64,000 nucleotides of DNA. Source: Bolinopsis microptera (lineage: Eukaryota > Ctenophora > Tentaculata > Lobata > Bolinopsidae). The DNA lies in the NCBI RefSeq assembly GCF_026151205.1, contig NC_087079.1, positions 8,236,635 to 8,300,634 on the forward strand. The letters run 5' to 3'. The position numbers and the translations under genes are program-made. Positions 1 to 64,000 of this stretch are shown in pieces. The stretch's first letter is position 1. Every line of letters begins with the position of its first letter. Under the pieces are notes generated by a model. The model was given only the letters and a program-made list of their open reading frames with translations. It ran no database searches and was not told where the DNA came from.

Positions 1-95
1 GTTCAATTATTTATTCAGTTTGTAATTTAATAATAAACTATGTTTCATGTATTTTCATTAATATGAAATGAAATCCTCTTCAATAGTTATTCAAT

Positions 96-426
96 TGTCA
101 TACTGCATACGTTGTATGACCCGCCGCGCACGAGTGCGCGGCTCCCCTGAAACGACCGTGGGTGTCACAACGTGATACAATTAGTATTCATAATGTTTTC
201 CCAAAAAACCTTACTGGCTGGCCGTGTTACTAGGTGATCATTTTCAATAGCCTGTTTGTTGTCGAGCGTGAAGTAAAGCTCGCTGCTCAGGACGCGAGTT
301 ACAATCTGAATTCATCCATGGAGTCTTGTATCACGTCGTGACTCCCACGGTCGTTTCACCCCTTTATCTTCCTGACGATACAGGGGGAGCCGCGCACTCG
401 TGCGCGGCGGGTCATACAACGTATGA
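96..426. mobile_element. GC-rich terminal-inverted-repeat element (MITE-like)
   Basis: Two arms are reverse complements. The left arm (about 96-178) reads TGTCATA..CGTTGTATGACCCG followed by a CGCGCACGAGTGCGCG palindrome and continues to GTGATACAA. The right arm (about 325-426) repeats this inverted, with about 25 extra bases. The left arm carries a short CTGCATA insertion near its tip. No ORF lies between the arms, so this is a non-autonomous element. A further single arm of the same family is at 38933-39020. Confidence 0.75.
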
Positions 427-466
427 CAAATGGAGTCATGGTGCAATCACATTACTCTATTCAGAT

Positions 467-1304
467 CCCTCTCGCTTGTAGTGAAACAAGCGCGTCACGT
501 ACTACGCGTAGACTCATGGCAGATGGCTAGTTGAAGTAACCACATTAATTTGCAAAGTTATAAAGCTGCTTACTCTATCTTGACGGATGTTACTCGTCTA
601 AATTTCTTCGAAGTAGCGCGCGATGGCAAGTGCTACGAAGTAGCGCGCGCCGGGCCAGACCATTAACAATGGTCAAGCTCTATCCAGAGCCTTTGCGCTT
701 GCAGTGGCTCGCGCCCGCCTCCCGGCGGTAAAAACTTTTCTTTACTTGTGAAACAAACGCGCACGCAGTGGCGCGAAAGCACATGGTTAGGTGAATAAAG
801 CTGCGACCTTTTATTCGGCTCAAAATCATACTTTTCGAAATAACTCAAAATCTACGATGTTTCTAATTTTTCTCCTTGGGAAACGTTATTTTTATAAGGC
901 GATCGTTTTGCTAAAAACTGGAAGTATTTATCTCTTTTACTTTCAAAGCCAATTTTACTTTCAAAGCAAATTGCAACACTTAAAATTTTATTGTGCTCTG
1001 CCAATTGCATCACTTGATTTAATTGAATGTATATATACTGTTTGACACACTTTTCAAATGTTTCTCCCATTATATTATTTAAGATAGGGAATATATTGAG
1101 TTTTTGAAGGGTTGTTTTGGGTTATTGTGACATTATTTCTATATTGTGTGTTTTATCATGCTTTATCGTGATTGGATGATACTAAATTGGCTTTTATCGA
1201 TACTCTACAATTTGCTCTAACCAGAGCCCTCTCGCTTGCAGTAGCGCGCGACCGCCGGAAACAAGCGCGTCACGCAGTAAGCGTAGGCACATGGCTATGT
1301 GAAC
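467..1304. repeat. Three degenerate copies of a GC-rich module
   Basis: Copies at about 467-535, 677-793 and 1221-1304 share the order CTCGCTTGCAGT, AAACAAGCGCG, CACGCAGT, CATGGCTA. They are unlike the AT-rich surroundings and contain no credible coding sequence. They look like decayed copies of one dispersed element; the family is not identified. Confidence 0.5.
990..1055 (+). repeat. Copy of sequence found in the 3' UTR of the PHD/RT element
   Basis: About 60 bases starting ATTGTGCTCTGCCAATTG and running to CTGTTTGACAC recur almost unchanged at about 43926-43990, just after the stop codon of the RT ORF. The sequence here is therefore either a short truncated copy of that retroelement or a separate small repeat that it picked up. 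Confidence 0.6.
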
Positions 1305-1335
1305 TCTACAATTGGACAGTATCCAGATAGCCCGA

Positions 1336-1462
1336 CATGTGCTCGAGAACAGGTGTTCCCGAACAACTGTTTGCGAATAGGTGTTCCCGAATAGTTGTTC
1401 CCGAACAGGTGTTCCCGAACAGGTGTTCCCGAACAGGTGTTCCCGAACAGTTGTTTGCAAAC
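1336..1462. repeat. 14-bp minisatellite GAACAGGTGTTCCC
   Basis: About eight to nine units of 14 bp, each near-palindromic (GAAC..GTTC). Variants read GAACAACTGTTTGC or GAATAGGTGTTCCC. The array ends in CAGTTGTTTGCAAACAAC. ORFs across it are low-complexity artefacts. Confidence 0.8.
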
Positions 1463-2196
1463 AACTTGTGACATGATGGTTACCAGATCATATGACTGCA
1501 TAATAACAGTAAACAGAACAGCAGTTGTAAAAAGATCTTGAGAGTGAGCTTCTGTCCAGAGAAGACGCTGTCTGTTCTGATATTCTTGTACTTCTTGCAG
1601 GGGCAGTGCCATATCAGTCCATCTGGAGACTTCGAGGACGAGCAGGGAATCAGGGACTTATATTGCGTTACACCCAGGACAGGACTTTGTGAAATATGAA
1701 GTCTTGAGCATTTTCTAGGTCGGCCGTGGGTCCATTCATTTCGTCTAGTAGACAGAAGAGTCTAAGATACCATACATACCATTCAATTTCATACCATTTC
1801 ATGATTGATATGTGGTCATATGATCTGGTAACAACTGTTTGCAAACACGTTTTCGGGGTATCTGGATACTGCCTACAATTGCATTATTGCAAATGTTAAA
1901 TTGGACGGAATTCGATTGAAAAAATCACTGAACAGGTGTGGCCATATCGAACTAACATTTTATCTAAAAGTGTCAATTTCTGATGATTTTCCGATTAACA
2001 AAGTTTTCTTTCACAATCGAGCTTTCAGTACGGTCCTCTATCATGTCTAGTGCCAACTGCCATACACAGTGAACTGACAAATTGGTCATTGAAGAAATTC
2101 AGTCAAAACAGTGGGACAATTTGGGATGAGGAAAGCTGAAATCTGAAAATGTCTTACACCAGCAGGACATCTTCAGTTTACATCGTCGGCTAACAT

Positions 2197-2281
2197 GGGG
2201 GGGTTCAACTACATTTTTATACATGGCCACCAGATTTTTGCCAAATGTATATGTATAAAAATGTAGTTGAACCCCCCCCCC
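2197..2281. repeat. Short hairpin element
   Basis: Arms 2197-2224 and about 2250-2281 are inverted copies (GGGTTCAACTACATTTTTAT against its complement), with a loop of about 25 bases and a poly-G/poly-C base. AACATGG occurs at the left edge and again just after the right arm, which could be a small target duplication. Confidence 0.6.
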
Positions 2282-2737
2282 AACATGGGCATCGATGGGG
2301 TTGGCTTGCCCCCTCCCCTATTTTCAGATCATTCGAAACCTGAAAGGATTGTGGTCAACATGAGTAGATACCTTAAGAGTAAATACCAGTATTTCATTCG
2401 TAATCATTTGGAGAGGAGGTGATGTTCAAATACTTCTTTGTGCTAGCAGAACTATTTGTAAAATTTGTAAAGTAAAGTAAAATTTATAACATCACATGTC
2501 TGCAAAATGTGAAAAAAATATATAATAAATATTTCCCCACCAATTTCAATTATTTATCAAATACAATATTTATTAAAAATTTATCGAAACATTATCCTAT
2601 TTAAAAAACCTAATTTAAATCATACTTCCCAGTGGAATAAAGATTTTAAAAATGCATCTTTGCCACATAAGGATGAAACCAAAGATAATCGTTATGTTTC
2701 TCTTTACTACTGACATAACTGGCTCCCTCAATTCTTA

Positions 2738-2926
2738 CTAAAACTTCATTTGAAACATTCCAAAAAAAGCAATCAATTGTAATACTTTTGAAATCATATC
2801 TTTCTTTAATCCTTCTAATTTAATTTTAAAGCCTAGAACTGTCATTTCAGAGTTCTTCACGTCCGGAGGGAGTTTATTCCAATATGGAATAACTTGCTCC
2901 TCTTGTGTCGAGAAATTACTACGCAA
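2738..2926 (-). pseudogene. C-terminal fragment of a non-LTR retrotransposon ORF2
   Basis: The minus-strand reading contains YWNKLPPDVKNSEMTVLGFK, the signature near the C-terminus of jockey/CR1-type ORF2 proteins (the usual form is WNxLPxxV...FK). Only about 60 residues remain. There are no RT motifs upstream, so it is a 5'-truncated dead copy. Its probable 3' end near 2630-2655 (minus strand TTTATTCCACTGGGA) resembles the border of an insertion at about 23570. Confidence 0.6.
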
Positions 2927-2984
2927 TTATTTGCCAATTTTAATAATCTGCAAAACTTATTTATTTTTGAATTCTGCAATCCAA

Positions 2985-3290
2985 TCAATGAAACAATAAG
3001 TTTTCAATGAAACAATAATTTTTATTTTACATTCCTTTACCACAAATTAGTTAACTAGAAGTAAACTTGAGGAAATATTCTTTGGTGATTGTATATATTA
3101 AAAATGCATCATTTGGTTGTTAACATTTTTATTATGGCAAGTGGTTGAATTTAGTGAGACAAGGTCAGTTTCTCTATTGTCTTAGAAAAATTTCTACTTT
3201 ACAGTAGGCAATGCTGAGTGTCAGGAATGAGGTACCAAAACGCTTGGGGCTAACAATGGCCCATTTACAAACCACTTACTACTAACCATA
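2985..3290 (+). repeat. Interspersed repeat, inverted copy at 54.2-54.5 kb
   Basis: The sequence from CAATGAAACAATAAG through TTGAGGAAATATTCTTTGG to CCATTTACAAACCACTT is found in reverse complement at about 54170-54455. This copy has roughly 45 extra bases around 3150-3195. It ends about 50 bp before the ATG of the Gag-FG ORF. No ORF is present. Confidence 0.75.
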
Positions 3291-3338
3291 TGATTTAAGA
3301 TAATCTATTTAATTAATAATTATATCCTCAGTAACAAT

Positions 3339-4727
3339 ATGACTCACAAGCTGAAGCCATATGATCTTACAAACCTGCTCCTGAAGTCCAACTTCGAGTT
3401 TTCATGGGGATTGGGCAAAGACCGTCTTGTAAAATTCGACATCTTTGTAAATGAGCTCAAATCAAAGTTTTGTGTCGTAGACTGGGGTCAATGTAATGAG
3501 GCTAATACAAACCAAGAAACAGAGAAAGCAAAGATTGAACTCATGTCCCTTTGTGCCGGACCTCAGCTCAGGGACATCATAAACTCACTGATCAGTGACA
3601 AACCTATCCTGTTTGAGGAAATGATAAAACTAATTAGGAACAAATTAATGAAAGACACGCCACCATTATTACTGCTTGCCACCCTGTTGTCAGAGTCACA
3701 GGGCTATGCTGAATCATTTGAAGATTATCACAACCGTGTTCAAGTGTCGGCTAACAAAATTGACTGGGATTCATTCACTCCTGAAAACATAAAGAAGGCT
3801 CTTATTGCCACCACGTTTGCAAGCCGATCCCTTAACCCATTTGTAAAGGGGCATTGTCTGGCAGTACGAGATATGAGCTCTATAAACTTGCAGGATATAT
3901 TAAACACAGCACATGAATATGAGGAGAAGAATCCTGCTCCAGCTTCTTTTCCGCAGGTGGGGAACTCTGGCTCACTATTTGGCAGTGCTCCAAGTGGAGC
4001 ACAAGGTGGGTTGTTTGGTGCAGCGCCCACTGGTAATGGAGGTGGTATGTTTGGTGCAGCACCCACTGGTAATGGAGGTGGTATGTTTGGTGCAGCACCC
4101 ACTGGTAATGGAGGTGGTATGTTTGGTGCAGCACCCACTGGTAATGGAGGTGGTATGTTTGGTGCAGCACCCACTGGAAATGGGGGTGATATGTTCGGTG
4201 CAGCGGCCACTGGTAATGGGGGTGGGTTGTTTGGTGCAGCGCCCACTAAAAAGGTGTTGTTTAAAGAAGGTAAGGAGCCAAAACTTAGAACTGCTAAGTC
4301 TGTTAAATGTACACATAATTACAGATATGATAAGGATGGTAATCTTGACCCAAGTTCAAGTAATACTGGCTCTTTTCGAGGCTCTTTGTTTGATGGTTCA
4401 GCACCTAAACCCCATGGAGGCACTTCCCTTTTTGGGTCCAGCCCAGTGATGTGCCAGGTTGGACCCCACCCAGGTGGGAATGATGCTCCTAGCAGGAACA
4501 GTGCTCATAGTGGGAATGGTGCTTCTGGCGGGAACAGTGCTTCTGGCGGAGGGTTTGGAATACCACTCACACCATTCAATAGTGGTATGTTTCAAGGGGG
4601 CTTTAATAACAATATCTTCATGTCTGATGGAAATGGTGCAAAAGAAGAAGAAGCAGCGGTCAGTCAGCCTAGTACAGAGGGTGAGAGGCAGAGTTCTGAT
4701 GCAGGTCCTTCTGACAAGGCGCCCTAG
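3339..4727 (+). CDS. Gag-like protein fused to FG-nucleoporin-like repeats
   Basis: Intronless ORF of 462 residues. Residues 1-200 look like a retrotransposon Gag capsid region: a helical segment with ESFEDYHNRVQVSANKIDW (125-143) and AVRDMSSINLQDILNTAHEY (175-194), the layout seen in Ty3/gypsy-type or domesticated Gag proteins. Residues 212-301 are eight FG-containing repeats. The unit MFGAAPTGNGGG (12 residues, 36 bp at about 4005-4247) recurs in tandem; further FG motifs follow at about 363. The tail is rich in Gly, Ser and Asn and ends acidic. There is no zinc knuckle, protease or RT, and none downstream. FG repeats are the permeability elements of nuclear pores and bind importins, so nuclear-pore interaction is an inference only. 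It may be an orphan gag gene or a domesticated one. The ORF is strong; its function is unknown. Confidence 0.75.
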   Translation: MTHKLKPYDLTNLLLKSNFEFSWGLGKDRLVKFDIFVNELKSKFCVVDWGQCNEANTNQETEKAKIELMSLCAGPQLRDIINSLISDKPILFEEMIKLIRNKLMKDTPPLLLLATLLSESQGYAESFEDYHNRVQVSANKIDWDSFTPENIKKALIATTFASRSLNPFVKGHCLAVRDMSSINLQDILNTAHEYEEKNPAPASFPQVGNSGSLFGSAPSGAQGGLFGAAPTGNGGGMFGAAPTGNGGGMFGAAPTGNGGGMFGAAPTGNGGGMFGAAPTGNGGDMFGAAATGNGGGLFGAAPTKKVLFKEGKEPKLRTAKSVKCTHNYRYDKDGNLDPSSSNTGSFRGSLFDGSAPKPHGGTSLFGSSPVMCQVGPHPGGNDAPSRNSAHSGNGASGGNSASGGGFGIPLTPFNSGMFQGGFNNNIFMSDGNGAKEEEAAVSQPSTEGERQSSDAGPSDKAP

Positions 4728-7700
4728 AAATCCTCAGCTTTGACAAAAGACACTTTTTTTGAGAAATATATAACATATACCTTTATTCAAATCAAAAATA
4801 GAACATAATTGAACATCTTAAAGATCTGATTTAAAGTAGCCTATATAAAAAATAATATGGATACATTTAATAGTAAAACATTTTATTCCATTCTGCTCTA
4901 TCAGAGGTTAAAATTATTAAACTGTAAAAATCGTTTGTATTTACTCTTTTTTGAAAAAAAGACAATTTTATTATTTATCACCGATCACTCAATTAATATA
5001 ATATCCAAATAATTTGTTCTCTACCATTGAAGAAGAAAAAAAGATTGTAGGGGACAAGTAATCGGGTTTGGGTACCGACATCCAGAAAGACGGCGGATAA
5101 TCTGCAAGGAAGTTTTGGATCTTGGAGAAAATATGGTGCCAAAGAGGAAATTTTTAGAAGACCTGACTTTTCAAAGCATAAGAAAGTTTTTAGGGGAAAC
5201 ATTGATCTGATAATTCTTGTTTTTAAAAATTAATTTTAAAATTTTAATTTATTAAGGGTACTTGCCACAGCTACTGAGTATTGGTGTCCTGGTGTGTCAT
5301 TATTTATCGAATTTATCCATTTTATGATTTGTATATGTAGATATGTAGATTTGTAGGCTGAAAACAATATTGGGATTGGCATCCCTACTTATCGTTTAGA
5401 TGTTTTAACATTTCTGATCCTGAGATATTATTTCACTCGCTAATTCTTCAATGTTAGGTTTTACTATTACTGTAGTAGCAGTGTGTAGTTGAGTTTTGTT
5501 TACGAAGTTGTGTTCTTTAAATTTTAAATTGTGTACTGTTTGTTTTAGAAATATTTGATTTACATTTTTTCAACGTGATTTACTATTATCAAGATGATTG
5601 TTGAATTTTAAAGTCTGCACATCGAGATTTAAATCTCATTTATTAAATCAGATTAAAAAATATTCAATAAAGGTTAATCTGATTAAAACGCATTAATAGA
5701 ATACTCAATGACAATGTATAGAATAATATTGTGGACGCTAATATTCAGTGTATAATTAATGTCCTATTAAACAGCAAGAGTGATATGTGAACACACGTAA
5801 GAATGATGTTGACGCATCGTGCTGTGACACCAGGTAACATTATCAGTAAGTAAAGTTTTTTTTCTATTTTCCCCCTTTTTTTTATGATAGAGGTTGGACC
5901 TGGGTAACCCACAAGAGGGTAATAAGATAGCATAAATAAAGTTTTCTTCTCCAAATACTGAGTACTGTTCCACACTCATAAGATATAAGATCTATAAGAT
6001 GTTGCTATTTATCTGTAGTTGTAGTAGTAGTAAGTAGTGATTCTTACAACTAATTTCCTCCTGCACACCTTCAAATGTGGATAGCTTCTCAATATTAGTC
6101 ATGTTATAGTGTGATTCTTGAGTGACTCAACGTTAAAAAATAGGTGTCACATATTTTGTTTAACAAGAAAGAGTATGCATTGATAATTGAGCTAATTAAT
6201 TGGTAATTTGAATTGTATAGCTCTCATTTCGTTAAAAGACTACTGTATCATGATAAAGAGAGATTACATCTGATACTAGTTCTGTTCCTGTCCGTATATG
6301 CCGTTCAATTGAGAACCCTAACCAACCTGTGATCACAAGATACTACATTTCTCGCTATTGCAGCCGTCTGCTGAATTTGAAGTTGGTGCATTGGTGTGTG
6401 TATGTGTCAAATGTTAATACATGTTCGCACAAGATTAATGAGATTGATATATTCTGCTCCTCCCATAGTTCCGTAACTTTGTGGCTTGACATATGAGCGT
6501 GGAAGGCAACTGTGGTGGGACCTCAAGTACAGTTTGGTAATGTAACACTTTCAAGTAGCTGTTTTCCCTTCTCAGGTTGGTTTGAGTTAGAAAGATCAAT
6601 CCAAAGATTACAAAATTATCGTTTATGATAAGTTATATTGTCTCTCTATCACTTTACCTGTTAGTTTGTTTGATCTGTTTAAAGTGCATTTATCTGTCAG
6701 AGAACATCTGCCGAATTGAGAATATAAATAAGCTCATGACCAATACAGCGGAGCCACGGGCGAGGAAAGTGTGGTATAATACCTTAACCGTTGCTGGCCT
6801 TAGTTATCGATCCTTCGGTTTCCTGTAAGTGCTGGTGCCAGCCATGGTTGTCCGAAGTTAAAGAAAAAGGGTGGTTTTCATAGATGACCCTGCTGCCTTG
6901 CAGCTAAACAACGTAAAGTAAAGTAAAGTAAGTAAATCAACTGTTAGGACAAGCCAACCAACACGATCCGCTTTACATTGTTAATCGCTATACAAAATCG
7001 CTTACACATGTTATCTACGAAAACAGGACGGTTTTTGTGTTTATATATTTAGCCATTTATTTATTTATCAGATCAAAAAAAGTCACCGCCTTTGAAGCAA
7101 CATTCAAACGCCAGAAATGGTGCTGGTAGACAATAAGCACGCTCACTATATTTGATACTCGTTTCCCAAGATAAGGCGATACTAAAGGTTAGTACTAAAG
7201 GTTGGTGAATGTTACAAAGTTTGTGCATATCTGTACAGATATTTTCTTGTATCTCAACATTTGTAATTCGATGCCCTAAATTCAATGGTTTGGTAATTGA
7301 ATGTGGTATGTTAAATACCACATGCACCATGATTCAATAGATTAGCTGTCAACTGATACTGATGTAGATTATGTCGGCAACCTAATTGATTTTGTGTCAG
7401 GGAACATAATACTGTTGCTGAATATAATATTGGTGTTTCACTTGGAATGAAAAGCAGAGTACCCCTTGCTGTTTCACTTGAAATGATAAGCATAGTAACC
7501 CTTGCTGTTTCACTTGAAATGAAAAGCAGAGTACCCCTGACCTCTGTTATATGACGCCAATACTGCTGACTGTAAATTAGAAGCTGGTGTTATGTTCAAT
7601 GTGCTGTCTCTCGTGTAGAAGGAGATGGTAATAGAAGTCGCTTCTGTTGAGATTTTGGAATACATTATTTATTAAAAACTAAAACTAGCTCTAATTACTA

Positions 7701-8383
7701 ATAAATAGGACTTTATAAGTCTTGGCTAAATATAAAACATAAAATCAGGGAAGCGGGCCGGTCTTAAAATATTTTAGTATTGCAATTAATAAGTTTGATT
7801 GAGACTAATAGCAGACATTTCCCCGATGATTCTATTTGAGTATATTTTCATTATAAAATTTAATGTGATAGCGATGCATACTATGGTCTACTCGTGTATG
7901 TTGTACATTAAGTGTGAAAATAAGTTATTATATATAAAGCGATCGTGTGTTACAGGTAGGTCATGGTTTTCATAGAAATTTGTCCGCTCGCTCGTAGCTT
8001 TGACGTAAGGCGCGATGCAAAATATATAATTGTGAAAAACGCGCGCGTATGATATGGCGCGTTTTAGATCACGTGATTCGATGTACATGATCTGATCTGC
8101 CCCAGTGCCCCATTCAGCTGCCAAAATAACTTGGCAGTCGAACTTCCACATCTCAGATCGCTCACCGATATGGGTTTATTTTGTACACTCGAAAAGGTTT
8201 TGATACTGTGTGTCAGAGTTGATGTAACATTTCAATTTATTTTGTCACTGTTACGTCTTGTTAGTGTAAAAAAAGCACATTTCTACCGTAAAGCTGATTA
8301 CACTGAATATGAGCTAACCAATTCAATTTGGCACAGTGACAACTATTTTTATATGAAGCTGTTAACTAACACATTCTTTAGCC
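4728..8383. other. Intergenic, no gene recognised
   Basis: AT-rich sequence with only short ORFs lacking recognisable motifs. A tandem triplicate of a unit of about 42-48 bp (CTTGCTGTTTCACTTG..ATGA) lies at 7430-7540. A GC-richer patch with CGCGCG runs (about 8030-8060) is upstream of the lyase start and may be promoter sequence. Confidence 0.5.
7430..7540. repeat. Three-copy tandem repeat
   Basis: The unit CTTGCTGTTTCACTTGAAAT followed by GA(A/T)AAGCA.AGTA.CC occurs three times with few differences. No coding potential. Confidence 0.75.
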
Positions 8384-11300
8384 ATGTCCGGGGACGAATC
8401 CCTCCCATCTAGGGACCCTTTGCCCGTCCTGATCTTGACAGATAATCCTTATTTCAACAAGATCGGCTTGGTACTCTACGACTACTTCACCCACTTCAAG
8501 ACCACTGTTAATAACGAATTTAAACAGTACGAAATATGGCAGGTATAACACTTAAACAGTCGTCTGTATTATTAGTTGTAATACTAAAATAGTGTACATC
8601 TGAATATGGCCTGTGTTGCTAATTGTGTCGCTGGCATGACGACAATGTTGTGTAATGTATATTATTTGTAATACACGCGAATAACCGTTACTGTGAATTG
8701 CACATTTACATCACTGATTACATTGTGTCTAGGTCAAGTAACTCATTATCTTCTATTTGCAGGTGATGCTGATTACTGTCGCTTTAACCCTTATGTCTGA
8801 AGCAATCCTTAACTTCCTTATTCAAGAAGAACCCCTCTTATCACGCCTCAAAAAGGGTCTGTTCAAGGCCGCTAGGGCGTCTCCTATAATTGGAACTATT
8901 ATTAAAGAGAAAGTGGATAAAACCAAGGCGGAAATGGCAAATGATGGGCCTTGGGTTCTTCCAGAAGGTACATATTTTCCCGTTAATACTGTACTTTTGA
9001 GATAACAAAGTTTAGATCATCGAAAATTTTAAGACTTTTGCCATATTTTTTAGGCTCAATAAGTCTAAAATACGTTTGTTAATAATGTACAAGCAAAACT
9101 TGTACCTAAAGTTTTTGATATTATAAGTGGCTCCTAACGCCTTCTTCTTTTGCGCACTGAATTCTGAAGAGCAATTTACCAAAATGAAGGTCATAATTTA
9201 TTGTCACCGGTCAAAAGTTTCAGAAAATCAAGTCTAAACAGGTTTAACCTAACATAACCTTCAGGACACACTTACCTTACAAGGTTACCAGAAAAAGGCT
9301 TGTCTGACAAAGACCTTATGGTTGTGATTGACAAGTACAACTCCCTGAACGATGTGGAGTGGCAGAAAGGCAGGTGCTCTGGGACTATATACTGCGCTGA
9401 GGAGGACAAAAACGAGATGCTCAGTGAGGTACGATTATTCTTAAGATTCCTTTTTTGAACATATATAAAATTATTAATGTCAATTTGTCGTGTTTTGAAC
9501 ATTTTTCCTTTTATTTTCTGGTGAGAAGAACAAAGATTGTGTAACTAAAATTGTAATTGTTCAGTTTTACCCGTGTTTACATGAGATGTAAATGGAACTC
9601 CGTTTAGGTTTACAAGAAGTACTGCTGGTCAAATCCGCTCCATGTTGACTGTTTTAAGGATGTACGTAAGATGGAGGCGGAAGTGGTAACAATGGTGGGG
9701 AAAATGTTCCACCACCCTGGACAAGCGAGTGGTAGTGTCACAAGTGGTGGTACGTACTTTTCGAACTTGTTCAAGATACTATTTTTAGATATTTTATTTT
9801 CGTAACCGCAAGAAACCGATAGAATGTAAAAATTTTCCAAAAGGTGATCACGTAATATGTGAACGACCCCTTTGATTTTTGAACGTCCTCGATTTGCTTG
9901 AACCTCAAAAATGGCGAGCTCGAGGCCAGTCTTACAGGTTCTAATCGGACGTATCAGAGCTACCTTCAGCTAGTGAGTTGTGTCTAATTGAAGGTTAAGA
10001 CTGGATCTAGAGGAGTCATTTTAGGGCCGACGAAATATTGTCCACCGGTATTTTGTCGAGCTGAACATCCTGCACCCTTTGAACGTCCTCGATTTGCTTG
10101 AATCTCAAAAATGGCGAGCTGGAGGCCAGTCTTCTAGGTTCTACTCGGACGTATCAGAGCTACTTCAGCTAGTGAGTTAAGCCTAATTGAAGGTTAATTG
10201 AAGGTTAGGACTGGATCTGGAGGAGTCATTTTAGGGCCTACGAAATATTTTTCATCGGTATTTTGTCGAGCTGAACACCCTAAACCCTTAAACACTAAGT
10301 TAAAAGACTAAGTTAAAAGACTAAGTTAAAGACTAAGTTAAAAGGATATGATCGATATCATGGACTGAAAGGTTGGCGTACACATTCTTTCTTGCAATCA
10401 ATGGGGTAGCTCTATACTTGCATCAATTCCACATTGCAATCACTCAACGTTACTAATAGATTTGTCAGATTTCGTTGATTGGTCTGTGACATTCTTTATT
10501 TCTCCAGGAACCGAGTCTATTCTCATGTCAATGAAGACGCACAGAGATTGGGCTCGAGAAGTCAAGGGTATAGACAAACCAAACATCGTTGTTGCCAACA
10601 GCGGTCACCCTGCATTCGATAAAGCGGCCGCTTACTTCAAAATCCATATCATTGCTGTACCGGTAAGTTACATTTTTAACATTTTGTAATTAATTAAGTT
10701 TAAATTTCCTCGACATTACGCCCCAGGTTGATGTTATAGTTTTCACGGATGTATACGTGAAAACTTTGCCAAATTGCCATTAAAAATGGTCAAAATCTCT
10801 GTATTATCTGATGGTAACGGGTTTTAGCTCGTTGACTCCTAGATGTTGAGTATTAAACCCTTGTTTCGGGAGTATGGACTTTGGATGACATATTTTCTGG
10901 CATCTGATAATAGATTAAAAAGATATAACGCAATAATATTGGTTATCTAAAATTTAAATCCTCTCCGGATGCCAAAACTCACCTCATAACTTGAATTCAT
11001 CATCTTTTCATATTACACAACTCTTTTTAACCGGGACGAAAGTCTACTGTTTTGAGTAGTGACGTCTAATTTATAATTAACAATCTCATATTGTTTCAGA
11101 TCATTATATCCTTCATATTGTTATCGAGACCCGGATATTTGTGTATTATCTTAGCCTGGGTAGCATTTGGTTCATCTAGTCGGATATCAACTGTTCTAAA
11201 AGGCCATGAGCCATCTCGTTAGCTTTTCGTGTTAAAAGCGATTTCTCGACGGTTAGCACCTCTCTAGATGATGCTTAAAACATTTGGCCACTATTGCATT

Positions 11301-12406
11301 TTTGTAATAAATGCAATATGGGCGTTTTCGGAAGCGGGAGCTCTGCCTTCAGAGGTATGTATAAAGGATGACTCGGACCGAAAATTGTCCAAGTCAAAAT
11401 TTTAAAGTTTTCCTGAAAACCGTTTCTCCAGTGTTCATGTTACTCTGATCATAATAGGAGCGGAAAATATTTTTCGGGACCTAGCCCTCGATAATTTTCC
11501 TGAAAATTAATGAAATTTCTGATTGATATTCGGCCAAGCACCTACTTACTATAGCCGGATATCCGATCGATTTCTAAATTGTATCACTATCAGAGTATCA
11601 GAGTGAAATTGAGTGGAATTTGAATTGCAAAATAGTCTCATTGATCTTAGCCTCTAGTAGCCAGGTGTGTGTCTGTAGTAGCCTGGTATGAGCCTCTAGT
11701 TGCTTGGTATGAGCTTTGAGTAGCATGGTATGCGAAAATAAACATGTTAGAGTGTCCAAGAAAGCTGCCACATACGTAATTCGATGATCAAAATTCATGG
11801 CATAAAATGGAGAATTACCCAAGGGTTTATCCATTTTCTCCACAGAAAAAGTCTCCATTTTATGCTATTGGCCCCCCCCCCCCCCCCGCCCAATGTGCCT
11901 AATAGCCATATTTATGTACAACTTATGAAGCAATATATGCCTTAAAATGCTTATTTTCGGAAATATGGCCGAAAAACGGTTTTTGGCTCGACGCATTTCA
12001 TAATTTCCGCCTATGTCCGCCTATGTCCTGTCCTGTCATTTTTGGATTCTATGAGACAGGCGGACATACACGGACGTAAAACCAGAACTTTTACCGCGAC
12101 CAGGACTAAAACAGGGACCAAGATTAGAGCCTAAGAGCCTGTTACGTGATTTGATTTTTTCGCAGCATTTTTATCGGTTTAGAGATTCAGAGATTGGTGG
12201 TAAACCCGTATAGTATGGAGATCCAGGCCTTTCCTTATCTAGATTAGAATCTGGTAATCGTAATGAGAGGTTAATCACGTTAGACACTTAGACCACTTCA
12301 GTCCTGGTTCACTGCTGTGCATTCTTCATACCTCATACAGTACGAGGTAGCAATGAGGAGTCCAATATTGTAACACACTGTTAAGAATATCTAATGATAT
12401 TGGGTA

Positions 12407-12446
<40 letters not shown>

Positions 12447-12448
12447 GG

Positions 12449-12491
<43 letters not shown>

Positions 12492-12493
12492 GG

Positions 12494-12553
<60 letters not shown>

Positions 12554-15500
12554 GAAACCCCACGGTGGAGGCAAGTCATATACCGAAATAAATAATCATA
12601 ATTAAATATTAATTATATAGAATAAATATTAAATCCCCTGAGGGCACACTAAAACTACCGTTAATATCAAAATCGATGCAAATTTGCTTTGTCACACGCT
12701 TTAAAGTTAATCGCCATCGGGACAGACAAAACATACTTGTATAATGTATAATGTATATTAAAATTACTAAGTTCTAAATTGTCATAATCTTAAAAGATAG
12801 ACAGAGCACTTCAATCTTGTTTTGGGTCACTAGGGTATGGAAACCCTGTACCCGTACTGCGTACAGTACAGACTACAGACTGGTTTATAATTTTATGTTG
12901 TCGCAAATTTTTATAGTTAAATGGGAGAAATGTTAAGTGGGAGAAATGTTAAGCGGTTTGTGGCAGTGAAATGCGCGTTTATCAGGTAGTGTGCCGTGAG
13001 TACGTGGTTTATTTGTTTGTTTATAGAACCCGTCCCCAATCTCGTGCCGGAAAATGACTAAACTCCGTTCTTAGTGTACGTGGTGAGTGAGTACGTGGTT
13101 TTAGCCCAGTGCAATTTAAACTAGTGTCCGTTGTTGTTTGAATCATTTACTGCGCGTTTAGATTGTCTAATTAACCTGATAAAGCGGCGTCTGATGATAT
13201 TGATAAATCTGAAGTACCACATACGGACATAAATTAACGGAAAAATACCGGTTAACCAGGTAAGATTCCGGGAAAATTCTCATCTGAAGAAGATTATTGT
13301 GATACCCTCTCCTCATCCAGTAACCTGCGTCCGAGTTACCAGAGTTACTTAATATTTATAGACTTATTTGTTGTAAAATATTCGTTTCATTTAAATTCTA
13401 TTCAGACATAGATTAGGTTTGTCACTTATGTTGTCTGATCGTTGGTTAATTTTACTTATCTAAATTATTTGTTGTTTATGTTGTAATCATATCGTAATCA
13501 GCCAACCAACCTTAATTCTATATTTATATCTTAACTCGGTAGCTGTACAACTTTTATCTAAAGATCGAAAGATGTTGCTCCTCCTTATTCCGGCTATATT
13601 GCTGTCTGTTCTATGCAGTGCTGTCCAGTACAGAGTTAACGTACGAACTGGCGATGAAAAGTACGCCGGTACAGATGATATTGTAACAATGTGGGTAGAA
13701 AACGACAGTGGAGAGTGGACAAACCTGGGTCCCCTGAACATTAAGAGCAGGGACGACAACGAGAGAGATTCCAAAAACCTCTTTATTTTCAAGAAACGTC
13801 TCCGAATGTCGAGTATTGGAAAAGGGGTGAAGTGTGTGGTTCTTTACATAGATGGGGATGACAGGTGGTTATTGGGCTGGGTTTCTGTTTCCATTAGATC
13901 CGGACATTTTGCGGGGAATGTTCATTACAAGGACCAGGTGTTTGTTAACAAAGATAAGACATGGTTGTCTACTGATTTGTCAGAGGGTGTCAGTAGCTTG
14001 AAGATGTGCTCTTATTATGTTAACTGTCTGTAAAGTTAACAGTTTCCCGCGCAATTTTGCTTAGAACGCTAGTTTGATTTTGGTTTATTTACTTTTTGAT
14101 TGTTTATGTGTTTTATACTTTTTAGATTTTTTACAAAAAGATTGGGGACATATTTGTAGAGATGCATTTGTATGATTATAAAGATAGGCATATTGTTTTA
14201 TTCTCGAGTTAAAGATAAAATGATTCACAGATTTTGTTTAAGAGGAAATTGCTTAAATCGAATAATTTTCATTTAATCTTGAATTTCCTTTAAAAAAAAC
14301 AACCCATTTATATTGTACTAAACGAAAATTCGTGCAGTAAAAGCAGACTACGGTTTTAAAAATCGTAGCTTTGATAAAGGTCAAAGATAAAAAATGTCGG
14401 CTTCCAAAAAATCTGATTAAGTCCATGTTGGACGATTTTATTTTAAAGATTTCAGATTTCTTGAAAATTTAACTCTCCTCAAAATCAGGTGGATCCCGTG
14501 ACGTTTGCAGTGAACCCACGTGACGTAGCAGCGGCTATAAATAGTAACACAATCTGTATCGTGGGGAGTGTGCCTCAGTACCCCCACGGGATCATGGACG
14601 ACATTGTGGCTCTCGGTGACATCGCTGTCAGGTAACATTATTAGACCAGAGTGGGGGCTTTAATTGGCAGAGTGGGGGGGGGGGGGGGGGTGGGAATAAC
14701 TTCCTTATTTAAGAATAGCCCGATGTTTGATATGATTTAAATTACAGTGAATTCCTTTTGATGACTAACTTACTAACTACTAATATGTTTGAAATCACCT
14801 CTTGAGTATTTAGATCACCCATTCCTCTAATTTCAGGCATGACGTAGGACTACACGTGGACGCGTGTCTTGGAGGATTCCTTATTCCCTTTATGGAGGAC
14901 GCTGGCTTCCCTCTCCCTCTCTTCGATTTTAGAGTTCCTGGTGTAACTGCTATCTCTATAGATACTCATAAATATGGATATACTTACAAAGGGTCATCTG
15001 TTGTTTTATATAGGTACTGATATTAACGTTAATTAAGATATTGGCAATTGTAATTGATTTGGATAATTTAAGGCCAGTAATAATGTCGAACTTGTGTATT
15101 ACTGCCAACAAATTTTAGAATATTGTGAGATTTTAGTTCCGTAAATACCTCTACAATTTCCCCCACTTTCCAGGAATGTGGAGTTGTTCTACCACCAAAT
15201 CACGTGTACAACTGAGTGGCCGGGTGGTATCTACGCTTCCCCCACTATGGCGGGCAGTCGCCCTGGGGCTAACATAGCCGTCACGTGGGCTGCTATGATG
15301 AGCTTTGGGAGGGATGGTGGGTTCCTTGAAAACAAATTAATTGTAATACTGATAAACTTTGATAAAGGTTTAAATTATTTCCTGCCAATGGTAAATATTC
15401 TTAACACAATCTAATTATCAAAAGTTCTCAGTATGAACATGTTCAGGTTACGTTTCGGCAACCCGGGAGGTTATCCGAGGAGCACGGTACCTTATAGCTG

Positions 15501-16252
15501 GGCTGGAGAAGATTGAGGGTGTGGAGGTGATGGGAAATCCCGTTGTGTCCTGTGTCGGCTGGACTAGCAAAGTGTTTAATATCTACAATATGTCATCTGA
15601 TCTCACTAAAAAGGGCTGGAATTTGGCTGTTCTACAGTTTCCAGCAGGTACAGTTTTGTCATTTTATTTTGTATGCTACCTTCTATGTTATATGTCATTA
15701 TAAATTACATTGGATTACGAATTGTTTTGAAAAATCTACTGCAAACCGAACGTTATATGGATTCACTGTTTGCAGACTTCAAGATCGTACTGTTATGTAG
15801 TTTAACCAAAATCCTACCTCATTTCAGGTATCCACATAGCCCTGACAAGAAGGCACATGTCGCCCGGAGTGATAGACGAGCTACTCTCGGATATCAGAGA
15901 GAGTGCAGCGGTACAGATGCTGAACCCAGGAGCTGCTGCTAGTGGGGCGGCTGCTATGTACGGAATGGCCGCTCAAATTCCTGACAGGTTGGCTTGGTTG
16001 TTGTTTTGCCTGATTATTTAACTCGTTATTATCGCTTTTAAACGAATTACTGTTATTTTGTAGCGCATTGTAGGATTGATGTCGCGGGAACATTCAATTT
16101 ATTTCATTTTTGATTACTGACTTTACTTTAAAGCGAAGTAATTTAACAAATTATTCCGTTTCAGGTCTATAGTAGGGGATATCTCCAGGGAGTTCTGGAA
16201 GCTGTACTACAGTACAGGACAAACGGAGCTGGAGAATGGTGATCTAAAATAG
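8384..16252 (+). CDS. SGPL1: Sphingosine-1-phosphate lyase
   Basis: PLP-dependent ER enzyme that cleaves sphingosine-1-phosphate to a long-chain aldehyde and phosphoethanolamine, the exit step of sphingolipid breakdown. Eleven exons join in frame: 8384-8542, 8763-8967, 9265-9428, 9608-9749, 10508-10662, 14489-14631, 14837-15013, 15174-15316, 15447-15647, 15828-15987, 16165-16252, all GT-AG. The product is 578 residues (human 568). A membrane segment lies at about 54-73. SVTSGGTESILM marks the PLP-phosphate region. HVDACLGG (329-336) and [14 protein letters not shown] carry the predicted Schiff-base lysine K368. [17 protein letters not shown] and the closing IYGMA-like block (MYGMA) are conserved. 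Start chosen because exon 1 matches the lumenal N-terminus length and an ATG in a good context opens it. Intron 5 (3.8 kb) holds a PLAT-domain gene. No lesions seen. Confidence 0.95.
9872..10290 (+). repeat. Two tandem copies of a 200-bp unit in lyase intron 4
   Basis: Both copies start TTTGAACGTCCTCGATTTGC and run through GGACGTATCAGAGCTAC to TATTTTGTCGAGCTGAACA, at about 10% divergence by eye. Related words (AAAATGGCGAG, GAGGGTCATTTTGAGG) occur at about 17943-18030, suggesting a dispersed family. Confidence 0.75.
10295..10345 (+). repeat. Short GACTAAGTTAAAA tandem repeat
   Basis: Four imperfect copies of AGACTAAGTTAAA in lyase intron 4, directly after the 200-bp repeats. Confidence 0.7.
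12407..12553 (+). repeat. (TTG)n microsatellite in lyase intron 5
   Basis: About 147 bases of TTG trinucleotide with two GGTG interruptions. All three minus-strand frames are open as homopolymers (Thr, Asn, Gln) and are not genes. Confidence 0.95.
13572..14033 (+). CDS. Secreted PLAT/LH2-domain protein nested in lyase intron 5
   Basis: 153-residue ORF, apparently intronless. Residues 1-17 ([15 protein letters not shown] core) form a clear signal peptide. Residues 19-110 read as a PLAT/LH2 beta-sandwich: [19 protein letters not shown] is the family's opening strand pattern, followed by [17 protein letters not shown] and a closing LLGWVSVSI strand. PLAT domains bind lipids or membranes and occur in lipoxygenases, lipases, polycystins and small secreted proteins. 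It lies on the same strand as the lyase, far from its flanking exons. Skipping it gives a perfect lyase join (phase 0 between 10662 and 14489), so it is not a lyase exon. Its own promoter and poly(A) site were not identified. A further upstream 5' exon cannot be excluded. Confidence 0.75.
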   Translation: MLLLLIPAILLSVLCSAVQYRVNVRTGDEKYAGTDDIVTMWVENDSGEWTNLGPLNIKSRDDNERDSKNLFIFKKRLRMSSIGKGVKCVVLYIDGDDRWLLGWVSVSIRSGHFAGNVHYKDQVFVNKDKTWLSTDLSEGVSSLKMCSYYVNCL

Positions 16253-18990
16253 GAGAATTATAACTCCTATCATACTCATCTCAGTTTTAAAAGAGCCTTG
16301 AATTAATTCCAGTGATCAACTGTAAAAAAAAGCTGTCTTTTGATTAATGTAATATCCTTTTATTTTCGACCTTAATTGTTTTAATTTCACACAATCTCAC
16401 GGTCGCATGATTTAAAAGTTTATATGTCTAGTTAAACTAATATTTATGAATTGATTTTTACCTGTATACATAAAGTTAATAGCTTAAATGAAACATACTT
16501 TTTTCGTGATGTCCATATTGATTGATTGAAGCGAACAGTTTCTTCTTTCTACCGTTTACTTATGTGTAACTGCTTTTTACGCGACCTTCAATTTTGATAC
16601 TGTATTAACTTATATATGTTCCAGAAGATTAGTTGATGGTGTCAATGTTAGTTTTAGTAACGTGTATGACCCCGTTAAACTGAATAGAATGTAGAATGGA
16701 GCAGCCCTTCCCCCCAAATTACCTACATATAAACCCCACATGACATGGGTCAAGACTGAAATCGAGAAAACTCCTTTTTAAAATGTTCACTGGAATATTC
16801 GAAGCGAGTTGACCAATGATTTAACAGTTTCATTTGGATCATATTTCGATACCATATTAATGTTGCTCCTCGTTTTGGGTTTGAGGCGGAGGGCTGCTGC
16901 GGTAGATAGCAAGTTATATTCAGACTGTGTTTTTCATATTCCATTAAATCGTGCCCGTAATGAGAATGTTTCTTTTCGTTCTTTTCAGTTTACTAAACAA
17001 ATATAACAGACTTAGTTTGTTGATGCAGTAAACAAAGTCAATACATGCTGAATTTAATTCACTAACACTGGAAATACATACCGGACGTTCGTTGGGTAAT
17101 ACCAGAATCACCAACACCAAAAGTTGTTTTCACACTGAAGAAATCCAAACTACCGCAGAATATAATCGCGTGTTGCGCGGTAACTTCAACAAAATGGCGC
17201 TCGCGACGAAATAAAACGGATGGAAAAGCGGGAAAATATTTGCCAGTGTGACATGGACCATGATGTAGCGCTCACAAGACATGATGCGATGCGCAAGTAT
17301 TAGTAAAAACAGTGGCAACTAAGTTTACTGGATGGGTAATTAGTTTTTGTTTCGCTCTGTCACAGGAATCGATATTATCTTAACACAGTGATAATTCATT
17401 TGATAATTTGTCACTAAATTTTGAGTTTTAATATGGATTGCCTCCTAAAGTTATATTATATAATATACTAGAAACCCGCTAGTCGAAAGCTTTGTTCGAG
17501 GAAATTTTAAAAATCAGTTATGTTTTAATTTCTCTTCATCATATAGCTCTGTTATACTGTAGACATAATGGAATTTATCTAACAATGGCGACAGCGTTGT
17601 TAGTATTCGGATTCCCAAAACGATACTTTTTACCGCATCAAAAAATACCAATCACAACCAAAGTTATGAATATAAGTCATAGCGTGAGCGTAAATGTGAG
17701 CTAGTTTTGAAATTATGACGTAGCATACAGCATAACAACGCGCGTAGTTAAGATGTTCTTGCTCGCGCACGTGCATTTTAACGTTGCTACGCAACAGCGC
17801 AGTAAACCTTTGCTAAAATAACGACATTATTCTAACGGTTATTTTACCTCACTTCCGACGTTAATTATAAAAAATCTAAAGCCTAAATCAAAATTCTAAG
17901 AATGCTATAGCCTATTCCTATTCTTTTTCTACAACCCTGCTAAAAATGGCGAGGTTTCAACTCCATTTGCGAGCTGGGTTTGATTTCACCAGAGGGTCAT
18001 TTTGAGGTCGATTTTCGGTGTTTTTCTTCTATGTCCCCGTTGCCGGGGAAATTTCGTCAAGTTTAAATTATAGTATAGATAAGATAGAAATGAAACATTT
18101 TATTTAATAACTGTTTAAAATAATATGGGTATATTACAAATACATACTACTTTATTATACACCATTAAATGTGAATATTCGTCTTTATTCGCTTGAATAC
18201 TCCAAACTCAACGAAAACATTCAGCCACTTAATAAGGGCCAAAAGATTAAATGAGTGTATTTAAGCGTGATGTCATTGCTTTGCAACTATAAAACAAAAA
18301 TAAAGGAAAATTTATATCGTGAAAAATATTAAGCTACGTTAAATTATGAAGACTGGCCGAGTATATTTAAGACAAAATCGTTATGAAGACTTTTCATCTT
18401 CAAAACTTGTTTAAGAACGAAAATATGGATAGGTTTGGAATTAAAGCTAGCAGAATAGTGAAGACTTTTTAACTTGCCGCACATAAAATCTGGCTATAAA
18501 AAATTAGATAATATCGAACATCAATTCACATTCCATCTAAAAATATAAGCATGCCTTAAACTTTTGGGGTCGCCATCACTTATTTTGGCATCGATTTAAA
18601 TTTTTTTTGAGTAACTGGAAAATCGTCAATTTTCAAAAACCGCCATTTTCACCATGAGCGAAGACATTAGCGAAAAAATCTATAGATTATGGCGAAAAGC
18701 CCCACATTTCTCAAATAAGTGGCAGTTGGGAATAACGTGGCTTAAAACCCTGCTTAAACAATATGTGTGTATTAGGACGTATATCAACTCCTAGAGGAAG
18801 CAAAGCTTATGTTTCTACAGTTCTCATGGTCGACTATTGGGACTGCACAAACTGTGGCACCCCGATTCTGCGACCCTACCGCATATTGGGGTCCGTACCC
18901 TCCTGGCTTGCCAGGAGGGATCTTACTGAGTTACTACTATGTGTATTCGATAGTTTTCCAATAGGATCGTTCACATATTACGTAAACCAG
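16253..18990. other. Intergenic, no gene recognised
   Basis: No ORF carries a recognisable domain. Around 17490-18060 the sequence has CG-containing repeat-like stretches, including AAAATGGCGAGGTTTC and GAGGGTCATTTTGAGG related to the lyase intron-4 repeat. It probably holds decayed non-autonomous elements. Confidence 0.45.
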
Positions 18991-19680
18991 TCTAGGAGAG
19001 GGGTCTAGTGTACTGAGAGATCACGTGACCTGCCTAGGAGAGGGGTCTAGTGTACTGAGAGATCACGTGACCTGCCTAGGAGAGGGGTGTAGTGTACTGA
19101 GAGATCACGTGACCTGCCTAGGAGAGGGGTGTAGTGTACTGAGAGATCACGTGACCTGCCTAGGAGAGGGGTGTAGTGTACTGAGAGATCACGTGACCTG
19201 CCTAGGAGAGAGGTGTCTAGTGTACTGAGAGATCACGTGACCTACCTAGGAGAGGGGTCTAGTGTACTGAGAGATCACGTGACCTGCCTAGGAGAGGGGT
19301 GTAGTGTACTGAGAGATCACGTGACCTGCCTAGGAGAGGGGTGTAGTGTACTGAGAGATCACGTGACCTGCCTAGGAGAGAGGTCTAGTGTACTGAGAGA
19401 TCACGTGACCTGCCTAGGAGAGGGGTCTAGTGTACTGAGAAATCACGTGACCTGCCTAGGAGAGAGGTCTAGTGTACTGAGAGATCACGTGACCAGTCTA
19501 GGAGAGGGGTCTAGTGTACTGAGAGATCACGTGACCTGCCTAGGAGAGGTGTCTAGTGTACTGAGAGATCACGTGACCTGCCTAGGAGAGGGGTCTAGTG
19601 TACTGAGAGATCACGTGACCTACCTAGGAGAGGGGTATAGTGTACTGAGAGATCACGTGACCTGCCTAGGAAAGGGGTGC
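18991..19680 (+). repeat. 42-bp satellite with a CACGTG E-box per unit
   Basis: About 16 copies of a 42-bp unit containing GAGAGATCACGTGACCTGCC, then TAGGAGAGGGGT(C/G)TAGTGTACT. Copies differ at one to three bases. Because 42 is divisible by three, an ORF of 14-residue repeats stays open across it, but this is not evidence of a protein. Every unit carries TCACGTGA(C), a palindromic E-box. Confidence 0.95.
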
Positions 19681-20372
19681 ACTTTCTAAACAACAACTAT
19701 GTGTAAAGTGGTTTACGGAGGGGGAGTAAAAAATATGTGAACGATCCTCAAGGGAAGAAATCTGCGATAAATTCAGAATTGATCCGGTGTAATGTTGCTC
19801 CTGTAACTGTGTACATATCATATCGTTCTTAAATCTACGGAGCTTAATACAGAGTTCTAAATATTGGCACTGCTGCGCTAAAATTATCTTGAATTCAGAA
19901 TACTTATTTGGCATAGATATCACTTAATCATGAAATTATGACATCTGTATCAATTAGGAGCAGGTAATTGCATGGAGGTGATCAATATTTTCGGATAAGA
20001 AATCTAGCTCATCAGAGCATCAGGAGTGCCCAATGTTTGCGGCATTGCTCTAAAAATGCTTGTTAATAAAATACTAATTTAGTAATGTTTCGGAAGAATC
20101 ACTTTAGTTTTTGTGGCGAAAATGTGGAGTACCTCCCCAGTCCCCACCGTTACACCACCTAAATATTCTGGTCCAATCGATGAGCTCAACTCAATTCTCA
20201 AGCTAATGAGATGTGATACATTCCAACCAGAGGGAGGAGAGGGAGGAGAGAGAGGGAGAAATAGAAAGCTGTTAACAAATAAATCTGTCAAACATCACGT
20301 GCCGCACTAATCACGTGACACTGATCACGTGATCGCTGAGAGGCTGTGAGTTTGTCTATGTGTTCGTGTGTG
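19681..20372. other. Spacer before the SAP30 3' end
   Basis: No gene recognised. Three more CACGTG sites cluster at about 20297-20332. A 65-residue plus-strand ORF at 20113-20310 includes a low-complexity GGEGGERGR run and matches nothing I know. Confidence 0.4.
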
Positions 20373-22991
20373 CTAGCTGAAACTCTCGTTGTTGTTGTTG
20401 TTGTTGTTGTCTTTGGTATCCTCGTTTTCTCGTCGTCTCTTGGCAACTGCTTTCATAAAATTGTCTATCACCTGGATGGACATTATTGTAATGATTTTAC
20501 TTTGACGGTTGTAAAGGTTTGAACTGAAAACGCTTAATTCTGACAGTCTAGATTGTATAAGTTTTATCGAATCTCAATAATTTATGCAAATCAAAGAGAG
20601 ATTAAAGTATTATTATTATCATTGTATTAGTTGCTTTAACTGATGATACTATAGAAACTGCAGCGACTCTTACTATATGATTGATAAGAGTTCGGTTATG
20701 GTTCACAGTTTTATTCTCCAGAACGATAAAAATTCTACTCCAGTCATATCTTACTATCTATAAAGCGAGACGATATATTACATAGGTAATATAATATATG
20801 TCGCCATTTTACTGACACCACCTTCTTGGGCCGGCCATTCTTTTCTCATGGCAAATTCTATGTGGCACAAAGCAGGGTTGGGGAAAGGACGCCCTCAGAG
20901 TTTTGTCGTTGGTCATTGGGAGAACTTATAATGTTGTCTATCTAGAGGTTTTGGACAAATAATATTGTAATGTAGAGATTTCGTTTTTATCAATTTGATT
21001 TGGAATTGGATTGATTGTTATTTGCAATAAATTTGTTTTAGATTTAAAATTTGTTTTATTTGAAATTTCAACATTTGGGAATCCTTTCTTTAAATTTGAC
21101 CCGAAAAAAGTAGAAAATGAAAACTTGGTATCAATAAAATTATGTAAAAGCAAAGAATTATTGTCGTCCGGAGGACGGGTACCCTGCTAGTCTTACTAAA
21201 AAAGCTGTATTCCACTCTATTCCAAATTTTTACTCGTTTAGATTTAAAAAATATGCTAATCAAAATTAATAACTGAGGGAAAAAAGGAAAACACAAACCT
21301 CCTTCTCCTTTACGGGCATGTTCCTAAAATGTTTGATAATGGTCTCTGCAAGCTGTTGTCTGTTTGTACCGGTCTTTACCTGTGAGATCTAATAGAAACG
21401 ACAATTGTTATTTAATCAGCGGACAGATAAGAAAACAGCAGTCATGGTAACTGTTGTCATGGAAACAGCACAGTCGTGGTAATTGTTGCCATGGAAACAG
21501 CACAGTCATGGTAACTGTTGTCATGGAAACAGCCTCATATTAATGTGGTATGCAAAGAATGTGGTTTAATCTTTTGATTAGACAGCAAGGGTTCTCGTTG
21601 AATTGTATCATGGATAATAGCAGAGGTTTTGAAGACGAATAAACGAATAGCAAAATTACGAAGAATGAAGACTTTAGCGCAACTATTACCACTGCTTTTT
21701 TGGAAATCCCAGACAATCGTAAAAGTTGGTAGAAAGCAAATAACCACAAAACAAATAACCATTAAAATCGTATTAAATATTTACATATTTTGTAAAGACA
21801 GACAAAAATAAGCAAATCAGAAAGAATCAGCAGAGGAGGAGGCAGCCATACCTGGAGTTTGAAATATTTCCTGCACTTTCTCAGAGTTAAAAGGGGCAAA
21901 TGACCCAGTTCCAGCTCCAGATTGTCCATGATGTTAGTCTCGTCTACCGGTGAGGGTGGTGGCTGGTGGTGTACCACCTGCACTGGCGGGTTGATGTCAG
22001 ATGGCGCGCGCCTCTTCCGACGTGTGGGTCTCGACGATTGTAACAGTTCCTGTGGAGTTGGAATTAGAATTGTCAGTTAGAGTAAGTGGTCAATCAGCAG
22101 ATTTCTAGACGACGGTGAGTCCACACATCCCAATATGGTATAAAGATTTAACCCCTATGCTTTTTAACCCGCCATAGTTTAAGCCAATCAATCAAAATAA
22201 AAGAGGGCATCTGAATTATAAAATGTATGAGCTGGAAAGTTAAAGTATCGATGAGATAATAAAGAATGAATGTTTCAGTGAACTAAAGATAACCTTGTGT
22301 TTAACACAGATGGAGGAGTGGTGGAGGGTTGGGTTCAAGCTGAGCCCGTGATCGTTCTGTCCGAGGGCTTTGTTCAGTTTCTTGCTCGTCCTGAGGGGTG
22401 ATTATAGTAGTTATATTAAAATATATTAGTTATAATTTAAATAACATAGTTATTATATCATATTATATAGACGGGACAGTTTGTAGCACGTAAACCGAGC
22501 ATGGTTTTAAAGTTATGGGGTTGCGAAGACAATGATTTATTTACCCATAAATGGTAAATCCGGTGTATAATGATTGGATATGGCCAACAACTTTTAACTA
22601 CATGGTCAAACTATATTTGCCTGTTTTACTGTGGTTACGGTGATAATATTAAAATTATAAAATTAATATTAAAATTATTCATAACATTTTATCAAGGCGA
22701 ATATACAAAAATGGGAACTGATGTCTCAAAATCATGAGTAAACTTAATCGAAGCTATTCACAAAAGCAAATAAAGATCTGTGGATTCTGGTGGAGAGGTA
22801 TTTTTATTCGACACGTTACAGAAATCAACCAATCAGCATTAACTATTGACCGATCACACCCCCGGGATCACTGTCACGTGTCAAAACATATACCACATCT
22901 ATAAAAATCTAACAATGAATTAGAAAACTTACACGTTTACAGTAGCAGCATTAGTACAGGGGACTCCTTTTTCTTGTAAACAGCAAAACAT
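20373..22991 (-). CDS. SAP30L: SAP30/SAP30L-type subunit of the Sin3 corepressor complex
   Basis: Chromatin corepressor subunit that links Sin3 and histone deacetylases. Five exons in transcript order join in frame to 177 residues (human SAP30L 183): 22991-22933, 22390-22294, 22049-21852, 21379-21299, 20471-20373. The N-terminal C-C-C-H zinc module is present: CC at 3-4 (FCCLQEKGVPC), C12, then ICVKHK (C48, H51). SKKLNKAL follows the zinc module, then a basic patch RPTRRKRR. The Sin3-binding region reads LRKCRKYFKLQ and QLAETIIKHFRNMPVKEKE, closely matching the family. The ATG at 22991 is the first Met after an in-frame stop. The last exon ends in seven Asn from a GTT microsatellite at about 20391-20411, then ESFS and TAG. 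SAP30 versus SAP30L cannot be separated here. Confidence 0.9.
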
Positions 22992-23216
22992 TTCTGTAAT
23001 GAGCTTCAACACATCCTATTACCTTACTGGGGGTATGATTATTGTGAATATAGCATATTAATAATAATAAATAACTGAGTAAAGATAGTACACCCTGTAT
23101 AACACAGAGGGAACAACAGTTTAATTTTATTAGTAGTAGTAAATCTTTCAAAGTACGAAATATCTCTTTAAAAGAGCATCCTAGGCACCTTATAGATATC
23201 AAAACGCATAAAAAAG

Positions 23217-23575
23217 AAAACAAAAACATCAACCATCTTCTAACTTCTTCCACTCCTCCCTATCTAAAGCTAAAAATCTAAGGTCTTCGAAATCAGTCAA
23301 ATTCTTAAGTCTAATATCAAGATTTCTACTAGTCAAGTCTTTTCTAATAACATCTAATAAGTTTAAACATGGTCTACCCCGTCTCCCTTCCATAAAAATA
23401 TCAGAATTTATAGCAAATAACATAGAGGTGTATGCTGGTGAGTCTTCCTGTCCTCTTAAGATATGTCCTAACATTCTCCATCGAAACTTAGAGACCCTCA
23501 CAGACAAGGGAGTGACATAACAACGAGCATAGAGTGCCTCATTAGAAATAACCCCAGTAGGCCATCAGTCCCAGT
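23217..23575 (-). pseudogene. C-terminal part of an RTE-like LINE ORF
   Basis: The minus-strand frame reads from WPTGVISNEALYARC through KFRWRMLGHILRG and GRRGRPCLNLLDVIRKDL to DREEWKKLEDG, the standard C-terminus of RTE-type polyproteins (RWxxLGHxLR...RPxxxxxDxxxxD). It begins at the word GATGGC, which is also where the larger ORF at 24806-27709 loses homology. The two are probably halves of one copy. Confidence 0.7.
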
Positions 23576-24805
23576 GGAATAAATTTTAAATATGACTAGG
23601 AATCCATTTTGGGAAGAAAAAAAGGCTATATATTTTTCGGCCGCTTTGCGGCCGACTTGTCACTGGTCAGCTCTTCTCCCAGGTCAAGATTAGTTTGAAA
23701 TGCTTAGCGTATCCATTAGAATAATTACCGGATGAGTATGCAATTGCAAATTTTGAAATTAAATAAAAAATTTCTGAGAATTCTTTAATTTATTTGAAAC
23801 GCAAGGAAATATTTTTTAAAAGAACTATACACCCTAGCCCACAGACATTTCCTTACTATTTTTCATACTAACTCGGTAGATCGAGTTCTAAGAATTAGCT
23901 CTCATCAGCATTATGAGCGATTCGCTACTCTGAAAGTGGCTTCGATCTTGTGTCGATATTTATGGCCTGACTTTGGATCTGAAGCTTGCTTCTGCCAGGT
24001 TAGATACAATATTGGACAATAAACAATGATAAACTTCGGACTTAAAGCGGGATAGGGATGTATAATGGAGGGGGTTGTCTGCACTGTACTCTAGATAATC
24101 TAGGATGTGAAACTTGCTTAAGCCTAGAACACACGAGTTCCCCTGATATAGTAGCAATGGCTAGATTCACTTCCTTCCCACTTGCACTGTTGTTGACTTG
24201 TAGCTACAATATTAAATTGATTCGTGGAAATCGGTATCGGATGTGAAGCTTCCTTAAGCGCCAAACCCTGAGAATACTGTATTACTCGAACTTCGAGAAT
24301 TTTCTAAATGAATCTAGACTAAAGGAGCCAACTTGAATCCATAAAATTTTGAATGCTACATTTTAAAATGCCGCTCTATATTTACACCGTTCACCAGTTA
24401 ATATGGCTGGGAGGATTGGGAGGATTCATATTAGATTGTCGATTGTTTAAGATTAACTTGATATTTTAGCGTATCAGAGCTGAAATTTTGCATGACTATT
24501 TCAAATGACTATTTTACATGACTATTTTTTCATATTCCGGGATGTTGAGGAAGGAGGAATGGATAGCTCGCGTTTTCTGCGCGTTTTTTGGTGTCTGAAT
24601 GCGCAAAAAATAGTCAAGCAATCTTATAGGTAAGAAATAGTCATGGAATCTAGGAATGCGCTCGATTCGAACTTCGAGTCGATAAAATGATGTAACATCG
24701 CGTTAGCCCTGAGAGCGACCAATTTTGATTTAATTTTAAATTAATGTGAATATTTTTTCCACAAGAATCTTTTTTTACCGGTTATCAACAAATTTTGACT
24801 AGGTG
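23576..24805. mobile_element. Probable 1.2-kb insertion splitting the RTE-like LINE
   Basis: Noncoding stretch between the two parts of the LINE ORF. In the LINE's own orientation it ends TTTAAAATTTATTCCACTGGGA, nearly the same as minus-strand sequence at about 2628-2655. It includes a GCGGCCGC-like patch at 23636-23652 (CGGCCGCTTTGCGGCCG). No transposase or RT frame was found. Boundaries are inferred from where LINE homology stops. Confidence 0.45.
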
Positions 24806-27709
24806 TTAAATTCCTGGACGCCTGACTATTTGCCACTGGTGCCATCTGATGTTGAGGATTCTTCGGAGGTGTTTGCGATGAGCAATATCAAGTTCATTCA
24901 ACGTAGCTAGTGGTGCAGCCCAGGAGTTGCAGTTGTAGAGTAGAATAGAGACTACTTGTGCCTCGTAGATTTTGATCTTCCTTTGGACTGAAATCTTGCT
25001 CTTCATCCAAACTTTCTGAAATTTACTAAAGGCAACATTACCAAGGAATATTCGATTCTTGATATCCTTAACAGTGCACATCAACGATCCTAAAGTTTTG
25101 TTAGAGCGCCACTCTTCATCACCTCTATACACTTTTCCAACAATCACCTTGCGTTTAACAGTGGGTTTAGGATCTGCTAAATAAAAATGGACAAATTCAG
25201 TCTTGGAAGAATTGATATGAAGGTCCCACTGCTGGAATATATCTTTAGCGATAGGAAGCATTTCTTTGAGTGGAGCAAGTTCAGTGTTATTAAAGTCAAT
25301 ATCATCAGAGTATCCTGTTTCGAGTGGCATGAATTCTTCTGAGATAGGAGGATTAGGGATTGGATGATTCACTGGGTAAGGTGTTGATGATACTTGGGAG
25401 AGTACAGATCTGAGGTGAATAAGTGCAGCGGCTTCAACAACAGTAAATAGATTACCTGATAGTGCATCTCCTTGAAATGCTCCAGTTGTGCTTTGGAACT
25501 CAATTGATACAGTATTATTGACTTTTACTTTCAACACTGTGTTTGATAGTAGGAGCCGTACCATCCTAATTTCATCACTAGTACAGCCAGCATCTTCAAG
25601 AACATTGAGTACTGTTTCTCTGCTGATGGTGTCAAAGGCACTTGACATGTCTATACTCATTCTGTGGTAGCTCCAATGCTTTCTAAGTACCACTGAGGTT
25701 AGCATACGTTGAGACCAAATTATATCGCCACAACTTCTACCTCTCTTGTAAGCACTTTGTGTAGGACCGGTGTACTGATCTAGCTTGCCTTGGATACGTT
25801 TTAGGGTAATCATTGACAGTAATTTTCTGGAGCAGTTTGAGAGGGTGAGAGGTCTGATGTTTGCTGCTGGACCAAGTGGTTTCTTAGGCTTTTGGAGTGG
25901 AGTAATGTTGCCTTTTCCAATAGATGTTATGGTGGTGTTTGTTTCAAATGCGGTATTTATACAGTCTGCATATTTCTGAAATACACTTCTGTTTGCATAC
26001 TTAATCAATTCACTTGGGATATCATCAGGCCCAGTGGCTCTACCATTCTTCAAAGCTTTAGCAGCTATCTCAACTTCAATAGCAGTAATAGGGTCAGCGA
26101 GAGGACTAGGTTGATCAAAGAAAGTGTCAATAGGCTCAACTGTATGTTTTGCAGTGAACTTCTCTTCAAAGTGGTTCTTTAGTGTAGCAGCTTTTCCAGT
26201 GTCTGTACCTATGAAGTTAGAGTTTTCATCATGCACACTTATGGTTGGAGCACGTTTGATACCTGCTAGTTGGCGAGTGGCTGCAAAGTATGCTCTAGAA
26301 CTATCAGTTTCGTTTATCTCTTCAGCAAGAGTGTCTGCATGCTCTTCTTGAAGGAGCTTGATTCTCTTACGAGTGTCATTTTGAATACGATTGATTTTGG
26401 TACGTATAACTGATCTATCTTCAGAGGTGTTGTTCTGATTGAGTAGAGCTTGTAGAACTTTCTTTTCATCAGACATCTCTCGAATTTCAAGGTCATTACA
26501 AAAGTTTTTAGGGCGTTTCCTAGGAAGGTATCCAATACTAACCTCAGCAGCTTTATGTACATTGTGAAACAAACTATTCATTTCTTCCTCAGGGTTAGGA
26601 TTAACAGGGCTGTCTGTTAGAATATCATTCAATGTGTTGTTGTAATGCATTTTAGCAGCAGGATTACTGACAAGGGTTGTGATATCAAAATGCATTTTAG
26701 GTTTCTGTTTGGGGAAGACAAGGTGAGCGTCACTGAAGTTGAAACGTGTAATAACAATTTTGTGATCAGATTTAACAAGAGTACCCCCATAACTTCGAGA
26801 ATTCACTAAAAGTTTCTTCAATCGACTGCTACATAGGACATAGTCAATTTGAGAGTAGTAGGGCAAAGTGCGATGTGAGTTTTTAGGAGCTGAGTAGTCT
26901 TTCATAAAACCAATTCTTGTTGTTATATGACGGACAGGGTGCTGGAAGCTAGTGTTGCAAGCAAAAAGTTTTTTATCAACAAGAAAATTAAGAAGATGCT
27001 CTCCATTTGAATTCCTCTTTCCAGACCCATACATACCCATAAAGTCATTATACCCGAAAACAATATCTGAATGAGACAATTTACCGAGTCGAGAGTTGAA
27101 ATCTCCAAGAATATATAAGTCCCAACTTGATGGGATATCAACAGCTTTGCCAAGAAACTTGTAGAAATAATCACGTCTCTGCGGATACTTATCACAATTT
27201 ACTTGAGTGTGTCCATAGGCATTGATAACACGGCAAAGTCTTGGTTTACCTGATTTACTTGGTATCTCAAGATCTAGATAAGCAACCCTGTCACTGATAC
27301 TGTTGTAACACTTGATGTAGTTGGTATAGACTGAATTTACAAGAAAACCAATACCTGCTTGCCACTTATTGTCAAATTGCTGAAAGTTTATGAAGCGATA
27401 TTTGTGTGATTTCCCATCATCATCTGTAAAATGCAAAACTGAATCCTCAAAGTGACGACATTTTGTTTCTTGCACAGCGAGAATGTCTATTTTACGATAA
27501 TAGCAATCTCTCAAAAGTTCATCCCGTTTAACTGGAGAAGTAATACCCAGGACATTAAAAGTAGCTAGAGTGAAGATTAGTGCTGTGCTTCTTCTTTTGC
27601 GTTCTGATGTAGATAATCTACTCTGTACGTTGCCGCCAGAGCATCTACCGAAATCACTCGAACAGGCCATCCTTTTATTAAATTGTTTAAACTTCTTGGG
27701 AAGTGACAA
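24806..27709 (-). CDS. RTE-like LINE polyprotein (endonuclease + reverse transcriptase), C-terminally truncated
   Basis: 967-residue open frame. Residues about 48-320 are an APE-type endonuclease: LATFNVLGITS, VQETKC (E81), LGDFNSRLG (D203, N205) and KSDHKIVI (S314-D315-H316). Residues about 540-850 are the RT: TGPDDIPSELIK, AYKRGRSCGDIIW, motif A SIDMSSAFDT (D687), motif B GAFQGDALSG and motif C YSDD (800-803), a variant of the usual YADD. The C-terminus runs to LRRILNIRW and then leaves the family (HQWQIVRRPGI, stop). The missing tail is found at 23217-23575. The N-terminal 45 residues are basic. Autonomous target-primed retrotransposon; this copy should be inactive unless the split frame is spliced. 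Confidence 0.85.
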   Translation of the reverse strand: MSLPKKFKQFNKRMACSSDFGRCSGGNVQSRLSTSERKRRSTALIFTLATFNVLGITSPVKRDELLRDCYYRKIDILAVQETKCRHFEDSVLHFTDDDGKSHKYRFINFQQFDNKWQAGIGFLVNSVYTNYIKCYNSISDRVAYLDLEIPSKSGKPRLCRVINAYGHTQVNCDKYPQRRDYFYKFLGKAVDIPSSWDLYILGDFNSRLGKLSHSDIVFGYNDFMGMYGSGKRNSNGEHLLNFLVDKKLFACNTSFQHPVRHITTRIGFMKDYSAPKNSHRTLPYYSQIDYVLCSSRLKKLLVNSRSYGGTLVKSDHKIVITRFNFSDAHLVFPKQKPKMHFDITTLVSNPAAKMHYNNTLNDILTDSPVNPNPEEEMNSLFHNVHKAAEVSIGYLPRKRPKNFCNDLEIREMSDEKKVLQALLNQNNTSEDRSVIRTKINRIQNDTRKRIKLLQEEHADTLAEEINETDSSRAYFAATRQLAGIKRAPTISVHDENSNFIGTDTGKAATLKNHFEEKFTAKHTVEPIDTFFDQPSPLADPITAIEVEIAAKALKNGRATGPDDIPSELIKYANRSVFQKYADCINTAFETNTTITSIGKGNITPLQKPKKPLGPAANIRPLTLSNCSRKLLSMITLKRIQGKLDQYTGPTQSAYKRGRSCGDIIWSQRMLTSVVLRKHWSYHRMSIDMSSAFDTISRETVLNVLEDAGCTSDEIRMVRLLLSNTVLKVKVNNTVSIEFQSTTGAFQGDALSGNLFTVVEAAALIHLRSVLSQVSSTPYPVNHPIPNPPISEEFMPLETGYSDDIDFNNTELAPLKEMLPIAKDIFQQWDLHINSSKTEFVHFYLADPKPTVKRKVIVGKVYRGDEEWRSNKTLGSLMCTVKDIKNRIFLGNVAFSKFQKVWMKSKISVQRKIKIYEAQVVSILLYNCNSWAAPLATLNELDIAHRKHLRRILNIRWHQWQIVRRPGI

Positions 27710-28287
27710 TGCAAGATGTTGATCTATTCCTACAGTCGATTAGTATCGATATAATAAACAGAAGGACATGTTTTTTTCTTCAATACTCAAAAGACTGCCT
27801 AGTTGGAGTAGAGACTAGTTCCAGCCATGGCATGTTTCGAACTTTGATGCCAAAACATTAAAAGCAATAAATGAAGTATGAGAATCAAAATCATTAACAT
27901 TAGTTATAGGTGAAAAATTATAGTTTGTATTGTAGTTGGAAGTTAACAAATAAGAAACAAGCACAAATGAGGTAGGCATGCTTTTTTATGAACAAACTTT
28001 TTAGATGGTTTGTGAAATCGCGGTAAAATTAACAATTATTTTGCACTAAAACTAACCGTACTGTATATTTATCTATCTGAACTTAAATTCACCAAGATTA
28101 AATAGCAATGAAATTGTATCAAATTTTCTTCAAAGCAAAATTTAAACAGAATACTCATTACTCAAACTGTAATAAAAAGTTCATAAATCAAGTTTTTCTT
28201 AATAAAGCACTAGCACAGTTTCAGATAAACAACAGTCCAAATTATAACTTGTAAAGTTCCCGGAATGCTGACAAAGAATGCAACAGC
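27710..28287. other. Spacer between LINE 5' end and FIS1
   Basis: No ORF of note. It probably includes the LINE 5' UTR near 27710-27830 and the FIS1 3' UTR upstream of 28287. Neither limit is visible. Confidence 0.4.
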
Positions 28288-29740
28288 TCATCTGCGTTTG
28301 ACTGCAGCTATCCCCGCAGCTAACACAGCCCCTGCAACCAACAGTCCTCCTGTCAGAGCCACTGCTCCCCCACCTGTAGTACCAGGGGGCGTTAGAAAAC
28401 CAGTTATTTTCAAGTTTCAAGGCAAAGAGGGAATAAATATATAATTCGACTGTGAACATAATGATTGATAATTACCAGAACTCTGTGGACATCATTACAT
28501 AACGATCAATATTGGAAAGCTTTTTTAAATAGAATTAGAAGTGGATATATGATGGCCTAATATGAAATTGTAAAATACTGGATCTGGCCACACAACTAAT
28601 ATAAGTTTCTACTCGGTACATGGCAAATTATTACATACCTAGAACTGCAGCCCCAATCATAGCGTCCTTCTTTCTCTTCTTTTTGATAATCTCCAGAAGC
28701 TGAGTAGCCTGCTGGTTTCCGGGTTCCATTTCTAACACTCTCTGACAAAACTTCATGGCAGGAGTGTAATTGTGCAGCCTGAGTTGGGTTTAAATAAATA
28801 TGTCATATTATAAATTGAAGACCAAGATATCAAACATTTCTAAAATTGCATTTTTCAGTTTTCGGTTTTAAAGAAAAGTTATATTAGTAAGGTTCTTATC
28901 TATCAGCACCTTTTAGCAATATTATTCAGTTCGCTTGAATGTCTTCTAAGATGTTTTTTTTGGTGTATTTTTGATTTCGAAGCGTGTTTTATTTTGTTTA
29001 TTTGTTTTCTTATTCATTAAACAATTTTGAAGAGGATCATATTTCATATCATATTGCATGTTTTATAAGACCTGTAATGCCCAACTGCAAGATAATATAC
29101 AAAGTCTCTTTGATCAACTCCACTTTGGCACAGTTCCTCTAACAATCGTATCCCTGAGCGTTGATCGATTAAATTAGAAGATCTTATTTTAAATCGAATT
29201 TCTTTGAAGTATTAATGACTAGTCACTAGCATGTAATACTATCTATATCATAATACATCGGTGTTGATTTAAGGGAATGGAAATAAATGAATTGATAATC
29301 TTATATATAAATTTTCATTGAAACAAGATGTCACAGAACGTATTCAGCTGTCAAAATTTAAAGCAAGCACTAAACACAGTTTTTTAAATACCTGGCAACT
29401 TGGTGACTTACCTTTACGAATATCATTGTCGTACGGTGATTTTACCAAAACATAAGCATATCCAAACTGTGTCTGGCTCGAAACTACTGGTTTACTTTGC
29501 AGTTCTTCGTTGTACAACCTACAGTATTTTTGATGATGATGGTGAAAAATCAAGAAGATTTTATACAAATATTTGATTGATATGAGCTTAGAATAAGTTG
29601 AACATAATTTAATGTGAACCAAAATACATATTGAGTTTCAGGTCGACATGATCTGTGATCTAGTACCTTTCATGCTCTATTATGTCACGTTCATCAACTG
29701 GAGCATCCAGGTCCTCGATGATATCGTCAAGCTGTGTCAT
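28288..29740 (-). CDS. FIS1: Mitochondrial fission 1 protein
   Basis: Tail-anchored outer-mitochondrial-membrane TPR protein involved in mitochondrial and peroxisomal fission and organelle contacts. Five exons in transcript order join to 162 residues (human 152): 29740-29667, 29518-29412, 29153-29072, 28778-28639, 28373-28288, all GT-AG and in phase. Diagnostic blocks are SQTQFGYAYVLVKS, DNDIRKGIRLLEEL, QRDFVYYLAVGHYRL and the second TPR helix pair NYTPAMKFCQRVLEMEPGN. A basic KKKRKKD stretch follows. A C-terminal hydrophobic helix (about 139-158, LTGGLLVAGAVLAAGIAAV) ends in KRR, the usual mitochondrial tail anchor. Start chosen at MTQLDDIIEDL, the only ATG opening exon 1. Confidence 0.93.
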
Positions 29741-30867
29741 GAACCTTGAGTGAAGTATTGGAGTATTATAACATCAGGATTAATATGAACCTTGACGCAT
29801 ATTCCAAGAAGAAGTAAATTACTTTATTTCGTTTCAATTTTTCTTATTTACATATTTGAAAGATTCTGCCCGATAGCTCAATAAGTAGCTCAAGTAAAAC
29901 TATGTGTATTAAACTCAAAATGTTCCAAAACAGTCTCAACGAACATAAGTATTTACCATATAATACTAACCAGATAATATAACATCATTATTATCATGCT
30001 TTTAAACGTAAATTGATAATTCAGTAATCAGTATCCACGTTAAACACAAAATTCACGGAGACTGCCCCATTACTATTCACTGTCAAGCTGGATATCATAT
30101 TGGAGTGATTATGGCTGCTGCAGATAAAATATGATTGCATTTTCGACGATTTAAAACAAATCTACAAATTTTGTAGTACCTTGAGTGAAGAATAAAATTA
30201 TTCGGATATCATGTTTAAATTGCCGATGAAACCTTGGCACATATTTATTGGTTAAGTCTACAATTTTGTGTTTAAAATGTTTCACATTTAAATCGGCTGT
30301 ATCTTCGCGTTCGGTTGGGATGGATATTTTGTATGCGATTAAAACTTTATTTCAAAGAATACTACTAGCTTCCTCACCTGTTACCACGGGCTTTCTAGTT
30401 ATTATACATTATTGTATAATATACAATTTCGGGTATACAAGTAACAGTATTGTATTCTTGAAAATAAATGTTTTAGATAATAAGCTTGTATCATAATCTT
30501 CACGTTGAATTTAAAATTATTGCTACATAGCATTAAAGAATAAAGATGCCCGTCAAATTGAAAAAATATCGAAATAAAAGTTGTTTAATATAAAAAAGTT
30601 GTTCAATATAAAAGTTGTTTAATATGAAATGAAATGAAATGAAATGAAATGAAATGAAATGAAATGAAATGAAATGAAATGAAATGAAATGAAATGAAAT
30701 GAAATAAAATGAAATGAAATGAAATAAAATGAAATGAAATGAAATGAAATGAGGTATTTATATATTCCGCTCATATGATCAACCAACAACACAAGGAAGG
30801 TGGTTAACCATGTCAGAGCGGCTGACTGTGAGTGATGTGAGTATATGTGTAAAAATGAACAAGAGTA
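29741..30867. other. Spacer between FIS1 and the TIR element
   Basis: AT-rich noncoding sequence; nothing recognised other than the pentanucleotide microsatellite listed separately. Confidence 0.4.
30626..30751 (+). repeat. (GAAAT)n microsatellite
   Basis: About 25 tandem GAAAT units with two GAAATAAAAT interruptions. The antisense Phe/His/Ile repeat ORF is an artefact. Confidence 0.95.
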
Positions 30868-32136
30868 TACCTTAGTTCCCAAAAATTTGTGTGCCATTAT
30901 ATTGAGCACAATTTATTTGAGCCCGAAAAGTTTGGGCAGAAAATTTGAACTCATTTGGGCGACCGAAAATTTGGGCACAAATTCTTCGAAAAATAAACGA
31001 TTTTCCACTAAAATTTCAGAACAAGTAGATATTTGCCTTAGTTCATTATTATTCCTTATTATTCCAGTCATTTTGCTTGCAATTTTAAGCATGTAGGTGG
31101 TAGTCTGAGTTGTTTCACATTATGAAATTTACGATCTGCCCAGTAACTACTAAAAAATACAGTGATGATGGCACAGTACAAAATGATAGATATACAATAG
31201 TGATATTTAGTCTCTCAATCAGATAGTTTAGTCTACTTACACTCAGCATATCTTATCATACCCCTTTCACATACAATTATCATTATGACGCCTCGCCAGA
31301 TGGTCGAAAGGTTTGACCAGTGTCCAGTTCTTTGAGAAAATCCTTCTTCCCCACATAGAATCAGTTCGAGCCTCCATCAACAACCCTGAGCAGAAAGCGC
31401 TACTGATATCAGATGTGTTTCGGGCCCAACACACACAGACACTAAAAGATCTGATGACAGCCAACAACTGCATCCTACAGAAAGTTCCAGCTAATATGAC
31501 CCATCATCTACAGCCCCTGGACATATCTATCAATGGACTGGCTAAGAAATTCTTGCGCAATAAGTACGAAGATTGGTACGCGAAAAACATAGTGTGTCAG
31601 CTCAATGGAGGAGTTTCATCAGACAATGTGAAAATTGATACCCGCTTGACAGTGATCCGTGAAGTCCACGCTCGTTGGATCAACGAACTTTTTGTTAAAA
31701 GGGAGGCCAGATGACATAAGGAAAGGCTTTGAGAAGTCAGGTATAACTGATGCTTGTAGATCAGACTTTACGGTGGATAATAATCCATTTGCAGATCTTG
31801 TTTAAATCTCTAGCTATCCGTACCTCTAGCCATTTGTTTCATTAGTAGCTGTTAGCTATTCCAGTTATTTCTATTCATTTAAAATATAAGCCTTTTTACT
31901 TGGTCAAGCCATGAATGACAGATTAGAAAACTAAAATTTCAAATATTATTTCACTTGGATATGAAGAAAAAGCCATTTTTCTATAGATTTCAGGGCCACA
32001 GGCCAAATGCCAAAAGTTTGGTTAGCAAAAAATTTAGCAGACGGAAAAGATTTATGCAATTAATTTGGTCTGCAACAAATTTGGGCGAGAGGCCCGCTCA
32101 AATTTTTTGTCGCCCAAATTTTTGGGAATTAAGGTA
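30868..32136 (+). mobile_element. TIR DNA transposon, pogo/Tigger type, internally deleted
   Basis: The left end TACCTTAGTTCCCAAAAATT (from 30868) and the right end, read in reverse complement from 32136, TACCTTAATTCCCAAAAATT, match at all but one position. Looser similarity rich in TTTGGGC words continues inward for over 100 bases on both sides. TA at both tips fits Tc1/mariner/pogo target use. It contains a transposase remnant at 31313-31714. Confidence 0.7.
31313..31714 (+). pseudogene. C-terminal half of a DDE transposase (pogo/Tigger/jerky type)
   Basis: 133-codon open frame without a credible ATG. EQKALLISDVFRAQHT carries the second catalytic Asp. CILQKVPANMTHHLQPLDI is the family hallmark (IPANxTxxLQPLDxSIN), followed by FLRNKYEDWY and HARWINELF. 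The DNA-binding HTH and CENP-B regions and the first catalytic Asp are missing, so this copy cannot encode an active enzyme. Confidence 0.8.
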
Positions 32137-32557
32137 ACTCAGTATAAGGCTAAGACAAAATTAAAACATCTTTTATTGTAAACCACACACAAACTAAAAA
32201 GAAGCAGAGACCATACAGTACATGTAGGTATAATAAAGGTTAGTACAGTGACATATCAACCAAAAAGAGAAACATATCCTAGAAAGGTAGAGATCTAGAC
32301 ATAAAATGAAGTGCAGTAAGAAAAATAAGTACAAAAAACAAAATATAATCATAAATCTTAAATTGTAAGTAAAAAATTCATTTAATTTATGTTAAATAAC
32401 ACAATGTAATTAATAAACACACAATGTATATATAAATAACACAATGTAATTAAATAAATATGTATAAGAAAGTAAAAAACAGCTGTTAACTTGTTAAATT
32501 CAGAGCCGATAATTACTATAAACCACACATTTTAAAGTAAGTAACTGAAAATTCGTC

Positions 32558-32637
<80 letters not shown>

Positions 32638-32901
32638 ATCTCATTGGGTAATATATTTCTCGATTATTTTATACAATTTATACATAAGATAGATTCCGAT
32701 CTTGCGATTTTTGAGTATCTTATGTGACGTGTTCTCTCACATTAGATAATTGACACTTCAGTTCATATAAATCCGTTTAACGAATAATAGTCCGTCTGTG
32801 CTGGTGCAGAAGCCCATGATTTCTGTCCACTTTCCAGATTAAGCAACATGACCTCAGCACAGTCTGCAGTTACACGTCATGTTTTGGAAGTACCTTTGTA
32901 T
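32137..32901. repeat. Spacer containing a (GA)n microsatellite (32560-32635)
   Basis: AT-rich noncoding sequence with about 38 GA dinucleotides at 32560-32635. No gene is visible. Confidence 0.8.
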
Positions 32902-35900
32902 CTAGATTCTAGGTAAACTCCCGTCTCTAATTCCTTCCATAAGAAGAATGCAGTGAATCCAGCATTTTGATAATTCTGCCTGACCACTGTAGTCAAGATA
33001 CAGACCGTCCGCAGACAAATGTCTTTGTTTAAACCTGACGTTGTCAAAGAATTCGATATTGTCATAATCCTGTGAACATTTCAACATAAGTTTATTGAAA
33101 CTGCCGATCGTCTTGTTAATATTTAAATAGTTTGAATTGCTTCCTTTCCACTTTAGGCTGGTCAGTGTGGTCACAGACTCAAAAATAAATCGAGTTTTTG
33201 GAAACCGCACTATAAAGTTTCTCACATGATCATGTAACCTTCTAGCACGTAGTCTCTTTCTTATAATGTCATATATTCCAGCAGAAATGAGAACTATATC
33301 CGCCTTGTAGACTTCTTGAGAATATCTGTCGAGGTCTTCCAGATAAAGGACTGTATGCTTGTAAGCAATGATAGGCTCATAAAGCTGTGAGCAGTCAAAG
33401 CTATCATTTTTGCTGTCACATAGAATCAGAACTGTCTTACTCTTAGAAGTGGGAATGGAGCGAGAAGGAACGAGGTCAGTCTTGCGATGTCTATTGTGCG
33501 ACAAAGAATGGACAGGCGTTGATGATATAATATTGCTTTGCCGAACTTCAATAGTCTTAACATGTGGCTTCAGGATATCCAGTATCTCTTTGTACAGCTC
33601 ATTAGGTTCATCGTCAGAACATATCAATATGATAGAACAATAAACCCTGGCTCTGGACACCCCCACATAAATATGAGCAAGTATGTTCATGAGGGAATGC
33701 TGCAAACTGTTAGATGAATGAGCTGTGTCTTTAGATTGTGGAGAAGACAAATCGATGATGAGAACGGCACAGGGGAACTCTATCGAAACAGCATATTTAA
33801 CATAATCAACAAAATTTTCTGTTATGTCAAAGTTTTTCAGCCCTTCTGATTCAGCTGCCAGGTTCACTGTACTCCTGATGTCGTCAAACCATTGTTTGCT
33901 TGCAGCTGGCGTTAGGTCATCAGAAATATGGAGATATACTGTAATAACAGCAAGTTTGCAATCATCAAGAGCAGCAGCTTCATACGATCTATGTATCAGT
34001 TTCAACTCCTTTCTAACAATTTTAGTCATCCTATCTTCCGCCAGATTTGATTCCTTCCCAACGACACAATACAGTTTCGTGATGAATCCTTGGATATAGT
34101 GATTGAAACCTTGGCGTGGTAGAATCTGCTGTAATTTTACATGATCTACTCCACTCTTATCGAGAAATTTCTCTATTAAGTCCATTAGAAGGGTGGCTAT
34201 GCCATGGTGATTCCTGAGGTTTCCAGAGAGAGAGATGTCTCTATGTTTAACACAAAGGTCAATAACACGATCGAATGTTCCCTCAGCCTTGTGCAATAGA
34301 TATTTTCCCCAAAAGCCAAATTGAACGGTCTGCATCAAATCGCAACTGATCCACAGGGAACTAGGTTTCTGGTCGATGTCACAGACATTAGTTGATAACA
34401 TATCAAACAGGAAATCAGTGCTCGAAGATGGCAGCATCCATGTAGATGGCCTAGAATTGTAGCTCTCCGACATTTTTTGTGCGAAAGAGCTATGAAAGTC
34501 ATCACAGAATATGTGCCATCTTTTATCTTTAAGCATTCTTAGAAAACGTTCCTGCATTGAGACTACAAATTTCCTCCTTAAATCAAATTCAAAGTGGAAA
34601 TTAGGCCGCACGAATATTACTACCTTTTCTGTGCATCCCTCCATTTTGTCAGAAAGTAGAGTACTGAGATCATCATTATCTTTATGTTCACGAATATCAC
34701 CCAAAAGATCCTTAATGTCCACGGTTACCGAGTCATTAAATTGTTTGACAATCTTCATGAAATATTCGGCAGTATCTCTCCAAGGTAGCAACATAAGGAT
34801 CTGTTCATTTTCTCCCATGCACTCCAACAATTTTAGAATCCTAGCATACATCATTAAAGTCTTTCCAGAACCTGCAGATCCATTCACAAAAATATAAGGC
34901 TCCTCAAAAATAATGGGATTATCTTTTTGTGATTCTAAAAGTTTGTTTTGTTCTCGAGTAATATACTGTATACCATAGAGGTGGTCGGCAAAGATACTTT
35001 TATATGTCTTGGGTACGGGCACTATATTTTCAGCTCGATTTTTTGCATTGAGGTAAATTTCTTGGCATTTCAGTCTCTCATTGATGTCATTTATCGTGTA
35101 GCCTACTAGCTGACATTCATTAAAACTGTCTTTCAATCCACTGCAATTGTTTAGCCAAATACCTGTCAGTAGAACTTCGATATCCGATTCAGGTTGCCTG
35201 TTACCGAAGTCCGTTGCATACCTACGCAATCTATAACTCAAGTTATGGACATCTTTTTTCCACAAAATCGGAATGTCGCTGCGTTCAACAAAATCTTGTT
35301 TACTCTCAAGATCTTCTTCATTAACATGTGGAAATGCACAAAATTTCAAGTAGCAGGGTTTTTCATGGTTTTGGTTTGAAATGCCATTCAGGAATACTCC
35401 AAATCTTTCCAGTTGATTTGCTGCAGCATGGTATGCTTTCTTGTAGGGTACATATTTATTAGATTTCGGTCGTTTAACCTCGATACACATCACAACATTG
35501 TTCGGAAAAATTACTATAAAGTCATGTTCCCCCTCTGTTGCTTGTACTGCATCACCCACAAAAGCTTTCCATTGATCAATAGAATACTTGAAGCTATGTA
35601 GTACAGTGATTTGTTGATTACACATCTCAAGAGCTCGGTAAACATCACACTCCGCTTCGTAGTCAACACGTTTTGAATCATAATCATTTTTTCTGTTTGT
35701 TTTTAAGTCTTTTTCTGAGTAACAGTCCACTTGTTTCTGTTTTGGTGCTGGAGGTAGCATGAGTGGCTCAATATCTGTCAAAAGATTAACTTGGGAGCTG
35801 TACGACTCAAAGTATTGCTTACCAATATCAGCTAGAGTATGTAGAGTAGTTGAAGTAGAAGTCCCTGGAGATGAGGATGACATAGGTGTCTGTTTGTCGT

Positions 35901-35934
35901 CCATTCTGACATAGAAATCATGAGTAAGAAACAT
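32902..35934 (-). CDS. PD-(D/E)XK nuclease - SF1 helicase - SGNH-like fusion protein
   Basis: Intronless 1010-residue ORF. The N-terminal 80 residues are Ser/Thr-rich. Residues about 90-200 look like a NERD-type PD-(D/E)XK nuclease: YEAECDVYRAL (E94), GEHDFIVIF (D138), CIEVKRP (E152, K154). Residues about 325-780 are a UvrD-like SF1 ATPase: Walker A NGSAGSGKT (351-359), Walker B HIFCDDF (474-480), LSGNLRNHHGI (569-579), and motif VI IYVGVSRARV (755-764) with the arginine finger. Residues about 833-1000 resemble an SGNH/GDSL hydrolase: LILCDS (836-841, where GDS is usual), ISAGIYDI (883-890) and DGLYLDYSG (976-984), where the expected DxxH His is Tyr; this domain may be non-catalytic. An alternative start is M11. 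The layout resembles prokaryotic nuclease-helicase defence or repair proteins; its role here is unknown. It could be a mobile-element cargo gene. Confidence 0.8.
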   Translation of the reverse strand: MFLTHDFYVRMDDKQTPMSSSSPGTSTSTTLHTLADIGKQYFESYSSQVNLLTDIEPLMLPPAPKQKQVDCYSEKDLKTNRKNDYDSKRVDYEAECDVYRALEMCNQQITVLHSFKYSIDQWKAFVGDAVQATEGEHDFIVIFPNNVVMCIEVKRPKSNKYVPYKKAYHAAANQLERFGVFLNGISNQNHEKPCYLKFCAFPHVNEEDLESKQDFVERSDIPILWKKDVHNLSYRLRRYATDFGNRQPESDIEVLLTGIWLNNCSGLKDSFNECQLVGYTINDINERLKCQEIYLNAKNRAENIVPVPKTYKSIFADHLYGIQYITREQNKLLESQKDNPIIFEEPYIFVNGSAGSGKTLMMYARILKLLECMGENEQILMLLPWRDTAEYFMKIVKQFNDSVTVDIKDLLGDIREHKDNDDLSTLLSDKMEGCTEKVVIFVRPNFHFEFDLRRKFVVSMQERFLRMLKDKRWHIFCDDFHSSFAQKMSESYNSRPSTWMLPSSSTDFLFDMLSTNVCDIDQKPSSLWISCDLMQTVQFGFWGKYLLHKAEGTFDRVIDLCVKHRDISLSGNLRNHHGIATLLMDLIEKFLDKSGVDHVKLQQILPRQGFNHYIQGFITKLYCVVGKESNLAEDRMTKIVRKELKLIHRSYEAAALDDCKLAVITVYLHISDDLTPAASKQWFDDIRSTVNLAAESEGLKNFDITENFVDYVKYAVSIEFPCAVLIIDLSSPQSKDTAHSSNSLQHSLMNILAHIYVGVSRARVYCSIILICSDDEPNELYKEILDILKPHVKTIEVRQSNIISSTPVHSLSHNRHRKTDLVPSRSIPTSKSKTVLILCDSKNDSFDCSQLYEPIIAYKHTVLYLEDLDRYSQEVYKADIVLISAGIYDIIRKRLRARRLHDHVRNFIVRFPKTRFIFESVTTLTSLKWKGSNSNYLNINKTIGSFNKLMLKCSQDYDNIEFFDNVRFKQRHLSADGLYLDYSGQAELSKCWIHCILLMEGIRDGSLPRI

Positions 35935-38932
35935 TATACTATCTTTAAAAGAAATAAAGTATTATGACGATATACAATCCATAAATTGATATATTAAAAC
36001 ACCTTATTAATACACGGCCAAGGTGTCATCAATACTATTAAACAAGTTATTATCATGATCGCGCAGCTACAGATAAAAACATTGATCTAATCAACTTTTA
36101 TCTTAGAATTTTTGCTAATTGTGAAGTAACTAAGAAAGAAAAACTTATTTACCACAAAACAATCAATACATAATGTTATATTCATAAATAAATTCAAATT
36201 TCAATCTCAATCACATATACAGTACGCCACGCACACAGCCTGCACCTAATTCTTAGGTGCAGCTTTAGGCGCCACACACTATTTAATTGTTATCTTACAA
36301 TTACATGTCGCATTTCTTAATTAATAGAGCCAAAATTTCAGAAGCAAAATAATTTAAAAGATATTTCTGTTGTTCGCGCAGTACAGTCTGTGAGCACTGC
36401 GGTCTAATTAAAATAATAATTGCTCAGAGATTCTAAAAACTGCACGCTCATTATTTGTGATTGAGCGTGCGCCTCTGTGAACAGCAGTACCGCTCAAGCA
36501 TGAAGTACTGAGCAGTACTTTAATCAATTATATGTAGTAGCAGCAACATGTCGAACTTTAAAGTGGTGTCAAGACTCAAGAGACTAAAATAATTATTACT
36601 TTGATTGAAATAAATTTTCGTGCACATACAGAATGAATGGTTAATAATTTAATATATATGTAGACCAAGGTCTGTGCACGGGATGCTTCCTGGAAGAATC
36701 CAGTTCTTTTAGCGGGGCACCCTACCTAAAGCCAAATTGAGATATAATAATCATATTAAGTATATTATATTAAAAGTGGTAAATCGGGTGCTAGTAAAGC
36801 TCTTGCAGGCAACTGGCTCCTTTTGCCAACTGCTTTTGGTTTAAGCGCTGTCTCACATTTGGAACTGGCACTGGTATAATTGTAATATCCTACGAAGTCA
36901 GCATGCTATATTATTTTGCAAAACTCGTTTAATATCTTGACAATATTTAAAGTTTATGGTTTTAGGTTTAGGCGCGGCGCACCGCTTATATGTTATATAT
37001 ATATATTCAGCTTCTGTTTTCAGCGATGTGTTGCTACACACTGTATAGCATGTGGGTCAAGCGCGGTGCCGCGCCCAAGCAGCAAAAGAGTTATTTATTT
37101 TAAAATTTATTTTTGTATCTCAAAAAATGATGTAAAGTTTTTAATATGACGTAGAATTAAAGCTATTTCCGTACAGCCTAAGTGCTAAGCATGCTCGTTA
37201 GAAAAACTATGAACAATGAACATAACATGCTAGCTTTCTTTATTTTTGTAAGTCGCGTCGGCTGACATCTTGGGTTGTACTGGATGTAACAAGTTTATTA
37301 TCGGATGTCTACTTATATTTATTATGATATCATTATTCATTGTAATGGCAATAAAATTTAAATTTTGTTTTACTTAAAAAAAAATTTTGTTTTACTTATT
37401 CCTAGGGAAATAATCAGAAGTCGAATACCAATCAAATAATATGATATATAGGAGTAGTAACCATATTTACTATGCAAAATGCCCCAACCACATAGTGTAA
37501 ATTTATATAGAATTCAATTATTCAATTCGCGATTTTGACACCACTTGGAGGTCTTTTGGGCACTAACATTCTTGTTCCTGAGCCAATTTAAGGCCATTTA
37601 AGCATTTGAACCAGTCAAAAAAGTTTAAGTTGTACATCTTTTAAAGGTTTTGAGGAAATTTGTGTTAAAGTTGATGCCGTGGAGTCAGTAAAATGGTACG
37701 GGGATACAGAGGGCGTTCAGGAGTCCGTGGACGCCCTAAAATTATTATCTGGTAGCTGGTGCTTGAAAATAGAAATAGTGATTACTAATGGTATTCGGAA
37801 ATATCTAACCGCAATATAAAGCTCTCTATTCATTCAAACGTTCGAATGTAAGCGCATGCATGATCTTAGTGAAATTTTGTGTTGTAGGGTGTCCAATCCT
37901 CGTTTGGACAACTAAGACCCGCAGTTTTCACGCATAGTTAATTGTAAACGGTACAAAGCACATCAAGCGCATCCACTACAGGTAATTTATATGATTTGGT
38001 TGTCCAGAACACCTTGCAATCTGAACTGTTATGATACTGCGCGGCTGAGATCTTACACATGTGTGTCCTGTTTCACTCATGTTATACGTTTTTGTTTTTG
38101 TTTATTTGCTGTCGCCTGTGACACATTACATACATGAGGCACTGTGGCCTGTGGGTAACTGTAATGTACGTTGGAATAATTTAATTAATTAATTAACTCT
38201 CTGCTATGGTAATGGTATTGTCAATTGTATGCAGTCATCGGTGAATAGACATCGGCAGTTTTGGGGGGGGGGGGGGGGGGGGGGGGTGGTGGGAGCTTGG
38301 GGCGGCCCTTAAGCTAAGATAGATAGCATTCCAAAAATAAGCATATCACAATTACATTATTAATTTACATTATCAAAAGTAAATGTTAAACATTAACCCA
38401 AAATTGCTTCATTATTATTCGCTGACAAACCGGAGAATATGTGCTGTCCAAACAGTAGAATATGTACTGAGATCGGTTCACAAGATTGCCATGGGAGGGG
38501 GGAGCGAAAATGTGCGATGCACCTTAACTGACACATGACAATGTCAATTCATTGCAGCTCGGCGCGGCACAGTATAGTAGCGCATTTCGCCGATCTAGCG
38601 AGTACGTGGCACAATAACGCATCGCACTACAACGATAAATGAAAGGAAAACAATATCTAAATTTGATTGCCATTATGATAAATAATAATATTATAATAAA
38701 TGTAAATAGACATCCGATAAGTAAAAAAATGTAAGTAAAACACAATTCAAATTTAAGTAATAAACTAAAATTACTGTTAATCCAAGTTGAATTGCAATCA
38801 GCAGATGCGCGGCTTTTACGGTTATCTATAATATAATATGTATAATCTGTATTAATAAAGATCAAATCTCAAATTTGAATTCTTGATTCTTAAAATATGT
38901 GTATTTAAAAATAGTTTCTGTAATATAATTTT
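35935..38932. other. Noncoding region with inverted repeats
   Basis: No convincing ORF. Sequence at 37290-37366 (TATCGGATGTCTACTTATAT to CAATAAAATTTA) recurs inverted at about 38649-38735 (roughly 85% by eye), with weaker inverted similarity outside it around GTGCCGCGCC at 37068 and 38560. This suggests arms of a decayed TIR element of about 1.5-2 kb. A run of 24 G lies at 38263-38286. Confidence 0.5.
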
Positions 38933-39020
38933 GTCATACGTTGTATGACCCGCCGCGCACGAAGTGCGCGGCTCCCCCCACTATAGTGAAGCGACCGTGG
39001 GGGTCACCACGTGATACAAA
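38933..39020 (+). mobile_element. Single arm of the GC-rich TIR element seen at 96-426
   Basis: TGTCATACGTTGTATGACCC, then CGCGCACGAAGTGCGCG, then GCGACCGTGGGGGTCACCAC and GTGATACAA, matching the left arm at 96-178. No opposite arm was found nearby, so this is half an element or a deletion derivative. Confidence 0.7.
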
Positions 39021-40518
39021 TATAATTAATAATAGGTGTCATGAATTGGCACAGCATTTTTCGTTTCTGATTTTGATTAATTTGGTACCAAACGTTGTAT
39101 TATTACATTTAACTGAAAATTGTGTAGCACGATAACTTCGAACTGTATGTATGTGGGCCTTTTATGCATCGCAAAAATGTTTAATATGCCTATAACTCCT
39201 AAAATATTGAATATTTTTGGAATAGTTTTAACACAATTTTTTGTACCAAATTTTTAAATTTGTAATATTTGAAACATCAAATTAAAAAAATTGTTTTAAA
39301 TTTTACACAACCTTCCAAAAATTTTGAAGATAATTTTCTTTTAAATCGTAAAATATTAATTAAGTTTTATCTCACTGGGTTGATTCTGATGCCATAATAA
39401 TTAAGTGATAATAACTAAAACACAGGGGGCCCCCTAAGATTGCCCCCCCCCCCCGCACTGCGGGTAATTGCAGCAATTGTACCAACATTCATCTATTGGT
39501 ACAAGGTGGGTTTTGTATCTGCCCCTTACGATGTAGAGGCTGTGGCAGCTGATAGGAAACCTTGTCAAGCTCTTTTGAACATCAGGTATTTCGATTAAAA
39601 AAAGCGGGGACTCCCAACCCATGAAACTGAGACACCTCGCAGCAAGTAGACCAAAGTGGCTCTTGCTTGTGAAGGGTGTATTAACTACCCGCCGAGGCGG
39701 TGGGTTGGGAGTCCCTCCTGGGATCATTTCGTCCGTAAAATTTTACACATTATAAAAGCTACAATAAGTTATCTATAAAATTTACATAAACAAACTTAAG
39801 AGACCTCAAAGCTCGTCTTCTGAGGAATGAGATTGAAGGATACATCATCCAGTCCAAGGTGCTGGTATTTCGATTAATCGTAGATATGCCTCTGGTTCAA
39901 AATAATGTTTATTGAATTATAGAATTCTAGTTTTGGCGAGGAGGCCTTGGCAGATTTCCAGGTATTCACGAATTCTTCCCTTATATTATGACTGATTTGG
40001 GTGGAGAGCTTATATTTTAAGGAAGATGAGTGGAGAAGTTGTATTTGGTGAAAAGCTTGATGGTATAATAATCTCAAAAAACATATTAAAAGTATATTGT
40101 ATAATGTAAGGGAAAATTTAACAAAAAAGGCGCCAGTACCAAGAGATAAACCCTTTCCGCAATATAGGTCCTGGGTAAACCAGTAGAAATCCTGGGTAAA
40201 CCAGTAGAAATAAAGGATTATAAAGGAAAAGAAGAAGAAGAAAATGTTTAAGTGGACATCATCAGCAAATGACTTGGCTATCGGGTTTGGGGGTCTAACA
40301 CCTGTACCGATATTAACTTGCCAAGCCCCCCTAGCAATCACTCGTCACACAGGGATGTCAAAGTGCAAAGAAACTGCTGCTAACTGCTGCTAACTTCTAA
40401 AGAACAAAGAGGGAGTATCCTGGACCCCGAAATCCACCACTTTTCTGTACTTTCAGAGGTACCAATGTGGCAGGAAACCAGGGCTCATGCTGCCGCTGAG
40501 CTAAAGCTGAGCTAATAC
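39021..40518. other. No gene recognised
   Basis: Short minus-strand ORFs at 39434-39727 and 39874-40341 have no known motifs. GGTATTTCGATTAA occurs twice (about 39585 and 39866). The stretch 39420-39760, with GGGACTCCCAACCC and its near-complement GGGTTGGGAGTCCC, forms an imperfect inverted repeat. Likely retroelement debris. Confidence 0.35.
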
Positions 40519-40550
40519 TTTCAACACTACTATATAACAAATAATTTGAG
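40519..40550 (+). repeat. 32-bp direct repeat, left flank (target-site duplication)
   Basis: TTTCAACACTACTATATAAC plus 12 more bases ending TTTGAG is identical to 44135-44166. It brackets the PHD/RT element exactly, as expected of a target-site duplication. Confidence 0.85.
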
Positions 40551-40557
40551 TTCAGGG

Positions 40558-41187
40558 ATGGCAAACAAGGACGGGCAAACGGGGCACACTGATAGTGCCC
40601 CAGCCAGTACAGAACATGTAGAGACCAACGGACAAGCTGAAGAAGAAAGTACTAACGAACCTGTGTATAATCAGAAAGTATTAAACTCAACCAATTCTAT
40701 CAAACCTCAATCATCTTCTTCGAGATATGACTTTCGGCGCCACATCAGAACAGAGAAACCCTTGTTAAATAGACCTCAAGTCCTAGAAGTAAACATCAAT
40801 CATAAAACAAGAGTTGATAAGAAGAAAAAATGTAGACCAAATGAGAAGGAGAAGATAGATGACATATGTCCTATATGTAAAACCAGAGTTGAATGGCATG
40901 TAGATGCTTTGCAGTGTGAGGAGTGCGAGGTTTGGATTCATAAGGACTGCTTGTGTATGAGTGATGAAGAGTATGAGGATCATAAAACCAGTGAAGATGA
41001 TGAATGGTACTGTGACTGCTGCCAGTTGAATAGATCAAATAATTTGACGTGGGGTACCATTGCATGGTTGGGGAAGGGTGTATACGGTCAGAACTTACGG
41101 GGATATATGATGAAATTATTACGTGGTGTAGGAATTTGTTTATGGTGCCAAGGGGTAAGAGTGGGGAGAAGTTTATCAAAGAGTTGA
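40558..41187 (+). CDS. PHD-finger ORF1 of the RLE retrotransposon
   Basis: 209 residues from the ATG at 40558, the first in the element. Residues 1-100 are polar and basic. Residues about 104-155 form a C4HC3 PHD finger: CPICKTRVEW, QCEECEVWIHKDC, then EWYCDCCQ. PHD fingers usually read histone H3 tails, so chromatin-guided integration is a reasonable inference. After residue about 165 the frame overlaps the RT ORF, which lies in the -1 frame. The last 45 residues look like out-of-frame RT leader, so the natural protein is probably a single PHD-RT-RLE polyprotein. Confidence 0.75.
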   Translation: MANKDGQTGHTDSAPASTEHVETNGQAEEESTNEPVYNQKVLNSTNSIKPQSSSSRYDFRRHIRTEKPLLNRPQVLEVNINHKTRVDKKKKCRPNEKEKIDDICPICKTRVEWHVDALQCEECEVWIHKDCLCMSDEEYEDHKTSEDDEWYCDCCQLNRSNNLTWGTIAWLGKGVYGQNLRGYMMKLLRGVGICLWCQGVRVGRSLSKS

Positions 41188-43904
41188 CACGACTTTTGTA
41201 CCTGTTTGTGAATAAAACGGCCTGGGAGAGTCTTTCATTGCAGCTAGTCCATATATTTATCCCTATTATGTTACAGAAGCCTTCATCTAAGTCAAAAGCT
41301 AGAGACAATGCCAAGTACCTGGTAGATAGACTAGAAAAGTGGAAGGATGGCGACCTCAATTCCCTCATGGATGAGGCTCGTGTCATCCAGGAGAAGCTAA
41401 AACGAAAGAAAAAGTCTGAAGATCCATCGAAAATGAAATGCTTTAGTAGGTTAATGATGGTGGGTAAAGTATGTCAGGCCATGAAGCTCATCAACAACGA
41501 AAACTCAGTTGTTGGGGTACACACATTAAATAGAAAGATAAAGAGTCTATTACAAGAGAAACATCCTAAAGCTGAGACACCTCCAGCTGATATCCTTCTA
41601 CCTATAACAGCGCCTCAGGCACAGTCGGTGATATTTGCTGAAATATCGACAGAGCTAGTTGAGAAAGCGGCACTCCATGTTAAGGGCTCCGGTGGCCCAA
41701 CCCATTTGGATGCAGATGGGTGGAAGCACATCTTGTGCTCTAAAGCGTATGGGAAACTTCCTTTTCAACTCTGCGGTGCAATAGCTGAATTTGCAAAGCG
41801 TTTGTGTGTAGAGGATGTTAACCCAGACAGTCTGAATGAGTTTGTGGCCTGTAGACTGGTACCACTGAATAAGGGTGACGATAAGAGAGGTAATCCTGGT
41901 GTAAGGCCGGTGGGGGTAGGAGAGGTTCTTCGGCGTATTGTTGGCAAGGTGGTTATTGGGGTAATTAAGGATGATATACAAGAGGCTGCAGGACCTCTTC
42001 AGTCATGTGCTGGGCTAGAGTCAGGCATTGAGGCATCCATCAGAGCAGTTAAGAGGACATGGGAAGATCCTAAGACAGAGGCAGTGCTTCTTGTTGATGC
42101 TGATAATGCGTTTAACAGGCTTAATCGCAAAGCAGCTATTCACAACATTAGGCAGCTATGTCCTCCGTTTCACCAATACCTGAAAAACACCTATCAGAAA
42201 TCAGCCAAACTCATTGTCAACGACACATATTCGTGTGAGATAATTTACTCTGATGAAGGGGCAACACAAGGGGATGTGGCCGCAATGGCAGAGTATGCTA
42301 TCGGTATTCGTCCTCTTATCAACATCCTGGCCAGCGTGACAAAGTTAGGAGAATTGATGCAAGCGTGGTATGCAGATGACTCTGCAGCAGCAGGTACCCT
42401 GAAGAAACTCCGGCTGTGGTGGGATTTACTCAGTGTAAACGGTCCTAAGTTAGGCTACTTCCCTAAAGCAGTGAAGACTATTCTTATCTTAAAAGAAAAA
42501 TCGCTACTACCAGCAGCCACGTTTTTATTTGGAGAGACTGGTATAGAGATCACATGTGATGGGGAGCGTCATCTGGGAGCAGTGATAGGTGGAGAGGAGG
42601 CTAGAGAGACATATGTAAAAAAGAAAGTAGAGAAATGGGTGAAGGATGTAGAAGAGTTGTCAGATATTGCCCTCGATGAACCTCAGGCAGCCCTATCAGG
42701 GTATACCAAAGCCCTATGTCATCGGTGGACCTTTGTGATGCGTACCATCCAAGACACTAAAGACCTCTTCATCCCATTGGAGAAGTGTATAAGAGAAAAG
42801 TTCATCCCTGCAATTATTGGTAGGAATGTGTCTGATCTGCACAGGAGAATGTTTGCGCTACCTGTAAGATTAGGGGGGCTTGGTATTGTTAATCCAGTAG
42901 AGATCGCGGAGAAGGAATACCAGACGTCACTTAAGATAACTGAGGAGCTGGTTGACCTTATCTATCACCAGGAGACATCCCTGATGAAGTTGGATAAAAT
43001 TAAGATAAAGGGCAGAGTAGATTGCCTCAAGTTAGTTAAAGAATTACGCTTGAAGAAGGAGCTTGCTGAGATAATGAGTGAAGTGGATGAGAATACCAGG
43101 GAGTCATTGCAGCTGGTACAAGAGCATGGGTCAGGAGCTTGGCTAACATGTCTCCCCATTCAACAGCTAGGGTATGCTTACAGCAAGCAAGACTTCAGAG
43201 ATGCTGTTCATCTCCGGTATGGTTGGGACATCCCTAACACCCCAAGATTCTGCGATTGCGGAGCCAAGAATGATCACAATCATATCCTCAACTGTAAGAG
43301 AGGGGGGTATGTGAACTACCGTCATAATAACGTGAGAGACTCCGTTGCTGAATACCTTAGGCTGGTGACCAAGGATGTGAGGATTGAGCCCCTTTTAACA
43401 CCTATAGAATCGGCCAACTTCCAACAAAAGGGCAACAATGCTGATAAGGCTAGGCTTGATATATCAGCAAGAGGAGTGTGGAGCACATTTGAGAGGACTT
43501 TCTTTGATGTGCGCATTTTCAATCCTAAATCGCCTACATATCAAGGAAAGACCATGCCACAGCTCTACACTCTGCACGAGAATGAGAAAAAGAACCAGTA
43601 CATGAACCGAGTGCTACAATTGGAGAAAGGGTCATTCGTCCCCCTTGTATTTACCACTACAGGAGGAATGGCACCGGAGGCCAAGTGTTTCATAAGAAGA
43701 CTTGCTGTGTTGATAGCCACCAAGACAAAGGAGGACTACAGCCAGGTGATGTGTAACATCAGGACACGCCTGAGCATGGATATAATGAGGAGTGTGCTAG
43801 TAGCAGTTAGAGGTGTACGTGGAAAGGCAAAGAAGGCATGGACTGCCCCTATATCCAATGTCTCCTTCAACCTGATACCTGAGGAGAAGAGCTACGAGGG
43901 ATAG
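41049..43904 (+). CDS. Reverse transcriptase with C-terminal restriction-like endonuclease
   Basis: Open frame of 951 codons; the first true ATG is at 41064. Residues about 210-515 are the RT: GSGGPTHLDADGWKHIL, VACRLVPLNKG, GVRPVGVGEVLRR, motif A LLVDADNAFNRLN (D350), motif B GATQGDVAAMAEYAIG, motif C YADD (441-444) and RHLGAVIG. MFALPVRLGGLGI (601-613) is a conserved thumb-region block. The C-terminal half has a CCHC knuckle CDCGAKNDHNHILNC (735-749), YRHNN (757-761), ARLDIS (D804) and FFDVRIF (D820), matching the CCHC, R-H-N/D and PD..D layout of R2-type restriction-like endonucleases. The N-terminus joins the PHD ORF only through a frame change. Confidence 0.8.
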   Translation: MGYHCMVGEGCIRSELTGIYDEIITWCRNLFMVPRGKSGEKFIKELTRLLYLFVNKTAWESLSLQLVHIFIPIMLQKPSSKSKARDNAKYLVDRLEKWKDGDLNSLMDEARVIQEKLKRKKKSEDPSKMKCFSRLMMVGKVCQAMKLINNENSVVGVHTLNRKIKSLLQEKHPKAETPPADILLPITAPQAQSVIFAEISTELVEKAALHVKGSGGPTHLDADGWKHILCSKAYGKLPFQLCGAIAEFAKRLCVEDVNPDSLNEFVACRLVPLNKGDDKRGNPGVRPVGVGEVLRRIVGKVVIGVIKDDIQEAAGPLQSCAGLESGIEASIRAVKRTWEDPKTEAVLLVDADNAFNRLNRKAAIHNIRQLCPPFHQYLKNTYQKSAKLIVNDTYSCEIIYSDEGATQGDVAAMAEYAIGIRPLINILASVTKLGELMQAWYADDSAAAGTLKKLRLWWDLLSVNGPKLGYFPKAVKTILILKEKSLLPAATFLFGETGIEITCDGERHLGAVIGGEEARETYVKKKVEKWVKDVEELSDIALDEPQAALSGYTKALCHRWTFVMRTIQDTKDLFIPLEKCIREKFIPAIIGRNVSDLHRRMFALPVRLGGLGIVNPVEIAEKEYQTSLKITEELVDLIYHQETSLMKLDKIKIKGRVDCLKLVKELRLKKELAEIMSEVDENTRESLQLVQEHGSGAWLTCLPIQQLGYAYSKQDFRDAVHLRYGWDIPNTPRFCDCGAKNDHNHILNCKRGGYVNYRHNNVRDSVAEYLRLVTKDVRIEPLLTPIESANFQQKGNNADKARLDISARGVWSTFERTFFDVRIFNPKSPTYQGKTMPQLYTLHENEKKNQYMNRVLQLEKGSFVPLVFTTTGGMAPEAKCFIRRLAVLIATKTKEDYSQVMCNIRTRLSMDIMRSVLVAVRGVRGKAKKAWTAPISNVSFNLIPEEKSYEG

Positions 43905-44134
43905 ATGATATCTATTGCTCAGGATTTACGATTGTGCTCTGCCAATTGCATCACTTGATTTAATTTATTGTATATATACTGTTTGACACGTTTTTATTTT
44001 TTGCTAAAGCAGTAGAGGGGATGGCGGCTTCTCTAGGATCTAACACGTCCTGAAGCAGACCAACACTATGTCCCAACGCACTGGTGTTGGGATGTCTGCC
44101 CCCGGTGCCTGTCCGGGTCAATAAAGCAGTCAAG

Positions 44135-44166
44135 TTTCAACACTACTATATAACAAATAATTTGAG
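44135..44166 (+). repeat. 32-bp direct repeat, right flank
   Basis: Identical to 40519-40550. The base before and the bases after the two copies differ, so the duplication is exactly 32 bp. Confidence 0.85.
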
Positions 44167-44757
44167 GATGTCCAATATGTCCATGGCTTGCTAAAGTCAA
44201 CTGCATCGGGGGTACTATGATGGTCCAGGGGGTGCTGAATCAGAAGACTGGCACGCTAACCTGTTAAGAAGTTAAGTAGTTGTAGTGAATAATGTTTCTG
44301 TTTGGAAATGTATAACTCCATTCACACCACAATCCACAATTGGACAATTGGACAACCCTGATTAATGTATAGATAGTGTTGAAAGAATTTTGAGCTTAAA
44401 TCTTGAACCAATACTTCTGATAACTTTTGGGGCTGTGCTCCAAGAACAGGCTGACATATATATGGCTTATGGATTATATTTAATGTATTCTGATTAAATG
44501 ATAGGGCTTGCCAGTCCAACCACCTCATATTTTTCATACTCACTCACTCTCTTGTCCCATGTGTCGTAGTCCGTCAGTCTGTTCAATTTTTCAATCTTTT
44601 GAATCATTTTGACTAATCCAGTTTAAATACACTTTCATTGTTTTCCACAACGGAACATTTGAAATTGCTATATGCTTTTCTTTCTTTCCAGGGAGTGTGC
44701 TGGTTGGACGTGAAGGTGCCCCCTGGATTGCCTGGTACCCCCAATTGCTTCTACGCC
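44167..44757 (+). other. Probable 5' UTR of the AlkB LINE and older flank
   Basis: No ATG-initiated ORF in the sense frame; the ORF1 frame is open from 44638 but begins without an ATG. TTTCTTTCCAG at about 44681-44691 resembles a splice acceptor. The 5' border of the LINE is not visible. Confidence 0.4.
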
Positions 44758-46716
44758 ATGAACGATACACCCACTGACTCTTCTCAATCTGTTCCGGACC
44801 AGACTTCAACTACTACGGTTCCGGATCAGACTACACCTGCACCCACTACTCCTACCATTATGGTGGAAATTGACGAAGTACTGAAGGATGTTGAAAATAT
44901 AATTCTTTCAGAATACCACGAATCAGAGGAAAATAAAGATTGTAGCAGCCTCCTTAGTTTCTTCTCAGGGTCTACCCCCCTTGACAACTTCCTGTTGACT
45001 CACTCGCAGAGCCTGCGCTCAGAGGTAGATATCATTAAGCTCAACATCTGTAACATTCTAAAACTTGATGTGAACAAATTTGCAATCATAACGCCATCTA
45101 TGGTTAAGAGCTGCCCATCTCTTAAAAAACTCACCTTAGCAGAGGGTCTACTATCCCTGCTTGGCCTTGCAGAAAATGTCTGTGCTGTAATAAGTGGCAA
45201 GAGATGTGACCACGAGGTTAAGTCCCCTTCTTATTTGTCAGCCCCCTCCAGTATTCCAATGGGTCATACTACTTCTAACGAAAGCTCTATACACAAGTCC
45301 TTAGAAGATATTCAAACATCCATTAAAAACTTGAAAGACAATGATAGCCACCTTAGGACTCTTGACTCCATAAACACCAAGCTTGCTGAGCTCAAAGTTG
45401 ATATTAACTGTTTCAAAAACAGCAGATCCTCAAACGTATCCACTCCTGACCTGCCCATGCCTCCTTTTATCATAGGGCCACCAGCAGCCTGTGAAACAGA
45501 CCATGAACAGCTCCTGCTAGATGCACAGAAGCCTTCAAGTGCAGACGACCCAAAGTCTAAGCACATCATGTCTTATTTACCAGAATTCATTGATACAACC
45601 TTGAACTCTCAGCTATTAGATTTCCTTGCTCAACAGAACGATGATTTTGTCAAGAACACAGAAAACGGGCATGGAGTTATAAGCTTTGGTGAACGATATG
45701 ATTACCCCGGGGCAAAAGCTGCTAAGCCCATATCAGAAGACCTGCCTGAAGTTCTTGCTGAACTTGCCTCAAGGATAAAGAAGCTTTGCCCTGAAACAGT
45801 TATTAATCAATGCCTGATCAACCGGTACAATGATGAGAGCAGTTTTCTCCCTAGACACTCGGATAACGAGAACTCGCTTGTGCATGATAGTTCGATTTTC
45901 ACTGTATCGTTAGGAAGCCAGTGTTCAGTTAAGTTCTCAATGAAAGGATCAGAAAGTGGGGAAGTCATTGAGACAATAGAGGGACGCAGTCTATATATCA
46001 TGAGCAAGCAGTCTCAGTTCCTCTGGGACCACAGAATAGATAAGAGCAGTGAAAGGAGGGACGTGAGATTCAGTATAACGTTCCGCTACGTGAGCAGCAG
46101 TAGCAATGCAACATTGATTATTGGTGACTCAAATACCCGGTTCCTCCGATTTGGTGCTGGAAAAGGGACATTCGGTCACAAACTGCCTGGAAAAAGACTT
46201 GAATGCTTCACAATAGATCAGTTAGACCCTGCCCTTTGTGTAGGATATAAGAATGTTGTAGTACACTGTGGTGTAAATAATATTAAGAGGGGAGGGTGTG
46301 ATGTTAAACACTGGGCTAATGAGCTGACGAAGAAGCTCACGAATATTTGTGAAATTTGTCCTTACTCTAAAGTTATAGTTTCACCAATCCTACCAACTAG
46401 GTCCTCCTGGCTAAATGAGAGAGCCATGGAGTTTAATAGTATATTGTTTGGGTACTGTAATACCAACGCTAGAATAGGAAATTTAGATTTTGATAGTTTT
46501 GTCGATGAGGAGGGTCTACTGAACAAACAGTTTTGTAGGTACAAGAAGCCGGATGACCCAATCCACCTGGGGTCAAGCGGTATCTTCAAACTCTCCCGGG
46601 CAATTGCCCATAAGATTCTAGGTAGCCCCGTTGATGGGAGGTTGTTCAGTGATGTTACCAAGGCCCAAAATAGATTTTCCCCACGTTCTCGTAGATCTGT
46701 AATCCAGTCATGGTAG
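44758..46716 (+). CDS. LINE ORF1: AlkB-like dioxygenase plus SGNH hydrolase
   Basis: 652 residues from the ATG at 44758. Residues 1-130 are low-complexity and helical; about 180-225 may form a coiled coil. Residues about 270-445 are an AlkB-type Fe(II)/2-oxoglutarate dioxygenase: NRYNDESSFLPRHSDNE gives the iron ligands H367 and D369, FLWDHRID gives H425, and RFSITFR (437-443) gives the RxxxxxR 2-oxoglutarate clamp. All key residues are intact. Residues about 450-625 are an SGNH esterase: ATLIIGDSNTR (S458), VHCGVNNI (504-509) and DDPIHLG (D600, H603). SGNH domains are known in ORF1 of some CR1/L2 elements; an AlkB domain there is unusual. AlkB enzymes demethylate nucleic acid, so acting on element RNA or cDNA is plausible. 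The stop overlaps the ORF2 start. Confidence 0.85.
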   Translation: MNDTPTDSSQSVPDQTSTTTVPDQTTPAPTTPTIMVEIDEVLKDVENIILSEYHESEENKDCSSLLSFFSGSTPLDNFLLTHSQSLRSEVDIIKLNICNILKLDVNKFAIITPSMVKSCPSLKKLTLAEGLLSLLGLAENVCAVISGKRCDHEVKSPSYLSAPSSIPMGHTTSNESSIHKSLEDIQTSIKNLKDNDSHLRTLDSINTKLAELKVDINCFKNSRSSNVSTPDLPMPPFIIGPPAACETDHEQLLLDAQKPSSADDPKSKHIMSYLPEFIDTTLNSQLLDFLAQQNDDFVKNTENGHGVISFGERYDYPGAKAAKPISEDLPEVLAELASRIKKLCPETVINQCLINRYNDESSFLPRHSDNENSLVHDSSIFTVSLGSQCSVKFSMKGSESGEVIETIEGRSLYIMSKQSQFLWDHRIDKSSERRDVRFSITFRYVSSSSNATLIIGDSNTRFLRFGAGKGTFGHKLPGKRLECFTIDQLDPALCVGYKNVVVHCGVNNIKRGGCDVKHWANELTKKLTNICEICPYSKVIVSPILPTRSSWLNERAMEFNSILFGYCNTNARIGNLDFDSFVDEEGLLNKQFCRYKKPDDPIHLGSSGIFKLSRAIAHKILGSPVDGRLFSDVTKAQNRFSPRSRRSVIQSW

Positions 46717-49700
46717 TCAAACTGATATGCGAAATCTGCTGCTGTTGCAATAGACCTGTGCGTGCTGGACATCCATTTTTGATTTGTCAGATGTGTGACA
46801 AAATAATGCACAAAAAATGTAAAACTGATGATAACATAACCAAATTTCGAGGTGCAACATATTGCAAAATATGCACTGATGCCAATGATATTGTACGGTA
46901 CAACCCTTTCTACCAAGCACCACACTTTGCAAACAATGGCCTCATTGATGATGAGCCAGTTAATTATATTGAATCTATCTACAATAGCTCAAAGATTCTT
47001 GAAAATTGCAAAACATTCTCCATAACTGAGTTGAATGCTACCGTCCTACCTAAAAATTCAGCTAAATATTTGTCCAAATTATTCCTAAATATTGATGGAA
47101 ATGCATCAAACTTTGACAACTTTGCAGTTGAGCTGTCTTGTATCGACCACAAATTCTCTGTTATCGGTCTTGCAGAAACAAATACTAATCCCGAAAATGG
47201 AACTCTGTATCAGCTTAACGGATACTCCTCCTGTTACCAATCACGTTATTTTTGTCAAAAGAAAAACCAGTTCAAGGGTAAAGGATCAGGAGTGTGTCTT
47301 TACCTGCACAACTCCTTTAACTTTAACAAAATCCCTGGCTTATCTCTCTGTAATGAACACATAGAATCACTGTTCGTATCCATCACTAGCTTGCAAGACC
47401 CAACTGTTGTAGGGGTTATATACCGTCCCCCAAACGCATCACTTGAACTGTTCAACGAAGCATATGAATGTATTCTCTCAAAACTGAATGGCAAAAAAGT
47501 ATATATTCTTGGTGATTTCAATATAAACATGTTGAAGGACCCATCTCCATCAGAGGACAAATTCCAAGAAATAATATTCAACAACGGCTTCATACCAACC
47601 ATATCAGTACCAACTCACCAAATGCCTGGCTGTTCCAGGACCTGTATTGACAATATCCATACCAATGTAGTAGATCAAACCCTTATTTCTGGTGTGATAT
47701 CTGACAAGATCTCCCACCATCACCCTATATTCACTCTTATTGAACTTTCCCCTGACTCTGTGCCAACACCTGATTCATCAGACAAAATTACTATACACTA
47801 CGACTGTAGTAATGCTAACTTAGAAAAGCTCTGTCTTGAAATAGAAAACGATGTAGATAGGTTCCACCACAGCTGTAACACATTTGATTCTTTCATGCAG
47901 TTATTTCAAGAAAAGATAGATTTGTCTTGCAAACTTCTAACTCCTAGAACCACTAAACGTAACAGCATAACCAACCCTTGGATTACCCAGGGCCTAATTA
48001 ATTCCATCGATAAGAAAGCTAGGTTGTATTTCGAATGGAAGAAGACTTGTACATTAAAACTACCTGACGGGGACCCAAACAAGCACATCTACTACAAGGA
48101 ATTCGACAAGTTTCTCAAAAGGTCAATAAATATGGCAAAGGCTATGTGCTATACTCAAAAATTCGAGAAGTACAGCATGAATTCGAAAAAGACTTGGGAA
48201 GTTATAAATGAACTCCGTGGTAAAAATTTGTCTAGATGTAAGGACGATTTTGTCATAGATGGCCAGAGAGTTACTTGCAGACGAATAATTGCTAACAAAT
48301 TTTGTGAATATTTTACATCTCTTGCAAGTAATCTCAATAAAAATGTATTGTCAAACAATAGTATTTCTCTGGAACCAGTAGAATCATTTGCTCAGTTCAT
48401 GTCTAATTCAGTATCTGACTCCATATACCTAGAAGAAACTAATGAAGACGAGATTGTCGAGGTCATCAGAGATTTTCAAAATGGCAAGGCGAGTGACATA
48501 CCTATAATCGTTGTAAAAAAATCGGCAAAGCTCATTGCTGGTACCTTGGCCAGGCTTTACAACACATGTATACAAAGTGGTACATTCCCAAGTATATTTA
48601 AAACTGGTAAAGTTATTCCTATTTACAAGAAAGACAATAAGGAATGCATTGAAAATTATCGGCCTGTATCAATATTACCTTTATTTGGAAAAATCTTTGA
48701 GAAGATCATTTACAAACGCCTTTATAATTTCTTCACATCTAAAGGTGTACTAACAGACTCACAGTTTGGATTTAGAAAAGGCCATTCTACCACTCATGCT
48801 CTACACAAATCTATAGACTCCGTTACAAAGTCTCTGGCTAGCAATAAACATGTATTGGGCATATTCATTGACTTGAGCAAAGCCTTTGACACCCTTGATC
48901 ACAATATTCTTCTAAGCAAGTTAAATTCCTACGGTATTAGGGGTTCAGCACTTACCTTACTTAAAAGCTATTTGACTAACAGAAAGCAGTATGTTATGTA
49001 TAACGATGTACCATCAGTAACAATGGACGTGAAATTTGGAGTACCACAAGGGTCAATTCTTGGGCCACTACTCTTCCTACTGTATATGAACGATATAGTA
49101 AACTGTTTTTCAGACAGTGAGGTGAAATTTGTACTTTATGCTGATGACACTAATATCTTCATATCAGGACCATCTAGAGAAGCAACATATAAAAAAGCCA
49201 ACTTAGTACTTAAACATGTCTCGATTTACATGAAATGTAATCTACTTCATATCAACATGTCCAAATGCTGCTACATACATTTTAAACCTGCCTCTGAATA
49301 TGATGACACCTGTGCGCGGACTAGACCATTTGCTAACCTGCTAGATGAATCTAGATCAATATTCATCGATGGTAAGGTTATCACTAAAGTCAAGGATACC
49401 AAATTCTTAGGTGTTGTTATAGATAGTAAGCTAAACTGGATTGCCCACATGCACTACATCCGTAAAAAGCTGCGGACCATGACTGGTGCAATCTGTAGAA
49501 TCCGGCACTCTATACCTGCTGAACTATACTTGAAAATATATAATGCTCTTTTTGAATCACATCTCAGTTATGGTATAAGTGTTTGGGGTGTTGTCATCAA
49601 GGAACGGTCCAATGACAGTCTTTTTATCACTCAGAAGCACTGTATAAGGATCCTTTTTGGTGATCTCGACTCATATCTAGATAAACAATCAACATGTGCA

Positions 49701-50114
49701 AGAACTAGACCATATGGTATGCAAAGATTAGGCCATAAACATTTTGAAAAGGAGCATACAAAACCCATTTTTAATAGACTAAAAATTCTTACAGTTCAAA
49801 ACTTGTTCAAGTACCATTGCATTTCAGAATTCTCTAAGATTATCAAGTACCACTGCCCATACTCCCTTTATGAGGCCATCAACATTTCAAACCGTACAAC
49901 GAGTTTAACGGTTATTCTTCTTAATAAATCAAATACTTTTTTGTTCACTGCAGCCAAGCTTTGGAACACTGTTCATAAAAAAATTCTAACCTCAAGCAAT
50001 TGCCTAGAAACTTCCATTAACTTGATAAAATTGAGAACCAAGGCACTATTATTACAAGTACAGGCTGCTGATTTAAAAGATACTTGGAATCCAAACAATT
50101 TTAAATTGCAGTAA
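46710..50114 (+). CDS. LINE ORF2: zinc finger, APE endonuclease, reverse transcriptase
   Basis: 1134 residues, uninterrupted. The N-terminal 55 residues form a PHD-like Cys/His cluster (ICEICCCCNRP, ICQMCDKIMHKKC, YCKIC). Residues about 120-345 are an APE endonuclease: GLAETNTN (E156), VIYRPPN, LGDFNIN (D269, N271), SDKISHHHPIF (catalytic His region). Residues about 630-900 are a CR1/L2/jockey-group RT: NYRPVSILPLFGKIFEK, FGFRKGHSTTHAL, FIDLSKAFDTLDHN (D721), GVPQGSILGPLLFLLYMND, YADD (810-813). The C-terminal half has HLSYGISVWG and LFTAAKLWN. A CARTRP motif occurs twice. Start at 46710 lies inside the ORF1 stop (ATGGTAG), suggesting reinitiation. Both ORFs are intact, so the copy may be young. 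Confidence 0.92.
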   Translation: MVVKLICEICCCCNRPVRAGHPFLICQMCDKIMHKKCKTDDNITKFRGATYCKICTDANDIVRYNPFYQAPHFANNGLIDDEPVNYIESIYNSSKILENCKTFSITELNATVLPKNSAKYLSKLFLNIDGNASNFDNFAVELSCIDHKFSVIGLAETNTNPENGTLYQLNGYSSCYQSRYFCQKKNQFKGKGSGVCLYLHNSFNFNKIPGLSLCNEHIESLFVSITSLQDPTVVGVIYRPPNASLELFNEAYECILSKLNGKKVYILGDFNINMLKDPSPSEDKFQEIIFNNGFIPTISVPTHQMPGCSRTCIDNIHTNVVDQTLISGVISDKISHHHPIFTLIELSPDSVPTPDSSDKITIHYDCSNANLEKLCLEIENDVDRFHHSCNTFDSFMQLFQEKIDLSCKLLTPRTTKRNSITNPWITQGLINSIDKKARLYFEWKKTCTLKLPDGDPNKHIYYKEFDKFLKRSINMAKAMCYTQKFEKYSMNSKKTWEVINELRGKNLSRCKDDFVIDGQRVTCRRIIANKFCEYFTSLASNLNKNVLSNNSISLEPVESFAQFMSNSVSDSIYLEETNEDEIVEVIRDFQNGKASDIPIIVVKKSAKLIAGTLARLYNTCIQSGTFPSIFKTGKVIPIYKKDNKECIENYRPVSILPLFGKIFEKIIYKRLYNFFTSKGVLTDSQFGFRKGHSTTHALHKSIDSVTKSLASNKHVLGIFIDLSKAFDTLDHNILLSKLNSYGIRGSALTLLKSYLTNRKQYVMYNDVPSVTMDVKFGVPQGSILGPLLFLLYMNDIVNCFSDSEVKFVLYADDTNIFISGPSREATYKKANLVLKHVSIYMKCNLLHINMSKCCYIHFKPASEYDDTCARTRPFANLLDESRSIFIDGKVITKVKDTKFLGVVIDSKLNWIAHMHYIRKKLRTMTGAICRIRHSIPAELYLKIYNALFESHLSYGISVWGVVIKERSNDSLFITQKHCIRILFGDLDSYLDKQSTCARTRPYGMQRLGHKHFEKEHTKPIFNRLKILTVQNLFKYHCISEFSKIIKYHCPYSLYEAINISNRTTSLTVILLNKSNTFLFTAAKLWNTVHKKILTSSNCLETSINLIKLRTKALLLQVQAADLKDTWNPNNFKLQ

Positions 50115-51045
50115 TCTATTCTAATCGCAGCAGCACACACTTAACACACTTAATATTACTATCATGATTGTATTATAGACTGAAAAGCTCTCAGATCAAT
50201 TTTGGGCGTTTTTAACCACTTGTTGTAATGTTTTTAATTATTTAATATCTTAACTTAACTAAATTTTTATTCAGATCGAATTAACAAATAATATTTGATA
50301 ATTTATTCGATAGTTTAGTCTGATATTGATATTGACTATATTGATATTGTTATTATTGAATGAAGTTAACTCCAGACGTACATAATATTACTTCTTTTAA
50401 CAAAGGGACTTGGAGTATAAACGACCAAGTTAGCATACATTTTCAACCAACCAAGAATTCTGGAGGCAAAGGTGGGTGCGTAAACTTTATGGTCTGTACT
50501 CTCCGATCCTGTATCACCCAGGATTCTTTTCGACGTTTTTGGTAAAAGGTATATACCTTCTAGTCAATCTCTTGCTACTCCAAGTCCCCCAAGATTTCTA
50601 AACTAAAGTTCGTCCTAGTTATATTATATTATATAAAATATATTTTTTGTTTGCTGTAACTGATACTAAATAAAATTGTTGTTTTCCTGAAATTGTTGTT
50701 TTCCTGATTATGTATGTTATGTTGAGCATTCTCAACCAACAAATGTGGGAACTCCCACGAAAGACCAAAACAGATCTAAAGAGACACTTAACAACATTGG
50801 AAAATAGACTTCAATTTGTTTATATAATTTATAAAGCGTATATTATTGCCCACGTTAAGGGGCCTGTTAATAATTTATTAAATTATTAGCTATTTTAGAT
50901 TTAATAATAATAATAACTGCTGCTGACTGCTGCTAACTGCTGCTGTTGCGTGCGCCACTAGCAGCAGTTAGCAGCAGTATATGACATGAATATTGAATAT
51001 TATTAAGCTTACATTGTTTATAGGGCTTTATATTTATAATTAATA
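50115..51045. other. LINE 3' UTR and flank
   Basis: AT-rich sequence after the ORF2 stop; no poly(A) or clear LINE terminus is visible. Contains a GCTGCTAACTGCTG-type repeat at about 50920-50975 that also forms an inverted repeat (GCAGCAGTTAGCAGCAG). Confidence 0.4.
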
Positions 51046-52523
51046 CAGGGTGGCCCAAAAGTGACTACCCACACGCAACCTTTTAATAACTCACGTAATT
51101 CGTCTTCAAATTGCACCAAAATTTCAGAGATTATAGATATGGGTCAAACTTAGATTTCCTGAAAGTTTTGTAAGCCACGCCCAATTACAGTGGGCGTGGC
51201 GTGACACTCCCTCTTTTTCACTATTGTCTTCATAAAATGAGAACGCTTTAAGCTAAGAACTCCAAATTTTTTGCACACATTTGGCTTGATAATTTAAAAC
51301 CTTTCCCAAAGTTTCAAGTTCATTGTTCAAAATTTGGCTGAGTTATGACCATTTCAAAATTCATCGGATACGTGATCCGAGCACTCAGTCAGTGATCTCT
51401 GCACTTGGTTAATGGCCTGTTTGGCTCACATGCACCGCTTGATTGGTTGCAGGGCTTGTTAGCCCTGCTAGTCACAGGTTCGTTCCTTACAATCAATAAA
51501 AAGGAATGAACTATCCATTGAATCATCGAAAATGGTTCACTATCCTCCCTATACTGCGGAACAACGATTGTTTGTCTACCTGAACAAAGAGAATGGGGAG
51601 TTCTGCCCTCAGCTTAAACGACAATTTCAAATGAAATTCGACCGACCATCCCCTTGCCGGAATAGCTGCTTTGATATGCATCACAAGATCAAGTTCACTT
51701 TAACTGCAAAAGACGAACTGCGAGGACCGAAGAAAACATCACCATGGTTGTTTGTGACGTGATGGATACACCTAAAATTGGCACCCGAAAACGAGCTCCT
51801 GCCTTAGAGTTAGACCTCAGCAGAACATCCCTTCAACGAATCCTAAAGCGAGATCTTTCTAACCGGGCCTGTCGGATCACAAAGAAACACCAACTTTTAG
51901 ACCGTAATTCCTGATTTTCCTGAAAAGGTCACGATCTGGTGCGCCATCAGTTCTCGTGGAATCCTAGGACCTTACTTTCACGAAGAATTTTGTGTTATCC
52001 TGTCTAGCAAAGTCATTATCGGTATCCAATCAATCATGATCAGGTCGTCATCTCCTCAGTATGTTTGGTAAAGCCTAATGAACCTCATTAATACACGCTA
52101 ACGCCTTACTCTTGATCAGATTGGGTGACGAGATCACTGATTGAGTGCAGAGATCACTGACTGAGTGCAGAGATCACTGACTGAGTGCTCGGATCACGTA
52201 TCCGATGAATTTTGAAATGGTCATAACTCAGCCAAATTTTGAACAATGAACTTGAAACTTTGGGAAAGGTTTTAAATTATCAAGCCAAATGTGTGCAAAA
52301 AATTTGGAGTTCTTAGCTTAAAGCGTTCTCATTTTATGAAGACAATAGTGAAAAAGAGGGAGTGTCACGCCACGCCCACTGTAATTGGGCGTGGCTTACA
52401 AAACTTTCAGGAAATCTAAGTTTGACCCATATCTATAATCTCTGAAATTTTGGTGCAATTTGAAGACGAATTACGTGAGTTATTAAAAGGTTGCGTGTGG
52501 GTAGTCACTTTTGGGCCACCCTG
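51046..52523 (+). mobile_element. Mariner-like element with ~358-bp terminal inverted repeats, degenerate
   Basis: Flanked by TA on both sides (51044-51045 and 52524-52525). Ends read CAGGGTGGCCCAAAAGTGAC and its complement, the usual style of Tc1/mariner-superfamily tips. The arms 51046-51403 and 52166-52523 are near-perfect inverted copies, unusually long for the group. The interior has transposase remnants in shifted frames. Confidence 0.88.
51532..51995 (+). pseudogene. Mariner-type transposase remnant, frameshifted and deleted
   Basis: The first frame (51532-51762) starts MVHYPPYTAEQR and has an HTH-like region to DELRGPKK. The following pieces in another frame read DLSRTSLQRILKRDL, the second HTH, and KVTIWCAISSRGILGPYF, the block near the catalytic centre of mariner transposases. 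The region carrying the first catalytic Asp is deleted and stops interrupt the frame. Not functional. Confidence 0.75.
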
Positions 52524-52525
52524 TA

Positions 52526-53400
52526 TAATGACATCACTGTTCCTACTGCACAAAACTGTACCAAAGTCCTATTGCACTTATTAAAGTGTAAGAGCTCCTC
52601 TTGGACATTACATTTTTAATCGATCCATCCCATTATGCATGCTCTGATGAAACAGCTGAAGGATCATATCGACATAAACTTCGTCGTATGGAATGGAAAA
52701 TGGTCTCGAAAAGTCGAAAAATGTGACTAAAATTGTTGTAGACTAAAAATTTGCGAAATTTGCGACTAAAATTATGGTAACCAAAATTATGGTAACCAAA
52801 TTTATTGTGAACCAAATTTATTGTGAACCAAATTTATTGGCCCCAAGGTATTCAAAATTTAAAGTTTAAAGTACTGCCACACACCCACACCTCATGGGGA
52901 AATCCCCAATGATTATGCAGGCCCTGTACCGCACACAGGCCTGTATAATTATCACCTTACAAGTACATGCCACATTTATTAATTACCAAAGTTATTCTTT
53001 GATTGTTTGAAATCATTAAATCGTCCATGCGGCGCAGGCTGCAGGGCCTTGCAAACATAGACGCCAAACCTTGGGCTTGTGATCAAGTTATGGGCTCCTT
53101 GAACAGCTGCGCGTCTGCCCAGCTCTAGAGCTCAACCACATTTCAATTAATCAATTGTCTAGATCACTTAAGCTTGCAAAAGCTGTAACATCTTAGCAAA
53201 ATATAACTTGCAACAGCCTCATACCTTGTCATGAATAATATCGAAACTACCTCTGTGATGACATCTTTCTCTGGGTGCAAAAGGAATATATATAGTATAG
53301 TATAGTTTTCTTAGTTTTATAGAAATTTACAAGTTCTATAGAAATCTATATATGGATTATAAACATTTAATTTGTGTTTATACCTATTTTAGAAGAGATT
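52526..53400. other. Noncoding spacer with a short tandem repeat
   Basis: No gene recognised. At about 52770-52840 the unit GTGAACCAAATTTATT (with GGTAACCAAAATTAT variants) repeats about five times. Confidence 0.5.
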
Positions 53401-53404
53401 TTAA

Positions 53405-54132
53405 GGGGGCCGGGGGGGGGGGGTCTTCATCAAAATTCTCTCGAAATCGACTTTATAGTTGTTTCTGATAGAGGGGAGTGATATCTATCAGCTTCTTTTG
53501 GTCCCATAGAAAAATATTGTTCCTAGCCAAAATTATCGCCGGTCAAAGGTCAGCGCTTATGTGTAATTGTATTGCGCGAGCAATTTTCAATCGCGCGTTC
53601 TGAAAATCGAGTCTAAAAATCTATCTTCTCCTACATTTTTTGAGCAATCACCCTCAAACTTTCAGGATATGTTCTTAGGATCAATTAGAAGAGAATTCTA
53701 GAGCCAGAATTTTGAGATAGGCCTTTAAAGATTTTTAATTCGATTTTGAAAATCTTGGACCTCTAAAAATCAAGGTCCAAAATTTTCAAAATCAAATTAA
53801 AAATCTTTAAAGGCTTATCTCAAAATTCTGGCTCTAGAGTTCTCTTCTAGCTGATCCTAAGAACATATCCTGAAAGTTTGAGGGTGATTGCTCAAAAAAT
53901 GTAGGAGAAGATAGATTTTTAGACTCGATTTTCAGAACGCGCGATTGAAAATCGCTCGCGCAATACAAAATTTACACATAAGCGCTGACCTTTGACCGGC
54001 GATAATTTTGGCTAGGAACAATATTTTTCTATGGGACCAAAAACAGCTGATAGATATCTCTCCCCTCTATCAGAAACAACTATAAAGCCGATTTCGAGAG
54101 AATTTTGATGAAGACCCCCCCCCCCGGCCCCC
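53405..54132. mobile_element. 728-bp TTAA-flanked foldback element
   Basis: A nearly perfect palindrome: the left arm from GGGGGCCGGGGG at 53405 mirrors the right arm ending CCCCCGGCCCCC at 54132. The centre is near 53767 (GGACCT..AGGTCC around a loop of about 10 bases). TTAA occurs at 53401-53404 and 54133-54136, the target duplication of piggyBac and Kolobok elements. No ORF is present, so it is a non-autonomous foldback. Transcripts through it would form a hairpin of about 360 bp. Confidence 0.85.
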
Positions 54133-54169
54133 TTAATAGAATGTTAGAAGTGCAGTGGGTCAGTTTCAG

Positions 54170-54455
54170 ACAAATTAAGCATAAATGACATAATTGCCAT
54201 GTCTGAAGTGGTTTGTAAATGGGCCATTGTTAGCCCCAAGCGTTCCTCATTCCTGCCACTCAGCATCGCCTACTGTAAAGTAACCACTTGCCATAATAAA
54301 AATATTAACAACCAAATATTGTTTTAAAAATAATTATATACAATCACCAAAGAATATTTCCTCAAGTTTACTTCTAGTTAACTAATTCGTGGTTTAAGCT
54401 CTTATTTTATTTATGATTGAAGGAATGTAAAATATAACTTATTGTTTCATTGAAA
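54170..54455 (-). repeat. Inverted copy of the 2985-3290 repeat
   Basis: Reverse complement of 2985-3290, lacking about 45 bases present there. Matching words include AAGTGGTTTGTAAATGGGCC and CCTCAAGTTTACTTCTAGTT. No gene follows it on this side. Confidence 0.75.
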
Positions 54456-55694
54456 ATTTATACGTTTACACAACTATAGAAATAAATTTAATATTTGCTT
54501 TGGTTTTCAATACTGCGAAGAAATGATTAAAGGGTGTAAAAATTGACAGCAGGCTGATTTTGAGGTTCAGATAAAAAATCACTGTCCTAATTCGGCAGTA
54601 AGGTGCAGCCAAATGTCTTAAATTCAACCAGACCAATGATATGTAATCCAATAATACGCCCACGGCCCTGCGAAATTTCTTGTTTCATTTATTAGGTTCA
54701 AAGACTATGATTGAAGTTATAGAATCATTTATCTGCAGATTGTATTGAGATTTATCCAATTCTTTATCCTCAAGGAGTAATTTCTCAGTTGGTTGGCTAA
54801 GGTTTTGACCTGATCTGAGGGTTTTAATGATTTCATGATTTTATGATCATCTGCATAACCAATAATGGAGAAACTGTACAATGATCTGATTTTATATACA
54901 AAAGATATTGAAAAGTGATGGACATGAAACTGAGCCCTCAGTTATTTTGTGTCGACGGAAATCAGTTTTTCGTCAACAACTCCAAACGTATTGATTCATA
55001 ACTTGTATAATAAATATGTTTATTGCAGTTAGTTCTGGCACATCAAGAAGTGTCTAATATTTCTCTATCAGAAGTTAGCAAAGTTGGGTATGCACTTGGA
55101 CAAAATCAGTTTTGAGCCAATAACTATCTGGGAATACATATTGTACTATCTAAGTTGCATAGTAGTGTCCGAATTGCACTGATTCTAGCCCGAGTAGTGT
55201 TCGAAAGGGCGCCCTGTTTTGACATACCTCCTGAGCCGGTACTCATTTCCTCTCTGAGCTAGCTAGTGTATATCAGTTTCTTGTTGGTGTTTTGTCTGTG
55301 TTTGTTTGTCCGTAGTAGGAATTTACTATAACTTTGGAGACTGGGTGCAGTAATGTCCCAGAGGGTTTGTAACATCATGGATGCTGACTAAGCTTACCTG
55401 ATCCTCTCCAACTTGTATTAGTACACTACTTCATTCACACCAGTCATTTCACTACATTAAACTGATTGAGGTTATGCCCTTTGTACATGCTGAAGCGATA
55501 TGCTATGATGAGTGGAATATGAGTTAGGATCAGTTTGGTCCGTTTCATGGCAAAAACATTTATTGATTTTACTATCTACATTGATATATCATACTATGAT
55601 TATTTTTTATCACTTCATTCGTACATATTATCTATCTTATGGTCTATCAAAATTATTGTTCAAAAATTTGCTTCATGAACATCAATTCTCAGCA
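54456..55694. other. Region upstream of IBA57, no gene recognised
   Basis: AT-rich sequence with short ORFs only. The open frame that leads into IBA57 exon 1 begins at 55512, but the product is taken to start at 55695 because the upstream part looks like translated noncoding sequence. Confidence 0.45.
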
Positions 55695-58600
55695 ATGTTT
55701 AGAAGTCAGCACATCATCAGATTGTGCAGTGGTGGAGCAAGGTTTAAAACATGTAGTAGACAATCTTCCTCAGTTGCTGAACTGCATCACCGCAAACTTG
55801 TTGAAGTTTCCGGTCCCCAAAGTTCAAATCTTCTGCAGGTAATTTTCAATCTCAATATTTTGATTGCCAAATAATAGTTATCAACAGACTGAACCAAATT
55901 TGTACTGAAAGTACCTTTTCTTAAGAAATGTCTATTGTGTGCCAGGTACTTGCAGAACAGCTTTTTAAAATTGCCACGACCCTTCTTGTGTTAATATGTT
56001 GTAATTTTTATAATTTAATCTGCAGGGTCTATTTACCAACGACATCAACAATTTATCAGGAAGTCATTCCGCACTGTACACACATCTTCTGAATGTTCGT
56101 GGTAGAATAATGTTTGATAACATAATCTATCGACATGAAGATACGTACTTAATTGAGGTGAGTCACAATTATCTCTTATATTAAATATTGATTAGTGCTT
56201 TTCAATTTCATTCAATAAATTTTTTGCATTGCTCTATTGCATGTTTGCATAATGTCAGCCCCAATTGTGATTAATTTTGGGAGCCTGATAGATTTGTCTT
56301 TAATATAAGCGTACAGGTGCCGATTATATGTAAGACATCACTTAATGTGCTGTATGAATGAATAATCCCATTGCATATAATTCAGGTTGATGCAAGTTTG
56401 GTAACTAAATTCTTGAAGTTCTTATCAATGTACAACATCAGAAGCAAAGCCAAGATAGCTATCAGAGATGAACCAGTTTATGTTTCTTTTATACCTGGAT
56501 CCTCATTACTGTAAGTTAAACTAAAAATTGTCGAGAAATGAGGTTATTGTTAAAATCATAATTGAAAACGTTTTTGGCTTTCCTTGCTTGTTAATAAAAT
56601 TGTCGAAGGGCATTAATTTAATTAAGGGCATTATGATATCCTTAAATATGTTCGCTTACTTCCATGATTTATTATCGCAATTATCATTAATTGAAATGTC
56701 ACATATATCTCAGGGATGGTGGTTACATTGATCCTAGACTGCCTCTTCTTGGTTGTCGTCACATTGGTTCCCCACCAGAGGGTGCTTCTACTGTCAGTCT
56801 TTGTAAGTTTTATCAACTATATTTATTGATTACCCAATGATCAACTTATTTTAAATTTAAGTCAACATAATACGGAAAGCTGTAATTCGAATATGTCCTA
56901 CCGGTAGGACATATTCAAAATTTTCATTGCATCAACGTTTTCTCCGGATAAACTGCTTCCAGTACCTTGATGGCGATTTGTGTTACTCTCACCGACCTCA
57001 CTGATTGGTCACTGGTAAAAATTTCAGTCAAAACCGCAAAATTTCGGTCAATGGGATGGCAGAAAAGCTCCTCTTCAAAAATTTTCCAAAGTCTCTTTTT
57101 ATATTCTGATGATTTTCCGTTTATCAAAGCTTTCTCTGGTCAAAAGTTTAATCAAAATCGCGAAATTTCGGCAGAAAAGCTTCTTTTCAAAAATGTATAT
57201 TAAGACATGTGCGGTTATTAAAACACAGTGTCGTTACTGGTGTTGCGGAAATACTTAACATTCGTTTTCTCAAAGGAGATGTGTTCGAGATTGAACTTAT
57301 CTCCATCGTAATCATCCAACAATTAAATTATAACCATAATCTTTAACACTGACCTAATATCAGATTTTGTAACGAAAACAAGGGTTTTTACCTTTTAGCT
57401 ATCTAGTACTATTGAATATTGAATAACTAATTAAGTTAATGATGAAAGTTTAGTTGTTTCTGTAAACACACCTCTTTGTACACGGAAGAATTACAAGAAA
57501 GTGTAAAAGTAGGGAAACATGCCTTAAAAGGCTTCCCGCTTGTAATGGTTCATCTACTACTTATATAATACGCTGGCAACAATGTTTTATTAATCTTATT
57601 CGGCTTACTTGTATTTTCAATAAGTTATCTGAATACAGATAAACTATCAAAATTGTAATAATTTAAGACAGACAATCTAACACTAGATGAGATTACTCAT
57701 AATGACATGTTCACTTTATAGTATACACTACAGTAGTTGCCCTCACTTTTAAGCCATCGTATGACCCATATATTAGCTCACTACTGCTGCTATATTGTAC
57801 AATAATAAGCATGATACTTATCACTTAAGCGTCTGTTGCAGTTGATAAGCTGTCATGTTCCTAACATAACATTCAGTTACATTAGATAAGAAGATACTCT
57901 AGCAAATGTAACAACGCATTTCTTTTCTTATTTATATAGGATGGGGTGTATTTCACCTGTGGGGTGTTTACCTTTGTCTAAATTATTAGTTCAAGTACAC
58001 AGTACATTATAATAGTACTACATTAATTTAATTTAATTTTAATGAATAGTAGTAATTAAAAGTTTTGTCATTGGTCACCAATCATAACTATTTATGCATC
58101 CATTTCGTGACAGACACCAGATAATTAAAGTCGTCTCCTCTCAGCAGAATACGACCGTCACAGAGTGTCTCTTGGAGTTAGTGAGGGGTCACGTGATATT
58201 ACCAGTGGTAAAGACTTCCCTTTTGAGCACAACCTCGACTTTCTGAACGGAGTTTCTTTTTCCAAGGGCTGCTACATAGGTAGGTGGACTTTTGTATGTG
58301 AATGGTTGCTGGGACTTTATAGCATGAAATTAGGAAACTACAAAATGAATGATCCTTTTCTTGAAGCATGATTATTTTCTAGCTCCTTAGGAGCTCTTTA
58401 ATCTGTTATTTTACACAGAGGACAACTAATTTAACAATGCATCAAATATTTCTTAATTTCACGTAATCAAGTCACGTGTCTGACTCAAATCACGTGTCTG
58501 ACTCAAGTCACGTGTCTGACTCAAGTCACGTGTCTGACTCAAGTCACGTGTCTCACTCAAGTCACGTGTCTCACTCAAGTCACGTGTCTGACTCAAGTCA

Positions 58601-59218
58601 CGTGTCTGACTCAAGTCACGTGTCTGACTCAAGTCACGTGTCTGACTCAAGTCACGTGTCTGACTCAAGTCACGTGTCTGACTCAAGTCACGTGTCTGAC
58701 TCAAGTCACGTGTCTGACTCAAGTCACGTGTCTCACTCAAGTCACGTGTCTGACTCAAGTCACGTGTCTGACTCAGGACAGGAGCTAACAGCGCGTACCC
58801 ACCATGTTGGAGAAACAAGAAAGAGAGTTGTTCCTGTAAAGATGACTGAGAATGTTGAGGATATAGAACTCCCCGCTAGGATCAGTAAAGGTTAGTCGAA
58901 CAGTAATATAATTAGATTTCTGTGTTATCTGTAGCTGTGAGCTGCTCAATTTTTACTTTGAGTAGACTGACATTTTTAAGCTTAATTATTCCTATCGGAA
59001 AGTTTGTCTTCGTTGTAAATATTGTGCTAGCTCGATTACAAAGCGTTGAAAATATGTTCACAGGATCTCGAGCAGCCGGAAAGCTACTCTCAGTTTATGG
59101 AAACATAGGATTAGCCGTACTACGTTTTCCCTATTTAGACCAAGAACTCTCAATAAAGGGCTCAGATGTGAAGTTAGTCGGTAGTAAACCGTCCTGGTGG
59201 CCTGAAGAATTAAGGTGA
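55695..59218 (+). CDS. IBA57: IBA57, mitochondrial iron-sulfur cluster assembly factor
   Basis: Mitochondrial matrix GcvT-like protein that acts with ISCA1/ISCA2 late in 4Fe-4S cluster assembly. Seven exons join in frame to 297 residues: 55695-55838, 56026-56157, 56386-56510, 56714-56802, 58145-58279, 58777-58890, 59064-59218. The Arg-rich, acid-free N-terminus (MFRSQHIIRLCSGGARFK) suits a mitochondrial presequence. GLFTNDI and LNVRGRIMFD are the fold-defining start. [20 protein letters not shown] crosses the exon 5/6 junction and contains the family's KGCYxGQE signature with C206. RTHHVGETRKR and the terminal PSWWP match human IBA57. For exon 5 the acceptor at 58144 is chosen because it keeps phase. 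Intron 5 is almost wholly an 18-bp minisatellite next to the acceptor. Confidence 0.93.
56889..56916. repeat. 28-bp perfect palindrome in IBA57 intron 4
   Basis: GAATATGTCCTACC followed directly by its complement GGTAGGACATATTC, with no loop. Nearby, two related copies of a CAAAA(C/T)CGC(A/G)AAATTTCGG module lie at about 57013-57083 and 57136-57195, and ATTCTGATGATTTTCCG at 57103 also occurs at about 1976. Confidence 0.8.
58467..58776 (+). repeat. 18-bp E-box minisatellite abutting the IBA57 exon 6 acceptor
   Basis: About 17 copies of GACTCAAGTCACGTGTCT, each with CACGTG. The last partial unit, GACTCAG, is itself the 3' splice site of exon 6 (exon starts 58777). Both strands are open through the array because 18 is divisible by three; those ORFs are artefacts. 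Confidence 0.95.
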
Positions 59219-60008
59219 TGTTTAGTAATACTGACTGTAATGGTATTGACTACGTTTCTGGTGATTTTGTTTTAAGTTATCATTAACTAATACAGCTGTT
59301 CACATTTCGGCTTTCGTATTTACTATTCGTTTAGAGTCATTTGTACTGGATTGTTGATTCTGACTTGCTATGAAGTGCAGACTAATTGAAAGTGGAGCAA
59401 ATTAGGATGATTATAAGATTATATGATTTTGTAAGATTCATAAGAATAATATGTTCTATTTTTAGCTTTATTTTTCGATATGTTTTGATGCATGTTGCTA
59501 CATTTACTTTGATCCAGTCCAGGGAGAATGGTGTTGGTGTCTAGCATTGTCTGTTGCCAGCATAATCGTAATGGACATTTTGGCAAGTTGGTATACACGT
59601 ATTGTGTTTGAGATTGTAACGCGCGGAGACATTTTCCGTCTTTTTGAGCTTTCCATGATTTATTTATTAATTTGTTTACGCGCGCGCATGGCGGCCGCTA
59701 CATTTAATAAACTTCATTCTGACATGATATTCACCTTTAATTCACAAATAATCGGATTTTCGATGCATCAAACATGGAATTGTTTGTTTTAAAGATTTTA
59801 CATCGTCTATAATACTAAAAACTAAAACAAGGATATGATACCGATGTTCGTGCGACAACTAGCACCTTTTTTCAAGCTTATGCTTCTCAAGCAATTTTAT
59901 TGTCAATCTTTCATTAAGTTATCGAATCACTTTTCCCAACTTAGTAAGTTTTATAAAGTTACATTTAACTAAAAACACAATCTAGCTACTAAAACACACT
60001 TGAGTAGG
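59219..60008. other. Intergenic between IBA57 and the receptor
   Basis: 790 bases holding the IBA57 3' UTR and the receptor promoter. A GC-rich patch ACGCGCGCGCATGGCGGCCG at about 59679-59698 may be regulatory or repeat-derived. No other gene seen. Confidence 0.45.
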
Positions 60009-63000
60009 ATGTATAAGTTGTGTGGATTTCTACAGTTCGTCTCATTCTTAGCGATATGTTACTCGGACTTAGCACCGGTAAAAGTCACTGGTAAGTTGTG
60101 TTCTTCTTTATTTCTACTGCACTTTAACGTTAAACATTGTGAATTCAGGCTTGTCTATCAATCTTTAATGTTAGAATGAAGAATCGTTTTCTGAATTATC
60201 ACAAGATTTTTGTCCCTTGCTCGGTAGTGTAGCCACTGAGCGTGTTATATCTCAGTAACAATTGTCTCAGAGTCTCAGTAACAATTGTCTCAGTAACAAT
60301 TGTCTCAGTAACAATTGTCTCAGTAACAACTGTCTCAGCAACAATTGTCTCAGTAACAATTGTCTCAGTAACAATTGTCTCAGTAACAACTGTCTCAGCA
60401 ACAATTGTCTCAGTAACAACTGTCTCAGTAACAATTGTCTCAGTAAAAATTGTCTCAGTAACAATTGTCTCAGTAAAAATTGTCTCAGTAACAATTGTCT
60501 CAGTAACAATTGTCTCAGTAACAATTCTCTCAGTAACAATTCTCTCAGATGCTCCAATTGAAGAAGAAGCTCCCCTGCGTTGCTACACGACTACTAAGAA
60601 TGATAGTTATTCAGTTGAAACGTGTAAAGATGGCGAGCTGTGCTGTGTCGGGATGGTGGCATTTCGTCTGGCTGTAAATCAGACTGTTCCCATCACATTT
60701 GGTGGTGAGTAAACTCCACACTATAATATTGTCAACATTTTAATATTTATGGTTTATATTTTAGCAGCAATTACTTGCCTGGTTTAGACTTTAGATGATC
60801 AATGATCCAGTACTTATATAAGACGGATTAGAGATATTTGCAATATGTCTCCGAACGTCTTAGAGCCTATCCCCCTACTTCAGGTTGTTTTCACGAAACA
60901 GGAACCTGCAGTGAGAACGGATGTCTGCACTCAGCACATCAACCCTCAAATGCCTCCATTTGTCTCTGTAAGGGAGAACTATGTAATCGGAACATTACTT
61001 ACCAGGTAGAGTGTGCTCACAGTGCTCTCAAAGTGTGTGGTTACTGGTATTGTTACCTGGTTACCTGGTTACCTGGTTACCTGGTTACCTGGTTACCTGG
61101 TTACCTGGTTACCTGGTTACCTGGTTACTTTGTTACCTGGTTACCTGGTTACCTGGTTACTTGGTTACCTGGTTACTTGGTTACCTGGTTACTTGGTTAC
61201 CTGGTTACTTGGTTACTTTGTTACTAGTACTGGTATTTTTACTAGAACAAATGGTCCCTTACAACTTAAAACTTTAAGTTAATAATAAACGGGGTCACTA
61301 TTGTTCAATGTTCACTGAACATGATATTTTCTCCAATCACATTGCACGGTATGACCATCTGACATAATGAAAATTGAAATGTTTTCAGGCCCCCCCTTTG
61401 ACGGACCCGCCCCCTCCTGCCCCCACAAGACCACCTCCTCCTCCTCCTTCTAAACCAGTCTGGCCTATAGTCGGGGCCGTGCTGGGTTGTGTACTTCTTT
61501 GTGGAGCGTTCGGGTTGGTGGCTTACTACATTCATAGGAGATACATCAAGATACACCATCCTTTCAGAGAATGGGAGGTTAGTTTATGGTGACTTTATAC
61601 ACATCAATTAGGTTTATACACATCAATTAGGTTTATACACATCAAGTAAGTTTATACACATCAAGTAAGTTTATACACATCAATTAGGTTTAAACACATC
61701 AATTAGGTTTATACACATCAATTAAGTTTATACACATCAATTAGGTTTTCTAGTTTTTTGGGAGTTCACAAATCTTCTGAAATATCCTATTTGTAAGAAC
61801 ACAATATGTTATCAGTTATAAAACACAATTAACAGTATACATTTCCCTTATCCAGAACGGAGAGGATGGTGAACCGCTGGTCGCAACATTCCCGAACGGG
61901 AAACCGTTCGGGCCCCAATACGAGCAGGAGCATGAGATTGAAATAATCCGGGACATCGGACACGGTCGATACGGACAGGTACGGTTTATACTCCACTCAT
62001 TCAAGTTATTGTACTGTTAAGTTAGTCATGTTATTGAATTATAAATCATGTTATTGAATTTCATCTGATAACATTCACTGTCACCCAGAATGTGTTATTT
62101 GGAATTTCGTTTGTAAAATTATTTTTTGTATTTAATTTTTGGTACAGTGTTCCGATTTAACGGGCGTGATCATGTATCTACAAACGTAATAACGCAGGTT
62201 CAGCAAGCAAAGGTTGGAGAAAACTTCATAGCTATCAAGAAATTCAGTCCTTACGACCGACATTCCTTTATAAACGAGCTGATGATAATGAGAGAAAAAC
62301 AGGAGATAAACTTGCTGCACTTACTGGGATACATTGATAATCCTCCAAATAACCAGCTGTGGTTGCTCACCGAGCATATGCCCTTGGGTGAGTTTTTAGA
62401 AGTTTTTAGAAATGATTTATGTAAGAATGGGACGATGAATCATGGAATGATGACCGATACACTGCAATTCCAAGTTTTATTTCAAACGAATAACATAAAT
62501 ATTCAATTATTATATCGAGAGAACTGAAACAGTTAATCAAGTAACAGTTGATCAATAACAATTGAAACCCCTAGTCGCTCATTGTTAAAAGCTATTAGTT
62601 CATTGTTAAAAGCTATTAGTTCATTGTTAAAAGATATTAGTTCATTGTAATGACACCTAGTAGTTCATTGTTAAAATCTATTAGTTCATTGTTAAAAGCT
62701 TTTAGTTCATTGTACTGAAACCTAGTAGTTCATTGTTAAAAGCTATTAGTTCATTGTAATGACACCAGGCAACATGAGTGACTACCTGCGGGCCCACACC
62801 CTGACCATCCCCCAATCTCTACACCTTCTCAGTACCTTTATCAGTGGTGTCTGCTTCCTTCACTCAGAACCTCAGGTTACATTCTTTTCAAACGGATATT
62901 ATTGAGGTTGAGGCGAATCCGTAGTTTGAGGTTACGGATACTTTTTACCTCCGTTATCTTTATCTGTGTAATTTAATTGGGTGGTTCACAGTCAATTTTT

Positions 63001-63979
63001 TAATAGCAGTAAAACTATTAAAGCAGTTTTAACCATCTCATTTGGTTATTACTTTATTATATAATTAATCGTCAATGCCCCTACAGCAAGTTGCACATCG
63101 CGACATAAAGACCCGCAACGTGCTGATGTCAGATCACAGGACAGCTAAACTTGCTGATTTCGGTCTGGCCCTGCTGTTAGACTACGGACCTGGCGGAGCT
63201 CTGAACGAGAAGGCAGCCCCACCCACTCAAGTGGGAACTGCTAGATACATGGCCCCAGAGGTAAGTTATCTGTTACCCAGGTAACCAGGTAACCAGGTAA
63301 CCTGTCAAGTTGCTGAGGGTAAACAGTTGCGAACTTATTGATGGTAGTACATATTAACTAACAATCGAACGTATTGTTACGTCATTCTCCATACTCGATA
63401 TTTTGGTCCCGCCATCTCCCAATCCCCATGGTCGATGGTCAAAGGTCAATATATTTAAGACCCTTCTCCACGCTCATCCCCGCTTACAACCCAGGTTTTG
63501 GAAGGCTCGATGTTTTACCGGGAAGCAGAGGCCCACATGAGAATTGACGTGTACGCTTCCTCCCTGGTGATGTGGGAGGTGATGTGGCGGACCCAGCTTG
63601 ATCAGAGAGATGTTGTGCCGCCCTACTTCCTACCCTTCGAGAGGCAGATTCCGGGCAATCCTTCTCCTTGTGAGATGCAGGTAGGATCATGTTTTGTGAT
63701 TATATTCTTTTCAGACTTATCTTTTATGGGGCTTGATTGGCTTATTGTTAAATTTTTATTGGATTATTTCAACCCCCACTCCAGGCACTAGTAGCAGTGG
63801 AAAAACAGAGACCAGAACTGCGGGCAGGATGGGCCAACCACTCAGTATTCAACAAACTGGAGATAACCCTGACAGAAAGTTGGGATAACGATGAAAACGC
63901 CAGGTTATCCTCTAAAACCATCCAGGCAAGGATAATACCCCTCCTGTCAAACGAGAGTGACTCTGAGGTATCTGTGTGA
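60009..63979 (+). CDS. Type II TGF-beta-family receptor serine/threonine kinase
   Basis: Single-pass receptor that binds activin/BMP/TGF-beta ligands and phosphorylates type I receptors. Ten exons: 60009-60090, 60549-60704, 60884-61005, 61389-61577, 61856-61978, 62147/62148-62387, 62769-62875, 63087-63260, 63495-63680, 63785-63979; about 524 residues. Signal peptide 1-20. Cys-rich ectodomain from CYTTT (exon 2) to the CLCKGELCN box (exon 3), with NQT, NAS and NIT sequons. A proline-rich stem (121-143), then a TM helix (about 144-167). Kinase: GHGRYG (218-223), AIKKF (K255), HRDIKTRN (344-351), DFG (364-366), MAPE (395-398). No GS box, so type II; the ACVR2/BMPR2/TGFBR2 subclass is uncertain. 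The exon 5/6 junction is one base out of phase with a canonical acceptor (see findings). Confidence 0.9.
60251..60548 (+). repeat. 15-bp minisatellite abutting receptor exon 2 acceptor
   Basis: About 20 copies of CTCAGTAACAATTGT. The last unit, CTCTCAG, is the exon 2 acceptor (exon starts 60549). Each unit carries a CTCAG that resembles a 3' splice site. The frame of exon 2 is open back through the whole array. Confidence 0.95.
61051..61225 (+). repeat. 10-bp GGTTACCTGG repeat in receptor intron 3
   Basis: About 17 units of GTTACCTG(G) with GGTTACTTG variants, starting about 45 bp after the exon 3 donor. On the opposite strand the unit reads CAGGTAAC. A short inverted copy is at 63277-63304. 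Confidence 0.95.
61593..61747 (+). repeat. 19-bp tandem repeat in receptor intron 4
   Basis: About eight units of GGTTTATACACATCAATTA with A/G and AAG variants, starting 15 bp after the exon 4 donor. Confidence 0.9.
62559..62768 (+). repeat. 21-23 bp repeat abutting receptor exon 7 acceptor
   Basis: Units alternate between ATTGTTAAAAGCTATTAGTT and ATTGTAATGACACCTAGTAG. The last unit truncates to GTAATGACACCAG, which is the exon 7 acceptor (exon starts 62769). Confidence 0.85.
63277..63304 (+). repeat. CAGGTAAC repeat after receptor exon 9-like donor (intron 8)
   Basis: Three copies of CAGGTAAC 15 bp downstream of the donor at 63261. Each copy matches a 5' splice-site consensus on the coding strand. 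It is the inverted form of the repeat at 61051-61225. Confidence 0.8.
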
Positions 63980-64000
63980 GGAGGAGGAGGAGTTTTAGAG

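Follow-up and report, generated by a model that had tools for sequence, protein, structure and literature searches.

Type IV (esterase) ORF1 proteins are found in CR1 and L2 LINEs, e.g. zebrafish ZfL2-1. In common with the element described here, ZfL2-1 has an SGNH esterase in ORF1 (solved structure 4c1b), a helical N-terminus, two open reading frames, and an endonuclease and reverse transcriptase (RT) in ORF2. The present element differs by a second enzyme domain, AlkB, which precedes the esterase. A 2013 structural paper considers the esterase ORF1 proteins unique among ORF1 proteins in harboring an enzymatic function (PMC3905857).

A precedent that the initial annotation missed is found in the Ty3/Gypsy retrotransposons of Phalaenopsis orchids, which likewise encode an AlkB-family demethylase (PMC9289625). 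However these are LTR elements of one plant lineage, and the protein, an ALKBH5-like m6A eraser, is in a separate ORF. The present element is non-LTR, its AlkB is fused to SGNH in ORF1 and appears ALKBH2/3-like, and the family is large and divergent. LTR retrotransposons of bdelloid rotifers also carry a captured esterase ORF, with GDSL esterase and DEDDy exonuclease encoded as ORF3; in one Adineta species the esterase and the nucleic-acid enzyme are in a single ORF, as is the case here (PMC5408684). These elements differ in having an LTR structure, in the use of ORF3, in the presence of an exonuclease instead of AlkB, and in that their esterases do not cluster with those of LINEs (PMC5408684).

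Plant RNA viruses are likewise RNA-based replicators with an AlkB domain whose history is unlike that of its neighboring domains, a property shared with the LINE mosaics described below. However the viral domain is located in replicase polyproteins, there is no DNA stage, and most of its best non-viral matches are in bacteria (PMC544882). A scan of viral contigs with the AlkB profile gave 46 pattern matches with zero confirmed relatives, which has little bearing on RNA viruses. The repair enzymes ALKBH2 and ALKBH3 display the same fold and active site, with 21–26% identity in structural alignment, but are cellular proteins, whereas the AlkB analyzed here is fused to LINE ORF1 parts.

The window is a 64,000-nt stretch of Bolinopsis microptera DNA (contig NC_087079.1, positions 8,236,635–8,300,634). 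The initial annotation of this sequence knew of no standard description of an AlkB domain in a CR1/L2-type ORF1. No AlkB in a LINE ORF1 was found in the titles and abstract openings of the literature searched (AlkB with retrotransposon or LINE; ctenophore LINE ORF1), a search lying outside Repbase and most subscription papers, so an earlier notice is possible. A text count gives no AlkB in PMC4120745 or PMC3905857, and the ORF1 table of the former has no AlkB type. Since the esterase has been held to be the sole ORF1 enzyme (PMC3905857) and the nearest AlkB precedent is that of the orchid Gypsy elements, what is new is an ORF1 architecture, AlkB plus SGNH, in a known kind of LINE. Also new are an AlkB domain that appears nearest to ALKBH2/3, unlike the ALKBH5-like orchid eraser, and the shuffling of modules between element lineages.

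Structure of the element and its surroundings

Table 1. Features of the AlkB-containing LINE (positions in the window; aa, amino acids)
Feature	Position	Strand	Remarks
Whole LINE element	44135..50706	+	~6.57 kb; start common to 19 of 29 other loci, end by flank divergence
5′UTR	44135..44757	+	92–96% identity to 5′UTR of L007, L012, L018, L019, L024
ORF1, 652 aa	44758..46716	+	open from ATG 44758 to stop at 46716
ORF1 N-terminal helical domain, aa 74–146	44977..45195	+	predicted structure, mostly confident
ORF1 long helices, aa 175–222, probable coiled coil	45280..45423	+	predicted structure
AlkB 2OG-Fe(II) dioxygenase domain, aa 262–447	45541..46098	+	HxD 367–369, H425, R437, R443
SGNH/GDSL esterase domain, aa 452–621	46111..46620	+	S458, N507, D600, H603
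ORF2, 1134 aa	46710..50114	+	open; ATG overlaps ORF1 end by 7 nt
Cys/His-rich finger, ORF2 N-terminus, PHD-like by eye	46737..46889	+	sequence pattern
APE-type endonuclease region of ORF2	47151..47708	+	PF03372, PF14529 below cut-off; GDFN motif
Reverse transcriptase domain of ORF2 (YADD)	48627..49421	+	RVT_1 E = 6.9e-36
3′ end, two tandem copies of AAATTGTTGTTTTCCTG	50673..50706	+	without poly(A)

Alignment of 29 other loci of the same genome to the window places the 5′ start at exactly position 44135 in 19 of them (a 20th row, L011, is the neighboring copy L019 shown again) and at most six bases away in L027 and L028. The other eight begin later, which is the pattern of 5′-truncated LINE copies; the late-starting L002 (from 44586) and L003 (from 44748) still contain the whole of ORF1. 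The 3′ boundary lies behind the second 17-nt repeat, where the flanking sequences of the window copy, L002 and L003 cease to resemble each other, although alignments to the window continue slightly beyond it, to 50712–50713. The 17-nt tandem units adjoin an AATAAA sequence and are present twice in each of these three copies; the exact motif is absent from L007, L012, L018 and L036. Short tandem repeats in place of poly(A) are characteristic of the 3′ end of CR1/L2-type LINEs. No obvious target-site duplication is seen by eye around the window copy. Both open reading frames are open in the window copy, L002, L003, L018 and L036, and the ORF2 frame is broken in L007 and L012.

The helical domain at aa 74–146 of ORF1 has no Pfam match above cut-off. 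The initial annotation had placed ORF1 upstream of an intact APE/RT ORF2. The open frame and the RT match agree with this; the window copy matches PF03372 and PF14529 at E = 0.003, under the cut-offs, with one or the other domain present in many ORF2 homologs among the matches listed. The ORF2 finger of the window copy has no Pfam PHD match, and PF00628 is present in the ORF2 homologs P0281 and P0293. The element joins an ORF1 SGNH esterase with its triad to an ORF2 with APE endonuclease and RT, as in a CR1/L2-type LINE; the esterase of ORF1, the finger of ORF2 and the repeat at the 3′ end make it a predicted CR1/L2-like LINE.

The heptapeptide TCARTRP occurs twice in the C-terminal half of ORF2 (window positions 49311 and 49695). 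Both occurrences are also present in L002, L003 and L018, the codons differing synonymously in the last; they were not found in L036.

Further open reading frames were noted elsewhere in the window. Just upstream, at positions 40516–43904, is another LINE-like stretch. Its first open reading frame (40516–41184) matches PHD with E = 1.3e-4 and its second, of 951 aa, matches RVT_1 with E = 4.4e-6, both below cut-off; the AlkB element starts approximately 230 bp past the stop codon of the latter. On the minus strand, positions 24806–27739 hold an open 977-aa reading frame in which endonuclease and RT domains are accompanied by a weak match to DUF6451, and positions 32902–35961 a 1019-aa open reading frame, perhaps a mobile element, with weak helicase matches (DEAD, ResIII, UvrD) below cut-off.

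The AlkB and SGNH domains of ORF1

ORF1 residues 311–443 match PF13532 (2OG-FeII_Oxy_2) with E = 2.2e-16 and a score of 61.1 bits, the curated cut-off being 31.2, and comparison of the predicted structure with solved structures extends the AlkB fold over residues 262–447. The full active site read in the initial annotation is borne out, i.e. the iron ligands H367, D369 and H425 and the RxxxxxR 2-oxoglutarate site with R437 and R443 are all present. So are the SGNH motifs that had been assigned to the same protein, GDS (456–458), GVNN (505–508) and DPIH (600–603). The single-sequence Pfam match to SGNH is weak and below cut-off (E = 0.0028); a profile of 88 ORF1 sequences matches the solved ZfL2-1 ORF1 esterase 4c1b with E = 6.5e-6.

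An AlkB-only profile was compared with solved structures. The best matches are ALKBH2 (1.7e-14), ALKBH3 (1.1e-11), ALKBH8 (1.5e-10) and E. coli AlkB (4e-6); ALKBH5 and FTO show no match at E ≤ 10. The fold comparison has ALKBH3 and ALKBH2 on top and ALKBH5 lower in rank. The whole-ORF1 profile displays a weak match to a DNA 6mA demethylase, C. elegans NMAD-1 (E = 4e-4). Homolog P0186, used as a single query, gives no solved relative at E ≤ 0.01. In ALKBH2 the YxF and DE residues line the lesion pocket. Conserved ORF1 positions align with both, i.e. Y314 and Y316 with the former and the pair N/D370-E371 with the latter. These pocket residues point to methyl lesions on the Watson-Crick face rather than to m6A, without proving it.

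A tree of 45 LINE AlkB domains and four references sets the LINE domains apart at 86% bootstrap; the set omits P0158, P0127 and P0159, takes 45 of the remaining domains and has references other than ALKBH5. This separation is lost once the partial ALKBH8 sequence is removed, with ALKBH2/3 then placed among the LINE domains at 15%; the trees are poorly resolved.

Family, selection and exchange of modules

A search of the same genome (264.65 Mb, 232 contigs) for ORF1 gave 68 scored matches from 919 candidate places. The window copy is one of the 68, and at least three others are the second piece of a copy that is broken. Sixty of the 68 are without internal stops, and 27 extend over 630 residues or more of the 652, all but two of these 27 being stop-free. 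The matches are in four main identity tiers, 98–100, 86, 78–80 and 52%. L002 and L003 are 99.6–99.8% identical to the window copy over the aligned lengths; thus the LINE family is young and has recently multiplied.

Thirty other copies were read, namely L036 and the 29 that score best among the 68 matches apart from the window copy. In 29 of these 30 the AlkB residues H, D, H, R, R are unchanged; a premature stop is found in L004. Protein searches, two in number, yielded 254 (E ≤ 1e-3) and 207 matches, with 120 listed for each and 198 distinct sequences among them; the two sequences that carry an organism name are both from Mnemiopsis leidyi. Each AlkB ligand is kept in 194–197 of the 198 homologs listed, a total that includes deviants and in which gaps are misses. 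The SGNH triad is comparable, with S in 197, D in 186 and H in 190 (gaps counted as misses). AlkB is therefore a family-wide part of ORF1 with intact predicted catalytic residues.

The initial annotation had considered two contrary cases, an AlkB domain confined to one copy and decay of its HxD, H and R residues in related copies. Single-copy capture of a host gene is ruled out by the 68 same-genome matches and at least 198 homologs, and neutral decay by the residue counts above and the low dN/dS given below.

ORF1 and ORF2 homologs are found on contigs of equal size in 17 pairs (14 sizes, four of the pairs coming from contigs of one size), whereas 120 shifted offsets average 2.1 pairs and give 7 at most, in a comparison of 141 of the 198 ORF1 rows (contigs below ~3 kb being partly left out) with all 120 ORF2 rows listed. 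This indirect evidence suggests that AlkB ORF1s accompany this ORF2 class elsewhere as well. In homolog P0127 a single frame contains a finger that is PHD-like by eye, a portion of an AlkB domain and a fragment of RT. The direct passage from an AlkB ORF1 into RT is what would be expected after an internal deletion in an element of this kind.

Values of dN/dS were obtained by a simple counting method on lineages that are mosaic. For the window copy versus L007, L012 and L018, AlkB gives 0.157 (0.07–0.34), 0.114 (0.06–0.19) and 0.074 (0.05–0.15), respectively. In the L012 and L018 comparisons the dS of AlkB is close to saturation; versus L036 it is fully saturated, hence there is no estimate. 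SGNH gives 0.142, 0.117 and 0.115 and the endonuclease part 0.335, 0.140 and 0.148 in the same comparisons, the L007 value, from an early ORF2 piece, being above that of AlkB. The RT values versus L012 and L018 are 0.065 and 0.042. AlkB is under purifying selection. Its dN/dS is similar to that of SGNH and higher than that of RT, thus the constraint on AlkB is like that on the esterase and weaker than that on RT. In the comparison with RT proposed in the initial annotation, the AlkB values are low (0.07–0.16) and those of RT lower still.

Identity of the window copy to other copies changes from block to block. With L012 it is 96% in the 5′UTR, 77% in the N-terminal part of ORF1, 74% in AlkB, 90% in SGNH and 95% in early ORF2; the corresponding values for L018 are 95, 84, 73, 80 and 88%. 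With L007 the lowest block is the N-terminal part (85%), AlkB being 90% identical. AlkB dS is 1.5 (L012) and 2.3 (L018), versus 0.98 and 0.62 for the N-terminal part, 0.38 and 0.95 for SGNH, and 0.16 and 0.48 for the endonuclease. As AlkB dS is above that of the neighboring blocks and its dN/dS is low, the low identity represents old divergence and not relaxed constraint, and thus blocks have been swapped between element lineages.

A recent stage of this process is seen in L019 (C19:60073–62016) and L021 (C6:20489235–20491178). Their ORF1 is 98–99% identical to that of L024. Their early ORF2, however, is 66% identical to L024 and 97–98% identical to L036, an element of the 52% tier. L019 and L021 are hybrid elements in which a sister-tier ORF1 is joined to a distant-tier ORF2. 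Blocks are thus exchanged both within and between ORF1 and ORF2 lineages. Reticulate, modular evolution of ORF1 is known in CR1 and L2 (PMC4120745).

Possible function of the AlkB domain

The initial annotation proposed that this LINE may strip methyl marks from its RNA or cDNA to escape damage or host epitranscriptomic control. Retention of both enzyme domains across a large family suggests that the element, in copying itself, frees its RNA or DNA of methyl damage or methyl marks. The explanation preferred here, to which we give a probability of about 45%, is that of a young CR1/L2-like LINE whose ORF1 protein, with a helical N-terminus, an ALKBH2/3-like AlkB and an SGNH domain, would combine RNA packaging with lesion removal. 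The ORF1 protein would coat the RNA of its own element and, through the AlkB domain, oxidatively remove, in cis, Watson-Crick-face methyl groups of the m1A and m3C type that stall RT. The ORF2 protein could then copy a cleaned full-length template in target-primed reverse transcription, and the SGNH esterase may have the same membrane or RNP role as has been suggested for ZfL2-1. Methylated bases are known to hinder reverse transcription, and AlkB, which removes m1A and m3C, is added by laboratories for this reason (PMC8053708). A more tentative proposal is that a branch of animal LINEs has its own template-repair enzyme, with the ORF1 protein clearing RT-blocking lesions in cis and the AlkB block serving as a cassette exchanged between lineages, perhaps as different substrate preferences were favored in turn. 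Against template repair are the tighter hold on RT (0.042–0.065) than on AlkB and the match to NMAD-1, which leaves room for other substrates.

An unlikely alternative, though one with a precedent, is that AlkB erases regulatory m6A (or DNA 6mA) and so evades host silencing or degradation via readers, as proposed for the orchid Gypsy elements. The orchid protein demethylates m6A in vitro (PMC9289625), L1 is affected by the host m6A machinery (PMC7873242), and the weak NMAD-1 match is in the same direction. However the AlkB domain is nearest to ALKBH2, ALKBH3 and ALKBH8 by profile and to ALKBH3 and ALKBH2 by fold, which makes the repair of RT-blocking lesions of the m1A/m3C type a likelier predicted role than erasure of regulatory m6A.

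DNA methyltransferase activity is linked to 3meC. AlkB might act at integration, where it would protect or repair cDNA in its single-stranded state or a nicked target site (3meC, 1meA), e.g. where these methyltransferases cause 3meC; we regard this too as unlikely. The nearest solved relatives, ALKBH2 and ALKBH3, have mostly been solved with DNA, and low-level 5mC is reported in Mnemiopsis DNA (PMC12221973). On the other hand known LINE ORF1 proteins are presumed to package RNA (PMC3905857), thus RNA is a likelier first substrate than DNA.

It is quite improbable that the AlkB fold is mainly a nucleic-acid-binding part of the RNP with incidental catalysis. ORF1 has no RNA-binding domain above the Pfam cut-off (one RNA-binding model gives E = 0.41), and a catalytic-dead mutant of the orchid protein still binds RNA (PMC9289625), but binding alone would need no such constraint as the near invariance of the Fe and 2-oxoglutarate ligands over the 198 divergent homologs listed. 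That AlkB is a drifting passenger, a host gene captured by one copy, has next to no probability in view of the scored matches in four main tiers, the low dN/dS and the hundreds of homologs.

If the template-cleaning explanation is true, a second conserved catalytic domain of ORF1, one able to demethylate nucleic acids, would connect retrotransposition in animals with the chemistry of RNA/DNA alkylation. It would give a testable reason for the full-length copies made by such LINEs, and the pairing of a demethylase with a reverse transcriptase would be a natural counterpart of the AlkB pretreatment used in RNA sequencing.
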